Below, piece by piece: positions 1 through 64,000 of a DNA stretch of 64,000 bases; within the stretch, counting starts at the first letter, position 1, and each line of letters opens with the position of its first letter. Origin of the DNA: Anabaena lutea FACHB-196 (GTDB taxonomy: Bacteria; Cyanobacteriota; Cyanobacteriia; Cyanobacteriales; Nostocaceae); NCBI RefSeq assembly GCF_014698305.1, contig NZ_JACJST010000001.1:310001-374000 (forward strand), written 5' to 3'. The notes below the pieces were generated by a model. That model was not told the DNA's origin and ran no database searches. It saw only the letters and a program-made list of their open reading frames with translations. A program made the translations under genes and the position numbers.

Positions 1-1
1 T

Positions 2-685
2 GGTAGCAAAAAGCCTTGTAGTTTATCTGCATCAATGGATTTTCTGACCGCAAGTGTCATTGTTAAGAGTAAATCAGGAGATGGAAATGAGTTAGCGTTA
101 GCTATCATCGCCGCTGATTCACCAGGGATCGAGCGTAAACCTTTTTGGAATACTTGGGTTCTTCGTGGAGCAGAAAGCGAGGAAGTAATTTTAAACGAGG
201 TATTTGTCCCAGAGGAATTTATCTTCTATTTAGGTAAGCCAGAGGACTTAGGAAGCATCATGGCTAGGGCGTTTGTTTGGTTTGAGTTATTTGTATCAGC
301 TTCCTATCTAGGTGCAGCCAGCGCCCTCGTCGAGCGGGTAATTGCCGAACGTAGAGGTACGCCTAACGAACGCGCATTGGTGGCAATTGAAGTCGAAGGA
401 GCAATGGCTTCACTTGAAGCTGTCGCCCATGCGATTATGCTTGGTTGGTCAAGTGACGGTGAAATTGCACAAGCCTTATTTGTTCGTTATTCAGTGCAAC
501 GTGCTATAGAACGAGTTGTCGAAACATCAGCAGAGTTAATGGGTGGCATGGCATTTATTAATTCTGGAGAAGTTGCCTATTTGTTAGCAGCTTCCAGAGC
601 GCTTGCATTTCATCCACCTTCACGGCTGAGTATGGCACCTTATTTAGATGACTATTTAGCGGGTGGATCTTTAGTGATGCCTTAA
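2..685 (+). CDS. Acyl-CoA dehydrogenase family protein (3' part; cut by window start)
   Basis: The reading frame is open from base 2, so this is the C-terminal ~227 residues of a larger protein (family usually ~380-600 residues). The visible part resembles the end of the middle beta domain (GSKKPCSLSASMDFL) followed by the all-alpha C-terminal FAD-binding domain, with the usual Ala/Glu-rich helices. Family members remove two hydrogens from acyl thioesters and pass electrons to FAD; some act on carrier-bound acyl chains. Sitting 63 bases before a fatty acyl-AMP ligase with a carrier domain, it may desaturate the activated acyl chain (inference). The catalytic Glu position cannot be assigned from the fragment, and ATG at 35 is internal, not the start. 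Confidence 0.72.
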   Translation, partial: GSKKPCSLSASMDFLTASVIVKSKSGDGNELALAIIAADSPGIERKPFWNTWVLRGAESEEVILNEVFVPEEFIFYLGKPEDLGSIMARAFVWFELFVSASYLGAASALVERVIAERRGTPNERALVAIEVEGAMASLEAVAHAIMLGWSSDGEIAQALFVRYSVQRAIERVVETSAELMGGMAFINSGEVAYLLAASRALAFHPPSRLSMAPYLDDYLAGGSLVMP

Positions 686-748
686 TTTCACAAGACGCGA
701 ACTCCACGTCCAGCTGAACATAACGACTACTCACTCTCAATAATTCCC

Positions 749-2839
749 ATGAATCAAGTAATTACAACAATTACAAATAGCAATTGTATAAGCAACAACA
801 GTTTCTCCAATTTGGTTGATCTTTTACGCTATAGAGCTTTAAATCAACCAAATCAAATAGCTTTCACGTATTTAGAAGATGAAGAAGGTCTAGAGTCAAC
901 TTTAACTTATCAACAACTAGATGCTAAAGCTAAAACTATTGCTGTATATTTGCAGAATATATCCACTTCAGGAGAAAGAGTTTTATTACTCTACCCACCG
1001 GGACTTGATTATATAGCAGCCTTTTTTGGATGTCTTTACGCAGAATTAATTGCGATTCCTCTCTATCCGCCGAGAAATAACCGAAATATGTCTCGGATTC
1101 AGGCAATTATGGAGGATTCTCAAGCACAAATTGCTTTGACAAATCATCAATCTCTTATTAATGTACAAACATTATTAAATCATGCTCCTGATTTGAAAAA
1201 ACTACAATGGTTAGCAACCGACAAAATTGATGAAAATATAGCTGATCAATGGGAGTCAAAATCAGTCAGCAGTGTTTCTATTGCTTATCTTCAATACACA
1301 TCTGGTTCTACTTCAACACCGAAAGGTGTAATGATTAGTCATAAGAATGCTTTAGAGAACTCAGCAGAAATAGCCATTTCATGGAAAACAGGAACTGATA
1401 GTATTCTCGTATCATGGTTACCTCACTTTCATGATTTTGGACAAATATACGGGGTGATTCAACCAATTTACAATGGGTTTCCATGTATATTTATGTCACC
1501 TGCCTCATTTATTCAAAAACCAGTTCGATGGCTAAAAGCAATCTCTGACTACAAAGCTACTCACAGTGGCGCACCAAATTTTGCTTATGATTTATGCGCT
1601 GACAAAATCAAACCAGAACAACGCGAAAATCTAGACTTGAGTACCTGGGAGGTGACTGTAAATGGTGCAGAACCAGTAAGAAAGCAAACATTGGAAAAAT
1701 TCCATCAAGTTTTTGCACCCTATGGTTTCCGTTGGAGTACTTTCTACCCAGGTTATGGACTAGCGGAGGCAACACTGAAAGTGTCGTCTGCGAGAAAGAA
1801 TAACTCGTCAACAATTTTAACTGTTCAAGCAGATTCACTAGCCAAAAATTTAATTGTGGAGGCATCAGCAGACGAACCGTTTGCAAGGACATTAGTTGGA
1901 TGTGGTAGTACTGTATTAAACGCAAAAGTTGTAATTGTAGATACTGAATCTTTCACTCAATCTCCATCCGGTCAAGTTGGTGAAATTTGGGTATCAGGTC
2001 CTAGTATTGCTCAGGGATATTGGGGAAGATTTGAAGAAACTCAGCGTACATTCGGAGCTTATCTAACTGATAATGGAGAAGGTCCCTTCTTGCGAACAGG
2101 TGATTTGGGCTTTCTCAAAGATGACGAGTTATTTATCACAGGTCGAATTAAGGATTTGATCGTCATCCGAGGTAGCAATCATTATCCTCAAGATATCGAG
2201 CTAACAGCAGAAAAAAGTCACCCCAGCCTACGTTCAGGATATAGTGCAGCCTTTGCCATTGATGAGAATGAGCAAGAAAAACTTGTAATTGTTTGTGAAA
2301 TCGAGCGTAGTTACCTGCGGAAGTTGGACGCTAATGAAGTAATTCAAGCTATACGCAAAGCAGTATCTCAAGAACATGAATTAGAGATATATGCTGTATT
2401 ACTACTAAAAACAGGTAGTATTCCTAAAACCTCTAGTGGCAAAATTCAACGTCAGGCTTGTCGCACTCAATTTTTCAATAATCAATTAGATGTAGTACGA
2501 GAGTGGAAAGATAAGTCAAACCAACAAGTAATCAATGAAGGTAAATCTCCCATGCAAAATAACTTATCCAATATCATCAAATTAGGTATTCAAGATTGGC
2601 TGGTTTCGTGGATTGCCAAAGAGAAAAAGTTAGATATAAAAGAAATCGATCCCAATCAATCTCTAACTTACTACGGTCTTAGTTCCTTAGATAGTATGAA
2701 TTTACATGGAGATTTAGAAACTTGGCTTGGTTATTCAATTGTTCCTGATTGGTTGTGGGATTCTCCATCGATGGATGCATTAGCCAAGCAAATTTCTCAA
2801 TCTCAAAATGCTTTTTCTGTCGCTAAAGTTGCATCATAG
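749..2839 (+). CDS. Fatty acyl-AMP ligase with C-terminal carrier (ACP) domain
   Basis: This 696-residue protein is an ANL-superfamily adenylating enzyme. The P-loop-like A3 motif YTSGSTSTPKGVM is near residues 182-194, the aromatic/Glu motif GYGLAEATLK near 340, and TGDLGF and GRIKDLIVIRG near 450-475. The GRIKDLIV form and overall layout are those of fatty acyl-AMP ligases (FAAL) rather than CoA ligases. Residues ~610-690 form a phosphopantetheine carrier domain, with the attachment serine in GLSSLDSM (about Ser646). FAALs activate free fatty acids with ATP and load them on a carrier protein; here the carrier is fused. It is the likely starter-loading enzyme for the downstream ketosynthase. 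ATG at 749 is the first start after the upstream stop; no good Shine-Dalgarno is visible. Confidence 0.9.
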   Translation: MNQVITTITNSNCISNNSFSNLVDLLRYRALNQPNQIAFTYLEDEEGLESTLTYQQLDAKAKTIAVYLQNISTSGERVLLLYPPGLDYIAAFFGCLYAELIAIPLYPPRNNRNMSRIQAIMEDSQAQIALTNHQSLINVQTLLNHAPDLKKLQWLATDKIDENIADQWESKSVSSVSIAYLQYTSGSTSTPKGVMISHKNALENSAEIAISWKTGTDSILVSWLPHFHDFGQIYGVIQPIYNGFPCIFMSPASFIQKPVRWLKAISDYKATHSGAPNFAYDLCADKIKPEQRENLDLSTWEVTVNGAEPVRKQTLEKFHQVFAPYGFRWSTFYPGYGLAEATLKVSSARKNNSSTILTVQADSLAKNLIVEASADEPFARTLVGCGSTVLNAKVVIVDTESFTQSPSGQVGEIWVSGPSIAQGYWGRFEETQRTFGAYLTDNGEGPFLRTGDLGFLKDDELFITGRIKDLIVIRGSNHYPQDIELTAEKSHPSLRSGYSAAFAIDENEQEKLVIVCEIERSYLRKLDANEVIQAIRKAVSQEHELEIYAVLLLKTGSIPKTSSGKIQRQACRTQFFNNQLDVVREWKDKSNQQVINEGKSPMQNNLSNIIKLGIQDWLVSWIAKEKKLDIKEIDPNQSLTYYGLSSLDSMNLHGDLETWLGYSIVPDWLWDSPSMDALAKQISQSQNAFSVAKVAS

Positions 2840-2894
2840 CTGGATTCTATAAATCCTTTCACCTTGAGCAATTTTTTACGCTCCTCTTATATAA

Positions 2895-2921
2895 GGAAGT
2901 TATAAAAAAACTATAACTTCC
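2895..2921. promoter_or_regulatory. Perfect 10-bp inverted repeat between FAAL and KAS III genes
   Basis: GGAAGTTATA and TATAACTTCC are separated by 7 bases, forming a strong hairpin or a palindromic protein site 45 bases before the ketosynthase start. There is no T-run after it on the + strand, so a classical terminator is unlikely. An operator, attenuator or RNA-processing site is possible. The repeat is seen directly; the role is inference. Confidence 0.4.
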
Positions 2922-2966
2922 GAAGAACAACCGAAAACAATTGTTGTCTTCTTTCTATAAAATAAC

Positions 2967-4010
2967 ATGAAAATTGAAGCAATCAAGGCGGCTTTGCCGA
3001 CAAAGAAACTGACAAATGATGATATTTTGGCATTGATTGAGGAATATAGCACACCCATCTTTGCCGGAGATTTAAAGACAGCTTTAAGTAAAATCAACTA
3101 TTTCCTTCGCTATTCAGGTTCAGATATCCGTTACTGGTTAGACAAAGACGAAAAGCCGATTGATTTAGTAAATCGTGCTTTTCAAGAAGCAATTACGGAG
3201 GCAAACTGCGATAAAGACGATATAGATTTACTGGTTTATACAGGTATTGGTCGAGGATTTATAGAACCAGCAGCAGGCTACCACGTTGCTGCTAGTCTTG
3301 GTTTGCAACACGCAGAGTGTTTTGATATCCTCGATGCTTGCATGAGTTGGACTCGTACCTTGAACATAGTCTACGCACTACTTCAAAGCGGTCGTTATAA
3401 ACGAGCTTTAATAGTTAACGCCGAGTGTAATATGCACTTTGGTGGGCCTGTTTTTCCTAGTGTATTCCAACTGCCCAATATTGAAGCTATGGAATGGTCT
3501 TTTCCAGCTTATACTTTGGGAGAAGCAGCGACAGCAACAATTGTTTCCTACGATCCAGATCGAGAATGGGAATTTCACTTTAAATCTCGTCCAGACCTGG
3601 CAGATCTGTGCAACGTACCTTTAGATGGATACGAAGGTTATTGCACACCTTCTGAGCGTATTGGTTTAAATGGCGTTAACAAATTTACCTCTTTTGGAGT
3701 TGAGTTGCACGCCAATTCATATCAAGAGTCGATTAAGATATTTAAACTCTTAAAAGCTCCGACTGACGAAATTCGGGCAATTTTCCCCCATGCATCTTCA
3801 AAAAGAGAGTGGGACAAAGTTGCCGAAGCATTAGGTGTGAAGCATCTAATGTGGCATATTTATCCAACTTATGGAAATCTAGTTTCTGCTTCTATACCCA
3901 CTGGCATTGCTTCAGCCATCGCAGCAGGAAAGATTCAGCGAGGAGATCGGATTGCTGGTTTGCTTGGTAGTGCAGGTATGTCTTTTGCTGCCTATTCGTT
4001 CATCTATTAA
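2967..4010 (+). CDS. 3-oxoacyl-ACP synthase III (KAS III/FabH-like) family protein
   Basis: This 347-residue thiolase-fold ketosynthase has the Cys-His-Asn triad at the expected places: Cys125 in DACMSW, His275 in FPHASS and Asn304 in YGNLVSAS. KAS III enzymes condense an acyl thioester with malonyl-ACP, and relatives in natural-product clusters also make esters or other bonds. It follows the fused FAAL-carrier gene on the same strand with a 127-base gap, so an activated fatty acyl starter is the likely substrate (inference). The length is slightly above FabH (~320-330). Its sequence is divergent, with a long N-terminal region before the first conserved segment, arguing for a specialised rather than housekeeping enzyme. 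The start at 2967 lacks a clear ribosome-binding site. Confidence 0.85.
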   Translation: MKIEAIKAALPTKKLTNDDILALIEEYSTPIFAGDLKTALSKINYFLRYSGSDIRYWLDKDEKPIDLVNRAFQEAITEANCDKDDIDLLVYTGIGRGFIEPAAGYHVAASLGLQHAECFDILDACMSWTRTLNIVYALLQSGRYKRALIVNAECNMHFGGPVFPSVFQLPNIEAMEWSFPAYTLGEAATATIVSYDPDREWEFHFKSRPDLADLCNVPLDGYEGYCTPSERIGLNGVNKFTSFGVELHANSYQESIKIFKLLKAPTDEIRAIFPHASSKREWDKVAEALGVKHLMWHIYPTYGNLVSASIPTGIASAIAAGKIQRGDRIAGLLGSAGMSFAAYSFIY

Positions 4011-4103
4011 TTAAGAGCTAATAAGAGGGGTATTCCATCTCTCTACCTCTTCATATTTCCTGGAAAATAGCAAATGATTAATTAATAAGAGGTTTAACAG
4101 TTA

Positions 4104-6722
4104 ATGTTGTTGCAACTTTTCAAATTTGTTGGCGTAACTTTCTTTTACCTCTGTGGATATTTTATTACTACTGTAGGTAGTAATAAAGAAGAGCGAAGCT
4201 TAAAACAAGGGCGATGGATTTACCGCTACTTCCTCCAAATGGGACCGGTTTATATCAAAATTGGACAAATTTTAGCGACACGTGCTGATTTGATTCCAGA
4301 AAATTGGGTACAAATATTACGCGAACTGCAAGATAATGTACCTTATATGAATGAAGCTGATACAAGGAAAATCATTACTAAAGATTTGCCTCTGGCATTT
4401 GAAGAAGTTTTTAGTGAATTTTCCTTTCAGCCACTAGCTAGTGCTTCGATTGCTCAAGTCCATAGCGCCACTTTAATAAGTGGACAAAAAGTGGCTGTTA
4501 AAATTGTTAAGAAAAATGTTCGTAACCAACTTAAACAAAATCTGGATATTATCCAGTTATTCGTTTTTATCCTGGATTTTTTAGTCCCATCTGTACGAGA
4601 ATTAGGTTTACCAAAGCGTCTGCAAGAATTAAGAAATTTGCTGATTATTCAAGCAGATATGAAGCAGGAGGCTCAAAAGCAGGAAGCGGTATATACCAAC
4701 TTTAAAAATCATCCTTATGTCATAGTTCCTGCTGTTATTCAAGACCTTTCTACATCTAACTTATTGTTTATGGAGTTCATGGAAGGAATTCCAGGAAGAG
4801 ATGTTCACAAAGTTGATTTAAAACGAAATATTCTCGCTCAACGTTTCCAGGATACTATTTATACTATGCTTTATATGCATGGTTTATGTCACGGTGATCC
4901 CCATCCTGGAAATGTATTTTTTACAAAAGATGGCTCGATTATCCTTCTAGACTATGGCATTACTGTGCAACTGAGTGAAGATGAAAAATGGGGTTTATCA
5001 TCTTTTTACTACGCTTGTACTCGCAAAGAATGGGATGTAGCTGTAGAGCGTTTTACTCAGCACTTTGTCACAGATAAAGACTACATTATTCAAAATTTGA
5101 GTCAGTACGAGCAAGAAATTCAAAGCGTTTTACAATATCACTTTGATATCAGTACCACTCAATGGTCAACAGTTAGTTATTTTCAAGATGTGAGCAAGAT
5201 ATTGCGTAAGTATCGCGCCCGGTACACAACTAATTTTACAAAAGTTGAGTTGGTGTTTTTATCTTGCGAAGGCTTTGCAAGTCAAATTGATCCAAATATT
5301 GACATCTGGAGTAATGCACGTAAGTTTACAGACCGTTACTCTCCTTATATCAGTCCGGCAGTCAAAGAAACTTTCGATGCTTATTTTCAAAAAACGTCTC
5401 CTTCCTCTTTAGCAATGCGCGATCGCGCCAATAATTCCTTAGTCGCACCTACTCACATTAACCGCTATTTTTTCCCCAGCACTTATCCAGTATTTGTCAA
5501 AAAGGCTGATAAAAGCAAAATTGAAGACTTTGATGGAAATGTTTTCGTAGACATATCATGCGGTTACGGTCCTCATCTCTTAGGCTACGCCCATCCTGCC
5601 ATTAACCAAGCAATTTCTGAATCCCTGTCCAACGGATTTGTCAACGCCATTGGGCATGAAGCAGAATTAAAACTAGCCGAAATGCTGGTTGAGGCTTTAC
5701 CGGGTGCGGAGAAAGCAATTCTCTCCAACTCAGGAACAGAATCGATTTTACAAGCAATGCGTCTGTGTCGGGCTTACAGGAAAAAAGATCGAGTAGCGAA
5801 GTTCGAGGGACACTATCACGGATTTTCAGATCAAGGAATGGTCAGTTCTTGGTTCCGCTTTACAGGTGAAAAGTTCGATCCTCAGCCGATTGCCGGAACT
5901 CAAGGAACTGATAGTGCTACGGTCAAAAATACTCTAGTTTTGCAATATGGTTACATTGAAGGTTTAGAGCGATTGCGCTCAGAAGCATCTGAGTTAGCCT
6001 GTGTTATTTGCGAACCTATGCCTTCATTACTAGCTAATTACGATATTGAATTTCTCACCAAACTGAGACAAATATGTACCGAGTTAGATATTCCTCTAAT
6101 TTTTGATGAAGTTGTTTCGGGATTTCGGGTAGCCTATGGTGGCGTACAAAACTTGGCAGGAATTTTCCCTGATTTGACTTGTTTAGGTAAAGTCATTGGA
6201 GGTGGACTTCCCTGTGGTGCAGTTGTTGGTAAAAAGAAACTGATTGACATTGGTAAAAGTTCTCAAGACCCCTTTTCTGACTATGAAAAGAAAGCCTTTG
6301 TTGGCGGAACTATGAGTGGAAACTCAATGACTTGTCTGGCCGGAATAGCTGCATTAACTTATCTCAAAGAACATCCAGAAATATATGTACAACTTGACAA
6401 TAACACCAATTGGCTGGCACAAAAACTCCTGGAAATTGGTCACGCTCACGATGTCCCAATCCAAGTAAAAGCAAATCGTTCGATTTTTTCTTTGACATTT
6501 AGTCACAAATCTGCAAAATACTTCCGAGAAAAGCAAGCTGGTAGTAATTTTAAAGTCAATTTAGCTTTAGCATACTATATGCGTAAACACGGCATTTATA
6601 TGCCAGAACTCCACACCTTAATGTTGAGCGCAGCCCATACCCAAGAAGACTTAGAGCTTATTGGTACAGCATTCGAGTTAAGTTTGCAGGAAATGATCAA
6701 GGATGGTTTCTTTACACTTTAG
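4104..6722 (+). CDS. Fusion: UbiB/ABC1 (ADCK) atypical kinase + class III aminotransferase
   Basis: One uninterrupted 872-codon frame joins two unrelated enzymes. Residues ~1-420 are a UbiB/ABC1 kinase-like protein: KxGQ motif at 52-55 (YIKIGQ), Ala/Ser-rich loop near 112-118 (ASASIAQ), Lys133 in VAVK, HGDPHPGN near 263 and LLDYG near 288. Residues ~445-872 are a PLP aminotransferase of class III, closest in look to glutamate-1-semialdehyde aminomutase: SNSGTES, DEVVSGFR near 668 and the PLP lysine Lys696 in GKVIGGGLP. UbiB proteins are ATPases that assist handling of lipid-soluble quinone precursors; class III enzymes move amino groups to ketones or aldehydes. The aminotransferase half could aminate the ketosynthase product while the UbiB half extracts or presents it at the membrane (inference). 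Confidence 0.88.
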   Translation: MLLQLFKFVGVTFFYLCGYFITTVGSNKEERSLKQGRWIYRYFLQMGPVYIKIGQILATRADLIPENWVQILRELQDNVPYMNEADTRKIITKDLPLAFEEVFSEFSFQPLASASIAQVHSATLISGQKVAVKIVKKNVRNQLKQNLDIIQLFVFILDFLVPSVRELGLPKRLQELRNLLIIQADMKQEAQKQEAVYTNFKNHPYVIVPAVIQDLSTSNLLFMEFMEGIPGRDVHKVDLKRNILAQRFQDTIYTMLYMHGLCHGDPHPGNVFFTKDGSIILLDYGITVQLSEDEKWGLSSFYYACTRKEWDVAVERFTQHFVTDKDYIIQNLSQYEQEIQSVLQYHFDISTTQWSTVSYFQDVSKILRKYRARYTTNFTKVELVFLSCEGFASQIDPNIDIWSNARKFTDRYSPYISPAVKETFDAYFQKTSPSSLAMRDRANNSLVAPTHINRYFFPSTYPVFVKKADKSKIEDFDGNVFVDISCGYGPHLLGYAHPAINQAISESLSNGFVNAIGHEAELKLAEMLVEALPGAEKAILSNSGTESILQAMRLCRAYRKKDRVAKFEGHYHGFSDQGMVSSWFRFTGEKFDPQPIAGTQGTDSATVKNTLVLQYGYIEGLERLRSEASELACVICEPMPSLLANYDIEFLTKLRQICTELDIPLIFDEVVSGFRVAYGGVQNLAGIFPDLTCLGKVIGGGLPCGAVVGKKKLIDIGKSSQDPFSDYEKKAFVGGTMSGNSMTCLAGIAALTYLKEHPEIYVQLDNNTNWLAQKLLEIGHAHDVPIQVKANRSIFSLTFSHKSAKYFREKQAGSNFKVNLALAYYMRKHGIYMPELHTLMLSAAHTQEDLELIGTAFELSLQEMIKDGFFTL

Positions 6723-6748
6723 TTAGTGAATCAGAAATAAAGTCTAAT

Positions 6749-6777
6749 GGAGAGATAAGCAGCGTACTCTCCTTTCT
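6749..6777 (+). terminator. Possible weak terminator hairpin
   Basis: GGAGAG (6749-6754) pairs with CTCTCC (6767-6772) and is followed by a pyrimidine-rich TTTCTCT stretch, 27 bases after the UbiB-aminotransferase stop. It could end or attenuate transcription before the monooxygenase gene. The loop is 12 bases, so it is weak. Confidence 0.35.
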
Positions 6778-6821
6778 CTATTCCTTATTTACCCTTTTTC
6801 AAACAATACTAAGATTATTTT

Positions 6822-8285
6822 ATGAACTTACTAAAATCTTCCCCACACTCTACTCGTAAATGTAAAGTTGCTGTCATTGGTGCTGGTGCTAGTGGTATTG
6901 CTACAGCAAAAAGTCTGCTTGAAGATGGTCACGAACCTACAGTTTTTGAAAGCAGCGATCAAGTTGGTGGTGTTTGGGTCTTTAAAAATACTAGCGGCAG
7001 GGCTTTTAGTACAGTTCACTTTCAACACTCAAAGTATGTTAGTGTTTTCTCCGATTATCCTATGTCGATGGATTCCAGTGAGTTTCCTAACCATACAGAA
7101 GTTCTTGACTATCTCAATGACTATGTAGACCACTTTGATATTAGGAAACATATCAAATTCAATACAACAGTAGATAAGGTTTCCAGAAAGGATAATAATG
7201 ATTGGGAAGTTAGCGTCAGCTATCCTGGTGGTCAATCTACCTTCAATTTCGATGCGATCGCTATTTGTAGTGGTATTTATAATGAGGCAAGATGGCCAAA
7301 TTTTCCTGGCGAAGAAAAATTTCAAGGAATGATAATCCATTCCAAGGATTATAAAGAACCTTCGATTTTTGCAGGTAAAAATGTTTTAATTGTCGGCAAT
7401 GGACCGAGCGGAGTTGATATTGCAGTCACTGCATCCTATAGCTCTAATAAAGCAATTTGGAGTTATCGTAAAAATCGTTGGTTACTTCCCAGATACTGCG
7501 AAAGAATACCCTTTGATTTTATCGTTACTCGCCTGAATAAACATATCCCTTTCCGTCACAAAATTTTATCTTTGGTTCACATTAAAAAGTTTTACCCGAT
7601 TATGTTAGATCACCAGGCTTGTGGTGTGAAGCCAAATGTTGGTCCAGAGAAATCTGGGCCTGTTTTTAACGAAGATGCCTTAAACCGCATCCGACTGGGA
7701 GCAATCAAAACAAAACCAAATATTGCACATTTTGAAGAAAATAAGGTTGTATTTGAAGATGGTAGCAGTGAATCAATAGATATGGTTGTGTATGCAACAG
7801 GCTACCAAGTTAAAATTCCTTTTATGGATGAATATTTAGGTGAAGACCATCAAAAAAACTTAAATCTTTATAAGATGGTATTTCCCCCAGAATTACCCAA
7901 CTGTGGTTTTATTGGATTTGTTTACGGAAACGTCATATTTCCCACATCTGAATTGCAAGCACGTTGGTTTTCTAAAGTTATTTCTGGTGAAGTTGAGTTA
8001 CCATCAAAAGCAGCAATGGAAGCGCAAATCCAAGAACACAGAAAACATCAGGAAGAAGGCTGGCTTGACAGTGCATACCGTAGCTTGCGTATTTCAGCTT
8101 TTGACTACATGGATGATATCGCCAAGGAAATTAACGCCCTACCTAAAATTTGGGAAAACTGGACAATTCTTAAGGAAATTTTCGCCGGTCCAATGATGGC
8201 CACACAATTCAGGCTTAATGGACCTCATAAATGGGAAGGCGCTACGTCTTGGATCAAAAAAGTACCCAAGCTAGTTCGGAAGTAG
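6822..8285 (+). CDS. Flavin-containing monooxygenase
   Basis: This 487-residue protein shows the class B flavin monooxygenase layout: FAD-binding GxGxxG in VIGAGASGIA (residues ~18-27), the FMO fingerprint GMIIHSKDYKEP near 169, and the NADPH-binding GNGPSGVDIA near 190. YATGY near 325 matches the family's ATG-Y motif. Such enzymes use NADPH and O2 to oxygenate soft nucleophiles (amines, sulphur) or perform Baeyer-Villiger reactions. Coming after an aminotransferase fusion, amine oxidation (N-hydroxylation) is an attractive idea but is inference. It is on the same strand as the rest of the cluster, with a 99-base gap after the preceding gene. Confidence 0.9.
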   Translation: MNLLKSSPHSTRKCKVAVIGAGASGIATAKSLLEDGHEPTVFESSDQVGGVWVFKNTSGRAFSTVHFQHSKYVSVFSDYPMSMDSSEFPNHTEVLDYLNDYVDHFDIRKHIKFNTTVDKVSRKDNNDWEVSVSYPGGQSTFNFDAIAICSGIYNEARWPNFPGEEKFQGMIIHSKDYKEPSIFAGKNVLIVGNGPSGVDIAVTASYSSNKAIWSYRKNRWLLPRYCERIPFDFIVTRLNKHIPFRHKILSLVHIKKFYPIMLDHQACGVKPNVGPEKSGPVFNEDALNRIRLGAIKTKPNIAHFEENKVVFEDGSSESIDMVVYATGYQVKIPFMDEYLGEDHQKNLNLYKMVFPPELPNCGFIGFVYGNVIFPTSELQARWFSKVISGEVELPSKAAMEAQIQEHRKHQEEGWLDSAYRSLRISAFDYMDDIAKEINALPKIWENWTILKEIFAGPMMATQFRLNGPHKWEGATSWIKKVPKLVRK

Positions 8286-8305
8286 GTTATGGACACTAAA
8301 CACTA

Positions 8306-8446
8306 ATATTTTGTTGATTGGTGCATAAGTATCAAATATTCAGGAGTTGGATAATGAGCGTATTTAAATCTATGGTTTTTTGTCAATTGGTATACCACTT
8401 TTAGGTTGGGGTATTGATGGTTTAACAGAATTTTTGGCAAATCCAG
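8306..8446 (+). pseudogene. Duplicated, broken 5' piece of the membrane methyltransferase gene at 11405
   Basis: Bases 8306-8446 repeat 11357-11516 almost exactly, including the leader, the CAGGAG ribosome-binding site and the first ~37 codons. The copy lacks 19 bases between two TCTAT direct repeats, the usual outcome of slipped-strand deletion, which shifts the frame so that translation from ATG 8354 stops after about 16 codons. Similarity ends abruptly after ATCCAG at 8446. It is a nonfunctional remnant, and its intact leader suggests that a whole regulatory segment was copied or left behind when the P450 gene moved in. Confidence 0.85.
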
Positions 8447-8616
8447 TCAATGAATTATCCTTACCTGTCGAGCGTATTTCTTTAGAAATGATTTATTGTG
8501 GTCTTTATCATTTTTCTGTTGCTCATCAAAAAGGTTTGACTGATCACCCTATTAATTGTTTTGCTGCCGCTGACTACCAAGATTTAAGAGTAGTTAAATT
8601 AAATAGAAGTGATTAA
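8447..8616 (+). pseudogene. 3' tail of an unidentified gene fused to the methyltransferase remnant
   Basis: After the duplicated segment ends, about 55 open codons run to TAA at 8614 (tail ends VVKLNRSD). They share nothing with the intact methyltransferase gene. The composition looks coding and vaguely recalls C-terminal tails of transposases, but I do not recognise it. It is most likely the leftover end of another gene joined to the remnant by deletion. No start codon of its own is evident. Confidence 0.35.
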
Positions 8617-8620
8617 AAAT

Positions 8621-10015
8621 ATGAACACATTTATGAACACGATATTGCAGCCTTTTATTAGTAAAAATAAATTACCAAATGGACCAGAAGAACCTGAATT
8701 ATTTCAGTTAATGAATTTGCTCGTTCGACCTTTGGAGTATGTAGAAGAATGCGTAAATAGATATGGCTATATGTTTACTATTAGGCCATTTGGTTTCTCT
8801 CCATTGGTATTTATAGGTCATTCTCAAGGAATTAAAGAAATTTTTAGTACACATGCTAAATCTTTTGATATCGGAGATACAGATACAAAAGCTATTTTGC
8901 ATCCATTATGTGGCGATCACGCCATAATATTACTGAACGGCTCCGAGCATAAAAGAGAGCGTAAATTACTTATGCCTGCTTTTCATGGAGATAGAGTAAA
9001 ATTATATGCTGAAAAAATATGTGAAATTATTGATAGTGTTACTTCTAACTGGGAAATAAATAAACCTTTCATTGCTAGAAGTGTCATGGAGGAGATTACC
9101 CTCAAGACATTGATGCACACAGTGTTTGGTTTCAGTAAAGGGGGAAAAAGCAAACAATTTATGTCGGTTATAACGGATTGGATAGATTTCATTAATGCTC
9201 CAGTGCAATCGAGTTTGCTGTACGTTAGATTTCTGCAAGTAGACTTAGGAGCCTGGAGTCCGTGGGGTCATTTTATCAAAACCAAACAAACAATTGACAA
9301 ACTTCTTCAAGCTGAATTAGAAGATAGGCGAACTAACAGAGAAAAACTTGGTGATGATATCTTCAGTTTAATGCTGGAAGCAACTTATGAAGACGGTCAG
9401 ACAATGAGCGATGAACATGTAAAACACGAATTGGTGACTTTGTTATATGCTGGATACGAAACTACCGCGACAGCTTTAGCTTGGGCTTTTTACTGGCTCG
9501 AACAATCCCCCCGAGTAAAAAGAAAACTGTTGCAAGAAATCGATAGTTTAGGGAAAAATCCCGACCCCATTGAGATATCTAAGTTGCCATATTTAACGGC
9601 TGTTTGTGAAGAGACATTGCGACTTTATCCAACATTGCCATTTGCTTTTGCCCGTACTGCTAAACAAGATATGGAAATAATGGGTCGTTTTTTTGAAGCT
9701 GGGACAACATTTTATCCTTCTATTTATTCAGTCCATCAGCAAGAAGATTTGTATCCAAATCCAAAACGATTTAGACCAGAAAGATTTTTAGAACGTCAAT
9801 ATACTCCTTACGAGTTTATCCCTTTTGGTGGTGGTCCGAGGTTTTGTTTGGGTTATGCTTTGGCTATGTTAGAAATGAAACTAGTAATAGCTTCAATTGT
9901 ATCTAAATACAATTTAGAATTAGCTGATAATCAACCCATTAAACCAGTACTTCATTTCATCAGCAGCATCGCACCCTCCAATGGTGTCCCTTTAGTTATG
10001 ACTGGTTTCCGCTAA
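8621..10015 (+). CDS. Cytochrome P450
   Basis: The protein has all P450 hallmarks: I-helix oxygen-activation motif AGYETTAT, the ExxR motif EETLR, and the haem-thiolate signature FGGGPRFCLG with the axial ligand near Cys409. At ~464 residues it is of typical soluble bacterial size, and its look is closest to the CYP110/CYP120-type fatty-acid and terpenoid P450s of cyanobacteria. It would hydroxylate or otherwise oxidise the cluster's lipid-like intermediate, with electrons from a ferredoxin encoded elsewhere. I chose ATG 8621 over GTG 8609 because the latter overlaps the upstream gene tail; both are in frame. Confidence 0.92.
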   Translation: MNTFMNTILQPFISKNKLPNGPEEPELFQLMNLLVRPLEYVEECVNRYGYMFTIRPFGFSPLVFIGHSQGIKEIFSTHAKSFDIGDTDTKAILHPLCGDHAIILLNGSEHKRERKLLMPAFHGDRVKLYAEKICEIIDSVTSNWEINKPFIARSVMEEITLKTLMHTVFGFSKGGKSKQFMSVITDWIDFINAPVQSSLLYVRFLQVDLGAWSPWGHFIKTKQTIDKLLQAELEDRRTNREKLGDDIFSLMLEATYEDGQTMSDEHVKHELVTLLYAGYETTATALAWAFYWLEQSPRVKRKLLQEIDSLGKNPDPIEISKLPYLTAVCEETLRLYPTLPFAFARTAKQDMEIMGRFFEAGTTFYPSIYSVHQQEDLYPNPKRFRPERFLERQYTPYEFIPFGGGPRFCLGYALAMLEMKLVIASIVSKYNLELADNQPIKPVLHFISSIAPSNGVPLVMTGFR

Positions 10016-10104
10016 TAGGATTGTGGTTAATTCTGTCAACAAACTTAATACCGCAGCTACCATCAACCCCAAGTTCAGTATTCTATCTCAAGGATCAAAA
10101 TAAA

Positions 10105-10974
10105 ATGTCAGACCAAACAAATAGACTCCGCTATTTCAATATTTTGCTTGATTCAATTGAGCAACGAAATCAAGAAGTGACAGAAGCTTTTGGGCATCAT
10201 GTCCATTGGGGTTATTGGGACTCAAACAGTTTAGCAGATGGTTCTGTTGAAGACTTTCGGCAAGCAGCAGAAAATTTATCTGTGAAAATGTGTGAAGCAG
10301 CTAAAATTACAGACAATCAAAGAGTTTTAGATGTAGGATGTGGATTTGGCGGCACGATAGCCACGATTAATAGTAGATACAAAGATATGGATTTAGTTGG
10401 TGTGAATATTGATGAGCGCCAGCTAGCCAGAGCCAGAGAAGTTGTTGTTCCTGCTGCAACTAACAAAGTTAAATTTGTCAAAGCAGATGCCTGTAAGCTG
10501 CCTTTTGAGAATCATTCCTTCGATGTGGTTTTAGCTGTTGAGTGTATCTTTCACTTTCCCAGTCGAGAGCTTTTCTTTAAAGAAGCAAAACGGGTACTGA
10601 AACCAGGTGGTTATCTAGCGATTTGTGATTTCACCCCGGCAGATATAGTTATGCCTTGGATTGGGATGTTAGATTTTGTGTTTAATGGCTTATTTCCTAG
10701 CACTTATAGTCAAAATAACCTTAACCTGAAAAATAGCGTAACTTTGCACGATTATGAGAAACTCGCTGAAAAGACAGGATATCGTGTTGTGCATGAACAC
10801 GACATTACCGTGAATACATTGCCTACTTACCCGGTTTCTGGTCGAGTAATGCGTAAAGCCTCACCTCCGGGATGGGATACTGAAGTTGATATGTTTCTTA
10901 CCCAAACTATGGAGTGGTTCAGCCGTCAAGGTTTATATCGTTACGTAATTTTCTCATTTGAAGCCCTGTCTTGA
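10105..10974 (+). CDS. SAM-dependent methyltransferase (class I)
   Basis: This 289-residue protein has the Rossmann SAM-binding motif VLDVGCGFGG (residues ~75-84), acidic motif II and a post-II ECIFHF segment. The fold and spacing are those of the UbiE/COQ5 and sterol/tocopherol methyltransferase group that modify small lipophilic molecules. An upstream in-frame TTG at 10021 would add 28 residues; ATG 10105 is preferred because the extension looks noncoding. The gap to the P450 stop is 89 bases. Within the cluster it probably O-, N- or C-methylates the product; the site cannot be read from sequence. Confidence 0.85.
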   Translation: MSDQTNRLRYFNILLDSIEQRNQEVTEAFGHHVHWGYWDSNSLADGSVEDFRQAAENLSVKMCEAAKITDNQRVLDVGCGFGGTIATINSRYKDMDLVGVNIDERQLARAREVVVPAATNKVKFVKADACKLPFENHSFDVVLAVECIFHFPSRELFFKEAKRVLKPGGYLAICDFTPADIVMPWIGMLDFVFNGLFPSTYSQNNLNLKNSVTLHDYEKLAEKTGYRVVHEHDITVNTLPTYPVSGRVMRKASPPGWDTEVDMFLTQTMEWFSRQGLYRYVIFSFEALS

Positions 10975-11404
10975 TAGAGTGTCGGTAGTCAGCTGAGATG
11001 ATCTCAGTCATACTAGATTACGTAGCGCATCTAATCCGTTAGCCGCTAAATATGGCGCAATTTAACCCTAGAGCGTCGGTCAAGAAGTAAAGGTTGACAA
11101 AAAAGGGTAAATATGTTTTCTGTGGAGGCAAAGCATTCGGGCAATGATTTATGGCGATCGCACAATATTTCTATCCGAATACTTCGCCTTTACCAAAGGT
11201 TTTCTAGTTATTCACAATCGGAAGTAAAGCAGGTGGCAAGAATCAGGAATATAGAAGTTTAAATTATTTTTCCTGCTTCCTTACTTTTGCCCTCTACCCT
11301 CTGCTCTAGCAATCCTAAGTCGTTTATGCTTTTCTCACAAATAAATTGTGATTGCTATATTTTGTTGATTGGTGCATAAGTATCAAATATTCAGGAGTTG
11401 GATA
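10975..11404. other. 430-base intergenic region with hairpin and duplicated leader
   Basis: No gene was found. A short hairpin CTGAGA-TGA-TCTCAG lies at 10993-11007, 19 bases after the methyltransferase stop, without a T-tract. A HIP1 octamer is near 11153. From 11357 the sequence is the leader that is duplicated at 8306, so it probably contains signals for the next gene. Confidence 0.5.
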
Positions 11405-12082
11405 ATGAGCATATTTAAATCTATTTTGAGCTTACTAATCTATGGTTTTTTGTCAATTGGTATACCACTTTTAGGTTGGGGTATTGATAACTTAACAGAA
11501 TTTTTGGCAAATCCAGCCAGAGTTATTTTCTTAGTTGGTTCAACTTTGATAAGTATCGTCTATGCCTGGTTTATACCTCAAAATCTTGTGAGTGACGCGG
11601 TTAAAGATAAACTGATAACTCGCCAAAACATCACTTTATGGTTGAGTATGCTTCTTTACGTGATCATTTTTAGCCTCTTGCCATATTGTGATCGCCACAA
11701 CCTCTGGCAAATTAAAGCTGAAAATTATTTAAGATATGTTGGGGTAGTAATGTTTACAATTGGTCTGATTTTCTCCACTTGGGGTCCACTGCACCTCGGT
11801 AAACAATTCGTTTTCAATGTGACAATTCAAGAAGGAAATAAATTAGTCACAGATGGACCATTTAGCTATGTACGCCACCCCCGTTATTTTGGTTTGGTTC
11901 TTTGGGTTTTAGGAGTTTCACTAATCTATCTTTCAGTTGTGGGGCTGGTAATGACTGGGGTATATATGTTGTTGCTGGCATGGCGAATTTATGATGAAGA
12001 AAATTTACTTCAGCAAGAGTTTAATGAACAATGGACAAACTATTGTCAGCAAACAAAGCGGATAATTCCTTTTATTTATTAA
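11405..12082 (+). CDS. Isoprenylcysteine carboxyl methyltransferase-family membrane protein
   Basis: This 225-residue, strongly hydrophobic protein has about five membrane segments. The C-terminal family signature is GPFSYVRHPRYFGLVLW near residues 155-170, followed by DEENLLQQEF and a final basic helix. The RHPxYxG and paired Glu motifs are shared by ICMT and bacterial phospholipid/NnrU-type methyltransferases, which methylate membrane-embedded acceptors with SAM. ATG 11405 follows CAGGAG with 8-9 base spacing. It probably methylates a greasy intermediate of the cluster. A broken partial copy lies at 8306. Confidence 0.85.
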   Translation: MSIFKSILSLLIYGFLSIGIPLLGWGIDNLTEFLANPARVIFLVGSTLISIVYAWFIPQNLVSDAVKDKLITRQNITLWLSMLLYVIIFSLLPYCDRHNLWQIKAENYLRYVGVVMFTIGLIFSTWGPLHLGKQFVFNVTIQEGNKLVTDGPFSYVRHPRYFGLVLWVLGVSLIYLSVVGLVMTGVYMLLLAWRIYDEENLLQQEFNEQWTNYCQQTKRIIPFIY

Positions 12083-12181
12083 CGTGAAGAATACAAAGAT
12101 AAAGTTTTGTATTAGCGTTCAGTATTTCTGCGATCCTGCTATAAAATTTATTGTGTAAATTCAATTATCTGAGGTTTCATT

Positions 12182-12946
12182 ATGTCAACACTTTCATCCA
12201 TTATTGATACCGATATGAATCTATCGGTTACTCCAGAACTTCTGAAAAGTCTTACTCCAGAACTTCTGCAAATTTTTACGTCTCCAGAACTTCTGAAAGG
12301 TCTGCAAGCTTTCTTTTCCTTTATTGGTAACGGAGTAGATATTCAGGGAATTTTTGATCTTGAGGATGCCTTCGCCAACCAGGAAGTTCGTGCTGCCCAG
12401 ATTACCTATCTCAAGTCTATTCCTGAAATCGCTCAAATTTTTGAAGAACGATATATTGGACCGACTTACAATGTAGAAGAATTAATCAAACTGCCTGAAG
12501 ATTCCTTAGGCTATGCTTATGCCTCTAACATAAAAGCAGTAAACTATCCCGCAGGTTTTTATCCCAAAGTCGAGGTTCTAGATGACGTGAGTTATTACAG
12601 TTTGCGTATGCGACAAACCCATGATATTTGGCATACCGTTTCAGGATATGGACTCACTCTTTTTGGGGGAGTTGGAATTACAGTATTTCAGTACGCGCAA
12701 AACCGAGATCCGCTGGGAGCGATACTGCTCGCCGGAGATATTCTCAATAATATCAAGATGCACAGAGATTTAGATACTTATATGCTTATCGTTCACGAGG
12801 CATACAATGTAGCGCGTCAGGCAAAACCCTTTTTGGCGCAGAAGTGGGAAGAGGCTTGGGAAAAGCCGCTTGCAGAGTGGAGAGCGGAGTTAAATGTCGC
12901 TCCTGTAACATATAGAGAGCCTTATTTACCACTGGCAGCAGCCTAA
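12182..12946 (+). CDS. Coq4-like protein with altered metal motif
   Basis: The 254-residue protein matches the Coq4 family around THDIWHTVSGYG (His147, Asp148, His151), the start of the HDxxHx11E metal-binding motif. The expected Glu is replaced by Gly (about residue 163), so the canonical zinc site is incomplete. Coq4 organises ubiquinone biosynthesis in other organisms, and Coq4-like proteins also occur in bacterial natural-product clusters. Cyanobacteria make plastoquinone, not ubiquinone, so a role with the UbiB-fusion gene upstream is more likely (inference). The N-terminus carries three copies of an S/TPELL motif (DNA repeat CTCCAGAACTTCTG near 12232, 12254 and 12281). The start fits, with GAGG about 8 bases upstream. 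Confidence 0.75.
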   Translation: MSTLSSIIDTDMNLSVTPELLKSLTPELLQIFTSPELLKGLQAFFSFIGNGVDIQGIFDLEDAFANQEVRAAQITYLKSIPEIAQIFEERYIGPTYNVEELIKLPEDSLGYAYASNIKAVNYPAGFYPKVEVLDDVSYYSLRMRQTHDIWHTVSGYGLTLFGGVGITVFQYAQNRDPLGAILLAGDILNNIKMHRDLDTYMLIVHEAYNVARQAKPFLAQKWEEAWEKPLAEWRAELNVAPVTYREPYLPLAAA

Positions 12947-13376
12947 CTTATCCGCAGACTTTTAGAAAACTCAGCGCAAACGCTACGCGCCCACTCTTGT
13001 AGTAACAAAAACACTACTCTTTTGAGAGACTAGCATCTTCGCTGCCTCCATAATAATACTGCTTTCTAGTTTGAATTTTATAACCAACATTGATGCTGTT
13101 GGCGAAATATAACTTAATAGTTCAAACCCTAATTTTTTCGTAGGTTGGGGAGCCACCGTTGTGGACGGGTTTCCCGGCTTGAAACGAGTGGCGTTTGACG
13201 CAAGGAAACCCAACATCTCCCACAACAACGGGTTTATCGGATATTCCAATGTTAAGAAATAATTCGCCAACAGTATCCAACACTTGTATAATCAGGCTGC
13301 TAATAGCAGGTTAATACCCAGGTAAACATTTGGGTTGAGCCAGCAACCGGGAGCAATGCACACCAAGGAGATACCG
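12947..13376. other. 430-base intergenic region with degenerate palindromic repeat
   Basis: No convincing gene is present. Bases ~13140-13240 carry a G+C-rich dispersed repeat of the kind common in cyanobacterial spacers, with facing CGGGTTTCC and GGAAACCC segments able to pair. A 95-codon minus-strand frame over it looks spurious. The ribosome-binding site AAGGAG of the next gene is at 13364-13369. Confidence 0.45.
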
Positions 13377-13853
13377 ATGTCCGAGCTTAAGACCGAATTC
13401 TTGTTCGAGATAAGAATACAGATTCAACCGCCGATGGATGTCGGACAAGGCCCCGATGGGCATCGCATGATCTTTATGGCCAAGTCCGGACATTTCGAGG
13501 GACCGAAACTCAAAGGTGAGGTTATCTCGATGTCCGGTGGCGATTGGTCTAGAGTGCGGGCTGATGGGTCTGGCGCAATCGACGTTCGTCAATGCCTCAA
13601 GACGCATGATGGGGCGATCATTCTCATGACTTATGGCGGACGGATGGTCACAAGCCCAGAAAACTTTGAGTATTTTATGGATTATTTCAAGCCGGACGAT
13701 CCGCAGGGTGCAGAGGAGCGATACTATCTCAGGATCAATCCTTTATTCGAGACAGGTGATGAGCGGTACGCATGGCTGAATAATATCGTCGCAATCGGCA
13801 AGGGGCGCACCGGTGACGGCGGCGTAATTCATGAAGTCTTTGCAGTGAATTAG
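13377..13853 (+). CDS. DUF3237 family protein
   Basis: This 158-residue protein fits DUF3237: an N-terminal strand TEFLFEIRI, the central GGDWSRVRADGSGAIDVR stretch and TxDGAIILMTYGGRM. The function of the family is unknown; members are small beta-barrel-like proteins often near oxidative or lipid metabolism genes. ATG 13377 is fixed by AAGGAG seven bases upstream; an earlier in-frame ATG at 13335 would place that site inside the gene. Codons are clearly richer in G and C at third positions than in its neighbours, suggesting separate acquisition. The link to the biosynthetic cluster is only by strand and proximity. Confidence 0.7.
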   Translation: MSELKTEFLFEIRIQIQPPMDVGQGPDGHRMIFMAKSGHFEGPKLKGEVISMSGGDWSRVRADGSGAIDVRQCLKTHDGAIILMTYGGRMVTSPENFEYFMDYFKPDDPQGAEERYYLRINPLFETGDERYAWLNNIVAIGKGRTGDGGVIHEVFAVN

Positions 13854-13980
13854 GTATTGCAACGAGATTGTTACGCGGCTATTATTAGTTCTCTTGAGAT
13901 TTTCTTGACGAATTAGCCATAGATTCTAAGTCTAAGATGAAAAAGCAAGCTTGATATTTTTTCACTTACAGGAGGATAAC

Positions 13981-14862
13981 ATGAGTTTTGACGCTCAAGA
14001 AAATCACATCCAAGAATATAAAACTGTCGAGCTACCTCAAGGAATACTGCACTACAGCGATCGCGGTCAGGGATCGATATTAATCTTTATACACGGGGCT
14101 TTGGTTAACGGAGGACTCTGGCGTGATGTTGTATCTCTACTCGAAGGCGAGTTTCGCTGCATTGTACCAGACTTACCGCTAGGCGCTCATATCCAACCAA
14201 TGAACCCCGACACCGACTTAACTCCACCTGGTATTGCTCGTTTAGTAGCAGATTTTATTACAGCCCTCGATTTAGATCATGTCACCTTAGTTGGCAACGA
14301 TACAGGCGGTGCTATATGCCAGTTAGTCATTAGCCAGTACCCTGAAAAAATATCAGGTCTTGTATTGACTAACTGTGATGCTCTTGAAATCTTTCCACCG
14401 CAGTTTTTTATTCCCCTCTTGTATGCTGTTCACATACCAGGCTTTATCTTTGCACTTGCACAGTTAATGCGCTGGGGTTTAGCTAGACGTGCCTTGTTTG
14501 GGCTACTTGCACATAGACGCTTGGAACCAGAAGAAGAGTCCGCATACTTTACACCGCTAATTCGTTTTTCTGGCGTGCGTCACGATCTAACCAAAGCTGT
14601 GCGTGGTATTTCAAATCGTTACACTCTTGAAGCAGCCCGTTCCTTTCCCAATTTTAACAAGCCAGTTTTAATTGTTTGGGGTGAAGACGATCCATTCTTT
14701 ACTTATAACCTTGCTGAACGCCTCAAAAATTCTTTCCCTCATGCTCGACTAGAGCTTGTTGCCAAATCACGTACTTTCGTACCTGAAGATCAACCTGAAG
14801 TTCTAGCGCAGTTGATTACAAGTTTTGCTGTTCCTGTTACTGGATCAGTAGTTTCAGAATGA
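13981..14862 (+). CDS. Alpha/beta hydrolase-fold protein, Asp-type nucleophile elbow, no obvious catalytic His
   Basis: This 293-residue alpha/beta hydrolase has an oxyanion HG motif (FIHGALVNGG), a nucleophile elbow GNDTGG with Asp as in haloalkane dehalogenases and epoxide hydrolases, and the acid loop WGEDDPFF. Where the catalytic His normally stands (GHF.PED.P), it reads SRTFVPEDQPE. The enzyme may therefore be nonhydrolytic or use another base. ATG 13981 follows a strong AGGAGG. It may process or release a cluster intermediate, but could equally be unrelated. Assignment to the fold is firm; the substrate is unknown. Confidence 0.8.
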   Translation: MSFDAQENHIQEYKTVELPQGILHYSDRGQGSILIFIHGALVNGGLWRDVVSLLEGEFRCIVPDLPLGAHIQPMNPDTDLTPPGIARLVADFITALDLDHVTLVGNDTGGAICQLVISQYPEKISGLVLTNCDALEIFPPQFFIPLLYAVHIPGFIFALAQLMRWGLARRALFGLLAHRRLEPEEESAYFTPLIRFSGVRHDLTKAVRGISNRYTLEAARSFPNFNKPVLIVWGEDDPFFTYNLAERLKNSFPHARLELVAKSRTFVPEDQPEVLAQLITSFAVPVTGSVVSE

Positions 14863-14895
14863 GCGACGCAGAAATTATAACAACCGAGGTTTCCT

Positions 14896-15477
14896 ATGGC
14901 TATCTTGCGACTTGAAGACGGTACTACATACACTCAACTGAGTGACATTGTACGTGAGCTTGCTCCTCTGAATGTCCAGATCAATTGCTGGCAGATAGGG
15001 GATGATCCGGAACTGAGGGATCTGCTGGCTCAGGACATCCTAAGTGATGTCGAAAAAGAGCAGGTACTTAAAGCGCTTGACATCTACTTCCAGCAGTTGG
15101 CTACAAATGCTGGCTATCAGGAGCGCGACCTGATTGCGCTGCATCCAAGCGTCCCCAATCTTGACACTATGCTATCCAAATTTGATCGAGTCCATACTCA
15201 CGCCGATCCCGAAGTGCGTTACATCATTGCCGGTGAGGGCATCTTTGGGTTTGTGCGTCCTGACGGCAGCCAAGTAGAACTGACGGTGCAGCCAGAGGAT
15301 TATATCAACGTGCCAGCCGGCACAGAACACTGGTTTTATCTGACAGCATTACGGCAGATTAAAGCTGTGCGCTACTTCACAAGTAGAGAGGGCTGGGTAC
15401 CTGAGTACACTGATAGGGAAATTCGCTTCCGCGCCGCTTCAGTAGATTTGCGATCGCAATCTCTACTAAAATCCTAA
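14896..15477 (+). CDS. mtnD: Acireductone dioxygenase (ARD)
   Basis: This 193-residue cupin carries the complete metal-binding set of ARD: His100-x-His102-x3-Glu106 and His145 (HTHADPE, GTEHWF). ARD uses Fe(II) or Ni(II) and O2 to cleave acireductone in methionine salvage; with Fe(II) it gives the methionine precursor 2-keto-4-methylthiobutyrate. The ending YFTSREGWVPEYT fits the family. It is 33 bases after the hydrolase gene and 5 bases before mtnB, so an operon is likely. MtnC (enolase-phosphatase), which would connect the two steps, is not in the window. Confidence 0.9.
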   Translation: MAILRLEDGTTYTQLSDIVRELAPLNVQINCWQIGDDPELRDLLAQDILSDVEKEQVLKALDIYFQQLATNAGYQERDLIALHPSVPNLDTMLSKFDRVHTHADPEVRYIIAGEGIFGFVRPDGSQVELTVQPEDYINVPAGTEHWFYLTALRQIKAVRYFTSREGWVPEYTDREIRFRAASVDLRSQSLLKS

Positions 15478-15482
15478 ATCCT

Positions 15483-16106
15483 ATGAATACTGATCCGCGC
15501 CCTACTCTTATCGCTGCTGCCCGTCAGTTCTATCAGATGGGCTGGATGATAGGAACAGCTGGCAATCTTTCGGCGAGAATGCCGGATGGCAACTTCTGGA
15601 TTACTGCCAGTGGCCGCCCCAAAAACCAGCTAATCACTGATGACTTTGTGCTTATGACTTTGGATACCTGTAGGAGTGAGGCATACCTCGCCCCTCAGCA
15701 GTCTCATACTCAAAAACGCCCATCAGCTGAAACGAGCATTCATGCAGCTATCTACAGCCTGTTTCCAGATGCCCAAGCCTGCTACCACGTCCACTCCATT
15801 GAGAACAACTTGGTCTCTCGCTTGATAATGGGTGATACTCTGCCTTTGCCACCACTGGAAATGCTTAAAGGTCTAGGAGTCTGGGAAGAGAACCCACAGG
15901 TGGCAATACCGATTTTTGCCAATCATCTAGAAGTATCTCGGATTGCCGATGAGATTTGTACTCGCTTTAAGACCAAAATGCCGCAGGTGCCTGTTCTGCT
16001 CATTCGCGACCACGGAGTTACTGTATGGGCTTCTTCACTAGAAGGTGTGAGCAACTATCTGGAGATAGCGGAGTATATTTTTCGCTACATGGTGGCCGTT
16101 AAATAA
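15483..16106 (+). CDS. mtnB: Methylthioribulose-1-phosphate dehydratase
   Basis: This 207-residue class II aldolase/adducin-fold enzyme has GTAGNLSAR (phosphate-binding), TASGRPK, the zinc ligands HVH (His102, His104), a third His in IRDHGVTVW, and PSAET containing the catalytic Glu. It dehydrates methylthioribulose-1-phosphate in the methionine salvage pathway that recycles methylthioadenosine. It starts 5 bases after mtnD. The stop codon TAA is the first unit of a 7-bp tandem repeat. Confidence 0.9.
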   Translation: MNTDPRPTLIAAARQFYQMGWMIGTAGNLSARMPDGNFWITASGRPKNQLITDDFVLMTLDTCRSEAYLAPQQSHTQKRPSAETSIHAAIYSLFPDAQACYHVHSIENNLVSRLIMGDTLPLPPLEMLKGLGVWEENPQVAIPIFANHLEVSRIADEICTRFKTKMPQVPVLLIRDHGVTVWASSLEGVSNYLEIAEYIFRYMVAVK

Positions 16107-16143
16107 TTCGTAATTCGTAATTCGTAATTCGTAATTCGTAATT
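16104..16143. repeat. Short tandem repeat, TAATTCG x 5.7
   Basis: Five perfect TAATTCG heptamers and a partial sixth begin exactly at the mtnB stop codon. Seven-base arrays like this (short tandemly repeated repetitive sequences) are typical of heterocystous cyanobacteria. Confidence 0.9.
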
Positions 16144-16270
16144 AAGTTTTGTGACGGGAATTTAGACCCCGACCCAAAACTTGTCGGTTATTGAACAGGG
16201 GGATTTAAACCCACGGTACTCGGGTCAAAAAATTGGACTGGAACTTGGTTAAATTATTGCCACCTCAAGG

Positions 16271-16290
16271 AAAAGGGTAAAGGTTTACCC
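16271..16290 (-). terminator. Rho-independent terminator of clpC
   Basis: On the minus strand GGGTAAA-CC-TTTACCC (16275-16290) is followed by TTTT, 50 bases after the clpC stop. The stem is 7 bp with a tight loop. Confidence 0.6.
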
Positions 16291-16340
16291 CTTACCCCTG
16301 AACCAAGTAGTTTGCAAATTGTATTCAGATGTAACCAGCG

Positions 16341-18785
16341 TTAACTAACAGTCAGTAATTCGCGTGTTTCTGTTTTTCTGACTCTTACCTGACCATCATC
16401 GTCTACATCAACAATGGCTGTGTCTCCATCTAGGATTTGACCAGCCAGAAGTGCTTCAGCTAGAGAATCTTCTAACAGGCGCATAATTGCTCGGCGTAAC
16501 GGTCTAGCACCATAACTGGGGTCATATCCTTCGGTTACTACCCGGTCTTTGAAGCTTTCGGTAACTTCGAGTTTAATTCCTCTGTCCGTCAAGCGACTAG
16601 CAACATCGAGGAGCATGATATCAGCAATTTGCTTGACTTCAGCTTTGTTAAGTTGAGTGAAGACGATAATGTCATCAACACGATTGAGGAATTCTGGACG
16701 GAAGTAAGCTTTCAGTTCTTCGTTTACCAAGTTGCGAATCCGGTGATAACTAGCGTCGGCTTGATTATCAAATTCAAAGCCTAAACTCATACCGCCTTTT
16801 TCAATTACCTTAGAACCAATATTGGAAGTTAAGATAATCAATGTATTCTTGAAGTCCACTTTCCGACCTTTTGCGTCGGTGAGGTGTCCGTCATCTAAGA
16901 TTTGCAGCAGCATATTGAATACATCAGGGTGTGCTTTTTCGATTTCGTCGAATAGCAACACTGTGTATGGTTTGCGCCGCACAGCTTCCGTTAGTTGTCC
17001 GCCTTCGTCGTAGCCAACATAACCAGGAGGTGAACCAATCAACTTAGAAACGTTGTGGCTTTCCATGTATTCGGACATATCCAAGCGAATCATCGCGTCT
17101 TCGGAACCGAAGAAGTAAGCGGCTAATGATTTCGCTAATTCAGTTTTACCAACACCGGTAGGACCAGAAAAGATAAAGCTGGCTATGGGGCGGTTAGGAC
17201 TCTTTAAGCCAACACGGGCGCGACGAATAGCACGAGAAACAGCGGTGACGGCTTGTTCTTGACCAATTAGGCGTTTATGGAGGGTGTCTTCTAGGTGTAA
17301 CAGTAACTCTGATTCTGATTCTGTGAGTTTGTTAACTGGTACGCCTGTCCAAGAAGCTACGATTTGGGCGATGTCTTCTTCGTCAACAATGGGGGCTTTA
17401 GCGTTTTGTTGCGTTTCTTCGGTGTAGAGTCTAGCTTGTATTTCTACTTCTTGGTCACGCAGCTTACCAGCTTTGTCAAAGTTCTGAAGTCTAACTGCTT
17501 CTTCTTTGGCTTTGGTAACACCAACTAATTCACGTTTGAGTTCCTTGTCGGTGGAGGTGCGTGAGTTACGCAAGCGCACGCGGGAACCAGCTTCGTCAAT
17601 TAAGTCTATGGCTTTATCTGGGAGAAAGCGATCGCTAATATAACGATCTGACAACTCAGCCGCAGCTACTACCGCAGCATCAGAAATATGGACTTTATGG
17701 TGCTGTTCATAAGCTCCGCGCAAACCATAGAGAATTTGAATAGTTTCTGCAACCGATGGTTCTCCGACCATAATTGGTTGAAAACGACGCTCTAAGGCTG
17801 CATCACGTTCGATGTGTTGACGGTATTCATCCAAAGTGGTAGCGCCGATACATTGGAGTTCACCTCTTGCTAAAGCTGGTTTGAGGATGTTTGCTGCATC
17901 TAAACCACCTTCTGTACCACCCGCACCGACTAAGGTGTGAATTTCGTCTATCACGAGGATGATATTGCCTTCTGTGCGAACTTCTTCCATGATTTTTTTG
18001 AGCCGTTCCTCAAAATCCCCACGGAAGCGAGTTCCCGCAACTACAGAACCCATATCCAGACTGATGACTTGCTTGTTGAGCAAAACTTCAGGTACATCTT
18101 GGTTAATGATACGTTGAGCTAGACCTTCTGCGATCGCAGTTTTACCAACTCCTGGTTCCCCAATCAAGACTGGGTTATTTTTGGTGCGGCGACCAAGAAT
18201 TTGCACCGTGCGTTCAATTTCTTGTTGACGACCAACTACAGGGTCAAGCTTGCCTTCCTGAGCCAGTTTAGTCAGATTTCTGCCAAACTCTTCTATGGTT
18301 AAGTTTTGGGTACGCTTGGAACTCTTCCCTCCGCCCGCAAAAACAGTCACATCTTCACCTAAACGGCTAATGACAGCCGAGCGGATAGCGTGCAAATCAA
18401 CTCCCAGATTTTGTAGTACTTTGGCGGCGACTCCTTCCCCAGCCTCAGTTAAACCTAACAATAAATGTTCAGTGTTTATGTAGTTGTGTCCCAGGCTATG
18501 AGCTTCTCTAAATGATTGCTCGAAAAGGCTTTTTACTTTGGGTGTAAACGGAATTTCTGGTGGGACAAAACCAGAACCTCGGCCAATAATTTTTTCTACT
18601 TCCCGACGTGCATCTTTGAGGTTAACACCCAACTCGGCCAGCACTTTAGCAGCAACCCCAGTTCCTTCTCCCATCAAACCCAGGAGAATTTGTTCCGTTC
18701 CTACAAAGTTGTGTCCCAGACGGCGTGCTTCCTCCTGAGCTAACATAATTACCCTAATGGCTTCGGAAGTGAAGTGTTCAAACAT
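16341..18785 (-). CDS. clpC: ATP-dependent Clp protease ATP-binding subunit ClpC
   Basis: This 814-residue class I HSP100 unfoldase has two Clp_N repeats (residues ~1-145), the first AAA+ module with GEPGVGKT (~210), a middle region with a UVR-like segment (~430), the second AAA+ module with GPTGVGKT (~550) and [13 protein letters not shown], and a C-terminal D2-small domain. It feeds unfolded substrates to ClpP-type peptidases. ClpC is the essential house-keeping form in cyanobacteria, and the length is normal (~820). It is alone on the minus strand between two + strand groups, with its own terminator. The ATG at 18785 gives the canonical [11 protein letters not shown] start. Confidence 0.97.
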
Positions 18786-19118
18786 AGCGGGTTCTTGCTC
18801 CCTTGCTGCTTGTACTGTGGGTGATATAAATTCACCCTCATGTAAAGTTTCTTGTATTTTCTTAAAGATAATGTATCTTTATTTAAGATTGAATGGCAGT
18901 GGTGAGAGCCGTATGAGCTAGGGTGTGGTTGCCGTCTTTAGCAGTACCGAGTACCGAGTGCTGAGTACCTAGTGGTAAGTGCTGAGTTGATTAAATGTTG
19001 TAAAGTAGACTTATTGTTTTCCGTATTAAATGATTTTTCTGGAACTGTTCTACTTTCAACTAAACTGAGAACTCAGGATGGCATTTAGGACTAAGCACTT
19101 ACTACTCTCTCACTGAAG
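18786..19118. other. Divergent promoter region between clpC and DUF3288 gene, with degenerate repeats
   Basis: No gene was found. Bases ~18940-18986 hold degenerate GAGTACC/GTGCTGA repeats (GAGTACCGAGTGCTGAGTACC-like), another short-repeat type frequent in cyanobacterial spacers. A run GTATCTTTATTTAAGATTGAAT near 18871 could serve clpC transcription, but no clear -35/-10 pair could be assigned. Confidence 0.4.
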
Positions 19119-19415
19119 ATGACAGAAACCTCACCAAGCAAAGATCAGCAACATCCCCTTTACAACCGCGATCGACCCTTTATTGATATTTTACTCTCTC
19201 AAGAGGCAACGGACTACAATTTGGCCGAATTGGCTAGGCTGAAAATTCGCTATCAAGGCTTTCCAGGCGCACGGGACATCCAAAAAGACCTAGATAAAGT
19301 TTTGCAACGCTGGGGTTTAACGGAAACTGAACTGTTGGAAAAAACTCGCCAGCTACACGAAGTGGGCGGAATTTATAAAAGTCGCGGCAAAAAAGAAGAG
19401 CAAGATTGGAATTAG
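19119..19415 (+). CDS. DUF3288 family protein
   Basis: This small 98-residue soluble protein has the cyanobacterial DUF3288 pattern: DQQHPLYxRDR near the N-terminus and the block DYNLAELARLKIRYQGFPGA followed by DIQKDLDKVLQ. The function is unknown. The family is almost confined to cyanobacteria and plants' relatives of them. It is followed directly by tandem-repeat DNA, and its stop codon lies at the start of the 7-bp array. Confidence 0.85.
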   Translation: MTETSPSKDQQHPLYNRDRPFIDILLSQEATDYNLAELARLKIRYQGFPGARDIQKDLDKVLQRWGLTETELLEKTRQLHEVGGIYKSRGKKEEQDWN

Positions 19416-19442
19416 TCATTGGTCATTGGTCATTGGTCATTG
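19415..19442. repeat. GTCATTG heptamer array, 4 copies
   Basis: There are four consecutive GTCATTG units immediately after the DUF3288 stop. The array is of the same class as the 16104 array. Confidence 0.85.
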
Positions 19443-19463
19443 GAAACTCTTAATTTTCTCCGC

Positions 19464-19698
19464 GTCTCCCTATCTCCCTATCTCCCTATCTCCCTATCTC
19501 CCTATCTCCTTATCTCCCTATCTCCCTATCTCCCTATCTCCCTATCTCCCTATCTCCTTATCTCCCTATCTCCCTATCTCCCTATCTCCCTATCTCCCTA
19601 TCTCCCTATCTCCCTATCTCCCTATCTCCCTATCTCCCTATCTCCCTATCTCCCTATCTCCCTATCTCCCTATCTCCCTATCTCCCTATCTCCCCATC
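19464..19698. repeat. Octamer array TCTCCCTA, about 29 copies
   Basis: An almost perfect 8-bp tandem array of about 235 bases (TCTCCCTA on +, TAGGGAGA on -), with two TCTCCTTA variants near 19507 and 19555. It runs into the 3' end of the MlaD-type gene on the minus strand and provides that gene's stop codon. Long + strand frames over it encode only SPYLPISL repeats and are artefacts. Confidence 0.95.
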
Positions 19699-21227
19699 TC
19701 CGCGTCCCCGCGTCTCCCCATCTCCGCGTCCTCTGCACCCTGCTCTCCTGCTCCCTGCTCCCTTTCCTGGGGGGTGGGGGTGGGAGTTACGACTTGGGGT
19801 GGCTCTACAAATGCTTTCGGGGTGGGTGTGGGAGTTACGACTTGGGGTGGCTCTACAAATGCTTTCGGGGTGGGGGTGGGAGTGACAACTTGGGGTGGCT
19901 CTACAAATGGTTTCGGGGTGGGTGTGGGAGTTACAAATTTGGGTTTATCTAAAAATGCTTTCAGAGTTGGTGTAGGAGTTAGGGTTTCTGGTTGATTCAA
20001 AGATGTTTTAATAGAGTCTAATGTGACAGCTACCTTTGCTTGTTGCTGCATATCTTGTGTAGAAGAAACCAATTTGCTGAGACCATTCACAAGTTGTAGA
20101 AGATTTTGCCGGAATTTGGGATCTCCCGTTAATTCATCTAAATCAGATGTAATTTTTTGTGTATTTTCAAATGTCACCCTGGCTGAGTCTAGGGTTTGTT
20201 GCAAAAGAACAATATTTTTAGGATCATTTAAATTTTTGGAAGCATCTTTTAAATTAGCTGAAGCTTCGGCGGCGTTAGCAGACAAAAGTTCTAAATTTTT
20301 CAATAATTCCCCTTCTGTGAGACGATTAACCGCCGGGGATAGACTGGTAACTGTCTGACGTAATTGATTACTGGTTTGGGTAATATTATTTAAAGCACCA
20401 ACTAGGGAAGAACGATTTGTTGTCAATAAGTCATCTAAGTTATTCAGCAAACGACTGGCTTGTTTGGCAGTTACACTAAAGTCGCTGGCTGTTACACCTA
20501 ATTGATTTGCGGTTTTTGTGCTAGTCGCCGTCAGTTGATTTGTTGCCTGTTGTACTGTAGCAGCAGTGCTAGAAAATGTACCTATTTGTCCTTTAAAGCT
20601 TTTGCTGACAGTTTGGAGTTCTCGACTCAGATTAGCAACACTAGTAGCAGCATCAGCAGAGGTGACTAAAAGTCGATTAACGTTGTTAAAAAATTTCTCG
20701 TCACCGTATTGAGCCGCAAAATCAGATGATTGGCGAATCAGTTCATCGACGCTGATACCAATTTGACCTTTTAAGTTAGTAGCGCCATTGCAAATAATCA
20801 GGCTGGCATTACAATCTTTGTCTAGAGGTTTAGAAATAACTGTTTCAGTAGGTAAGTTGGCTTTTGGTGTGATATCAATAATACTTTCGCTAATTAATCC
20901 GCTTTGATTTGCCTCAATCGATGAGTTGTATGGAATTAGTAAGTTAGGATCAGTAATTTCAATTTCCACTGCAACGGCATTTACTCCCGTTTTAATATTG
21001 GAAATACTACCCACTTTTACACCACGATAACGAACTGGTGCGCCTTTTTGCATTCCCCCAGCGTTAACAAATTCGACTACAGCTTTATAAGAACTGCGTC
21101 CAGGGGTGATTCTATTCAACCACAGCAAAATTATCCCAAATGCGCCTAAACCCAGTAGAAGTAACAATCCCACTGAGCCTTCTCTTAATGTTCGTCTAGA
21201 TGTGAAGCTGTTAATTAGATTCTGCAT
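19686..21227 (-). CDS. MCE/MlaD-domain protein with repetitive C-terminal tail
   Basis: This 513-residue protein has one N-terminal membrane helix (GLLLLLGLGAFGIILLW) followed by a single MCE domain (GGMQKGAPVRYRGVKVGSI and following strands, residues ~45-125). After that comes a long helical region rich in Asn, Ser, Thr and Leu, and a Pro/Thr-rich tail with 16-residue repeats (TPTPTPKAFVEPPQVV type). MlaD-like proteins bind lipids as part of ABC machines moving phospholipids or lipids between membranes. The MlaF-type ATPase gene is immediately upstream in the same orientation. The start is ATG 21227, with GGGGAGGG just upstream; an earlier TTG is less likely. The last ~15 residues are encoded by degenerate repeat DNA and the stop is TAG inside the 8-bp array. 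Confidence 0.88.
   Translation of the reverse strand: MQNLINSFTSRRTLREGSVGLLLLLGLGAFGIILLWLNRITPGRSSYKAVVEFVNAGGMQKGAPVRYRGVKVGSISNIKTGVNAVAVEIEITDPNLLIPYNSSIEANQSGLISESIIDITPKANLPTETVISKPLDKDCNASLIICNGATNLKGQIGISVDELIRQSSDFAAQYGDEKFFNNVNRLLVTSADAATSVANLSRELQTVSKSFKGQIGTFSSTAATVQQATNQLTATSTKTANQLGVTASDFSVTAKQASRLLNNLDDLLTTNRSSLVGALNNITQTSNQLRQTVTSLSPAVNRLTEGELLKNLELLSANAAEASANLKDASKNLNDPKNIVLLQQTLDSARVTFENTQKITSDLDELTGDPKFRQNLLQLVNGLSKLVSSTQDMQQQAKVAVTLDSIKTSLNQPETLTPTPTLKAFLDKPKFVTPTPTPKPFVEPPQVVTPTPTPKAFVEPPQVVTPTPTPKAFVEPPQVVTPTPTPQEREQGAGEQGAEDAEMGRRGDAEMGR
19771..19980 (-). repeat. 48-bp in-frame tandem repeats in the MlaD-type gene
   Basis: Units start at 19771, 19819, 19867, 19915 and (degenerate) 19963. 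Each encodes 16 residues of the Pro/Thr-rich tail. The inner copies are nearly identical and the outermost one has diverged, as expected for recent expansion. Confidence 0.9.
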
Positions 21228-21335
21228 TTTTCCCTCCCCTGAAAAACTAGTCCTGATTGGCGACAAATGGAACTCTGAAAAGCTAAGAATAATATTTCAC
21301 AATACCAAATCTAAAATCTAAAATCCCAGATTGTA

Positions 21336-22139
21336 TTAACCGGCTATCTGAATTGGTCCATGTATACTCCCACTCATAAATTGTCTGATCAAAGGATGGT
21401 CAGTGTGATCTATTTCACTCACTTTACCTTGCCATTGCACTTTACCTTGATAAAGAAATACTAATTTGTCCGCTGTGCGCCGAATGGTACTTTCTTGGTG
21501 GGTAACAATGGCATAAGTACTACAGACACCTTGTGTACATTGCAAACTGCGGATTAAATCCTCAATGACCGTTGAGGCGATGGGATCAAGTCCGGCTGTG
21601 GGTTCATCGTACAATAAAACTTCTGGACTATCTGCGGGATTATGGGGATTAGACATAATTGCACGGGCAAAACTGACCCGTTTTCGCATCCCTCCGGAAA
21701 GTTCTGCTGGGTAAAGATGACCGATTCCTGGTAAACCCACCATCTCTAATTTTTCATTTACTAGTTGGCGAATGTGCGATCGCTCTAATTTGGAATTTTG
21801 GTACAATGAAAATCCCACGTTTTCTTCTACTGTCAACGAGTCAAATAAGGCCGCTTGTTGAAATACCATCCCAATTCCTACAGCATCTGCACCGTCTTCA
21901 ATCAACCCATCTCTCTGTACTCCTTGGATATAAATTTCTCCTTCATCGGGCTGTAATAACCCGGCAATTATTCTTAAAATCGTCGATTTACCCGTTCCCG
22001 ACGGTCCAATAATTGCTAGTGCTTCCCCTCGCTCAATTGTCAAATCGACATGATCTAAAACCTGATTTTTACCAAAGGATTTAGAAATGCCTTTCAGTTC
22101 AATTAATGGTTTAGTTATTGATAATTTGTCATTTGTCAT
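21336..22139 (-). CDS. MlaF-type ABC transporter ATP-binding protein
   Basis: This 267-residue ATPase has Walker A GPSGTGKST, the ABC signature LSGGMRKRV, Walker B VLLYDEPTAGLD, the Q-loop near VFQQAAL and the switch His in VTHQ. The LSGGMRKR form is characteristic of MlaF/TGD3 ATPases that drive MCE-protein lipid transport. It precedes the MlaD-type gene by 108 bases on the same strand, so the pair is probably one operon; an MlaE permease is not in the window. Several upstream in-frame starts exist, but ATG 22139 (MTNDKLSIT) gives the normal family length, and the extension is repeat-like. Confidence 0.92.
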   Translation of the reverse strand: MTNDKLSITKPLIELKGISKSFGKNQVLDHVDLTIERGEALAIIGPSGTGKSTILRIIAGLLQPDEGEIYIQGVQRDGLIEDGADAVGIGMVFQQAALFDSLTVEENVGFSLYQNSKLERSHIRQLVNEKLEMVGLPGIGHLYPAELSGGMRKRVSFARAIMSNPHNPADSPEVLLYDEPTAGLDPIASTVIEDLIRSLQCTQGVCSTYAIVTHQESTIRRTADKLVFLYQGKVQWQGKVSEIDHTDHPLIRQFMSGSIHGPIQIAG

Positions 22140-22140
22140 G

Positions 22141-22213
22141 GGTGATAGGTGATAGGTGATTGGTAATGGGTGATTGGTAATTAATAATATTTTTTGACAA
22201 CTGACAACTGACA
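22141..22213. repeat. Degenerate 7-bp repeats in the divergent promoter region
   Basis: GGTGATA and GGTGATT units, followed by two and a half ACTGACA-type units, fill the 77 bases between the divergent MlaF-type and carotenoid-isomerase-like genes, so promoter elements must lie within repeat DNA. Confidence 0.6.
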
Positions 22214-22216
22214 AAT

Positions 22217-23716
22217 ATGCAAGATATTGATATTTTAGTGATTGGTAGCGGTATCGGTGGCTTATGTGCGGCTGGGTTACTTGCTCGTTATGGAAAACGG
22301 GTAATTGTCTGTGAAAGTCACACAATCCCCGGTGGTGCAGCCCACAGCTTTAAAAGACGAGGTTTTGAGTTTGATTCTGGCCCCTCTTTTTATTGTGGTC
22401 TTAGCGAATCCCACAGCTTAAATCCCCTTAAACAACTTCTGGATGTGCTTGGTGAATCTCTCCAAGTTATACCTTATGATCCTTTAGGACATTATCACTT
22501 TCCTGAAGGCACTTTTGCAGTTTATAGCAATGGGGAGCTTTACCGTCAGGAGTTGGCAAAAATCACGCCTCAAGGTGCTAAAGAATTTCAGCAGTTTGAA
22601 CAACGTCTGTTAGGGCTTTACGACGCAATGAAAGGTATTCCCACCCTAGCACTGAGGGCTGACTGGCAAGTTATACCACTATTGTTACAACGTTATTTAC
22701 CAGATTTGGGGAAAATGTTGTTCAATTTGCCAATTGTACAAACTTCTGTTGGTAGTGTCATGAATGCTACTATCAAAGACCCTTGGGTAAAGCGACTAAT
22801 TGACCTAGAATGCTTTCTTTTATCTGGTTTAAAGGCAGAAGGAACAATTGCCCCAGAGGTAGCTTTTATGTTAGGTGAACGTTGCCGTGCTGGTGTTGAA
22901 TATCCTTTAGGAGGTAGTAAAGCGATTGTTGATGCTTTGGTGCGAGGTTTGCAACGTTGGGGTGGTGAGTTGCGTTTGGGTTGTCATGTTGAGCAAATTT
23001 TGGTGGAAGGAGGAAAAGCGGTTGGTGTGAAATTGAAATCTGGTGAGATTTTGAAAGCACCAATAGTAATTTCTAACGCTACTCTTTGGGATACTTACAA
23101 TCACCTGTTACATCCTGAAGATTTACCCGCAAGTTATCGTCAAGCGGCTTTAGATACACCAGCAGTTGAAAGCTTTATGCATTTACACTTAGGCATCAAG
23201 GCGGAAGGGTTGGAGAATTTAACAGGACATCATGTGGTGGTTCATGATTCTCATCAAGATATTACTGTGGCTGGGAATACTTGCATGATTTCCATTCCTA
23301 GTGTTTGGGATGCTTCTTTAGCACCAGCAGGAAATCATGTGGTTCATGCTTATACCTTGGAACCTTATGAGGGTTGGGAACGCAATGATGATTATGAAAA
23401 CCAGAAACGGGAAAAAGCGCAATCTTTATACCGCGCTCTAGAGCGAATTATACCGGATATTCGTGAGCGTGTGGTGTTGGAACTTATTGGTACACCTTTA
23501 ACTCATGCTCATTATTTGCGACGCTATCAGGGAACCTATGGCCCAGCTATTGCTGCGGGTAAGGGGATGTTTCCTGGGACACATACGCCGATCAAGGGTT
23601 TATATCGGGTGGGAGATAGTACTTTACCAGGAATCGGTGTTCCTGCTGTCGCTGCGTCGGGGATTTTGTGTGCGAATACGTTGGTGAGTGTGTTGCAGAT
23701 GTTGGAGGTTTTGTAG
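22217..23716 (+). CDS. Carotenoid isomerase-like (CrtH/CRTISO family) FAD oxidoreductase
   Basis: This 499-residue flavoprotein has the N-terminal dinucleotide motif VIGSGIGGLCAAGLLARYG, then GGAAHSFKRRGFEFDSGPS, and a C-terminal FAD motif GLYRVGDSTLPGIGVPAV. This pattern is shared by carotene cis-trans isomerases (CrtH/CRTISO) and phytoene-desaturase relatives. CrtH converts poly-cis lycopene to all-trans lycopene. Cyanobacteria have several paralogues of this family, so the exact substrate is uncertain. It is divergently placed from the MlaF-type gene. Confidence 0.8.
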   Translation: MQDIDILVIGSGIGGLCAAGLLARYGKRVIVCESHTIPGGAAHSFKRRGFEFDSGPSFYCGLSESHSLNPLKQLLDVLGESLQVIPYDPLGHYHFPEGTFAVYSNGELYRQELAKITPQGAKEFQQFEQRLLGLYDAMKGIPTLALRADWQVIPLLLQRYLPDLGKMLFNLPIVQTSVGSVMNATIKDPWVKRLIDLECFLLSGLKAEGTIAPEVAFMLGERCRAGVEYPLGGSKAIVDALVRGLQRWGGELRLGCHVEQILVEGGKAVGVKLKSGEILKAPIVISNATLWDTYNHLLHPEDLPASYRQAALDTPAVESFMHLHLGIKAEGLENLTGHHVVVHDSHQDITVAGNTCMISIPSVWDASLAPAGNHVVHAYTLEPYEGWERNDDYENQKREKAQSLYRALERIIPDIRERVVLELIGTPLTHAHYLRRYQGTYGPAIAAGKGMFPGTHTPIKGLYRVGDSTLPGIGVPAVAASGILCANTLVSVLQMLEVL

Positions 23717-24008
23717 GGTTTTAAACGAACCACGTTCGCGGACGCGGAACGTCCCGAAGAGATAGACACGAAGGAAGCGAAGGGAAGAGAGTTTTAGAGA
23801 GATTTTGGGTGGGTGATGATGGGTTATTTTTCTCACGCAGAGACGCAGAGGCGCGGAGAGTAATTAAGAGTTTGGTGTAATGATGTGAAAACTGCTGTAA
23901 TGTAGGTTGGGTTGAAGACATGAAAACCAACATTGATTATTTTTTGTTGGGTTACGACTGCCTAAACTAACCTACATTTTTTATTACTAAACTGTTGACA
24001 TCAATTAA
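23717..24008. other. Intergenic region with dispersed repeats
   Basis: Bases ~23836-23861 carry ACGCAGAGACGCAGAGGCGCGGAG, a dispersed cyanobacterial repeat also present at 44778. Bases 23901-23976 form a nested inverted repeat: TGTAGGTT with AACCTACA outside, and AACCAACA facing TGTTGGGTT inside, followed by a T-run. That structure may act as a bidirectional terminator between the convergent genes or may be a small mobile remnant. Confidence 0.5.
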
Positions 24009-25484
24009 TTATTGGCGCAACTTTCTGATTCGCTCCATAGCATCTTGATAGTTTTTTTCCTTACCTTCTCTTTTATATATATCTGCTGCTTTTTGGAAAT
24101 CATGAATTGCACTCTGTTTATTTCCTAAATTAGAACGGGCAATTCCTCGGTTGTTGTATGCTAAAGCAAAGTTAGGATTAATATTGATAGCCTGAGTGTA
24201 ATCTTCAATTGCACGCTGTTTATCTCCTAATTGATAACGTGCAATTCCTCGGGCGTAGTAAGCATAAGCAAAGTTAGGATTAATATTGATAGCCTGAGTG
24301 TAATCTTCAATTGCATTCTGTTTATCTCCTAATTGATAACGTGCAATTCCTCGGTTGTAGTAAGCATCAGTAGAGTTAGGATCAATTTTGATAGCCTGAG
24401 TGTAATCTTCAATTGCACGCTGTTTATCTCCTAATTCATTACGGGCAACTCCTCTTTTGTAGTAAGCATAAGCAAAGTTAGGATCAATTTTGATAGTCTG
24501 AGTGTAATCTTCAATTGCACTCTGTCTATCTCCTAATTTAGAATGGGCAATTCCTCGGACGTAGTAAGCATAAGCAAAGTTAGGATCAATTTTAATAGCC
24601 TGAGTGTAATCTTCAATTGCACTCTGTTTATCTCCTAATTCAGAACGAACAACACCTCGTCTGTAATAAGAATGAGCATAATTAGGATTAATCCTAATAG
24701 CTTGGTTAAAATCTTCAATTCCACCCTGCGTATCTCCTAAATAATACATGGCACGTCCCCGTTGGTTGTAAGCATCTACATTATTTGGTTGCAGTTGCAA
24801 TACTTGAGAATAATAATTAACAGCACCTCGATAATCTTCTCTGTCACGACACTCATTACCTAAGCGCATATATTCATCAGCTTCAGAAGATGCCAAACTC
24901 TTTAAATAGCAGCGTAAACCTCCAGAGTAAAGCAACTCATCTATCCCTACCAAGGCTTTACCATCAATAGATGTAATCATCTTAGTTGGTAAAAATCCTG
25001 CCAAAATCAAATTGTATTCATTCTGCGCCTCGCTCACTTCTTCTTGAATTAAAATACAAACTAGAACCGCATTTTTTTCAATTTCTTCTTGGCTAATTGT
25101 CCATTTAATTTCATCAAATTTACCATTACGAGCTTTTACCTGAATACCCACTTCTGGGTCTGAAGCCAAGGTAAAATCAACTTTTCCATCACCACCAACG
25201 CGCTTTTCATAGTCAACTTCTGTGACAAAATTACCTAACCGGGTTTTGACAACTTCCTCACCCAGTTTTCCCTTCATGTTGTTAATAAAGTAATTTTTCG
25301 GGTCATTGGGTTTATACTTCCTCACCATCTCCCAGCAAAAATCCCGTAATTGCTTTAACCTCTCTCCAGATATGACAGTTAGTTCACTATGCTGGCCTTG
25401 TTTGTCACAATGCAGGAAGTCACTAGATTTCAGTCTTTGAATAAAATCAGTCTGTTGGGCTTTGAGTGGTGTTGTCCAGTCCAT
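24009..25484 (-). CDS. TPR protein with N-terminal restriction-endonuclease-like (DUF4365-type) domain
   Basis: The N-terminal ~210 residues look like a DUF4365/PD-(D/E)xK fold: GKLGEEVVK, then VDFTL and IQVKAR, giving the Glu...Asp...Gln-x-Lys order of this nuclease superfamily. From about residue 225 to the end there are eight to nine TPR units of 34 residues (Y..RG.AR..LGDKQ.AIEDYTQAI.I.PN). TPRs form superhelical protein-binding scaffolds. Nuclease-like plus TPR architecture may indicate a defence or DNA-processing role, but many such cyanobacterial proteins are uncharacterised. I chose ATG 25484 (MDWTTPL); an in-frame ATG at 25538 would add 18 residues, and neither has a good ribosome site. 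Confidence 0.75.
   Translation of the reverse strand: MDWTTPLKAQQTDFIQRLKSSDFLHCDKQGQHSELTVISGERLKQLRDFCWEMVRKYKPNDPKNYFINNMKGKLGEEVVKTRLGNFVTEVDYEKRVGGDGKVDFTLASDPEVGIQVKARNGKFDEIKWTISQEEIEKNAVLVCILIQEEVSEAQNEYNLILAGFLPTKMITSIDGKALVGIDELLYSGGLRCYLKSLASSEADEYMRLGNECRDREDYRGAVNYYSQVLQLQPNNVDAYNQRGRAMYYLGDTQGGIEDFNQAIRINPNYAHSYYRRGVVRSELGDKQSAIEDYTQAIKIDPNFAYAYYVRGIAHSKLGDRQSAIEDYTQTIKIDPNFAYAYYKRGVARNELGDKQRAIEDYTQAIKIDPNSTDAYYNRGIARYQLGDKQNAIEDYTQAININPNFAYAYYARGIARYQLGDKQRAIEDYTQAININPNFALAYNNRGIARSNLGNKQSAIHDFQKAADIYKREGKEKNYQDAMERIRKLRQ
24150..24700 (-). repeat. 102-bp tandem repeats encoding TPR units
   Basis: About five consecutive 102-bp units (34 codons each) are close to identical at DNA level inside the TPR gene, e.g. 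the recurring GAGTGTAATCTTCAATTGCA block at 24195, 24297, 24399, 24501 and 24603. Such near-identity points to recent unit duplication or homogenisation. Confidence 0.85.
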
Positions 25485-25736
25485 ATCGGTATAAATTTGC
25501 TGGAATGTCAGAAGGAATCTAATTTTAGTATTCCCCATCCAGAAGCAAAAATATCTAATATTTGTTAAATTCGGCTACCTTCATTATTTTTCTGGCAACA
25601 CCTAAACTGTATTAGAATATAAATGTGATTTTCGGAAATGAAAGATGGTCAAATCATGATTTACATCTTTTTTCATCCTGAAACAGAATCTATTTTTCAA
25701 TTTATTGAATGTTACACTCTCTACTGCAAATAAAAA

Positions 25737-26741
25737 ATGCAGACAATTTTCACAAAATATCGCCTATTCTGGGCAATTTTACTTCTGATTAGCGCCTTGG
25801 TAATAACGTTATTAGTTTCTCTTTCTCAAGGTGCAGTTCCTTTAAATTTATCGGAATTTTATCAAGCAATTCTACGCCAAGGCGACCCAATTAAGCAAAC
25901 TATTCTTTGGGATTTACGGCTACCTCGCATTGTGGCGGCGTTAATTGTGGGTGCGGCTTTGGGAATGTCTGGCGCACTTTTACAAGGAATGTTACGTAAT
26001 AGTTTGGCTGACCCGTTTATATTGGGAATTTCTGCTGGTGCAGGACTAATTGTCATTATTATGATTGTTTTGCAAGTTTTCCCTATAGCGATTCCTTTAG
26101 CAGCTTGGTTGGGGGCAATTTTGACTTCTGCTATTGTTATTTTCCTCGGTCGCGCTGGTGGGGGAATTTCGGTGGAAAGATTGATTTTAGGAGGGGTTGC
26201 TGTTAGTGCTTTGTTTGGTTCTGTACAAAGTACGTTGTTATTAATGGCGGAAGATGGACAGATACAAATTGCGTTAAGTTGGTTAGTGGGTAGTTTAAAT
26301 GGTCGTGGTTGGACGGAAATTTCTACAGCTAGTCCTTATATTATTGTGGCTTTATTGTGCGGATGTTTGTTGGCGCGATCGCTCAATGTCTTGGCTTTGG
26401 GTGACGATTTGACTGTAGGGTTGGGGGTTTCGTTAATGCGATCGCGTTTATTAATTGGTGGTATTGCTACTTTATTAGCCGCAGGTGCTGTTAGTATCGG
26501 TGGTTTAATCGGTTTTGTGGGGTTGGTTGTTCCTCACGGTGTACGTTTAATTGTGGGAACAGATCACCGTTTTGTTTTACCACTTTCAGCTTTAGCAGGT
26601 GCATGGTTATTGATGTTTGCAGATTTACTTTCTCGACTAGGTGCGGTAGAACTTCCTGTCGGTTCGGTGACTGCTTTGTTGGGTTCACCGTTGTTTATTT
26701 GGTTGCTGTATCGTCGTTCGGGTGATGTTAACAAGTTTTAA
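25737..26741 (+). CDS. FecCD-family ABC transporter permease
   Basis: This 334-residue, highly hydrophobic protein has about ten membrane helices and FecCD/BtuC signatures: RLPRIVAALIVGAALGMSGA near residue 63 and GLIGFVGLVVPHGVRL near 253. These permeases import iron-siderophore, haem or cobalamin with a periplasmic binding protein. The matching ATPase is 1.5 kb downstream at 28207, the two being separated by two genes on the other strand. No substrate-binding protein gene is adjacent, so the cargo is unknown. ATG 25737 has no visible ribosome-binding site. Confidence 0.92.
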   Translation: MQTIFTKYRLFWAILLLISALVITLLVSLSQGAVPLNLSEFYQAILRQGDPIKQTILWDLRLPRIVAALIVGAALGMSGALLQGMLRNSLADPFILGISAGAGLIVIIMIVLQVFPIAIPLAAWLGAILTSAIVIFLGRAGGGISVERLILGGVAVSALFGSVQSTLLLMAEDGQIQIALSWLVGSLNGRGWTEISTASPYIIVALLCGCLLARSLNVLALGDDLTVGLGVSLMRSRLLIGGIATLLAAGAVSIGGLIGFVGLVVPHGVRLIVGTDHRFVLPLSALAGAWLLMFADLLSRLGAVELPVGSVTALLGSPLFIWLLYRRSGDVNKF

Positions 26742-26868
26742 TATTCAGTTTCATTGAATATTTATGATGAGGATGAGGATGGACGCAGAGATTATTTAAT
26801 CAGCAATTACACGCAATGAAAATCAAAAATTAATCCCGGATAATTACACGGTCAATCTGATGTAACTC

Positions 26869-27462
26869 TTAGTAAGATGTATTTTCTCTGGGAGACATAC
26901 GTCTTTGTTTCATCATTTCTCGCTGTTCTGTAGTCAAAACGGCTTGAATTTGTTTTCGTTGATTGCGTATAATTTGATTAACTGCCTTTTTTTGATTTGC
27001 TGACAGATTTAGCGATCGCAGTCTACTCATTGACAATTTATCACTACTATTATCAGCAGATTCAAATTCCTCTTGCTGTTCGGGAGATAGGAGTGCAACT
27101 ACTTTCGCTTCATTTTGCGTTCTAATTCGTCTTATTTGTGCTTTTTGATTGTCAGTTAAGTTGAGTTCTGATATTTGCTCTGGATATCTATTTATATCTC
27201 TTTGGGATGAGCGATAATTTCTGCCATTTTCAGATGAGTTATTATTTGTGTCATTTTCAGATGAGTTATCATTTGTACCATTTTCAAATGAGTTATCATT
27301 TGTGCCATTTTCAGATGAGCGATAATTTCTGCCATTTCCCGTAGAATCATTAGGAAAAGAAGTTCGATTAGGAGAAGATAATTGACATCCTGTAGTCAAA
27401 ATAGCGATGGATAAAACCGCTGCGGGCATAGCAAAAATACTCAACATCCGTTTATAGTTCAT
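26869..27462 (-). CDS. Lipoprotein with Spy/CpxP-like LTxxQ motifs and Asn-rich repeats
   Basis: This 197-residue protein starts with a lipoprotein signal (AILTTGC, lipobox Cys near residue 26). A low-complexity Asn/Ser/Gly region follows, built from ~10-residue repeats (ENGTNDNSS type, 30-bp DNA units at 27224-27330). The C-terminal half carries two LTxxQ-like motifs, LNLTDNQKAQI and LNLSANQKKAV, as in the Spy/CpxP periplasmic chaperone and metal-stress family. GGAG nine bases before ATG 27462 favours that start over 27477. It lies between the halves of a metal or cofactor importer, on the opposite strand. Confidence 0.7.
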   Translation of the reverse strand: MNYKRMLSIFAMPAAVLSIAILTTGCQLSSPNRTSFPNDSTGNGRNYRSSENGTNDNSFENGTNDNSSENDTNNNSSENGRNYRSSQRDINRYPEQISELNLTDNQKAQIRRIRTQNEAKVVALLSPEQQEEFESADNSSDKLSMSRLRSLNLSANQKKAVNQIIRNQRKQIQAVLTTEQREMMKQRRMSPRENTSY

Positions 27463-27657
27463 GAATTGATACTCCATAAATACATCTCAATCTAATAGAG
27501 GCATACTCTTTTTATATCAGTTATTTTTGGGTTAGCTCCAAAAATTATAGCTGCGTTTAACAACTTTAAAAAAGTACCATCTCTATCTACTTAAATAAAG
27601 TCGATATGAGATGGTAATAACAATAATTAGTAAAAATATTAGGAACGATAGTCTACC

Positions 27658-27981
27658 TTAATATCGACGTTCTCGACGAAATTCGTTTTGGTAGCGAAAT
27701 TCTCTTTCTCTACGAGTTTCTTGTCTGTGATTATTGTCTCGTCTGTAATTATCGTCTCTTCTGTAATTATCGTCTCTTCTGTAATTATCGTCTCGTCTGT
27801 GATTATTGTCTCGTCTGTAATTATCGTCTCTTCTGTGATTATTGTCTCGTCTATGACGAATTTCTTGCCGCTGATTTCTATAATTGTTTGGATTAGCAGC
27901 TAATGCTGGAGATATGCCTACACTACCTAGTGTTATTAAACCAAGTGTACCAAGTAAGATAAGAGATTTGTGTAAATTCAT
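27658..27981 (-). CDS. Small exported Arg/Asp/Asn repeat protein
   Basis: This 107-residue protein has a classical signal peptide (cleavage probably after SPALA). The mature part consists almost entirely of six-residue repeats RRDDNY and RRDNNH (18-bp DNA units, 27723-27850). It is very basic and acidic at once, and likely disordered. The His/Asp content might bind metal or nucleic acid; that is speculation. I recognise no family. The plus-strand frame over the repeats (VIIVSS repeats) is an artefact. The gene sits next to the LTxxQ lipoprotein gene, in the same orientation. Confidence 0.6.
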   Translation of the reverse strand: MNLHKSLILLGTLGLITLGSVGISPALAANPNNYRNQRQEIRHRRDNNHRRDDNYRRDNNHRRDDNYRRDDNYRRDDNYRRDNNHRQETRREREFRYQNEFRRERRY

Positions 27982-28206
27982 AGTGAGTTTTCTTCAGAAT
28001 GAAATTAGTTTTAGGGTTGTTTTATTCCAACCTACTTAAAGCATAAAATTAGAGTTGCATGGCGATATAGGTAAAAAGTCACTAATCTGTTCATGACTTT
28101 AGTCATGTTTATCTAATATTCTTAACTAGTAATTATATTGCAAAAACTCCTGTATTCTGCTAGAAATAGAATAGCCTATCAATTGTTTTTTTATATTTTA
28201 AAATAA

Positions 28207-28986
28207 ATGCCTCTCGAATTACAAAATCTCACAGGTGGTTATACTGTTTCGCCAATTATTCAAGATATTAATCTTTCTTTGCAAACTGGAGAATGGTTAA
28301 GTTTAGTTGGTGCTAATGGTTCTGGTAAATCTACTCTACTCAAATTAATTAGTAGAATTCTTTCACCACAGCAGGGAGTCATATTATTAGATGGGAAAGC
28401 AATTCATTCACAACCTCCCAATCTAATTGCTCAAAAGTTGGCGCTTTTACCCCAACAACAAACAGTTCCTGTCGGTTTAACAGTACGTCAATTAGTGAGT
28501 TTAGGAAGAACACCTCATCAATCTTGGTGGCAATGGGAATTAAGTTCTGAAGATAGACAAAAGGTTGAAGCAGCAATTAAAAAAACCCAATTAGAAAAAT
28601 TTAGCAATCGCTTGATTGAAGAATTATCAGGTGGTGAAAGACAACGGGCTTTTTTGGCTTTAGCTTTAGCTCAAGAACCGAAGGTGTTATTATTAGATGA
28701 ACCAACTACTTATTTAGATATAAATTATCAATTGCAATTATTAGAATTATTAAAAAATCTCAATCAGCAGCAAAATTTAACCATAGTCACAGTTTTACAT
28801 GAATTAAATTTAGCCGCACGCTATAGTTCTCGGATTGCTTTATTAAAACAAGGTCATCTTTGGGAAGTGGGTACACCGGAAGCAGTGCTAACACCAACTA
28901 ATATTGCTCAAGTTTTTGGGGTAGAATCTATAATTATTAACACACCTGTCGGGTTACAAGTTTGTGCTATTTCTGCTGTTGTTTAG
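28207..28986 (+). CDS. FecE/BtuD-type ABC transporter ATP-binding protein
   Basis: This 259-residue ATPase has Walker A GANGSGKST, signature LSGGERQRAFLALAL, Walker B VLLLDEPTTYLD and the switch His in VLHELNLAARY. The TTYLD form is typical of iron-siderophore/cobalamin importer ATPases. It probably partners the FecCD permease at 25737. The separation of the two genes by a 1.4-kb insert on the opposite strand is unusual for such operons. Confidence 0.93.
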   Translation: MPLELQNLTGGYTVSPIIQDINLSLQTGEWLSLVGANGSGKSTLLKLISRILSPQQGVILLDGKAIHSQPPNLIAQKLALLPQQQTVPVGLTVRQLVSLGRTPHQSWWQWELSSEDRQKVEAAIKKTQLEKFSNRLIEELSGGERQRAFLALALAQEPKVLLLDEPTTYLDINYQLQLLELLKNLNQQQNLTIVTVLHELNLAARYSSRIALLKQGHLWEVGTPEAVLTPTNIAQVFGVESIIINTPVGLQVCAISAVV

Positions 28987-29036
28987 AAGATGTTTTCAAA
29001 GTCATTGCCGATTTATCATCATCATTGTAAAATAAA

Positions 29037-29085
29037 TATAGGAATCCAATTTGATTTTTGAATAAATCTAAGTAGTTGTAGGGTG
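29037..29085. repeat. 49-bp dispersed repeat, copy 1
   Basis: It matches 40183-40231 in the same orientation with about five differences (core TTTGATTTTTGAA, then AAATCTAAGTA and TTGTAGGGTG). It is followed by the common cyanobacterial palindrome GGGTGGGCAATGCCCACC. Confidence 0.75.
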
Positions 29086-29158
29086 GGCAATGCCCACCAA
29101 AACCATGATTAATTTGGATAGTGAGTAAGTCCTAATAACTATACTTTTTTTCTCAAAT

Positions 29159-29413
29159 ATGAAATTACCAGAACTTGAACAAGCAACAATAGACAGAATT
29201 GTAGAAATGGCATGGGAAGACAGAACCCCTTTTGATGCGATTGAAATTCAATTTGGGCTACTGGAAAAACAAGTGATTGCTTTAATGCGTCGGGAGATGA
29301 AAGAATCAAGTTTTAGAATGTGGAGGGAGCGTGTAACTCAGCGGAAGACTAAGCATTTGAAAAAGCGAGATTTTATTGCGGGTACTTTTAAATCCGATAA
29401 TCAAAAAACTTAA
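29159..29413 (+). CDS. TIGR03643 family protein
   Basis: This 84-residue basic protein matches the TIGR03643 pattern: DRIVEMAWEDRTPFDAIEIQFGL, then VIALMRREMKxSSFRMWRERV. A helix-turn-helix-like N-terminal half and a basic C-terminus (KHLKKRDF) suggest nucleic-acid binding, though the function is unknown. It is 27 bases ahead of the DUF362 gene and probably cotranscribed. Confidence 0.85.
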   Translation: MKLPELEQATIDRIVEMAWEDRTPFDAIEIQFGLLEKQVIALMRREMKESSFRMWRERVTQRKTKHLKKRDFIAGTFKSDNQKT

Positions 29414-29440
29414 TCTTAATCTTCTTATCTGAGTCAATTC

Positions 29441-30229
29441 ATGAATACTAAATTATTAAATTTTCCTGTTCAAGTCACAGATACCAATGAATTTATATAT
29501 CAACCACCGACTGCGGCTATTAATGCTAAACGGATCTTAGTAAAACCTAATTTGGGTTATCCAGTTGCACCTCCTGTAACTGTCAGCATGAAAGTATTAG
29601 CTGCGGTACTTCAAGGTTTACGTTCCTGCAATCCTCATGCAGAAATTGTAATTGTTGAAGGTGTATGTTCACCAGTTTCTCTACCAGAAATAGCCAGTCG
29701 TAATGGTTTATATTCATTGCTAGATGCAGGAATGCAATTATTAGATGCAGATGAATTACCATTGAAGGAATATCCCAATCTTTCTCCTCAACCAGTTCGG
29801 TTTAAAACAATGCTGGCTCCTGCAATTTTAGAGGAAGTAGATTGTAGAATTTCGGTAAGTGCTTTCAAACGCACATATATTAATGACAAACCTTTAATTT
29901 CAGCTTCTTTAAAAAACTTGTATGGGTTGTTTCCTCGCAGTCGTTATAAAGCCAGAAGTCCAAAATCACGAGGACAATTACACCGTCCTTCTGTTCCTTT
30001 AATTTTGCAAGATGTTTATTTCACTATTGGACATTTATTTAATGGTGCGGTTGTGGATGGTAATCTCAAGTTTGTTAGTGCTGATTGGAAACCAGATAAA
30101 GGTAAATCTATAGAATTAGGTAAGGTATTTGCTGGTGAAGATATGCTGACAGTTGACCGTGTTGCTTGTGAAATTGGTGGAGAAACAATAGCAGATTATT
30201 TGGATGCTATTGAAAGTCTCAGAGGTTAA
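29441..30229 (+). CDS. DUF362 domain protein
   Basis: This 262-residue protein has the DUF362 features ILVKPNLG near residue 31, IVIVEG near 67, VSAFKRTYINDKPLISASLKN near 140 and an Asp/Gly-rich C-terminal segment. DUF362 proteins are of unknown biochemistry and are sometimes fused to ferredoxin domains, though this one lacks iron-sulphur cysteines. It is the second gene of a two-gene group with the TIGR03643 protein. The inverted motif GCCCACCCTAC at 30286 mirrors GTAGGGTGGGC at 29078, so the pair is flanked by short inverted repeats. Confidence 0.82.
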   Translation: MNTKLLNFPVQVTDTNEFIYQPPTAAINAKRILVKPNLGYPVAPPVTVSMKVLAAVLQGLRSCNPHAEIVIVEGVCSPVSLPEIASRNGLYSLLDAGMQLLDADELPLKEYPNLSPQPVRFKTMLAPAILEEVDCRISVSAFKRTYINDKPLISASLKNLYGLFPRSRYKARSPKSRGQLHRPSVPLILQDVYFTIGHLFNGAVVDGNLKFVSADWKPDKGKSIELGKVFAGEDMLTVDRVACEIGGETIADYLDAIESLRG

Positions 30230-30325
30230 GTAATCGCTTTTTACTATATTCATTTACATCTTGCATCTTCTCAATCATGGTTGGAATGCCCACCCTACTA
30301 AATAATCAGGTTTTTAAACTTATAT

Positions 30326-32128
30326 TTACTCCATCAACATCAACTGTAAGGGATTTAAATGTACATACCAAGGAAAAGATTGGTCTTTAATTGTCACCCA
30401 TTTTTCCTTATAAACTTCAGCTTGTAAGTGGTAATCATGAGCATGATTAGCAGGTGAATGTAGCTTTAAAAATAAAGTCATTCGGTGAGGTGTTTCGCTG
30501 ATTCTTGCTATCCAACAAGGAAAAGTATTTTCTTGATTAGGGTTGTTGCTAAAGGTAATTTGATGAGCGCGAATACCAATGTGAGATAATTTGTTAGGAA
30601 TTGTTTCTGTAACTTTGAGAGTACAACCCCAATCAATTGCTTCTACTTTTTGTGGTGATAGCGCCACAGCATGAGAAAAGTTTTTACACCCAGTAATTTG
30701 AGCAACACTCATACTAGCAGGATGCTGAAAAATTTCATATTTAGAACCATGATGAGCTTCTTTTCCCTGTTCTAATACTAATAAATTAGGACAAAGCCGA
30801 TATGCTTCTTCCATGTTGTGAGTAACAAATAAAGTTACACCCGAATAATCAGCTAAAGTTTCTGTCATTTGTTGTTCTAACTGACTACGTAAATGTGTAT
30901 CTAGGGCAGAAAATGGCTCATCTAAAAGTAATGCTTCTGGTTGACTTGCTAAAGCTCTAGCTAAGGCTACTCGTTGTTGTTGTCCTCCTGAAAGTTGGTG
31001 CGGATAGCGATCGCCTAATCCTTGTAATCGCATTGCTGATAATTGCTTTTCTACCTCCAACCTTATATTGCCATTAGATAATCCCTTGGGTAAACCAAAA
31101 CCAATATTTTGCGCTACAGTCATGTGTGGAAAAAGGGCATAATTCTGGAATAAAAAACCAATATGGCGGTCGCGGCTAGGAATATTAATACCTTTTTCCG
31201 AATCAAATAATACTCGATCATTCAACAATATCCGCCCTTTTGTTGGTGTTTCTATTCCGGCAATACAGCGCAAAATCATACTTTTACCCGCACCAGAACC
31301 TCCTAATAATCCTAAAGGTTCATCATCGGTATTAAAAGCAATTTGAAGATGAAAACTTGCTAGTCTTTTTTCGATATCTAGAAATAAACCAGATGTAGAA
31401 TATTTTATAGGTGAAGATAAAGATTGATTCTCTAATTCTCCTGTTTCTGATTTTTCCTGGGGTTTGCTTTTGTGCTGGAATTCTTGCCATAAGTTAGCCA
31501 CAATAATTCCTGATAGAGAAATTACCATAATAGCAATTGCCCAAAACCAAGCTTCATTCATTGCACCGGCTTCTACAGCAAAATATATCGCCATTGGTAT
31601 CGTCTGGGTTTGTCCAGGAATGTTACCCGCTAACATCAAGGTTGCACCAAATTCACCCAAAGCACGGGCAAAAGCTAAGGTAGTCGCTGCCACAATCCCA
31701 GGAAATGCTAAAGGTAAACTAATGCGCCAAAATATTGTTGATTCTTTAGCACCTAATGTCCTCGCTACCCGCAATAAATTAGCATCAATTTGTTGAAAAG
31801 CTCCCAATGCAGTTTTATACATTAATGGAAAAGAAACCACGGTTGCGGCAATGGCTGCACCATACCAAGTAAACACGATGGTGACATCAAATGGTTCCAT
31901 CAATTTACCAACTGGTCCATTTTTACCAAAAAATAGCAGCAGCAAAAAACCAACAACCGTAGGTGGTAAAATTAGCGGTGCGACGAATATACCCTCGATT
32001 ACAGATTTCCCTTTACCGCGATATCCCAACATCCAGTAAGCAGCACCGATACCCAAAAAGAAAGTGATAAAGGTCGCTAATAATGAGGTTTTCAGCGATA
32101 TCCAGAGGGGTGATAAATCCTGTGGCAT
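30326..32128 (-). CDS. modBC: Molybdate ABC transporter, fused permease and ATPase (ModBC)
   Basis: One 600-residue protein holds both parts. Residues ~1-215 are a ModB permease with five to six helices and the EAA-type loop ARTLGAKESTIFWRISLP. After a short linker, residues ~250-600 are a ModC ATPase with Walker A GGSGAGKS, signature LSGGQQQR, Walker B ALLLDEPFSALD and a C-terminal MOP/TOBE-like regulatory part. The fusion is known in cyanobacteria. It imports molybdate (or tungstate) for nitrate reductase, nitrogenase and similar enzymes; a molybdopterin enzyme is encoded at 44011. The periplasmic ModA is not in the window. Confidence 0.92.
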   Translation of the reverse strand: MPQDLSPLWISLKTSLLATFITFFLGIGAAYWMLGYRGKGKSVIEGIFVAPLILPPTVVGFLLLLFFGKNGPVGKLMEPFDVTIVFTWYGAAIAATVVSFPLMYKTALGAFQQIDANLLRVARTLGAKESTIFWRISLPLAFPGIVAATTLAFARALGEFGATLMLAGNIPGQTQTIPMAIYFAVEAGAMNEAWFWAIAIMVISLSGIIVANLWQEFQHKSKPQEKSETGELENQSLSSPIKYSTSGLFLDIEKRLASFHLQIAFNTDDEPLGLLGGSGAGKSMILRCIAGIETPTKGRILLNDRVLFDSEKGINIPSRDRHIGFLFQNYALFPHMTVAQNIGFGLPKGLSNGNIRLEVEKQLSAMRLQGLGDRYPHQLSGGQQQRVALARALASQPEALLLDEPFSALDTHLRSQLEQQMTETLADYSGVTLFVTHNMEEAYRLCPNLLVLEQGKEAHHGSKYEIFQHPASMSVAQITGCKNFSHAVALSPQKVEAIDWGCTLKVTETIPNKLSHIGIRAHQITFSNNPNQENTFPCWIARISETPHRMTLFLKLHSPANHAHDYHLQAEVYKEKWVTIKDQSFPWYVHLNPLQLMLME

Positions 32129-32211
32129 AGTTTATGTATTTCCAACTTAGTTGGTATTATAACCTAAACCAGAGAAAAAGCCTGTTACCGTTTTTTTAGA
32201 ATCAGACAAAT

Positions 32212-32949
32212 ATGAAAATTCACAAACATTTAACCATTCACACTTACCTTGCGGCTTTGATCATCGGATTATGCATATCTGGGGAGAATATTGTCGCACA
32301 AACCTTAGTTGTTCCAGAAAAATTAATTGGGTTTGATACTCCTGAAGGTGAAAAATTGTTAATTGAAAGTAAATCGCGGGCTGATTTTTTCCCTTTAAGT
32401 ATGCAGTTTGTCACTCAAGATAATCTTGCTTATTGTGGAGTTGCAAGTATTGTGATGGTGTTAAACAGTTTAAAAATTCCTGCACCGGAAACTCCAGAGT
32501 ATAGAGAATTTAAAGTATTTACCCAAGATAACTTTTTTAGTAATGAAAAAACTCAACAAGTCATAGAACAAAAAAAAGTTGCCTGGAGTGGAATGAATTT
32601 ACAACAGTTAGGAGGATTATTATCAAGTTATGATGGTGTAAAAGTCCAAGTTTATTATGGAAGTAATAGCAGTTTAGAAGAGTTTCGTAAATTAGCAGCC
32701 GAGAACTTAAAACAACCAAATAATTTTGTTTTAGTTAATTATTTACGTAAAGAAATCGGGCAAGAAAGAGGCGGTCATATTTCCCCTTTAGCCGCATATA
32801 ATGAAGTCACAGATAGATTTTTGATTATGGATGTTTCTCGCTATAAATATCCACCTGTTTGGGTAAAAACAGCAGATTTGTGGAAAGCGATGAGTACAGT
32901 TGACGTAGCTTCTGGGAAGACTAGAGGTTTTGTATTTGTGAGTAAATAA
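32212..32949 (+). CDS. Phytochelatin synthase-like papain-fold protein
   Basis: This 245-residue exported protein (signal peptide ending near IVAQ) has the phytochelatin-synthase catalytic domain with the Cys-His-Asp triad Cys75 (AYCGVAS), His189 (GGHISP) and Asp207 (IMDVSRY). Prokaryotic members lack the plant C-terminal domain and mainly hydrolyse glutathione to gamma-Glu-Cys, with weak phytochelatin formation; the Nostoc homologue is the structural model of the family. It has its own promoter region of 83 bases, divergent from modBC. Confidence 0.88.
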   Translation: MKIHKHLTIHTYLAALIIGLCISGENIVAQTLVVPEKLIGFDTPEGEKLLIESKSRADFFPLSMQFVTQDNLAYCGVASIVMVLNSLKIPAPETPEYREFKVFTQDNFFSNEKTQQVIEQKKVAWSGMNLQQLGGLLSSYDGVKVQVYYGSNSSLEEFRKLAAENLKQPNNFVLVNYLRKEIGQERGGHISPLAAYNEVTDRFLIMDVSRYKYPPVWVKTADLWKAMSTVDVASGKTRGFVFVSK

Positions 32950-33019
32950 TTATGGTTTTTCATAGATACAGCAGAATTCAGGAGTCAGGAGTCAGGAGAC
33001 GCTTCGCAGACCTCCGGTT

Positions 33020-33091
33020 CAGGAGTAAAACCCTCTTGTCGTGGGAGTTTCATTATCAATTGATGTCCTAACCACCCTGTCCACGGCTATA
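33020..33091 (+). repeat. 72-bp dispersed repeat, copy A
   Basis: The reverse complement of this segment is found at 37164-37235 with four mismatches in 72 bases. Immediately upstream, GGAGTCAGGAGTCAGGAG (32980-32998) is a 7-bp array that also occurs near 35696. Confidence 0.85.
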
Positions 33092-33158
33092 TCTCTAGGA
33101 CTTAAGCACTGTACAAATTAATCATGGTATAATTACCATAACCAATAGTCTATTCTGG

Positions 33159-33821
33159 TTAAGAATTTAGCTGTGATAATTCAAATCTGACTTTCTCCAG
33201 CATTTCTTGATATAGAGGATCTTGGAGACCACTTCCGAAAGCCCCACTTAAATATTGCTGTAAAAGGTTTTCGGCTGCTTTATAATCTGCGATCGCACTT
33301 TGTTTATTTCCTAAATCCCGATACATATTCCCTCTCAAAGAGTATGCATCAGCAGAAGAAGCACTTTTACTAATTACTTGATTCAAATCTGAAATTGCTT
33401 TGTGCTTTTCGCCTAACTTTTCGTAAGCCCTAGCCCTGTTCCAGTATGCGCCACTACTAAAACCGAATCTACCTGTATTTTGCCTAATTACTTCCGTATA
33501 GTCTGCTACTGCTGCTTTGTAATTCCCAACGTTATGGTAAGCATTGGCACGATGATAGTAGGGTTCTTCAGCTTTAGGATTTAGTCGAATTGCCTGCGTG
33601 AAAGAAGAAACCGCAGCGAGTGAGTCTTTTTGGCAGTCCTCTTGAAAGTGTCCCATGCCTATGAAATCGTCCATTGTATTAAGATATGGTGGCATAAGAG
33701 TTTGGCACTCAGTAGAGGCATTAGAAGCTGGTATTCGTGCAACTAATGTTATCCAAAAACCTAAGAGTAAAATAGATGATGCATAAGCTAATAAAGAAGA
33801 TCTAGAAAAAGCAAATTTCAT
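33159..33821 (-). CDS. TPR-repeat protein, membrane-anchored or exported
   Basis: This 220-residue protein has an N-terminal hydrophobic segment (LLAYASSILLLGFWITLV) acting as anchor or signal. About four TPR units follow from residue ~65 (AVSSFTQAIRLNPKAEEPYY, AVADYTEVIRQN, AISDLNQVISKS, AIADYKAAENLL). It is probably a periplasmic protein-binding adaptor. No partner can be inferred; the gene stands alone between repeat-rich spacers. Confidence 0.75.
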   Translation of the reverse strand: MKFAFSRSSLLAYASSILLLGFWITLVARIPASNASTECQTLMPPYLNTMDDFIGMGHFQEDCQKDSLAAVSSFTQAIRLNPKAEEPYYHRANAYHNVGNYKAAVADYTEVIRQNTGRFGFSSGAYWNRARAYEKLGEKHKAISDLNQVISKSASSADAYSLRGNMYRDLGNKQSAIADYKAAENLLQQYLSGAFGSGLQDPLYQEMLEKVRFELSQLNS

Positions 33822-34009
33822 AATTATATAATCCCAAACGTATTTTCAGTAAAGTAGAAATAGTGTTAACAGTTTGCCGCTTTCACAAAAGTGACCGCAT
33901 CATGTCAACAATAACATTCCGGATTCCTATATCATTAATAGGTGTGGTGGAAAACATCATTCATGAGTTTCGACTACGGTAATCATGAGACAAGCTGTGA
34001 GGCGCTTCT

Positions 34010-34345
34010 ATGTCTGAAACAAATTCTCAACAGATCATTAATACTGCCGAGACTCTCATCGAGAGCTATGCAAAAGGGAAACGCAATTTTAGTGGCGCGA
34101 ATTTGGGCAATGCCGACTTGCAAGGTGTTGATCTCAAAGGGTCTGATTTAAGTTACGCTGACTTGAGTGAAGCTAATCTCAATGGTGCTAACCTGAGAGG
34201 CTGTGACCTCAGTTTTGCCAATCTTAGTCAAGCTAATTTGCAAGATGTTGATCTTCGGGGAGCCTTATTATTTTCGGCCGATCTCCGTCAAGCTGATCTT
34301 AAGGGAGCGAAAATGGAAAAAGCCGATTGCGATTACCTACGGTAG
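34010..34345 (+). CDS. Pentapeptide-repeat protein
   Basis: This 111-residue protein has a short helical N-terminus (to residue ~28) followed by about fifteen pentapeptide units of the A(D/N)LxG type (SGANLGNADLQGVDLKGSDL), which fold into a right-handed four-sided beta-helix. The function is unknown; such proteins are abundant in cyanobacteria. Its last codons and stop fall in TACGGTAGGCTACGCCAACG, a dispersed cyanobacterial repeat, so the 3' end may have been truncated by repeat insertion. Confidence 0.8.
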   Translation: MSETNSQQIINTAETLIESYAKGKRNFSGANLGNADLQGVDLKGSDLSYADLSEANLNGANLRGCDLSFANLSQANLQDVDLRGALLFSADLRQADLKGAKMEKADCDYLR

Positions 34346-34430
34346 GCTACGCCAACGCACCACTCATTTTCCTCAAAATTTTGATCCCTTACAAGTGGGA
34401 TTACAAATTAAAGAAGCGTAGAAGCACAGA

Positions 34431-35291
34431 CTACACAGTCATTACTCTGCTATCAATTGGTAGTGAAAAGTCACGAGACCATTCATTCCAAGAGCCAAAA
34501 TAATTTCTAGCAGAAATTCCTACCTGTTCTAGGGCTATCAAAGTATTAGCAGCCCTTGAACCCTTAAAGCAGTAAATGTACACAATAGACTCTGAAGTAA
34601 TACCTACTGACTGACAAATTTCTCGGATTTCATCTGGCGATCGAAACGTGGGGATTTCCGATTCAGAATTCATCAGCTGATGCCATTCTAACCATACTGC
34701 GTTAGGGATTCTACCTTTGCGGGGACAAAAGTCAGGATGGTAGGGAGAAGAACTCAGCCCAAGCCATTCTGAACTGTCGCGCACATCTAATTTAATAATT
34801 GCTGGATTGTCAATTGCTTCCAACATCTCGGCAGTAGTCACCATTATGTCAGCGTTGGGATGCAATCTAAATATGCTGCTTTCACGTAATGGTAATTCAT
34901 CGGTAGTCGTGAATCCAGCCTTGAGCCATGCTTTATATCCTCCATGTAAAATAGATACCTGCTCGCAACCCAAATACTTCAGTAAAAAAGCGGCTCGACA
35001 AGATTGACCATAACCTTTATTTAAAGCATCTTCATAAACAATTAACCGTTCCGCACCAGATATTCCTACCCTGCTCATAATTTCTGCAAAATACTCTTGC
35101 AATTCCTTTAATCCTGCTGGTGAGGAATTGTCTAAAAGATAGGTGAAAAAATCTCTAATATTTATAGATTGAGGAATATGAGAAATAGCATAATCTTCTT
35201 GACTTCGCGTATCGATAATGACAGTCTGTGATGACTTTTCTGCTAAAAGTGACGTGACTTCTTGGAGAGAAATGAGGAGTTTTGTATTCAC
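34431..35291 (-). CDS. Sulfurtransferase with two rhodanese domains
   Basis: This 286-residue protein has an N-terminal inactive rhodanese domain (VIIDTRSQEDYAISHIP) and a C-terminal active one (KLDVRDSSEWLG and the active loop YCFKGSRA with Cys241). The six-residue loop C-x-x-G-x-R resembles thiosulfate sulfurtransferases rather than the CGSGVTA loop of most mercaptopyruvate enzymes. It transfers sulfane sulphur to acceptors such as cyanide or thiols. The gene is monocistronic by its spacing. Confidence 0.85.
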   Translation of the reverse strand: MNTKLLISLQEVTSLLAEKSSQTVIIDTRSQEDYAISHIPQSINIRDFFTYLLDNSSPAGLKELQEYFAEIMSRVGISGAERLIVYEDALNKGYGQSCRAAFLLKYLGCEQVSILHGGYKAWLKAGFTTTDELPLRESSIFRLHPNADIMVTTAEMLEAIDNPAIIKLDVRDSSEWLGLSSSPYHPDFCPRKGRIPNAVWLEWHQLMNSESEIPTFRSPDEIREICQSVGITSESIVYIYCFKGSRAANTLIALEQVGISARNYFGSWNEWSRDFSLPIDSRVMTV

Positions 35292-35840
35292 GCTTTCATG
35301 CTTCTGTTCTTGTACTATTAGGCATTATCGCCCCCGGCAGATTTGCGTTTTGAAATGCAAATCACAGAAGAATGAAAGTTAAATGTTACGAGATAACTTT
35401 TGTGGCTGCGTTATTTTTAAGCAAGAATTCAGAATAGATTACTCTCGCCAAACTTTTTTTTCATAGTTAATTGGCTCAGGATTTTAGGATTAAAAGATTA
35501 ATATCAAGTCCCGTTAAATAGTTATCATATACCCACATATCCTAACACCCCACCCCGCAAGCAGGGAGGGGAGATAAAGCACAGCTTTGACTCTTTGGGG
35601 TTATTTGCCTACGGCACACTCCGCGAACGAAAATGTCAAGTAATCCATCATCAGAACGTGATATAGCAGGATTTATTAGATACAGCAGAATTCAGAAGTC
35701 AGGAGTCAGGAGTAAAACTGGCTTGGTGTCTAGGTTTAAATTTTGATTCTGTACCTCATTGATCTGCAATCTGCTGTAATTTTGAACATTAATCCTGGTC
35801 ATCATTCATTTTTTGGTGTTTAGTAATTCAGAATTACGAA
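35292..35840. other. 549-base intergenic region with dispersed repeats
   Basis: No gene was found. It holds an imperfect palindrome of the CACCCCACCCCGCAAGCAGG type (~35547-35575) and a partial relative of the 32960 repeat block (TAGATACAGCAGAATTCAG at ~35679, followed by AAGTCAGGAGTCAGGAG). Just before the next gene are TAATTCAGAATTACGAATTAC repeats. Confidence 0.45.
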
Positions 35841-36455
35841 TTACAAATCATAAACTCTAGATTCTGCGACTTCTGGATATTCATCACAGTAATCTTCAAA
35901 GGCAGTTTTGAGAGGTTTTTCGGCGCGTTGGTGGGCAATTTCTGCTTGTATTTCTTCCACCACATCCCAAGCTGATGAACATTCTGTGGAATTTATGCCT
36001 TTTTCTGCACAAACAAGACGAGCTTTTTTAATTTCATCTTGCAATTCTTGTTCTAACAAAATTGAGCGAGGTTCTTCTAGACAATTACTCTGCGCTAGGA
36101 TGTCAGTAAGTGAGATTATTCCTAATAGTTCGCCACTAATGACAGGCGCACAACGAAGATGATGATTAGCAAATAATCTAGCTACATATTCTAAACCTAA
36201 TTCTGGATTAACAACAATGCAAGGTTTAGTCATAATTTCATAAACACGGACTTTGTTCGGGTCTTTACTATAAGCAATTACCTGATAAACAATATCGCTT
36301 TCTGTAATAATTCCATAAGCATCTTGTTCGTGGCGACGATCTACAATTAATGCTCTCCAGTCTCTAGCTCGCATTAAATCAACTGCCTCTTTTACTGTTG
36401 CAGAACTGCGAATCATCGCCACATCTTTAGTCATCATATCTGCTGCTGTTAACAT
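35841..36455 (-). CDS. CBS-CP12 fusion protein
   Basis: This 204-residue protein has two CBS motifs (residues ~1-60 and ~72-122; MTKDVAMI, YGIITESDI, MTKPCIVV, LGIISLTDI) joined to a CP12 domain (~140-204). In CP12, AWDVVEEIQAE is conserved, the N-terminal cysteine pair is present (Cys149/Cys159) and the C-terminal pair is broken: Cys190 remains but its partner is Ser199 (AESR instead of ECR). CBS pairs bind adenine nucleotides; CP12 binds phosphoribulokinase and GAPDH under redox control of the Calvin cycle. The fusion is a known cyanobacterial family that may couple energy status to carbon fixation. ATG 36455 gives the standard start. Confidence 0.85.
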   Translation of the reverse strand: MLTAADMMTKDVAMIRSSATVKEAVDLMRARDWRALIVDRRHEQDAYGIITESDIVYQVIAYSKDPNKVRVYEIMTKPCIVVNPELGLEYVARLFANHHLRCAPVISGELLGIISLTDILAQSNCLEEPRSILLEQELQDEIKKARLVCAEKGINSTECSSAWDVVEEIQAEIAHQRAEKPLKTAFEDYCDEYPEVAESRVYDL

Positions 36456-36544
36456 AAGTCACCTCAAAATAATTGAAAATAAAAAATTGAAAATGGTATT
36501 AACCAAACTTAATCATTGCCAAATCGTTGCTAATTTTAACCGAG

Positions 36545-37075
36545 TCATATTTTTGCCTTTTCAATTGTTATTAATGATTGCCATTCTTTAACTACAAAAT
36601 CAGGAACTGAGATATTAATGAATTTGGCACCGGGAAGAGGTATTGATAAAGTTAAAGATTCTGAAGGTAATTGGGGCAATATCTGAGTCAAATCATATTG
36701 ACCAATAGTTGGTGCTGGGGCTTCATCTAAAAATACATCAACAGCATTCCAAACTTTACCTGTGGTCGAGGTAATTTTTAAAGGTTGGGGATGAATTAAA
36801 TCAGTAGAACCAGGAAAACCAATTAAGCGAAGATTTGTCTGAAATTGCTGATCAGAATAAACTTGTTTAAATAAGACAACTTGCCAAACTTTTCCTGATT
36901 GATCATCTAATTTTACTTGTGAGCGATAAATAACCTCTCCTGGTGGGTTTTCTAACTGAGTAACAGCAGCAATTACTTTTTCAGTTGATAAATTTACTAA
37001 ACCTAGTAATATCAATATTGTTAGTATTACCACTATGATAATTTGCCAAAAGAAATGTCGAACATGGTGTAACAT
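36545..37075 (-). CDS. DUF3122 family protein
   Basis: This 176-residue protein has an N-terminal membrane helix (IIIVVILTILILLGLV) and a periplasmic beta-rich domain with the DUF3122 pattern: PPGEVIYRSQ, DDQSGKVWQVVLFKQ, LRLIGFPG and the motif FVVKEW near the end. The function is unknown and the family is cyanobacterial. It lies 89 bases upstream of CBS-CP12 on the same strand, so cotranscription is possible. Confidence 0.82.
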   Translation of the reverse strand: MLHHVRHFFWQIIIVVILTILILLGLVNLSTEKVIAAVTQLENPPGEVIYRSQVKLDDQSGKVWQVVLFKQVYSDQQFQTNLRLIGFPGSTDLIHPQPLKITSTTGKVWNAVDVFLDEAPAPTIGQYDLTQILPQLPSESLTLSIPLPGAKFINISVPDFVVKEWQSLITIEKAKI

Positions 37076-37163
37076 AAGAGTTATTTATTGGTGAGTCATT
37101 TATGGTTTAGATATTGGTTGAGAATGACTAAAAAATTCATTCATTATTTTTTATTGCGTGCAG

Positions 37164-37235
37164 TTATAGCCGTGGCCAGGGTGGTTAGGACATCAATTGA
37201 TAATGAAACTCTCACTACAAGAGGGTTTTATTCCT
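37164..37235 (-). repeat. 72-bp dispersed repeat, copy B (inverted)
   Basis: It is the reverse complement of 33020-33091, with four mismatches. The two inverted copies bracket 4.1 kb holding the TPR, pentapeptide, sulfurtransferase, CBS-CP12 and DUF3122 genes. Confidence 0.85.
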
Positions 37236-37300
37236 GACTCCTGCTATAATAAAAAGTCAATTTTGCCGCGATTATGTTTCATTTCAGCAACACTTGAACC

Positions 37301-37387
37301 TTAAATCGGAATGTGAATTTCTGCATCCTGCGCTGCTTGTAGAATAGTTTCGTCCTCACGAGAGCCAATTAATTTCGAGTCCCACAT
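37301..37387 (-). pseudogene. Possible remnant of a plant-type ferredoxin-like gene
   Basis: A 28-codon frame ends DETILQAAQDAEIHIPI. This recalls the segment before the first cysteine loop of [2Fe-2S] ferredoxins (ETIL-AA--AGIDIPYSC), but a stop codon comes where the cysteine loop should begin. It is most likely a decayed fragment; similarity by eye only. Confidence 0.3.
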
Positions 37388-37535
37388 TTAAAATGTTAGA
37401 AGAAGAATTTGAGAAACTTGTGAGGAAACTTAGGTGAATTTTCGGTACTGCTGGATGATGCTATGATTTCATCACGCTCCAGGATGCAGAGAAAAGCTTT
37501 ATATTTCGGGGTAATGTCTAATTTTATGTAGACTT

Positions 37536-38297
37536 TTACCGAACTTTCACTGCTTTGCCTATATACCATACAGAGCTATCTTGATTGATTTGGATATCAA
37601 ATAATGCTGATGATTTTTGAGCTTGTTTACTAGTTAAACCTCTTAAAAAGATATTTATAAGTGTTTTCAAGCTTCCACCTCCAGTCATATCAAATCCTTT
37701 AATTACAATATCTGCAAAGCCAGTATTGTTCATGAAATTAATTAATTCATAAGGTTTAATAAACTTATTCCAGTCGTGCATTCCTTGTGGTAATTGCTGG
37801 AAAATGTATTCCAAAAGCCAAATCATTATCAACTTAGACTTATAAGTTTTATTGATTGTATCAAATAAAAATAAACCCTTGGGGTTTAAAACTCTGTAAG
37901 CCTCAAAAACAACTTTCTTCCAATCGGTAACATGCTCTAAAACATCACAGCACAAAACAACATCAAATTTATTTTGCTCAAAGGGAAGTTCTTCCGCAAC
38001 TCCCCAGCAATAATCTATTTCCAGGTGATTTTTTTGAGCATGGTCTTGAGCAATTTTAATAGAATTTAAAGATAAATCAATACCAGATACTGTAGCATCT
38101 TGTTTTGCTAAAAATTCACAAGCTAATCCACCTCCACAACCAATATCTAAAACTTCTATTCCCTGCCAATTGCTGACATATCTTGAGAAAAACTCAAACC
38201 TATAGTTATTGAGATGGTCGGATAGATATAAAGTTTCACCTTCTTTCCACCATTTATCTGCATTTAAATCATAGTAGTCTAAGTCATTCTTTTTCAT
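37536..38297 (-). CDS. UbiG-like SAM-dependent methyltransferase
   Basis: This 253-residue class I methyltransferase has motif I VLDIGCGGGLACEFLA (near residue 48), GIDLSLNSI, motif II FDVVLCCDVLEHV and a post-motif HDWNKFIKPYEL, as in UbiG 3-demethylubiquinol O-methyltransferases. Cyanobacteria do not make ubiquinone, so the substrate is something else. ATG 38297 (MKKNDLDYYD) starts the conserved N-terminus DLNADKWWKEG; the longer frame from 38393 runs through dispersed-repeat DNA and is rejected. Confidence 0.82.
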   Translation of the reverse strand: MKKNDLDYYDLNADKWWKEGETLYLSDHLNNYRFEFFSRYVSNWQGIEVLDIGCGGGLACEFLAKQDATVSGIDLSLNSIKIAQDHAQKNHLEIDYCWGVAEELPFEQNKFDVVLCCDVLEHVTDWKKVVFEAYRVLNPKGLFLFDTINKTYKSKLIMIWLLEYIFQQLPQGMHDWNKFIKPYELINFMNNTGFADIVIKGFDMTGGGSLKTLINIFLRGLTSKQAQKSSALFDIQINQDSSVWYIGKAVKVR

Positions 38298-38528
38298 AAA
38301 ACAATAGCGCAACGGAAACCCGGTATCTTTTTGGTCGGGGAGGAGTCGCGCCCTCCTAATAAATAACATAATTGCAGACATCTGCTTCCCCAAGTCGAGG
38401 GAGCCTCTCGAAGAGAAGCCATTGCACGCACTTGTTGAGTCAAAACCTTGGCTTTACTGTTTCGGTCGATTGACACAATATGCTCAAAATTTTAGGGGAG
38501 CCGTAACACTCCCCTCCCTGCTTCTCTT
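38298..38528. other. Repeat-rich spacer
   Basis: It holds GAGCCTCTCGAAGAGAAGCCATTGC-type dispersed cyanobacterial repeat (~38399) and a G+C-rich hairpin GGGGAGGAG/CCTCC (~38337-38358). The minus-strand frames crossing it look spurious. Confidence 0.4.
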
Positions 38529-38768
38529 TCACCGAGACTCTGTCCCTTGATTGGGAAGACCAGGTCTTGTGACAGTACCACCAGCCGCTTCAGGTTCAGC
38601 ACCAGGACGAACATCAGTACCTGATTCTTGACCAGTCATGCGATATCTTTCATCGAGAGGAGTATCGCCCTCTTCCGTAGTTGGTACAGTGGTTTCGGTT
38701 CCAGGATTATCTTCAGGGTCATACTTAGCATCATCTTGCCGATTGTCTGGAGGGGTTTTTGATGTCAT
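38529..38768 (-). CDS. Small acidic disordered hypothetical protein
   Basis: This 79-residue protein is rich in Asp, Glu, Pro, Thr and Gly (TEEGDTPLDERYRMTGQE). It has no membrane segment or recognisable domain and is probably intrinsically disordered. ATG 38768 is preferred over 38804 because GAAGG lies about 8 bases upstream. Similar short acidic proteins occur across filamentous cyanobacteria without known function; this is recall of a general type, not an identification. Confidence 0.55.
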   Translation of the reverse strand: MTSKTPPDNRQDDAKYDPEDNPGTETTVPTTEEGDTPLDERYRMTGQESGTDVRPGAEPEAAGGTVTRPGLPNQGTESR

Positions 38769-38921
38769 GGATTTGTACCTTCTGAGCAGGTGATTCCATA
38801 ACACTAGCTTTTAATTTCTCGTAAGTGTTCTATCCTCTGATAGGGCTTGGAGTGATAGAAGAGGGTTATTAGGGAAGGGTTGATAAGTTAATTAACCCTC
38901 AACCAGCAGCAGTAGGTTACT

Positions 38922-39074
38922 TATGACTTGGATACTCAAACAGTTCAGGTGCATTCCCAGGGAGAACCCAACGATGAAGAGTTATCAGATTTGGCTGCAA
39001 CTCAAATTATCTGCAATGGCGGTATTGTCCATACAGTTGAGTCGGCAGATATGCCAGCAGTATTTCGCGATTGA
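38922..39074 (+). pseudogene. Gene fragment without its own start
   Basis: Fifty codons (YDLDTQTVQVHSQGEPNDEE...ADMPAVFRD) have a protein-like composition and end in TGA at 39072, but a TAG lies three codons upstream and no ATG or GTG precedes. It is probably the C-terminal remnant of a decayed gene. The competing frame from ATG 38923 (MTWILKQF) is less protein-like. Confidence 0.3.
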
Positions 39075-39233
39075 TAGATTCATAGTCAGCACTTTAGTGC
39101 TTAATTAAAGAAACCTCACCTTGGGGAAATGGTAATGCGAGCGATAGCTACGCTCACCGAAGGTATCGCACTTCCAGAAGATGGTACTCTAGAAGGCGCG
39201 GCTCATAACCGTGCATGGCTACCCCAGCGGCTA

Positions 39234-39488
39234 TTAATTCTGCACTATTGACTCTGTATTGCTGCTGAACTCGTTAGCCCGTGCGCTATGCACCAATGTC
39301 CAGCCTGCTTTTAACAATTTTTGATAAGTTGCCCAACCTTTAGAACCACCGGGTATTTGATAATCTGGAACTGAAAATTGCCCAAATGCTGTGTAAGGCC
39401 GCCAAGGTTGTCCAGGTGAAGTCTGCAAATGCAATATTTTTTCTCCATCACTGCCAGACTTAGATAACCAGCACATTTGTCGATGCAT
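39234..39488 (-). CDS. Conserved-looking small hypothetical protein
   Basis: This 84-residue protein (MHRQMCWLSKSGSDGEKILH) has a Trp/Gly/Pro-rich middle (SPGQPWRPYTAFGQF) and no membrane segment. AAGGAG seven bases before ATG 39488 fixes the start; the earlier ATG at 39521 is rejected. I do not recognise the family. The strong ribosome site and non-repetitive sequence support a real gene. Confidence 0.55.
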   Translation of the reverse strand: MHRQMCWLSKSGSDGEKILHLQTSPGQPWRPYTAFGQFSVPDYQIPGGSKGWATYQKLLKAGWTLVHSARANEFSSNTESIVQN

Positions 39489-40380
39489 GGTAAACTCCTT
39501 TGCGTTTAGCTTATATGGCATAATAACAGGGTTTTGTCAATACCTGTCTCAATCTTGTGGGGTAATTTATAGCCTAAAAGATCAGGCCAGAAGAATTTAA
39601 GACTATTAAACTCAGGTAAATTTCTGAAGAAGATAGACTCCTATATGCGGTTCTCCGCAAGATATGAAGATAAACAGAGAACAAAAATGGTTGTCTCAAA
39701 TGTTTTCTTCTAGTGCGATATTTTTCTAATGTTATCTACGGTTTTTACGATTGTATGTAGCAATAACTACGATTTTGGCAAATAACTGCAAATCCAGCTA
39801 TTAGTTTTTCTAGTGATATATATAAGCAAAATAATATCCGTTAATTAGATGCCAACCTCACCAGATACCGCATCTATCGTGTTTTTGATCACACCCGCCA
39901 CAGGTACAGCAATTAACAAACCTAAAAGCAATATAAGTTCCGAACAGTAAAGAAATCAACACTCCGATTAATCTAAGACTTATAAATTTACTTAAATAAT
40001 ACTTTGATGGCAAATTAAGGCTGTATATTTTTTGTCAAAAGAGTTCAAACATCTAATCCCTACAAGCTAACCTTTGAATCTATTTTTTATACTCTATTTT
40101 TTATAACTTTTGTCAGATGTTAATGTTTTAAGAGTGATGAAAATATAAGTAATTACAATTGTTCACACACAACAAGTAATTATATAGGAATAATATTTGA
40201 TTTTTGAAAAAATCTAAGTATTTGTAGGGTGCTTTAGAACTCCTATTTGATTTTTGTTGGCGTTTTTGTTGATGCAGCCTGCCCTTTGCGCTTAAAAACT
40301 CAGTACACCTAAATCTTATCGAATTCTATTCCCTATTCCCTGCCCCAACGAAAAATTTATAAATCAAATCTGATTGCGAT
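39489..40380. other. 892-base A+T-rich intergenic region
   Basis: No gene or RNA was recognised. It contains copy 2 of the 49-bp dispersed repeat (40183-40231), after which the TTTGATTTTTG core recurs once near 40247. The promoter of the PBP1A gene must lie near its right edge, but no clear -35/-10 pair could be assigned. Confidence 0.45.
40183..40231. repeat. 49-bp dispersed repeat, copy 2
   Basis: It is in the same orientation as 29037-29085, about five mismatches in 49 bases. Confidence 0.75.
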
Positions 40381-42360
40381 ATGTCTTCATCAGAAACTTT
40401 TAAACAGGAACAGCCACAATTTCAGACTTCACCTAAATTCGAGTTTTGGAGAAGAGTAGGTCTGATCACAGGTGGTACTTTATTTTCAATCGGTATGCTG
40501 GCAAGTTCTGTTATTGCTGGAGGACTGGTTGGTTTATTATTGAGTTCTCGCAATTTACCAAATGTCAAACAATTACAAAATTATTTACCAGCAGAAACAA
40601 CTTACATTTATGACATCGAAGGCAAGTTATTAGTGGGTATACATGGGGAAGCTAATAGAAAAGTTGTATCGCTAGATAAAATTTCTCCAAATTTAAAACG
40701 AGCAGTATTAGCCAGTGAAGATAGTTATTTCTACAACCACCACGGTATTGACCCCGGAGGTATCGGACGTGCTGCATTAGTCAACTGGGTAGCAGGTGGT
40801 GTCAAAGAAGGAGGTTCTACAATCACCATGCAGTTGGTGAAAAATATCTTTTTATCTAGGGAGCGTGCTTTAAGTCGCAAAATTGCAGAAGCGATGTTAG
40901 CAATTCGCTTAGAGCAAATTATCAATAAAGACCGGATTTTAGAAATGTATCTCAATCAAGTTTATTGGGGACATAACAACTATGGTGTAGAAACAGCAGC
41001 ACAGACATACTTTGATAAATCATCAGAGAATTTGACTTTGAGTGAGTCAGCAATGATGGCTGGTTTAATTCAGGCTCCAGAACAATTTAGCCCTTTTGTA
41101 AACATGAATTTGGCCAAACAAAAACAAAGGCAAGTATTAGGAAGGATGCGGGAATTAAGATGGATTAGCCAGCAAGAATATGATGATGGTCTCCAAGAGA
41201 AAATTAAACTTGGTCAAATCAAGTCATTTCAAGCTAGTATTTTTCCTGATGTCACCAATACTGTAACGCAGGAATTAATTAAAAAGTTTGGGCATGATGC
41301 TGTTCTTAAAGGTGGAATGCGTGTGCAAACCACAGTATCATCAGATTTACAAATAAAGGCAGAAGAAACTATCAATAAATGGCATAAAACTCTTGAAAGC
41401 CAAGGTTTGAAAAAAAATCAAATGGCTTTAGTTGCAATTGATCCACGCACTCAATTTATCAAAGCATTGGTAGGTGGTGTAGACTCAAAATCCAGCGAAT
41501 TTAACCGAGTAACTCAAGCACTGCGTCAGCCTGGTTCTGCTTTTAAACCATTTGTTTACTACACTGCCTTTGCTAGTGGTAAATTTACACCAGAGACAAC
41601 AGTATTCGATTCCCCAATCAGCTACCCAGATGTTGAAGGAGGTGTCTATTCTCCGCGCAACTACGATAATACTTTTAAGGGTGCAATACCAATTCGTAAT
41701 GCTTTAGCACTGTCTCGTAATGTCCCTGCGGTTAAACTTGGCAAAGAGATAGGAATCAATAAAGTTATCGAAACTTGCCGTACATTGGGAATTCACAGTC
41801 CGATGGAACCTGTAACTTCTTTGCCATTAGGTGCAATTGGTGTCACACCACTGGAAATGGCTAGTGCTTATGCGACTTTTGCTAACTATGGCTGGAAATC
41901 GCCTCCAACCCTCATCGCTCGTGTCAGTGATAGTACTGGCAATATTTTACTCGATAATACCCCAAAGCCTCAGCTAGTTCTTAATCCTTGGGCATCAGCT
42001 GCAATTTTAGATGTGTTGCAATCGGCAGTTAAAGAAGGAACTGGTACAGGCGCTATTATCAACCGCCCATCTGCGGGAAAAACAGGCACAACTTCCTCAG
42101 AAAAGGATATTTGGTTTATTGGTACAGTACCCCAGTTAACAACTGCAATTTGGGTAGGAAGAGATGATAATAAACAGTTAGCTCGTCGTGCTACAGGTGG
42201 AGGTATGGTTGCTCCTATTTGGCGAGATTTTATGGAAAAGGCACTTCAAAATGTGCCAGTAGAAAACTTCCAGCCAGTTTCTAAGTTTTCTCGTCCTCAG
42301 CCAATTAAAAATACTAAACCACGTCGATTAAGAAAGCGGCTGTCTGCTCCGAAAACCTGA
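40381..42360 (+). CDS. Class A penicillin-binding protein (PBP1A family)
   Basis: This 659-residue bifunctional peptidoglycan synthase has an N-terminal cytoplasmic tail, one membrane helix (residues ~28-55), a GT51 glycosyltransferase domain with catalytic Glu113 in ASEDSYFYNHHG and the GGSTITMQLVKN motif, then a transpeptidase domain with the Ser386-x-x-Lys389 motif (GSAFKPF), SRN in LSRNVPA and KTGTTS near 567. It polymerises and cross-links cell-wall glycan strands on the outer face of the inner membrane. Filamentous cyanobacteria have several class A paralogues. The C-terminal tail is basic (RRLRKRLS). All catalytic motifs are intact. Confidence 0.93.
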   Translation: MSSSETFKQEQPQFQTSPKFEFWRRVGLITGGTLFSIGMLASSVIAGGLVGLLLSSRNLPNVKQLQNYLPAETTYIYDIEGKLLVGIHGEANRKVVSLDKISPNLKRAVLASEDSYFYNHHGIDPGGIGRAALVNWVAGGVKEGGSTITMQLVKNIFLSRERALSRKIAEAMLAIRLEQIINKDRILEMYLNQVYWGHNNYGVETAAQTYFDKSSENLTLSESAMMAGLIQAPEQFSPFVNMNLAKQKQRQVLGRMRELRWISQQEYDDGLQEKIKLGQIKSFQASIFPDVTNTVTQELIKKFGHDAVLKGGMRVQTTVSSDLQIKAEETINKWHKTLESQGLKKNQMALVAIDPRTQFIKALVGGVDSKSSEFNRVTQALRQPGSAFKPFVYYTAFASGKFTPETTVFDSPISYPDVEGGVYSPRNYDNTFKGAIPIRNALALSRNVPAVKLGKEIGINKVIETCRTLGIHSPMEPVTSLPLGAIGVTPLEMASAYATFANYGWKSPPTLIARVSDSTGNILLDNTPKPQLVLNPWASAAILDVLQSAVKEGTGTGAIINRPSAGKTGTTSSEKDIWFIGTVPQLTTAIWVGRDDNKQLARRATGGGMVAPIWRDFMEKALQNVPVENFQPVSKFSRPQPIKNTKPRRLRKRLSAPKT

Positions 42361-42413
42361 CCTAAACCTCATCAAACCTAGTTAATTTGGTTGGGCATTT
42401 TCTTCCTACTTCA

Positions 42414-43853
42414 TTAATACTCACTTTCCCTAAAAGCTAACAATTGCTCATCATTTATCCTTCCTACTTCGTGCAGAATATTCACAATTTCCGAAATAGT
42501 TAAAACAGAATGACCACAATAACCATTTTCTTTTAATCTATCTTTTACACCTTGCTCATGGTCAATAAAAACCACAATATCATTAATGTTTAATCCTGCT
42601 GATTTTAACTTTTCTGCACCTTCCATTACACTTTTACCACTGATGAGAATATCATCAACGACTGCAACGGTTTCCCCAGGATGAAAGTTACCTTCAATTA
42701 CTCTCCGTGTACCATGGGCTTTCACCTCTTTACGAGGAAAAATCATCGGACAATGAAGACGTAAAGATAAACCAGTTGCTGTTGGTAAAGAACCATAGGG
42801 AATACCAGCTATTCTATCGAAAGTGAGATTTTTTAAAATTTCCTCATAAGCACTGAGAACTTGAGTAAAAACTTGAGGATTAGAAATGATTTTGCGTAAG
42901 TCAATGTAATAAGGGAAAGTAGTACCCGAAGCTTGAACAAATTCCCCAAACATAATGCAGCCAATATCAAAAAGTTGTAAAATCAAATCTTGATGAGGAT
43001 GTTTATCTTTAACATCAATATCAGATAGCCACACATCACAAGTAGAAGCATCTTGGATAAATTCACTTCTGAATTGATTAATTTCTGTCCGTAAAGATTG
43101 AACTTCCTCAGATAAATTTTCTCTACCCAACATATCTTGAGGAACAGGAATCAACAAACCATCGCCGTTACTATTTAAACCCGCTGCTAAAATTTGTTTC
43201 AGATTCCCATCCTCAGCCCAAATACTACGCGCCATAATTATTCTTTCGGGAGCAATTGAGCGAATAGATTTTAAAATTTCAGCATTTGTAGTTCCTACTT
43301 CCAAGCCTAATTGTTCTGGAGTTCCCCAGTTTTTTGATTCCTGCACTACCTGCAAATAAAGAGGTGATTTATTGTGAGGATATTGTTGTAAAGTTGCGGC
43401 ACCTGGGTTAGAAGTACAACATAAAATAAACACAGCTTTATCAGGATAAACCAAAAAGGGAGCTACGTGATCTTGTCCAGTATAAGGAGTGAGAGTAATA
43501 GCATCTACCTGCCATTTTGTAAATACTGTATTGGCAAAAATACTACTAGTATTTAAATCACTATGTTTAGCATCTAAAATAATAGGAATGTGGGCTGGTA
43601 TAGAGGCTAAAGTTTTGATTAATAATTCTAAACCAGGAACATCCAAAGCTTCATAAAATCCCAAAGTTGGTTTATAAGCACAGACAAAATCAGCCGTTTC
43701 TGCAATTATAAATTGTAACCAATTCTCCAAACCTGCGATAATCTCCAGTGATTGATAACGCGCAGGGAGCATTTCTGGATTGGGATCAAGTCCTACAAAT
43801 AGTAAGCTTTGATTTTCGCAAATATTCCAATTTAATTTATCAACAAAAAACAT
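42414..43853 (-). CDS. pyrFE: Bifunctional OMP decarboxylase / orotate phosphoribosyltransferase
   Basis: This 479-residue fusion has residues ~1-265 as a PyrF-type barrel (KPTLGFYEA, the catalytic DAKHSDLN motif, MARSIW) and residues ~290-479 as a PyrE phosphoribosyltransferase with the PRPP loop VAVVDDILISGKS near 408. Together they perform the last two steps of UMP synthesis, in reverse domain order to eukaryotic UMP synthase. The fusion is common in cyanobacteria. The gene faces the PBP1A gene and has no operon partner. Confidence 0.93.
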   Translation of the reverse strand: MFFVDKLNWNICENQSLLFVGLDPNPEMLPARYQSLEIIAGLENWLQFIIAETADFVCAYKPTLGFYEALDVPGLELLIKTLASIPAHIPIILDAKHSDLNTSSIFANTVFTKWQVDAITLTPYTGQDHVAPFLVYPDKAVFILCCTSNPGAATLQQYPHNKSPLYLQVVQESKNWGTPEQLGLEVGTTNAEILKSIRSIAPERIIMARSIWAEDGNLKQILAAGLNSNGDGLLIPVPQDMLGRENLSEEVQSLRTEINQFRSEFIQDASTCDVWLSDIDVKDKHPHQDLILQLFDIGCIMFGEFVQASGTTFPYYIDLRKIISNPQVFTQVLSAYEEILKNLTFDRIAGIPYGSLPTATGLSLRLHCPMIFPRKEVKAHGTRRVIEGNFHPGETVAVVDDILISGKSVMEGAEKLKSAGLNINDIVVFIDHEQGVKDRLKENGYCGHSVLTISEIVNILHEVGRINDEQLLAFRESEY

Positions 43854-44010
43854 TTTAAATTGCCTAATAAATTTGATTTTGCGTTAGAAAATGGTAGAAT
43901 GAATTGAGTTTTACGCTTTAGCGAAGTACGAAGTACGTTAGGAATCTCTTGCTAGATTTGATAGGGCTAAAGCCCTTACTACTAACTTTTCTTTGATTCA
44001 GTCTTACTAC

Positions 44011-44751
44011 TTATAATCCAGCAAACCATTCATAACCCTGATCTTCCCAATAACCTTTAAAAGCTGATAAATGGCTAGTTAAAGTAATTCGTGTTACCCA
44101 TTTACTTTGTTTATAACCTAGTTTAATTGGAGCAGCTAGACGCAAAGGCGCACCATTTTCTACAGGCAATTTTTCACCATTTTTTTGATAAGCTAACAAA
44201 GTTTGAGGATGTGTAGTTGAAGCTATATCCCAGCTTTCATAATAACCATCGGCTGATTCAAAAAAAGCATATTTAACATTTGCCTGCGGTTGAGCTAAAG
44301 TAATAATATCACGTAAGCGTATACCTCCCCATTGTACGATTGCAGCCCAACCTTCGACACAAACATGACGAATAATCATAGAAGTCAAAGGTAAAGCTTG
44401 AATTTCTGCCATGCTGAGGCTGAGGGGATTATTTACCTCACCGTCGATAATTAAACGAAATTTGTCTAAATCAATAATTGGTGTATTGCGAAAACTATTA
44501 ATTATTAAAGCTTCTGGTTCAATTTGACTAGCTGAAAATTCTGGAACAAGTTTTTGCGGCTGAAAGATTAATTTTTCAACTTTCTGATTTATCGGTTCTG
44601 AAAGTTTACCTACTAAATCCTCAAGTGCAGGTGTACCACAGCCACTAAGTAAACCACCTAGACTAGAAATTCCTGATATTTGTAGGAATTTACGACGTGT
44701 TAGTTGGGGTGTAGGGATATGAATTAGTTGTTTTTTGTTGGTATTTTTCAC
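44011..44751 (-). CDS. Tat-exported molybdopterin-dependent oxidoreductase (SUOX/MsrP fold), probable lipoprotein
   Basis: The 246-residue protein begins with a twin-arginine signal TRRKFLQISG running straight into a lipobox LLSGC, so it is likely exported folded and then lipid-anchored. The molybdenum ligand is the Cys in RHVCVEGWAAIVQW, in the sulfite-oxidase-fold family that includes MsrP and YedY-like enzymes. Substrates may be oxidised protein methionines or small S/N-oxides. It follows a cytochrome b561 gene on the same strand, the likely electron donor, as MsrQ is for MsrP. Its Mo supply may come through ModBC. Confidence 0.87.
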   Translation of the reverse strand: MKNTNKKQLIHIPTPQLTRRKFLQISGISSLGGLLSGCGTPALEDLVGKLSEPINQKVEKLIFQPQKLVPEFSASQIEPEALIINSFRNTPIIDLDKFRLIIDGEVNNPLSLSMAEIQALPLTSMIIRHVCVEGWAAIVQWGGIRLRDIITLAQPQANVKYAFFESADGYYESWDIASTTHPQTLLAYQKNGEKLPVENGAPLRLAAPIKLGYKQSKWVTRITLTSHLSAFKGYWEDQGYEWFAGL

Positions 44752-44769
44752 AGTTTTGATTCTGGTTTT

Positions 44770-44812
44770 TTTATACGAACCGCAGAGGCGCAGAGAACGC
44801 AGAGAGAAAGAA
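44770..44812. repeat. CGCAGAG-type dispersed repeat
   Basis: ACCGCAGAGGCGCAGAGAACG lies between the cytochrome b561 and molybdoenzyme genes. It is a relative of the repeat at 23836. Sitting inside a presumed operon, it would be part of the transcript. Confidence 0.7.
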
Positions 44813-44839
44813 GAAAATTAGATAAAAGTATTTTTTGAG

Positions 44840-45433
44840 TTACCAAAACATAGATTCAATCAATTTATCTCCTCCCGCTTTTTGTCCTAAACGCCAATGA
44901 ATTATTACAAATATTATTACCAATGGTACAGAAGCAAAATGCACAATTCTTAATGCTTGCCAATCTCCAAATATATCAACTATCCAAGGGAATTGAGCAG
45001 GTTTATACATTCCTATTCCTGTTAATATCGCCAACAACAATATAGGAATAATAGATGTGTAAACGATACGATGCCAAGCATAAGTTAGACGTTGAGGATT
45101 TTGAGTCTTTTGTAAAGCTTTAATATCATTGTTGCCTACAAATCTATGTCGCCAACGTCGGGTAATTAAAATATAAATTCCATACCATAAAAGATTGAGT
45201 GAAAATATCCACATAGCGGCAAAATGCCAGTGTCTACCTCCTGCTAACCAAGCACCTAAAGTGAAAATGGGGGGAATTTGTAAACCTGCACGTCCACCAA
45301 ATACAGGATTAGCATTGTAAATTTGTAGTCCACTGGTAAGCATAAGGAAGAGACTAATAATATTAACAGAGTGAAATATTTTAGCGCCTATGGCTTGAGT
45401 TGGTAATTTTTGAGGTTTTGCAGGAGAATTCAT
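44840..45433 (-). CDS. Cytochrome b561-type membrane haem protein
   Basis: This 197-residue protein has four to five membrane helices (ILLAILTGIGMY, IVHFASVPLVIIFVIIHW among them) and conserved helix histidines (FHSVNIISLF, HWHFAAMW, HRIVYTS, HFASVPLV) that would ligate two haem b groups. The layout matches the cytochrome b561/thiosulfate-reductase cytochrome family. It is followed by the molybdopterin enzyme gene after 88 bases and probably passes quinol electrons to it across the membrane. Confidence 0.85.
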   Translation of the reverse strand: MNSPAKPQKLPTQAIGAKIFHSVNIISLFLMLTSGLQIYNANPVFGGRAGLQIPPIFTLGAWLAGGRHWHFAAMWIFSLNLLWYGIYILITRRWRHRFVGNNDIKALQKTQNPQRLTYAWHRIVYTSIIPILLLAILTGIGMYKPAQFPWIVDIFGDWQALRIVHFASVPLVIIFVIIHWRLGQKAGGDKLIESMFW

Positions 45434-45675
45434 ATCAGATATGTTTCGCTATTTTGAGAATGATTTACTTAAGAAATTAAAAATTTTAAAAAAACTACAA
45501 TATTTAGTTATATTACTATAATGAGCGGTGCATTAACAACCTTACTCACTAAAGAAAAAATCGCCTCCAGTGCAATTCTTATCCATTTTTTGGAATAATG
45601 TAATGTGTACAAAAAAATACTTTGCCTTTAACTTACACAACTTACCTCGATCACCACAATTTACAGCCAGGAAAA

Positions 45676-46215
45676 ATGCACAAAATCAATCCATTGCTGT
45701 TTGGAGTCGCCTTTTTAACCAGCTTTGTATCAAATCTGACCATTGGACTAAACATTCAACAACCCAGTCCCTCAGCTATCGCACAAACAAATAACCCTCA
45801 AATGCAACTTTTAGAGGTTATGGACGAGAATACTAAATTTACCTTACTAGCACCTCAAGGAGCAAAGGTAATGAAAGGATCTTGGGGTAATATAAAAATT
45901 CAAGCAGATAATAAATTTGAAATTGAATTATCGATATCAGATGAAAGCATATTTAATCGTAACTCAGTTGCAGAATTGAAAAAAGAAGTCAGGGCTAATG
46001 ATGTTAACGTCTTAAAAAGAGTTCTCATCGAAACACCCACAAGTATTTTATATGAGAGTAGTGTGATATCTACTAGTCCTGAATTTCATCTATATGTATA
46101 CAAAGAGTTGGATAAAACTAGGCTCATTTGTGAAAATAGCAAAAGTCAAATTTTCTCACAATCTGAAGCTGAATTAATGTGGAAATCTTGTAATTCAGTG
46201 GCTAAGAAAAGCTAA
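45676..46215 (+). CDS. Exported hypothetical protein
   Basis: This 179-residue protein has a signal peptide (PLLFGVAFLTSFVSNLTI, cleavage near SAIAQ). The mature part is mixed alpha/beta and hydrophilic, with two cysteines (ICEN and SCNSV) that could form a disulphide. No family was recognised. ATG 45676 follows CAGGAAA; the in-frame ATG at 45622 would put 18 residues before the signal. A clean terminator follows. It is the last host gene before the putative transposon end. Confidence 0.65.
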   Translation: MHKINPLLFGVAFLTSFVSNLTIGLNIQQPSPSAIAQTNNPQMQLLEVMDENTKFTLLAPQGAKVMKGSWGNIKIQADNKFEIELSISDESIFNRNSVAELKKEVRANDVNVLKRVLIETPTSILYESSVISTSPEFHLYVYKELDKTRLICENSKSQIFSQSEAELMWKSCNSVAKKS

Positions 46216-46227
46216 GAGTTCTTAATC

Positions 46228-46252
46228 TCCCCATCTTTGGGGAAATATTTTT
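46228..46252 (+). terminator. Rho-independent terminator
   Basis: TCCCC (46228-46232) and GGGGA (46239-46243) form a stem with a 6-base loop followed by AATATTTTT, 13 bases after the stop of the exported protein gene. Confidence 0.7.
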
Positions 46253-46551
46253 ATTGATTAAGTAGGTTAGCGGTATAATCTTGCCATCACATATCTTAGC
46301 TTCAAGATAAGCGAAACGCGAGGTTTTAAGATGAATGAACGCACGATTTACAGCACTTCCCAGTCTCATGAGGTACAAGAACCCCACCCCCAACCCCCTA
46401 AGAGCAAGCGATGAGGGGGCTATGATGTACCTGATAACAAAAGAATCCGCTGTATCTCTAGGCGGCGCTATTTTACCTGTTCAAGTTCTTTAATACCTCC
46501 AGTTTAGACAGGAATCCTTACTTCTTCGATATTTGTCTAAGTCTCACTAGT
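46253..46551. other. Host flank next to the transposon end, with nested inverted repeat
   Basis: No gene or tRNA was recognised. AGGTACA (46371) pairs with TGTACCT (46426), and inside it CCCCCT (46394) pairs with AGGGGG (46414). The CACCCCCAACCCCCT core is a dispersed cyanobacterial repeat type. The five bases just before the putative transposon terminus are CTAGT (46547-46551). Confidence 0.5.
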
Positions 46552-46701
46552 TGTACAACGAGAATAAAGTTGGAAACTCAGATTGTGTAAAAGCCCTGAG
46601 TTTTCGTTCTATATGAGGCATGGTCTGAAAAATAAAGTTGGAAACTGGAGGATAACTGATATGGCATCCGCTTTTTATGCCGAATAATAAAGTTGGAAAC
46701 T
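46552..46701. repeat. Putative transposon end with three TnsB-binding repeats
   Basis: TGTACAACGAG is followed by three exact copies of AATAAAGTTGGAAACT at 46563-46578, 46631-46646 and 46686-46701. All are in one orientation, spaced 68 and 55 bases. Tn7 ends start with TGT, and its left end has three separated TnsB sites within about 150 bases; this segment matches that plan exactly. Identification as TnsB sites is inference. Confidence 0.7.
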
Positions 46702-46831
46702 GCCAAAATCCTCGCCAAGAGCCGATATTCTGAAATAGTCTTTGGTCATCCTGGATCTATCTCCCGTAACTTCAGTCATCCTTACTATTGATCTCCCTTT
46801 ATCCTGATTGGTAATGGTCTGTAGATTTACC

Positions 46832-48805
46832 CTAAGTTTCAATATTGCTTACTAACAAGTTTAGATTTTTCAGAGCAGTAGCTATTGCTTCCTTGACTAC
46901 AGGTAACTGTCGTACCTCTGGACGTAACCCAGCACGACGTACTAACTCCCACTCTTGAGGACACAGGTGTTCTTGACGAAATCTATCTGCTGTCCACTTC
47001 ACTCTTCTTACTGCAAACTCTTCCCTACTTTCAGCCACTTCCCCTAAAACCTTTGCCGTTAGTGGCAATCTCTGAAGGTGTCTTTTCACCCAAGCACTAA
47101 TAGGATGTTCTAGAGAGTTAGCGATCGCAGTTCGACTAATCCAAACCGGACGACCAGAATCTTCCTTGAGGTTCTCAGCAGCAACTTTCACTGCTGCCAT
47201 TGCTTGAATGTCTCTAATCTCCCAATCCACATCTGGAGTACCATTCTTTTTTTGTAGTGGTGGTAGATGTTCATTTAGCCAATCCCTATCATATTTGTAC
47301 AACTGACCATAAACTGCTGGTGCTTTACTTCTTAATTGCGTTCTTCCCAAATCAGGATTTACTGCCATTAAATCTAGCCACTTTTGACGGCATGATTCAA
47401 TCACATCTGTTGCCACTTCATAAGTTGTTGCACGAAGCTTGAGAGATGGACACAAATTTTTTGCTCTTGCCGTAGTATTAGGTCGGGGGAAAGTAAGCTT
47501 CAATTTATCTGCTTGACGAAGCACCGTCTTCACACTTACTCCTAAACGCTGTCCTATCTCTTTGAGAGTAAGTGATGGTCTTATCTCTTTGAGAGTAAGT
47601 GATGGGTCATGCCAAAGAAGTCTTAATGATTCTTCCCAAACAGAACCATAAACCTTGATTCTTGAATATTGAATACGATCCTCTAAAGATTGTTCTGGTG
47701 CATTTCGACAGTAAACAAAACCACAGATACAAGAAAATGTGCCTGTAAGTTTGTGATTTTCCTGGTTATACGTGATTTGACATTCGTGAATTTTGGGCTG
47801 TTGAAAATATTGGCAAACAGGATTTAGACATGGCCAAGGTGCATTACCAAAAGGTTTCTTGGCTTCTTGTAACTCAAAAAATTCTTGGGCAGAATATCCT
47901 AAAAACTGAATCAACAAAAGATGGCGTAGGGGATGGTGAACTCTTCTCGGAAAGCGAACCAACTGAGCGAGCCAATGATCACGAATCTGCTCATCAAGTG
48001 GACATTGAAGCAGTTCTAACACCTCAGCAGGGTAGTGATTTTGGAATAGTCTCAATAACTCTTGAACCCGAATCCTACCTGCATGAGTTACTAATTCTGG
48101 ATTATTCTTAACCAAAGACAGGTATTTTTGATATAAATCTTCTAACCCTGGTACAAAACGGCAATCATTGAGAAGCCACTCTATATCTTTGGCAATGTTG
48201 AGCAAAATTTTGTGAACAGGATCTAAAGGTTCTATTGGACGAGGAACTGCTTTTTGGATTGCCTGTTCTGCTGCCAGGAATTCGTATGCAAGTCTGCGAT
48301 TATGAGTTAATACATCACTGTTCTCTAGAAACACTGAATGAGTGGGACAAACTTCAACACCTGGAACTTGATGGAGACGATGCCAATAAGATTCGCCAAA
48401 ACGCTTTTTATCATCCTCTACACACAAAGGACAGAAGCGTAGGTGAGAAGGCATTTCCACGTATCCCGCAACAATTCCCAAACGAGCGTGAATTTTTGCC
48501 CCATTATCACCACTCATATCATCACGAATTAGTTGATCTCGCTCTGGTGGTAGGAAAGGACTGTAAAAAGGTAAGAGAGTATGATTGTTAATGAAATAGT
48601 CAACGGTATAACCTGATTGTGGGGGTAAGGTATCAACAAGCCTTTTCAACCTGCTAGGGAAATCAAAAATAGCGATCGCATTTTTTGTTTGGAATAAGTC
48701 TTCCACAGTTGCTTTTTGACTGGGGTATCTTACCCGATCTTGAAATCGAGCGCAGATACTGTAGAACAACTCATCAGGATATGCTTCAGGGAAGTAACCA
48801 AGCAT
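46832..48805 (-). CDS. tniQ: TniQ/TnsD-family target-selection protein (second copy)
   Basis: This 657-residue protein has an N-terminal TniQ domain (YFPEAYPDELFYSICARF) with a zinc-finger set FCPLCVEDD...YWHRLHQVPGVEVCPTH (residues ~137-172). A further Cys cluster is CLNPVCQYF and FSCICGFVYC near 330-370, and C-terminal helix-turn-helix modules complete it. It is longer than Tn7 TnsD (508 residues) and far longer than the short TniQ used by CRISPR-associated transposons, so a DNA-sequence-reading role is likely: binding an attachment site and recruiting TnsC. It is the last gene of the tns operon, 32 bases after its paralogue, and only 131 bases from the terminal repeats. A 9-residue tandem duplication sits near residue 400. 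Confidence 0.88.
   Translation of the reverse strand: MLGYFPEAYPDELFYSICARFQDRVRYPSQKATVEDLFQTKNAIAIFDFPSRLKRLVDTLPPQSGYTVDYFINNHTLLPFYSPFLPPERDQLIRDDMSGDNGAKIHARLGIVAGYVEMPSHLRFCPLCVEDDKKRFGESYWHRLHQVPGVEVCPTHSVFLENSDVLTHNRRLAYEFLAAEQAIQKAVPRPIEPLDPVHKILLNIAKDIEWLLNDCRFVPGLEDLYQKYLSLVKNNPELVTHAGRIRVQELLRLFQNHYPAEVLELLQCPLDEQIRDHWLAQLVRFPRRVHHPLRHLLLIQFLGYSAQEFFELQEAKKPFGNAPWPCLNPVCQYFQQPKIHECQITYNQENHKLTGTFSCICGFVYCRNAPEQSLEDRIQYSRIKVYGSVWEESLRLLWHDPSLTLKEIRPSLTLKEIGQRLGVSVKTVLRQADKLKLTFPRPNTTARAKNLCPSLKLRATTYEVATDVIESCRQKWLDLMAVNPDLGRTQLRSKAPAVYGQLYKYDRDWLNEHLPPLQKKNGTPDVDWEIRDIQAMAAVKVAAENLKEDSGRPVWISRTAIANSLEHPISAWVKRHLQRLPLTAKVLGEVAESREEFAVRRVKWTADRFRQEHLCPQEWELVRRAGLRPEVRQLPVVKEAIATALKNLNLLVSNIET
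47555..47605 (-). repeat. 27-bp in-frame tandem duplication inside the second tniQ
   Basis: TATCTCTTTGAGAGTAAGTG is repeated with a 27-base period (47555 and 47582), giving SLTLKEIRP followed by SLTLKEIGQ. It lies at the start of a helix-turn-helix segment (LTLKEIGQRLGVSVKTV). The near-identity of the two copies indicates a recent event. Confidence 0.9.
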
Positions 48806-48837
48806 TATATTCTTTTACTCTAAAATTTTAAGAATTA

Positions 48838-50766
48838 TTAAAGGCTGGAAGGGAAAGAATCCAATGCTGCTTCAATGGCTTCTTGTACTTTTGGTAAGTC
48901 AGTTAGTTCGTTGCCGTGACGTATACCTGCCAAATGTTCTAATTGCGATCTAGTTGGTAATTTATTTTCCTGAAGAAAGTATTCTGCTGCCCACCAAACG
49001 CGGCGAACAGTATACGCTTCTCTTGTCTCTACTACTTCAGATAAAGCCTTCGCTGTCAGTGGCAATTTATCAATTTTGTTATGGATTGCTGAAAGTTGAT
49101 TGATGTCTTTACCAATCATCCTTGCTGTTATTCTCACAGGACGCGATGGACTATTTTTCATCCGTTCAGCTGATTGTCTTACAGCCTCTGCAAGTTGAAT
49201 ATCTTTGATTTCCCAATTGACATAAATGGAACCATTGTTTCTTCTACGAGGTGGTAGATGAGCTTCTAACCACTCAGAATCATTTTTCCTTAACCATGAG
49301 TAAACTCGCCAACATTGATTGCGTAAAGATACGCGATCTGAATTAGGATTGTTATTTAATAGAGTAAGCCACTCTTTTCGGTAAAGCTCTGATTTGTTTG
49401 GTTCATTGAACTTTTCTTCTTGGCTATCTGAAAACTGCTTCGAGCCTATGTTTGTCTCTCTTTTAGCACCTAATCGTGGAAATGAAAGCCCCAATCTAAC
49501 AGCATGATGCTTAATAGTTTCTGTACTTACTTTCAATTTGTTAGCAATTGCAGTAACAGAAAGTGATGTATCTGCCCAAAGATTTGCTAAAGTATTTTCC
49601 CATAAATACCCGTAAGACTTAACTGTACTGACTCTAAATTTATCTTTAACTGATTTCTGAAAATCTTTCCTAGTATAAGCAAAGCCACATTCGCAGCTAA
49701 ATAAACCTATAGGAGTCCCATCGTTATTGGAGTAATAAACCTGGCATGATTGAATGTATGGTTTTTGAAAGTGAGTACAAACAGGATTTACACAAAGCCA
49801 AGGTCCTTCGCCAAAGGGTTGAAAATCACTAGGCAATTGGAAGAAACTTTCTACTGTGTACCCAAAAAATTGTATTAATAATAAATGCCGCAATGGATGT
49901 TGGCTACCCTTTGGTAGTCTAACTAGCCTAGATAACCAATTTCCATGACTCTGCTCATCAACTTCACATTGAAGCATTTTTAATATTTCTGGGGAATAAT
50001 AGCTTTTAAATGCGTCAAGTAGTTGAGCAATATGAACTTTACCACCATAAGTAGCTAATTCTTGTTCAGCCAGTAAATAAAGATAACGATTCTTAATTTT
50101 ATGAATATCTGAAACTACAGCATTCTGTTTTAGAAGCCAATCCGCATCTTGAGATATTTTAAGAAGTTGTTGATGTTGAATGTTTAATAAATCTAGGGAT
50201 TGTAATGTTTGTGTATGTATAATAGTTTGTTGAGCATCAATAAAAGTTTGATGATTATTTTGTCCACTAATACAAACACTACTTTTTTCCAAAAAAACCA
50301 TATGAGTAGGGCATACTTGTACACCTGGTATTTGGTGAAGTCGATGCCAGTAGCACTCACCAAAATTTTTTCTATCTTCTAAGACGCATATTGGACAAAA
50401 TTGTAAATATTTTGGTGGACGAATCGTACTTGCTGTAAGACCTAGACGGTAGTGAAGTCCATTTCCATCACCTTTCATTTGCTCTCGAAACTGTTGAATA
50501 TTTGCATGGGATATGAAAGGTCTATAAAAAGGAAATAATGTTAAACCATCTATAATCTTATCAACAGTGTAATTATTTCCTGTTGGAAGGGAATCAACTA
50601 GATAGCCAATGTGAGTAGGTAAATCAATTATTGCTCTTGCGTGTACACTTGCAAACAGGTCTTGCATTAAGTTCTTTTGACTAGAATATTGTAAATAATT
50701 TTGATAACGTCCACAGACGCTATATAACAATTCATCTGGATAAGGATCTGGGAAAAAACCAATCAT
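48838..50766 (-). CDS. tniQ: TniQ/TnsD-family target-selection protein (first copy)
   Basis: This 642-residue paralogue of the next gene has the same plan: N-terminal TniQ domain (FFPDPYPDELLYSVCGRY), zinc set FCPICVLED...YWHRLHQIPGVQVCPTH, second Cys cluster CVNPVCTHF and FSCECGFAYT, helix-turn-helix LSVTAIANKLKVSTETI, and a C-terminal WEIKDIQLAEAVRQSAERM segment. The start codon overlaps the tnsC stop by 4 bases. The two copies share motifs throughout but differ strongly in the C-terminal half, where target reading is expected, so they probably direct insertion to different sites (inference). Confidence 0.9.
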   Translation of the reverse strand: MIGFFPDPYPDELLYSVCGRYQNYLQYSSQKNLMQDLFASVHARAIIDLPTHIGYLVDSLPTGNNYTVDKIIDGLTLFPFYRPFISHANIQQFREQMKGDGNGLHYRLGLTASTIRPPKYLQFCPICVLEDRKNFGECYWHRLHQIPGVQVCPTHMVFLEKSSVCISGQNNHQTFIDAQQTIIHTQTLQSLDLLNIQHQQLLKISQDADWLLKQNAVVSDIHKIKNRYLYLLAEQELATYGGKVHIAQLLDAFKSYYSPEILKMLQCEVDEQSHGNWLSRLVRLPKGSQHPLRHLLLIQFFGYTVESFFQLPSDFQPFGEGPWLCVNPVCTHFQKPYIQSCQVYYSNNDGTPIGLFSCECGFAYTRKDFQKSVKDKFRVSTVKSYGYLWENTLANLWADTSLSVTAIANKLKVSTETIKHHAVRLGLSFPRLGAKRETNIGSKQFSDSQEEKFNEPNKSELYRKEWLTLLNNNPNSDRVSLRNQCWRVYSWLRKNDSEWLEAHLPPRRRNNGSIYVNWEIKDIQLAEAVRQSAERMKNSPSRPVRITARMIGKDINQLSAIHNKIDKLPLTAKALSEVVETREAYTVRRVWWAAEYFLQENKLPTRSQLEHLAGIRHGNELTDLPKVQEAIEAALDSFPSSL

Positions 50767-52361
50767 CCTACCATTTCCTCCTTAAGATATTCAGTAGCAG
50801 GTCGGATATAACCTTCTAGCTTAAGAGCTTCATAAGCAGTAATTCTTTTTTTTGCACCAAGAGCTACAACTTTGACTAAGCCATCAATTTCTGAAGTTGT
50901 GTTACGAGATTTCCTCTGCTTCTTATTCGTTTCTGTGTGGGTAGGAGTAGCAACATCTGTTATGTTTGCCGATTCTGGCATGGAAGAGTCAACAGCTAGA
51001 TTTTGAGCATTAATGCTGATATCTTCTTGATCGTCTACCAGATTTTTTTGAATTACGGGTGAAGAACGAATTTTACCGACAACTTTTGTACTTTTGCTGG
51101 CCTCTTGAACAAAAGAAGCGAGGTCAATTGGGTATACATCCTCAACACTTTGGAGGAATTTAATATCACCTGTTTTCAAGGCTGACAGAATAGGTTGTGC
51201 CAATCGAAGACTATCCTTAGCAACAGATCGAATAATACTTTCGGTGATGCTCTCTTTCTCTGTAGCGATCGCCCTAATTTGAGCTAACATATAAACTTTA
51301 ACCGCAAAATCAGTAATTCCCTGAGTGACTTCATAGAGGGCATGGCATAGCTCTGGTTTAAGCGGGCATACCTTTTGGAGATACTGATATCGCCAAAGTG
51401 ATTCAACAAATAGCTCCCAAACATCATCCTCTGCCATCCTATCCCAAACCAAATCGCCCTGACCACTACCGCGACGGATTTGACGAAACTCACCACTCAA
51501 AACAGACATCGCTTTATAAGTTCCTACGAGAACAACAGGAATGCCAATTGTGTTGACAAGTTGAACAAAGAAATTGAGCATTTTGCGAGAGCCACCGCTT
51601 TTAGCTTCGCTCAGGTGTTGAATTTCATCAATTACCAATACCCCAATGCAGTGTAGTGAAGCTACACGAGCAATGTATGGTATCAATTGATCGACTGTAA
51701 AACGTTTTCCACCATAGTTTTTCGAGTAGTTAGTTCCCAAAAGATCATCAACTGCTTGGAAAAAATTTAAACACAAACCTTTAATCGAGCCATCAAAAGG
51801 ACAATCAAGCTTTAGCCAAACAATTTGCATCAATGTGAAATTTTGTCCTTGATAGTGGCTATGAATAATAATTTGGGGATAGAGCGATAAAATGGCTTCT
51901 ACAGCAGTTGTTTTGCCGACACCGCTAATACCAATAATTGTGAAACCTGTGGCTGTTGAACGCAGATGAGTTGGAGTAATTTCTGTAGAACTCAGAGCAT
52001 CAATTCGTTTTTGAAAATCTCGCTTAAACTCTGCTGTTAATGGATTACGTGCCTGATAGCCTGAGCGAATCATGCGCGAAAAACGTTGTTCCAAATCTAA
52101 ATGAATTGGTAGTGGTTCAACAAATTGAATTGCATTTTGGACTAAATGTAAACGTAAATGATTGGGCAATAATCGCTCTTCTTTGTTATAACTTGGGTAA
52201 CGTGCTAGAAGCCCCATCGCTTCTTCTTCCGCAAGAATTGCTGGTAGCGCCTCAATTAAAGGATTATTCCGGTAACTAGCAATTAACGGGTCGCGGTATG
52301 AGGCTTTGACAACTGACCCTTTACCAACCAAGACAGATGGTGTCATATCACTGTTAGTCAT
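50763..52361 (-). CDS. tnsC: TnsC-type AAA+ transposition regulator
   Basis: This 532-residue ATPase has Walker A GISGVGKTT (residues 144-152) and Walker B VLVIDEIQHL (Asp246-Glu247), with a long N-terminal extension and a C-terminal tail typical of Tn7 TnsC (555 residues) rather than the short TniB/TnsC of type V-K elements. TnsC oligomerises on DNA, senses the target complex made by TniQ/TnsD, and activates the TnsA-TnsB transposase. The gene overlaps tnsB by 8 bases and tniQ by 4. The C-terminal ~130 residues are basic and low-complexity (KKQRKSRNTT), suited to contacts with TnsA-TnsB. Confidence 0.93.
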   Translation of the reverse strand: MTNSDMTPSVLVGKGSVVKASYRDPLIASYRNNPLIEALPAILAEEEAMGLLARYPSYNKEERLLPNHLRLHLVQNAIQFVEPLPIHLDLEQRFSRMIRSGYQARNPLTAEFKRDFQKRIDALSSTEITPTHLRSTATGFTIIGISGVGKTTAVEAILSLYPQIIIHSHYQGQNFTLMQIVWLKLDCPFDGSIKGLCLNFFQAVDDLLGTNYSKNYGGKRFTVDQLIPYIARVASLHCIGVLVIDEIQHLSEAKSGGSRKMLNFFVQLVNTIGIPVVLVGTYKAMSVLSGEFRQIRRGSGQGDLVWDRMAEDDVWELFVESLWRYQYLQKVCPLKPELCHALYEVTQGITDFAVKVYMLAQIRAIATEKESITESIIRSVAKDSLRLAQPILSALKTGDIKFLQSVEDVYPIDLASFVQEASKSTKVVGKIRSSPVIQKNLVDDQEDISINAQNLAVDSSMPESANITDVATPTHTETNKKQRKSRNTTSEIDGLVKVVALGAKKRITAYEALKLEGYIRPATEYLKEEMVG

Positions 52362-54546
52362 TATTCCAGTTTTTCTCCCTTAATCTACGTAGCTTATCAA
52401 TGGGCTTTGGTGGAGCTACATACCCACCATCATTTTCTTCAAGTTCGGTAGCTAGAGGCATGGGAATTACTTCCCCTAGTTGAGCCGGAGTTTCTTCTGT
52501 TCCTAATTTCCAGGCTTGAGTTTCACGTTCATGTTCACGTTCTAACTTGCGATTTTCCCGAATACCTTGAACACGCGATCGGTTACTTTGACCAGTAAGT
52601 GCTTTTTCAGTCTTTTCTTTAGCTTTTGTAACAATATTATCTACCTGAGCATTAAATGTTGCTTTTCGCTGTTGTTGACGAGTAGAAGCTGCTTCTTGTG
52701 ATTGTTTTTGTAGCTCGAAGTAATCAATAACTTCAAACCAATCCCGTTCTCGAAATGTTTTCTGAGTTTCGCTTAATTGGCAAGGTTCTAATATTCTCGT
52801 GTCATCACGACGCAAATAGATAATGTCAAGTCTGCGTGGATCATAAGCTATGGGAATCTTCCATCTGCCATTTACTCTAGCCTTAACAAACCACTGTTCT
52901 CGTATAGCAAGTTCACAAGTGTAATTTAAGCCCTGATAGTAAATACCTTGAGGAGTAACTGAAGCTTCCGCAGAAGGTAACAAATTCAAACGAACAATTT
53001 CAGGTGCAATTTGGCGTAAGTGACCAACTCGATTTTGAATTCCCCAATTCCAAAGTTCAATTGGGTATGGTTCAACGTAGTCCTGAATCATAAATTCATT
53101 CATTCGATACCAATTCATCCGATGGAGTTTGTTATGGTCAAGAATGGATAAAATAATAAGTTTTCTAAATTCTTGGAGATCAAGAATTGCATCAAGCCTA
53201 TAGTCCTTATCACCTCTCTCTCTTACTCGATTGACTGCCCCTGGCATCCAACGAATCATCTTGTCGTTACTTAAACGAAAATTTCTTTCTACAATACCTT
53301 TCCAATCTGCTCGGTATGGAGGTGTATTCGATACTCGGATATTTAAAGCATTTACTAAATTATCGGCATTGTAACCTTCTAGTTCGCCTCTGTCTGCCAG
53401 GATAGCTTCAGGAAGGTGATGGCTAGGCCAATCAGCTTCATCAATTTCAATGCCATATTCAGCACAAAAAGCTACTTTGTTGGTGGCTACATTTTCCAGA
53501 GCCAACATTGCACCCAACCAACTCGGACCTTCTAAACTGACACTAAAGCCTGTGATCAGTCTGCTAAAAGTATCAATAACAAAGTAAATCACAGGGCGAC
53601 CAATAATACGGTTTCGGTCTAAGGAACTGACTAGATAAATATCGCCGATAGTAGCGTCTATTTGGTAAATTGAACCTGGACCAAATGCCATTTGCGTTGA
53701 ATCTCCAAGCACTGCCCTATGACGTAAATTGAATCTACGCTTGCCTTCACGGGAGATTTTTTGCTGACTAATATCTCGTTCCTTTTCATACCAATATCGA
53801 AACTGAGCAAATGTGGGTAGTTCACTGGCAGGAGGTAGTACAGGAACTAATACCCCATTTTGCATTTCATAACCTTGATGAAAAAACTTTTCCAAGGTTT
53901 TCTGAAAAGCATCTTTTAAAGTTCTTCCTTGTTGTGTTTCGTAAAATAAGGCGATACCACGGGAAAAGTATTTCCGAATATCGTCATTAACGTTGATACC
54001 AAGGGGTATATCAGTTACTTTTGAGAGTTTACTGGGACGACCACGCTTACAGTTAGAAACCTTTCTTTCCTTACCTTTTGCACCACACCTATCAAACAGA
54101 GGAAGAAGGGCATTTTTGGTTTGTCCACCTTGCCAATAACGCCGTAGATAATTATAAATCGTCTTTTTTATACAACCTGTGCGTTCGACTGTAGCTTCTA
54201 TAAGTTGACCGCGATCGCGGGCATTAAAAATTAGCTCAATGTCACCCTCAACCAGTGGGGCAATCACTTCCCATGCTCGGTCTCTACGTTGGCAGTGTTT
54301 ATCTGAAATTGTATTTTCAGGACGAAGTAACCCCATATAAGGGTCAATCTTGAGGATACGAATTTCTTGAGATGCGATCGCTGTTTCCAATTCCTTGGAT
54401 TTTTGCCATTTTGGGAGAGCTTTTGAGTTACTAATCTCAATTGTTACGACATCCGTACCAGATGAATCAATCCAAAGTACACGCTCAATATAAATTTCAG
54501 TATCGGTGTTTTCCCACTCCAGCAGCATATTTACATAAAGGTTCAT
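52354..54546 (-). CDS. tnsB: TnsB-type DDE transposase
   Basis: This 730-residue transposase has an rve-type catalytic core with the DDE triad Asp297 (YQIDAT), Asp385 (LADRGE) and Glu420 (IVERNF). The spacing of 88 and 35 residues is that of Tn7 TnsB. N-terminal helix-turn-helix segments (residues ~75-150, IEATVERTGCIKKTIYNYLR) would bind the terminal repeats, and a beta-barrel follows the core. It cuts the 3' transposon ends and joins them to target DNA. It overlaps tnsA by 4 bases. TnsA and TnsB are separate proteins here, unlike fused TnsAB of some CRISPR-associated elements. Confidence 0.95.
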   Translation of the reverse strand: MNLYVNMLLEWENTDTEIYIERVLWIDSSGTDVVTIEISNSKALPKWQKSKELETAIASQEIRILKIDPYMGLLRPENTISDKHCQRRDRAWEVIAPLVEGDIELIFNARDRGQLIEATVERTGCIKKTIYNYLRRYWQGGQTKNALLPLFDRCGAKGKERKVSNCKRGRPSKLSKVTDIPLGINVNDDIRKYFSRGIALFYETQQGRTLKDAFQKTLEKFFHQGYEMQNGVLVPVLPPASELPTFAQFRYWYEKERDISQQKISREGKRRFNLRHRAVLGDSTQMAFGPGSIYQIDATIGDIYLVSSLDRNRIIGRPVIYFVIDTFSRLITGFSVSLEGPSWLGAMLALENVATNKVAFCAEYGIEIDEADWPSHHLPEAILADRGELEGYNADNLVNALNIRVSNTPPYRADWKGIVERNFRLSNDKMIRWMPGAVNRVRERGDKDYRLDAILDLQEFRKLIILSILDHNKLHRMNWYRMNEFMIQDYVEPYPIELWNWGIQNRVGHLRQIAPEIVRLNLLPSAEASVTPQGIYYQGLNYTCELAIREQWFVKARVNGRWKIPIAYDPRRLDIIYLRRDDTRILEPCQLSETQKTFRERDWFEVIDYFELQKQSQEAASTRQQQRKATFNAQVDNIVTKAKEKTEKALTGQSNRSRVQGIRENRKLEREHERETQAWKLGTEETPAQLGEVIPMPLATELEENDGGYVAPPKPIDKLRRLREKNWNND

Positions 54547-55388
54547 CCCACACCCCCTAATTTTTGGTGTAGCTGTACCAATGGGTTTGCTAGGAGAACT
54601 AATGGCTCACTAGGGTTAATTGATTTATTCATGTCAACCAACCACCATCGGTTAGCAATCAAATGGCGAGCAACAGAGAGTCCTATACCTGGTTTAAATC
54701 CAAGTTGGTCGTCACAATCAGCAGCTATACTTGCTAGAGAGTCATGCTCTTCGACTACTCTCAAAGTAAGTGCTGTTGTAATTCGACGAATCTCAGATTC
54801 CGATATGGAGGAACAGTCTTCAATACTGAAGAAAGGGTGTACCCAATCAATATTTCTAGCCAATCTTTCAGGAATTTCATGTTCTGTGACAATTCCCCAA
54901 TTTATATCTCTAGACTGCCAGTATTGACGCTCAATTTCTAATTTTTGTAGTGTACGCTCTGATTGCAAATCTTTAGCTAATTTAAGCGTACGTACCTGTT
55001 CAATAACTCCTATTTTTTGACGCACAGTAATAAGAAAATCCGTAGTCATCACCATTGGATCTTGAGTTTTGGGGTCTTTAGGATGGGGTATACCGTTCTT
55101 TTCAGCGATCGCTAATGTTTCTTCTAGAGGTAGTAGGGGATATTGCTCCCGGATGTCACAGATAATGGGCGACCATTCTAGTATGTAGAAATAATTAAGT
55201 TCAAGGTTGCTGAGTAGATGGTGGACTCGATTGGTTTTCCAACCCTTTATCCTGCTGGCAAGACCTTGGGATGCTACATCTTGAACCAGTAGCCAGGGTT
55301 TGTACTCATAACCTCTGCCTTGCCCACGACCTTCGCTGATATGTCTATCAATGACAGCCTCAGTTTTTGTTCTCTTTCTTTTAGCCAT
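54543..55388 (-). CDS. tnsA: TnsA-type 5'-end endonuclease
   Basis: This 281-residue protein follows the Tn7 TnsA pattern. The restriction-like catalytic domain has Glu63 (SNLELNY), Asp117 (MTTDFLI) and Lys136 (RTLK), and the signature stretches IREQYPLLPL and ERTLQKLEIERQYW. The usual Gln before the Lys is replaced by Thr, as TLK instead of QVK. A winged-helix C-terminal domain follows from ~170. TnsA nicks the 5' transposon ends so that the element leaves by cut-and-paste. It is the first tns gene, with the next upstream gene 109 bases away on the same strand. Confidence 0.93.
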   Translation of the reverse strand: MAKRKRTKTEAVIDRHISEGRGQGRGYEYKPWLLVQDVASQGLASRIKGWKTNRVHHLLSNLELNYFYILEWSPIICDIREQYPLLPLEETLAIAEKNGIPHPKDPKTQDPMVMTTDFLITVRQKIGVIEQVRTLKLAKDLQSERTLQKLEIERQYWQSRDINWGIVTEHEIPERLARNIDWVHPFFSIEDCSSISESEIRRITTALTLRVVEEHDSLASIAADCDDQLGFKPGIGLSVARHLIANRWWLVDMNKSINPSEPLVLLANPLVQLHQKLGGVG

Positions 55389-55497
55389 TCAATTGCCCCC
55401 AGTTAAATTGCGGTTTTCTTCAGTTTGTACGTCATATCAAAAGCACTTTGCCTGTATACAAGTTCTGTCTGAAATGGAAGGCTACTTAATGGTTAGT

Positions 55498-56208
55498 TCA
55501 AAGAGAAGCTAAAAAATCTTTAATTTTTGCGAGTTGCTTTTCATCCAGAACTTGTTTAAATTTTTCTGCCACTATATCCTTTTGTTCCGGTAAGACAGAC
55601 ATAAGTAATGCTACTAGTTCGATGAAATCCTCCTCTTGAAAGATTTTTTTAAGCTTTGTCACTGCCCGACGAGGATGTACAAAAACTGTTACTTGGTTAG
55701 TTCTTAATCCGGCTTGAACCATAGCAGCATTAACAGTTAACTCACCAGCCAGAACTTTAGCGTGTAATTCTGGATTTTTCTTACGAAGCTGGCGAAGTCC
55801 AGCTTGTTTGCTAGTACCAGTCGGTCTTTCTATCTTACCAAAATTGTGTATATTATCAACAATTATTTTTTGACCAACAAGTCTTTGACTTTTTTCAGGT
55901 GATCCTGCTGGTCTCTGTACGGCGCGGTCTAGGAGATCCAGAAGTAATGGGTTATGGGAACACAGTTGCCAAAGCGTTTCAAAATTTGTTCCTAGTCCTG
56001 CTGGTGGAGGAGTTTTTATGAAATCAACAAAAGAATTCATTGTCACAACTTCTCCAGTATCTGGGAGAATTTGTTCTTGCCATAACTCTTCTTCAAGAAT
56101 CGGCTGAAGTAGTTCTGGAATACTATTAAGTTCTGTAACTCCTTCAACAAGTGCTGAACGAAGTAATGTGATGATTTGATTTTTGTCTAAATCCGTTCTT
56201 TTGGACAT
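55498..56208 (-). CDS. Hypothetical protein upstream of tnsA (ParB-HTH-like segment)
   Basis: The 236-residue soluble protein is not recognised as a whole. Residues ~125-165 (LRQLRKKNPELHAKVLAGEL then TVNAAMVQAGLR) resemble a helix-turn-helix stretch seen in ParB-related and plasmid or phage proteins of cyanobacteria. The rest is helical, with an acidic N-terminus and a C-terminal coiled region (EKFKQVLDEKQLAKIKDF). It is transcribed towards tnsA and could be the first gene of the tns operon, or a regulator shared with the divergent defence operon. Possible roles are a transposition accessory factor or cargo; nothing decides between them. Confidence 0.6.
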   Translation of the reverse strand: MSKRTDLDKNQIITLLRSALVEGVTELNSIPELLQPILEEELWQEQILPDTGEVVTMNSFVDFIKTPPPAGLGTNFETLWQLCSHNPLLLDLLDRAVQRPAGSPEKSQRLVGQKIIVDNIHNFGKIERPTGTSKQAGLRQLRKKNPELHAKVLAGELTVNAAMVQAGLRTNQVTVFVHPRRAVTKLKKIFQEEDFIELVALLMSVLPEQKDIVAEKFKQVLDEKQLAKIKDFLASL

Positions 56209-56319
56209 TGGGAATTTTGCTATTTTTTGAGGATGTTCTTTTTATCTTCTTATCTTCGCAATAGCCAGAAATATACGATCGCTTTGCTAGTTTCTTAATT
56301 GCTACCTAATCAAATACCG

Positions 56320-56358
56320 TTGACGGCTGATGCTAAAAATGTTTAGTGTTACATAACA
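56320..56358 (+). promoter_or_regulatory. Candidate promoter and operator before mad1
   Basis: TTGACG (56320-56325) and TTTAGT (56342-56347) are spaced 16 bases, a plausible -35/-10 pair. The perfect inverted repeat TGTTA-CA-TAACA (56347-56358) overlaps the -10/start region, 19 bases before the mad1 ATG, and could be where the HTH protein represses its own operon. This is read by eye only. Confidence 0.4.
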
Positions 56359-56377
56359 GACAACAAGGATTGGAGGG

Positions 56378-56758
56378 ATGAGCAAGTTTGGTGAAACAAT
56401 CAGGCAGCTTCGAGAGGCTCAAAATCTGGGACTTCGGGAAACGGCTACTATGGTAGGTATCTCGCCTGCTTACTTAAGTCGCATTGAGCGGGGTAAGGAG
56501 CATCCGCCAAAGCCGGAGGTTATAAAAGCATTAGCAAAAGGTTTAGCGGCTGATCCTGATGTACTATTTCGGCTTTGTCCTTCCACAGACCCAGATGTAG
56601 TGACTTTGCTGAAGGAAAGACCAAAGGTACTAGAATTAGTTCGTTTGGTTATGGTTCAGGAACTTTCTGACGAGCAGCTTGGTAAAGTTGAGCATTTTAT
56701 TAAGCGAGATATATTAGGAGAAACTTCCTCGGATACAATACTCACTGTATCTGAGTAA
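56378..56758 (+). CDS. mad1: HTH (XRE-type) protein of the MADS defence system
   Basis: This 126-residue protein has a Cro/C1-type helix-turn-helix in residues ~7-60 (IRQLREAQNLGLRETATMVG, SPAYLSRIERGK) and a C-terminal region with LLKERPKVLELVRL. The start is preceded by a very close GGAGGG. It begins a co-directional operon with the DNA methylase 61 bases downstream. In the methylation-associated defence system the first gene is an HTH protein thought to control expression, and the gene order here fits. A palindrome just upstream may be its own operator. Confidence 0.82.
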   Translation: MSKFGETIRQLREAQNLGLRETATMVGISPAYLSRIERGKEHPPKPEVIKALAKGLAADPDVLFRLCPSTDPDVVTLLKERPKVLELVRLVMVQELSDEQLGKVEHFIKRDILGETSSDTILTVSE

Positions 56759-56819
56759 CTCAAGCCTAGCTCTCCCCGCCGTAAGTGAGGAGGAATACGA
56801 GGAGAATTTTTATTAGCAC

Positions 56820-58850
56820 ATGAAAGCAAAACAGTTGCCGATTCCTGATTTGGAAGATAATACAGAAGATTCCACTATTTCTGATGGTTATATCCTTGAC
56901 TTTATTAGTGGTGAGAAAAGTCTCAAGGATACGCCAAAAGAACAGGTGCGTCAACGGATTGCACGGGCGTTGTTTCATGAGTATGGAATTTCGGTGGAAG
57001 ATATGGCGGCTGATTTTCCGGTTTCTATTAACGGGAAGCGGAAAAAGCTGGATATTGCTATTTTTCACCACGACCAGGAGCATACAGTTCAAAATTTAAG
57101 TCGGGTGGTGGTTTGTCGCCCAGAACCGAAGGTGGGCAGAAATGCGGTTAGGATTCGAGATTACGATCAAGCAGCCAAGGATTTAGAAGAATTAGAAACC
57201 ATCATGGAGCATATTAACTCCTGTAAGTATGGTTTGTGGACGAATGGTTTAGAGTTCTTTTATTTAGAGAAGCAAAGAACAAGGTTTGAAGATAGGTTTG
57301 AGCCGATAGGAGATTGGCCACCTGCTGATGAGTCTTTGGACACACAGGAAGTAGTGTCTAATGCGCGTACCCGTAAGGCTGATCCAAAGATGCTACGAGT
57401 AGCTTTCCGGCGATGTCATAATTTCATTCACGGAAATGAGGGAATGCCCAAGGATGCAGCATTCTGGCAGTTCCTATACCTGATTTTCTGTAAAATGCAC
57501 GATGAGCAGAAATCACCTCGCGGTCAACGGCGATTTTGGGCAGGGCCGAAGGAGCAGTTCGATACTGAGGGGCGTAAAGAAATCCGCAAGCGGCTTATAC
57601 CTCTGTTTGAAGAGGTGAAAAAGAATTACAGCAATCTTTTCCGGGGAAATGAGGAAATTACTCTTTCTGACCGCGCCCTTGCTTTTATGGTTTCTGAATT
57701 GGCAAAGTATGACTTTACACGCACTGATGTGGATGCCAAGGGTGGAGCTTATCAAGAAATAGTTGGTGCGAATTTACGGGGCGATCGCGGCCAATACTTC
57801 ACGCCACGGGGTATTATCAAGCTGGCAGTGGAGATGCTTGACCCCAAGGAAAATGAGCGAATTTTAGACCCAGCCTGTGGAACTGGGGGATTTTTGGTGG
57901 CAGTGCTGGGATATATGGTCAAGAAGTTTCGGGAAGAAGCGAATGTGCCAGTAGGATTAGAGACTACAGAGGAATTTCTATCTGTCAATCAACGCCTGCG
58001 CCAGTTTGCCGAGAAACAAGTGTTTGGTGCGGATTTTGACCCGTTTCTAATTAAAGCTTGCCAGATGAATATGGTAATGGCGGGAGATGGCAGGGGTCAT
58101 CTTTATCACATCAATTCTGTGGATTTTCCCAACGGGCATTTAGACGGGTTAGAACCAGCTAAAAAAGAAATTCCCCTAGAATCAATTGATGTGTTGTTGA
58201 CTAATCCGCCTTTTGGTTCTGATATTCCGATTACGGATCAAAATACACTCAAGCAGTTTGAATTAGCTTACGCTTGGGAACGGACGGAGGATGGTAGTTT
58301 TCGCAGAACTGGCAGACTTCAGGGGAGTGTTGCGCCGGAAGTATTGTTTATTGAGCGTTGTCTGAACTGGCTAAAACCGGGGGGAAGGATGGGGATTGTT
58401 TTACCAGATGGCATTTTGGGCAATCCTGGAGCCGAATATATTCGGTGGTGGATTCTGCGTCATTCTTGGGTCTTAGCTAGTGTGGATATTCCAGTGGAAG
58501 CATTTATTGTAGAAGCGAATGTAAATATTCTCACAAGTTTGCTGTTTCTGAAGAAGAAAACCAAAGAGGAAATTAGGGCTGAGGATTTAGGAGGTAAGAC
58601 GGACTATCCTGTATTTATGGCAGTAGCAGAGAAGGTAGGATTTGACCGTCGAGGAAATACGCTTTATAAACGGACTCCTGATGGTGAAGAAATTGTGGAG
58701 CTAAAAGAGGAAATAGAAAGATATCGGAAGGGAGAACGTATTATTGAACGTTCTTTAAAAAGAAAAAGAAAGATACTCGATGATGACTTGCCTGTAATTG
58801 CCGAAAAATATCGAGAGTTCCGTCAACAATACCCAACTCCAGGTATATGA
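56820..58850 (+). CDS. mad2: N6-adenine DNA methylase of the MADS defence system (HsdM-like)
   Basis: This 676-residue protein has a C-terminal type I-like methylase module: SAM motif DPACGTGGFLVAVL near 348 and catalytic NPPF (LLTNPPFGSD) near 461. The N-terminal ~150 residues resemble the HSDR_N nuclease-like domain of type I enzymes (KKLDIAIF), but where an E-x-K would stand it reads VVVCRPEPK, so nuclease activity is doubtful. Together with the specificity subunit it would mark host DNA so that self is spared. The stop overlaps the next start by 4 bases (ATGA). It is about 130-180 residues longer than a normal HsdM because of the N-terminal domain. Confidence 0.88.
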   Translation: MKAKQLPIPDLEDNTEDSTISDGYILDFISGEKSLKDTPKEQVRQRIARALFHEYGISVEDMAADFPVSINGKRKKLDIAIFHHDQEHTVQNLSRVVVCRPEPKVGRNAVRIRDYDQAAKDLEELETIMEHINSCKYGLWTNGLEFFYLEKQRTRFEDRFEPIGDWPPADESLDTQEVVSNARTRKADPKMLRVAFRRCHNFIHGNEGMPKDAAFWQFLYLIFCKMHDEQKSPRGQRRFWAGPKEQFDTEGRKEIRKRLIPLFEEVKKNYSNLFRGNEEITLSDRALAFMVSELAKYDFTRTDVDAKGGAYQEIVGANLRGDRGQYFTPRGIIKLAVEMLDPKENERILDPACGTGGFLVAVLGYMVKKFREEANVPVGLETTEEFLSVNQRLRQFAEKQVFGADFDPFLIKACQMNMVMAGDGRGHLYHINSVDFPNGHLDGLEPAKKEIPLESIDVLLTNPPFGSDIPITDQNTLKQFELAYAWERTEDGSFRRTGRLQGSVAPEVLFIERCLNWLKPGGRMGIVLPDGILGNPGAEYIRWWILRHSWVLASVDIPVEAFIVEANVNILTSLLFLKKKTKEEIRAEDLGGKTDYPVFMAVAEKVGFDRRGNTLYKRTPDGEEIVELKEEIERYRKGERIIERSLKRKRKILDDDLPVIAEKYREFRQQYPTPGI

Positions 58851-60115
58851 TTTCTCGAATAGAAGCATTTAAATATCGCTGCTTTGACCGACTTGATATT
58901 AAACTCGGTCAATATCATGTTTTGGCTGGTGCAAATGGCACGGGTAAAAGTACGCTGCTTGATATTCCTTTATTGTTGGGCGAAATTCTCTCACAGGGAT
59001 TAATCCCAGCTTTTTTAGAATCTCCTTCTATTGGTGGCAGTCCGAGAGCGCAAAATTTACAAGAGTTGCTGCATTATGGCAGAGGGAATTATTTTGGTTT
59101 TGCCATAGAAGCTGATTTACCTGAAGAAATTATTATTAAATTGCTCGCAGATGCACCACCCACGGTTCTAAAAGATAAAAATAGACATCCTCGAAGTATT
59201 AGATATGAAATTCGGTTTCAAATTTTTAATAATATTGAGCTTCATGTAACTGATGAATTTTTATATATTGTTCCGCAGAAGGTTTCTGAACCCAAAGAAG
59301 GCTGGGGAATAGGAGGTAAACGTCCTCGTTACTGGCAAACAATTATTGAGCGAGAATCTGGTTTAGCAACAATTCTGAAACAAGAAGACCGAAGTAACAC
59401 TAAGATTAGTTTGCGACTGGAACCCCAAGAATTAGCTTTAGCAAATTTACCCCGTGATCTCGATAAATTTTCTGCGTCTATTTGGTTTAGAAATCTTTTA
59501 GAAAAAGGCGTAATGCGTTATGAACCAAGTTGGTCAGTGCTGCGGAGAGCTTGTCCGCCGGGTCAGCCTAAAACCTTGCGTTCAGATGGTGCTAATCTAC
59601 CTTGGTTAGTGATGAATTTGCAGCAGGAACAGCCAGAGTTCTTTGAGTCTTGGGTAGAACACGTCAAAATGGCTTTGCCTAATATTGTGGCAATAGAAGC
59701 CATTCAACGTGAAGAAGATTATCACGCCTACCTCAAATTATCGTATTGGGGTGATCATGTTGTTACTTCTTCTGGATTATCTTACGGAACCCTGCATATT
59801 TTGGCACTGACTATTTTGCCCTATCTACCCCAACCACATCGTCTCATTTTCTTGGAAGAACCAGAAAATGGTATTCACCCTAGAGCAATTGAGATAATAT
59901 TGCAGTCTTTGAGTTCGGTGTATGATTCTCAAGTTTGGGTATCTACCCATTCTCCTGTCGTATTGGCATATACTGAATTAGAATCTGTGATTGCGATGCG
60001 AAGTAGTAGAGAAAATGGTGCAGAAGCTATTCCCGGAAATAAACATCCACGTTTACAAGATTGGCAGGGAAGTATCGACCTTGGTTCCCTGTTTGCAGCA
60101 GGGGTACTGGGATGA
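58847..60115 (+). CDS. mad3: AAA/SMC-like ATPase of the MADS defence system
   Basis: This 422-residue protein is of the AAA_15/OLD-like ATPase type. Walker A GANGTGKST is at residues ~28-36 after the typical start ISRIEAFKYRCFDRLDIKLG. SYGTLHILAL (signature-like), Walker B LIFLEEPENGIHP and STHSPVVL mark the C-terminal half. It lacks an attached TOPRIM domain; the next gene supplies a TOPRIM-like protein, the same split found in PARIS-type systems. It overlaps both neighbours by 4 bases, so translation is coupled. Confidence 0.87.
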   Translation: MISRIEAFKYRCFDRLDIKLGQYHVLAGANGTGKSTLLDIPLLLGEILSQGLIPAFLESPSIGGSPRAQNLQELLHYGRGNYFGFAIEADLPEEIIIKLLADAPPTVLKDKNRHPRSIRYEIRFQIFNNIELHVTDEFLYIVPQKVSEPKEGWGIGGKRPRYWQTIIERESGLATILKQEDRSNTKISLRLEPQELALANLPRDLDKFSASIWFRNLLEKGVMRYEPSWSVLRRACPPGQPKTLRSDGANLPWLVMNLQQEQPEFFESWVEHVKMALPNIVAIEAIQREEDYHAYLKLSYWGDHVVTSSGLSYGTLHILALTILPYLPQPHRLIFLEEPENGIHPRAIEIILQSLSSVYDSQVWVSTHSPVVLAYTELESVIAMRSSRENGAEAIPGNKHPRLQDWQGSIDLGSLFAAGVLG

Positions 60116-60753
60116 GAGATTGTATTTTCCTGCTTGCTGATAAAAATATGGAGGCGGCTTTTACTGGTTTTTTTACCAGAGCGCAATTCCATAGAAGTTT
60201 GGGAATTCGGCAGTTTGAATTCGACCCACAACAAGACATTATTGTCGAACCTGGTAGCGACCCAGGTGTTTATACCCGCGCTCATGAATTAATTCGCCCT
60301 TATCAAAAAACTCATCGCTATGCTGTTGTAGTGTTAGATAATGCTTGGGATGGCTCACCAGGAGTAGAAAGAATTTCTGATAATATCATGGCGAATTTGA
60401 TTGAGACGGGTTGGGATGAAAAGAATTGTGTGGTAATTGTAATTGACCCAGAATTAGAGATTTGGATACTACAGGATAATCCCAATGTAGAAGAGGAATT
60501 TGGGTTTAGACAAAATATCTCTTTAAGAAACTGGTTAGAACAAAAAGGTTTATGGAATGCTGCTGCGTTGAAACCTGCTGATCCGAAGAAAGCTGTTGAA
60601 GATGCTTTGAGATTCTCAAAAAAACCTCGTTCATCAGCAATATATAAAAATATAACTAGCAAAGTTTCTGTTAGAGGATGTACAGATACAGCATTTCAAA
60701 TGTTGTGTAGTAAAATGCAGCAATGGTTTCCATTGGAGGAGGGTCAAGGATGA
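60112..60753 (+). CDS. mad4: TOPRIM-like protein of the MADS defence system
   Basis: The 213-residue protein begins MRDCIFLLADKNMEAAF and shows VVVLDNAWDG and VIDPELEIWIL, an arrangement like the DUF4276/TOPRIM-related partners of OLD-type ATPases, though the first acidic motif is not canonical. It may be the effector or sensor working with the ATPase before it. ATG 60112 overlaps the mad3 stop as ATGA; an in-frame ATG at 60061 inside mad3 is rejected. In published MADS operons the fourth protein has no assigned function, so the TOPRIM link is my inference. Confidence 0.75.
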   Translation: MRDCIFLLADKNMEAAFTGFFTRAQFHRSLGIRQFEFDPQQDIIVEPGSDPGVYTRAHELIRPYQKTHRYAVVVLDNAWDGSPGVERISDNIMANLIETGWDEKNCVVIVIDPELEIWILQDNPNVEEEFGFRQNISLRNWLEQKGLWNAAALKPADPKKAVEDALRFSKKPRSSAIYKNITSKVSVRGCTDTAFQMLCSKMQQWFPLEEGQG

Positions 60754-62171
60754 GAGTTACAAAGCTTGACTTTCCTGTCATGTCTTCTTGGATGGAAAAT
60801 AACGGGCGGCGTTTGGATTGTACACCGTATCTTTCTGGGGCGTTTGAAGCGAAGGTAATACTTAAAAAGCTGCCACCTGAATCCTTACAACCTTTGCATG
60901 CAGTTACAAAGGGAGGTCTAAACGGAATTTTTCATGCTGGTCGTGAGCGTCGTCAATATGTAGATGATCCAGCTTATGGTGTTCCTTTCCTGGGGAGTAC
61001 AGATATTCTTGCTGCTGATCTTTCTTCTCTATCTCTTTTGTCAAAAAAGCAAGTAGCAGCTAATCCAAATTTTGCTATTCAGGAAGGATGGACTCTCATC
61101 ACCCGTTCTGGAACTATTGGCAGAATGGTCTATGTACGATCAGATATGGCAGGAATGGCTTGTACTGAACACGCTATGAGAGTTGCCCCTGACGTTAATA
61201 AAATTTTGCCAGGTTACTTATATGCTTATCTCAGTAGTAAATTTGGAGTTCCTCTTGTTATCTCAGGAACTTACGGTTCAATTATTCAAAGTATTGAACC
61301 TCAGCATTTAGCTGATTTACCAGTACCGAGATTAGACAAAGATATTGAAGAAAAAGCACATAATTTAGTTAATAAAGCTGCAAGTAATAGAGTTTTAGCA
61401 TCTAAATTACTAGCCGAAGCTAGTGAAGATGTTATTGCTCATTTTAAATTAAAAATTCCCACACCACGATATAAGTATAGTAGTCCTAGCATAACTTCTG
61501 CATCTTCTTTTTCAATGCTAGAACGCATTGATGCTTATTACTACGCTAAGTGGAATGAAGAGGCATACCAAGAATTTAGTAAATTGCCACCAGCACAATT
61601 AGTGACTATTGGTGATATTACAGAAGATTTATACATACCTAATATATTCAAGAGATTTTATGCTGAAGATCCTAAATTTGGTTATGCGTATCTCACGGGT
61701 GCAGATATTTATGTTCTCGCACCTACTTCTAACCGTTATTTATCAAAAAAATTGCCAGACATTGATAAATTAGTTCTCCGCGATGGCATGATTTTGGTTC
61801 AAGATTCTGGTCAAATTGGAGGTTTAATTGGTCGTCCTGTCGCAGTTGGTAGATATTTATCTGGCTTTGCTTGTACAAATAATATGGTGAGAATTGTTCC
61901 TCACTCAAAACTTGACCAAGGATATATTTTTGCAGTGTTAAATACTGAATATGGTATTAGATTGCTTACAAGAGAAGCAACTGGTTCAAGTATTCCTCAT
62001 TTAGATGAAAAGCGTATTAGAAAAATACAAATTCCCTGGACAGATAATGAAACACGCAAATTGTTAGGCAGGAAAGTTTTACAGGCAATAGAACTTCGTG
62101 ACGAGGCGTGTGATTTAGAAAATGAAGCTAGAGCAATAGTAGATAATGCCATACGTGATGGAGGTGCTTGA
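60750..62171 (+). CDS. mad5: HsdS-like specificity subunit of the MADS defence system
   Basis: This 473-residue protein has two target-recognition halves, each with the paired motif around a turn: LITRSGTIGRMVYV in the first and LVQDSGQIGGLIGRP in the second, followed by helical dimerisation regions (EEKAHNLVNKAASNRVLASK, LGRKVLQAIELRDEACDL). It should set the sequence methylated by the adjacent methylase. ATG 60750 overlaps the mad4 stop as ATGA; the frame's earlier ATG at 60723 is less likely. The stop overlaps the next ATG by one base. Confidence 0.88.
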   Translation: MRVTKLDFPVMSSWMENNGRRLDCTPYLSGAFEAKVILKKLPPESLQPLHAVTKGGLNGIFHAGRERRQYVDDPAYGVPFLGSTDILAADLSSLSLLSKKQVAANPNFAIQEGWTLITRSGTIGRMVYVRSDMAGMACTEHAMRVAPDVNKILPGYLYAYLSSKFGVPLVISGTYGSIIQSIEPQHLADLPVPRLDKDIEEKAHNLVNKAASNRVLASKLLAEASEDVIAHFKLKIPTPRYKYSSPSITSASSFSMLERIDAYYYAKWNEEAYQEFSKLPPAQLVTIGDITEDLYIPNIFKRFYAEDPKFGYAYLTGADIYVLAPTSNRYLSKKLPDIDKLVLRDGMILVQDSGQIGGLIGRPVAVGRYLSGFACTNNMVRIVPHSKLDQGYIFAVLNTEYGIRLLTREATGSSIPHLDEKRIRKIQIPWTDNETRKLLGRKVLQAIELRDEACDLENEARAIVDNAIRDGGA

Positions 62172-64000
62172 TGGTTACTAAAGTCATCGCTATTGGTCAA
62201 TCTGTCAACGATTCTGAACGGCAAGCTATTAAATTCCTTCGTGATAATTTACCCGATACCTACACAATAATTCATAACTTTGAAATCCCTCAAGGCAAAG
62301 AAAAATATGAAATTGACCTAGCCATAATTGCCCCCCATAGCATATTTATAGTTGATGTCAAAGGTATCCCCGGACTAATTGATATTTATAATTCAAAATG
62401 GTATCCACAAGGACGCGACCATATTGGCGCACCATTAGCAAAGTACAGACACAATGCTAAGGTAATTAAGGATTTAATTTGCGATGCTCATCCCACAAAA
62501 ACAAACCTCAAACAAATTCATGTCCACGCCGCAATTTTAATGACAGCCTCTAACTCTCATGTCGAGGCTCATGGGAGTTCTGATGAGGATGATATCACTT
62601 ACCTCAATCAAAAATGCCTGACTTACTTCAAAGGCAAAGGTCATATTCCTAGCCATCGTTTGCAGGATATTCGTTCATTTCATACTGAAATTGAACAAGC
62701 AATTGTCGGTAAAGCCCGTCCCAAATCTGCCCCTCCTATTTACCGTGAATGGCAAATAGAAGAGGAACTAGGAGGAACCCCAGATAAATATACAGAATAC
62801 CGCGCCAAGCATATTTTTCTCGGTAAACGCGGCGGAATAGCCCGACTGCGTGTTTATGAAGTTGACCCCTACCAAGAACAAAGCATCCGCGATCGCCAAC
62901 GCAATCTGATTAGTAATGCTTACCGTTCGATACGACTGATGCCTGGACATCCAAACATCTTAAAATTAACAGAATTTTTCCCTACCGAAGCAGAAGATAA
63001 ATTCATTTTAGTTATAGAAGATATAGCCGCAGAACCCCTCAGCCAACACATTAAAAAACCCAATTTAGCACTTACTTTTGATCAAAAAATTGGCATCATC
63101 CAAGATATTCTCTCAGCCCTTGACCACGCTCACAAATACGAAGTTATTCACCGCAACTTGACACTAGATGCTATATTAGTTACACCTGATGGGAATGCGC
63201 GGCTGACTGGTTTCGACTATGCCAGGGTGACAAAAAACCGCAGCAGTACAATTGCAGAAGATATTGTAGATGAGCTTGACTATAACTACCAAGCACCTGA
63301 ATGTTACCGCGACCCCAGCCAAGCCAGTATCGCCTCAGATTTATTCTCGGCTGGGTTGGTCTTTTACGAATTATTAACTGGACAAACAGCTTTTGAGAAT
63401 ATTTCTCAAGTTTTTGACTGTGATGGTATTTTTCCAGAGAAACCATCCACCTATAAACCAGACCTCCCAACAGGTATTGATGAATGGTTGCAGAAACTTT
63501 GCGCTTTTGACCCTGAAGAACGGTTTATAAGTGCAGCAGTTACACTGGTGGAACTCAACAATATCATTACACCCAAATCACCAGTGATACCTCAGCCCAA
63601 CACGGAAGAAAAACCTAAATCTTTAGCTGAAATAGACTTGCAGAATTTACCCGCAGATTATATTCTTGACGAGCTATTTATTATTCAAAAGCGTCTCGGT
63701 CAAGGTGGATTTGGTGTAGCCTACAAAGTATTTGATTCGATGGGTGATAGGGATTTAGTAATGAAACTTATCACCCGTGACAAGCAATCAATTTACCAAC
63801 GTTTAGCGCGAGAATACAAAACACTCGTACATATTCCCGAACATCCTTATATTGTAAAAGTTATTATTGCTCATAAATTGCCAGATGATACACCGTACAT
63901 CCTATTTGATTATATTGATGGTGAAGATGTCGAAAAACTCTTAGAAACAGAAGCCCTTTCCTTGAAAGATGCAGTAACAATTGCGCTGCAAACTGCCGCA
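62171..64000 (+). CDS. mad6: NERD-domain double protein kinase of the MADS defence system (cut by window end)
   Basis: 610 codons are open to the window edge. Residues ~15-150 are a NERD nuclease-related domain (EIDLAIIAPHS, IVDVKG). Residues ~225-480 form a kinase-like domain whose key residues are lost: the VAxK lysine is absent (IARLRVYEV), HRD reads HRN (327-329) and DFG reads GFD (347-349), so it is likely a pseudokinase. From ~500 a second kinase domain begins with intact LGQGGFGVAYKV and the VMK lysine. Such NERD kinases (PglW-like) take part in phage defence. ATG 62171 overlaps the mad5 stop by one base. The remaining genes of the system are expected downstream. Confidence 0.85.
   Translation, partial: MVTKVIAIGQSVNDSERQAIKFLRDNLPDTYTIIHNFEIPQGKEKYEIDLAIIAPHSIFIVDVKGIPGLIDIYNSKWYPQGRDHIGAPLAKYRHNAKVIKDLICDAHPTKTNLKQIHVHAAILMTASNSHVEAHGSSDEDDITYLNQKCLTYFKGKGHIPSHRLQDIRSFHTEIEQAIVGKARPKSAPPIYREWQIEEELGGTPDKYTEYRAKHIFLGKRGGIARLRVYEVDPYQEQSIRDRQRNLISNAYRSIRLMPGHPNILKLTEFFPTEAEDKFILVIEDIAAEPLSQHIKKPNLALTFDQKIGIIQDILSALDHAHKYEVIHRNLTLDAILVTPDGNARLTGFDYARVTKNRSSTIAEDIVDELDYNYQAPECYRDPSQASIASDLFSAGLVFYELLTGQTAFENISQVFDCDGIFPEKPSTYKPDLPTGIDEWLQKLCAFDPEERFISAAVTLVELNNIITPKSPVIPQPNTEEKPKSLAEIDLQNLPADYILDELFIIQKRLGQGGFGVAYKVFDSMGDRDLVMKLITRDKQSIYQRLAREYKTLVHIPEHPYIVKVIIAHKLPDDTPYILFDYIDGEDVEKLLETEALSLKDAVTIALQTAA

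Follow-up and report, generated by a model that had tools for sequence, protein, structure and literature searches.

Passages of a 2024 Annual Review present a two-pathway life style as near universal for Tn7-like elements, and the second pathways described in this literature, as far as its passages show, are chiefly TnsE and CRISPR. Type I-B1, I-B2 and I-D CRISPR-associated transposons (CASTs) carry two TniQ-family proteins, one of them a full TnsD for a chromosomal att site. Tn5053-type elements target mobile DNA (resolution sites) by protein alone, with one TniQ and, in most of them, no other targeting pathway according to the Annual Review passages. The closest described systems are the dual TniQ-TnsD loci, in which tandem 'two tnsD genes' form a listed class; sections of that study report a usual size of >400 aa for one protein and a much smaller one for its partner, and attribute the pairs to duplication in place, exchanges being few (Faure et al., 2023; PMC10293859). 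A passage of another study offers undiscovered plasmid target selectors as one possible explanation of how plasmids acquire insertions that lack tnsE (Benler, 2021; PMC8649781).

The window studied here, the whole 64-kb stretch of Anabaena lutea FACHB-196 DNA that was analysed, holds an element that resembles Tn7 (TnsABCDE) in its TnsA, TnsB, TnsC and TnsD machinery with catalytic residues, its TGT/ACA ends, its multiple TnsB-type sites and a right end facing the 3' end of a conserved gene, and it may share the two-pathway life style. In contrast to Tn7, its home is ruvC rather than glmS, its second selector is another full TnsD, and no TnsE was matched among the scanned ORFs, TnsE being poorly conserved and one 236-aa ORF lacking an assignment. 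As in the dual loci of Faure et al., tandem selectors lie in one operon with two tniQ/tnsD genes beside tnsC, which reduces the novelty implied for this layout in a preliminary description of the locus; unlike in the passages on those loci, both proteins exceed 640 aa, and the distal type together with its site occurs in three transposase lineages. We estimate a probability of about 0.7 that the element is a Tn7-like transposon that moves by cut-and-paste and has two protein-only target programmes, of which TnsD1 (D1) would lead to ruvC and TnsD2 (D2) to a different gene, likely on mobile DNA.

Layout, boundaries and cargo of the element

The features are as follows (window coordinates; the last line is window-extended).

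46552–46705, plus strand: left end (LE), TGTACAAC terminus at 46552
46832–48805, minus strand: TnsD1, distal, 657 aa, Pfam TniQ and TnsD; putative ruvC 3'-end selector
47551–47604, minus strand: 27-bp in-frame tandem duplication in TnsD1, about residues 401–418; a gap in the other 10 TnsDs aligned
48838–50766, minus strand: TnsD2, proximal, 642 aa, second full-length selector, Pfam TniQ and TnsD
50763–52361, minus strand: TnsC, 532 aa, AAA+, Pfam AAA_22 and TniB
52354–54546, minus strand: TnsB, 730 aa, Pfam match; DDE residues conserved with Tn7 TnsB (7pik)
54543–55388, minus strand: TnsA, 281 aa, Pfam match; acidic and lysine active-site residues kept in alignment with Tn7 TnsA (1f1z)
55498–56208, minus strand: orphan ORF, 236 aa, no Pfam, NCBIfam or PADLOC match
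56378–56758, plus strand: XRE-type helix-turn-helix protein ahead of the cargo genes, profile match
56820–58850, plus strand: candidate mad2, DNA methyltransferase, PADLOC mad2 3.7e-98
58847–60115, plus strand: candidate mad3, AAA ATPase, PADLOC
60061–60753, plus strand: candidate mad4, PADLOC
60723–62171, plus strand: candidate mad5, specificity subunit, PADLOC
62168–64000, plus strand: candidate mad6, kinase, PADLOC, running past the window to 66310
73696–73762: right end (RE), three TnsB-type sites 20 bp apart

The element measures 27,211 bp (27.2 kb), from 46552 to 73762, and its right end lies outside the 64-kb window, within the ruvC 3' end; the range 46552–55388 treated in the preliminary description is its tns part only. 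That description had proposed a single operon, and this was borne out, as the genes follow the order tnsA-tnsB-tnsC-tnsD2-tnsD1 on the minus strand, all open, with neighbours overlapping by 4–8 bp except for a 32-bp gap ahead of D1. The claim of intact catalytic residues also held, since identical residues in TnsA and TnsB stand opposite those that we take to be catalytic in the Tn7 proteins. The element thus combines a TnsB DDE transposase, a TnsC ATPase, TniQ/TnsD family selectors and the TnsA endonuclease of cut-and-paste transposition. Its two selectors matched both TniQ and TnsD (PF15978) in Pfam, at 1.1e-112 and 2.2e-98, and their two Cys/His clusters were invariant across 11 aligned TnsDs, in agreement with the earlier account of two selectors of 640–660 residues with two Cys clusters.

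Both ends carry the TGT/ACA termini and TnsB-site arrays of a Tn7-like transposon; the sites, recognised by repetition, are predicted, and three spaced AATAAAGTTGGAAACT sites lie at 46563, 46631 and 46686 in the left end. The 5-bp target duplication was not visible at this copy, where CTAGT (or ACTAG) on the left faces CAACA on the right. Because the relatives G048, G425 and G521 keep a 5-bp duplication, a rearrangement appears to have affected this copy or its flank; the missing duplication counts against an undisturbed single insertion, but not against membership of the Tn7-like family.

The cargo matches the MADS defence system mad2–mad8, with candidate mad7 and mad8 following mad6 beyond the window and preceding the right end; for the mad2 ORF, a type II methyltransferase model outscored PADLOC mad2 (1.6e-273 vs 3.7e-98). 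No cas gene was matched in profile searches among the main ORFs of the element, as had been noted earlier for the part in view, and the C-terminal TnsD domain of the second selector is complete; these two features set the element apart from the type I-B1, I-B2 and I-D CASTs. Membership of types I-B2/I-D was dropped, as TnsA and TnsB are separate proteins here.

The preliminary description had called for a search for cas genes beyond 64 kb, and a Cas12k locus does exist on the same contig, yet as a separate type V-K CAST whose tnsB begins 44 kb past the right end of our element. Both are Tn7-like and cyanobacterial, but the CAST has Cas12k, which lies outside our element, and a short TniQ. Its presence on the contig is what would favour one TnsD serving as adaptor to a partner in trans, whether RNA-guided, such as the Cas12k system, or of another kind. 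We regard this as extremely improbable: the CAST has its own TnsB-like, TnsC-like and 174-aa TniQ genes, both TnsDs have full C-terminal TnsD domains whereas passages of Faure et al. (2023; PMC10293859) describe CAST TniQ as core-only, and the main genes within our element are tns, MADS, one helix-turn-helix protein and one orphan, with no CRISPR-like repeat array found. The third TniQ of the genome was considered as completing the element and rejected, as it belongs to the V-K CAST.

The distal TnsD and ruvC

TnsD1 is best read, from comparison of related sequences, as a ruvC selector. The distal TnsDs of our element, G497 and NMS7/G482 form a clade supported at 100/100 in two trees (67–72% identical), and in the decayed element of G461 a gene cut by the contig end begins like D1 (75.6% over 45 aa). 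A Tn7-type right end lies at ruvC in all four D1-type genomes, 9–13 nt past a conserved CAG codon, so that by comparison D1 accompanies the fixed insertion next to one gene that characterises a TnsD-type selector. Genes of the left flank of our element adjoin ruvC in G391 and G365, an empty site seen in two of four same-genus genomes compared and not shown by G309 and G390. A TnsD1-like relic (75% over 44 aa) also stands directly after ruvC in G521.

When 208 genomes were searched with the pattern of our element's ends, 18 others matched; at the one locus examined in each, the end lay within 440 bp of ruvC in 10, beside a GIY-like gene in 3 and near neither in 5, and the reversed pattern, as a control, matched 4 places. 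In G497 and NMS7 the D1 gene and the ruvC-side end are on different contigs, and those of NMS7 were joined only through a matching 5-mer and the end type.

The D1 type is present in three TnsB lineages. In the TnsB tree, for which the longer pieces of the split TnsB ORFs of G461 and G521 were used (TnsC of G521 is also split), our TnsB is sister to that of the glmS-site G021 (98/95), NMS7 and G497 fall with G425/G517, and G461 falls with G521. A clade of our D1 with the distal TnsDs of G021/G184 was rejected (p-AU 2.3e-54), although that grouping left out the sisters of D1 and so adds little beyond the tree. Since the D1 type occurs in three transposase cores, a natural experiment, selectors may be portable modules, which would be of use for building site-specific insertion tools.

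Considering these results, we propose that TnsD1 would bind the 3' coding end of ruvC and recruit TnsC, after which TnsA/TnsB would insert the element with its right end adjoining ruvC, as a chromosomal home; we infer that the TnsDs bind target DNA directly. The 9-residue duplication might impair our own D1, which lowers confidence in the main reading.

The proximal TnsD and a sister lineage at parA

The best case for two programmes comes from the lineage of G461 and G521. At ruvC, G461 carries a proximal TnsD beside its D1-like start, and this proximal protein is sister to the single TnsD of G521 (100/100, 66% identical), whose element ends 5 bp ahead of the start codon of a plasmid-type parA, with TTGAC on both sides. 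A search of 208 genomes found ends of the G461/G521 type in 6 of them. These make up 8 places, of which 1 is at ruvC and 7 are upstream of parA, and the reversed-pattern control gave 0 matches; four of the eight were independent of pattern building, and all four are at parA. In two derivatives at the parA site, G442 and G501, the right end shares 90% and 87% identity, respectively, with that of G461 at ruvC. The parAB flank was matched in 74 of 72,556 plasmid records. Among the parA places, plasmid status is certain only for G427:C2 (AP025019), and G427:C1 lies on a chromosome contig. Two protein-only programmes, for ruvC and plasmid-type parA, are thus well supported by these comparisons for the G461/G521 lineage. 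As far as literature passages show, neither ruvC nor parA had been described as an att site, but a study of Tn7-like elements in cyanobacteria (Hsieh and Peters, 2023) may already contain them.

With a ruvC-linked TnsD and, in a cousin, a parA-linked TnsD, such elements may therefore take up residence in chromosomes and move on plasmids with no CRISPR guide. We lean slightly towards the wider view that dual-TnsD cyanobacterial elements achieve a full two-pathway life style by proteins alone, in that one exchangeable TnsD would serve a safe site in the chromosome (ruvC or glmS) and another a conserved plasmid gene (parA in the sister lineage), the D2 of the window being such a mobile-element selector. 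If true, pairing a chromosomal TnsD with one aimed at the plasmid parA start would offer a simple second pathway that needs only protein, and D2 would be part of the answer to which plasmid target selectors serve elements without TnsE. In our element, TnsD2 would act as a second sequence-specific selector that shares TnsABC and directs insertion to another gene, most probably one carried by plasmids or other mobile DNA, in place of a TnsE or CRISPR route.

Some second TnsD piece occurs in all four ruvC-site genomes, and TnsD1 and TnsD2 are adjacent in one operon, as would be expected if both acted jointly on ruvC as a single target. This is nevertheless very improbable, because the partner of D1 varies among ruvC-site elements, that of G461 is sister to the lone TnsD of a parA-site element, and single-TnsD relatives are common.

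An unlikely explanation, though one that carries more weight, sees D2 as a relict or redundant copy, a selector of a former or alternative chromosomal home (e.g. of a diverged glmS type) with no plasmid programme. The TnsD tree suggests that the glmS type is ancestral, the sister of our TnsB sits at glmS in G021, and the proximal TnsD in the other ruvC-site genomes (G461, G497, NMS7) is interrupted, short or truncated where the contig stops. Our D2, however, is a full, open ORF within the operon with both metal clusters kept, and it stands outside the separate glmS clade (100/99). Moreover, in every one of the glmS-site dual elements (G021, G184, G578 and FACHB-63 L123), one TnsD belongs to the glmS clade or is closest to it, and the other is of a second type. 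D2 groups with the proximal TnsDs of the glmS-site G021 and G184 in one tree (91/87), a grouping not recovered in a second tree.

For D2 as a second programme, we infer a target gene on a mobile element. The preliminary description had suggested two sequence-specific programmes, one replacing the RNA-guided or TnsE route; this stands for the sister lineage and for our D1 at ruvC, while the target of our D2 was not identified among plasmids searched by protein, plasmids searched by the ends of our element, G021 and G184, viral contigs searched by end patterns, or in a site-motif scan of 9 genomes. The best near-full-length plasmid relative of D2 was 36.9% identical. Our own ends hit one plasmid record at E 2 in one search and 16 at E up to 5 in another, the best at 9e-4 in a Salmonella plasmid, and had no exact match among viral contigs. 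A D2-only search of genome contigs confirmed no relative, and relics of our type were found at ruvC only.

Whether relatives share a single site type had also been raised, and several were found, namely glmS, ruvC, parA, a Dam-type methylase gene, a DUF6753 gene and the GIY-like gene; the sites of the dual elements of G011, G081 and G062 were not found. Separately, a relic beside a tyrosine-recombinase gene on Chroococcidiopsis plasmid pA, too diverged to assign, is the clearest cyanobacterial plasmid lead.

The element and its surroundings

The transposition genes form one tight minus-strand operon of tnsA, tnsB, tnsC, TnsD2 and TnsD1, as the preliminary description proposed, within the window (contig C1, 310001-374000) of a 6.06-Mb genome whose relatives are cyanobacteria. 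Window-extended coordinates continue the numbering beyond 64,000.

46552, left end, TGTACAAC, three spaced sites
46832-48805, minus strand, TnsD1 (D1), distal selector, 657 aa
48838-50766, minus strand, TnsD2 (D2), proximal selector, 642 aa
56820-64000, on to 73488 (window-extended), cargo matching mad genes
73762 (window-extended), right end, three sites with 20 bp spacing
117723-130218 (window-extended; contig C1, 427723-440218), separate type V-K CAST outside the window: TnsB-like 583 aa, TnsC-like 278 aa, TniQ 174 aa, Cas12k

Pfam matched TnsA, AAA/TniB, Mu-transpos_C, and TniQ plus TnsD on each of the two selectors. Compared with proteins of solved structure, TnsA aligned with Tn7 TnsA (1f1z, 2.9e-47) and TnsB with Tn7 TnsB (7pik, 3.7e-108), and the N-terminal part of Tn7 TnsD (8glu) was matched by a profile of 11 TnsDs. 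At the positions which we take to be catalytic in 1f1z and 7pik, the window's TnsA and TnsB carry identical residues, so the earlier statement that both are intact was borne out. D1 contains a 27-bp in-frame tandem duplication (47551-47604), which the other 10 aligned TnsDs lack; it may have no effect on this copy or may weaken its function.

PADLOC matched, in order, mad2, mad3, mad4, mad5, mad6, mad7 and mad8 in the cargo, with no match for mad1; these are genes of MADS, a methylation-associated defence system. The element yielded neither a cas gene match nor any CRISPR-like repeat array, in agreement with the preliminary description. The suggested check for cas genes beyond the window did find a Cas12k (NF038191, 4.5e-286), but it belongs to the V-K CAST, which has its own transposase genes and a short TniQ and therefore has no bearing on the window's element. 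A tRNA-Thr gene lies about 1.4 kb past this Cas12k. Elsewhere in the window, GC content is raised over most of 12000-28000, where the GC and AT skews also shift.

The element is 27,211 bp long, and its right end sits within the ruvC 3' end, with a new stop codon supplied by the element; this copy shows no 5-bp duplication. Its crowded-site end points toward the presumed att gene, an orientation that appears usual according to the part of a 2024 review consulted (PMC11406308). Genes of the left flank adjoin ruvC in two genomes of the same genus (G391 and G365), so the empty ruvC site is seen by gene order; stretches fetched from G309 and G390 did not show it.

Insertion sites of relatives

At 1e-30, D1 matched 29 of the 388 order genomes; TnsB matched 27 of the 217 family genomes at 1e-100 and, at 1e-150, 23 of the 388 order genomes and 8 of the 386 phylum genomes. 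The own genome is included in each figure. A scan with a TnsD alignment confirmed 170 stretches, of which the best 80 were retained. The relatives are not at a single site type, a result that would have counted against the idea of two insertion programmes.

Table. Insertion sites of the element and its relatives (G, genome; L, locus; strain names of G genomes are probable assignments)
glmS: G021, G184, G578; single-TnsD loci L120, L121, L124; dual-TnsD loci L135 and L123, the latter opening with the final 27 glmS codons
ruvC (distance from its conserved CAG codon to the element's TGT): own, 9 nt; Nostoc linckia z4 (G461), 9 nt; Nostoc sp. NMS7 (G482), 10 nt; Nostoc sp. FACHB-280 (G497), 13 nt
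Gene with WGQPFG C-terminus (GIY-like by our assumption; no Pfam match): G427b, G516, L134
Dam-type methylase gene: two copies on complete plasmids of Calothrix sp. NIES-4105 (G425), duplications ACAAT and ACAGT
DUF6753 gene: G517
parA start: G521, TTGAC flanking both sides

A pattern made from the own ends was found 30 times, in 19 of the 208 family genomes, and its reverse 4 times. One locus was examined in each of the 18 genomes besides the own, which together hold 10 more places: 10 of the 18 loci lay within 440 bp of ruvC, 3 were no more than 32 bp from the GIY-like gene, and 5 were near neither. G521 also has a remnant resembling TnsD1 (75% over 44 aa) immediately past ruvC.

Several other arrangements were observed. 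On the conjugative plasmid pA of Chroococcidiopsis sp. CCNUC1, a relic of about 0.3 kb with own-like ends (L283:8785-9065) adjoins a tyrosine-recombinase gene at the gene's start. In G184, the dual-TnsD element at glmS is met directly on its left by the right end of a different type of element (L043:13130-13186), so that two elements stand in tandem. G048 holds two like compact copies (L049, L050) with a single 306-aa TniQ and clean 5-bp duplications (CCCCC, CCTGT), one beside a recombinase-like ORF and one about 230 bp from glmS.

Selectors and transposase cores

D1 and the TnsDs of FACHB-280 and NMS7 formed one clade in the TnsD tree (branch support 100/100); z4 has a D1-like piece of 75.6% identity over just 45 aa. 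In the TnsB tree the own protein was sister to that of glmS-site G021 (98/95), NMS7 and FACHB-280 grouped with NIES-4105 and G517, and z4 grouped with G521; for these last two genomes, whose TnsB is in two pieces, the longer piece was used. The D1 type thus occurs in three transposase lineages, accompanied by the ruvC site; the D1-to-ruvC links of FACHB-280 and NMS7 span separate contigs, and genes of z4 and G521 are broken or split. In both of the latter (L104, L105), the TnsB reading frame is split in two at one shared position (about residue 472/477), which may reflect either a break common to both or a functional split protein.

Near the base of the TnsD tree are the TnsDs of the glmS clade, with the distal TnsDs of G021 and G184 beside them, so glmS looks ancestral. 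D2 and the G021 and G184 proximal TnsDs formed a group in one TnsD tree (91/87), a grouping not recovered in a smaller one. Our reading is that a glmS-homed dual element swapped its distal TnsD and hence its home. Faure 2023 (PMC10293859) counts 1,048 tandem tniQ/tnsD loci, pairs of tnsD genes among them; according to that study one protein of the pair, the second, is mostly far shorter, and the pairs arose preferentially by duplication in place, exchanges being few. The only reference to ruvC in Faure 2023 concerns the nuclease domain of Cas12k. The att sites named in the part of the 2024 review consulted (PMC11406308) are glmS, comM, yhiN, parE, tRNA, guaC, yciA, ffs, rsmJ, with neither ruvC nor parA among them.

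In the mechanism we propose, D1 would mark ruvC, TnsC would couple D1 to TnsA and TnsB, and the element would be pasted with its right end toward ruvC, a full RuvC reading frame remaining. The second TnsD would reach another gene with the same TnsABC. DNA binding by these TnsDs is assumed from the known role of TnsD.

A probable second target, parA, in the sister lineage

Two sequence-specific programmes had been suggested for the element; the ruvC programme goes with the D1 type and a parA programme is shown by position in the sister lineage, and by extension the window's D2 would probably direct insertion at another gene. In ruvC-site z4, the interrupted proximal TnsD is sister to the lone TnsD of G521 (100/100; 66% identical), whose element ends 5 bp before the start codon of a plasmid-type parA. 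A right-end pattern built with four of its eight places (z4, G521 and two in contig C2 of Calothrix sp. PCC 7716, G427) occurred in 6 of 208 genomes, its reverse in none; one place is at ruvC (z4) and seven are upstream of parA in five genomes, including all four outside pattern-making (PCC 7716 contig C1, G442, G501, G506). The end lies within about 10 nt of the start of the aligned parA frame in G442, G501, G506 and G521, 46 nt from it in PCC 7716 C1, and 84 and 673 nt from it in the two stacked units of C2. Compared with the z4 right end at ruvC, those of G442 and G501 are 90% identical over 253 bp and 87% over 291 bp; no tns genes were found in the stretches fetched around them.

Plasmid status is certain only for PCC 7716 C2 among the parA places; C1 is a chromosome contig, and the G521, G442, G501 and G506 contigs (75-568 kb) may be plasmid or chromosomal. 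Several short end-only relics are stacked upstream of parA on PCC 7716 plasmid p1 (L248:11650-12440), the only match of the 77-bp G521 right end in 72,556 plasmid records. The G521 parAB flank matched 74 of these records (24 conjugative, 21 mobilizable, 29 non-mobilizable). On the PCC 7716 chromosome, two like 7-kb Tn7-like copies 442 kb apart (L089-L092) have crossed 5-bp flanks (TTAGT, TCAAG), as would be expected had a replicon become integrated there through cointegrate formation or recombination.
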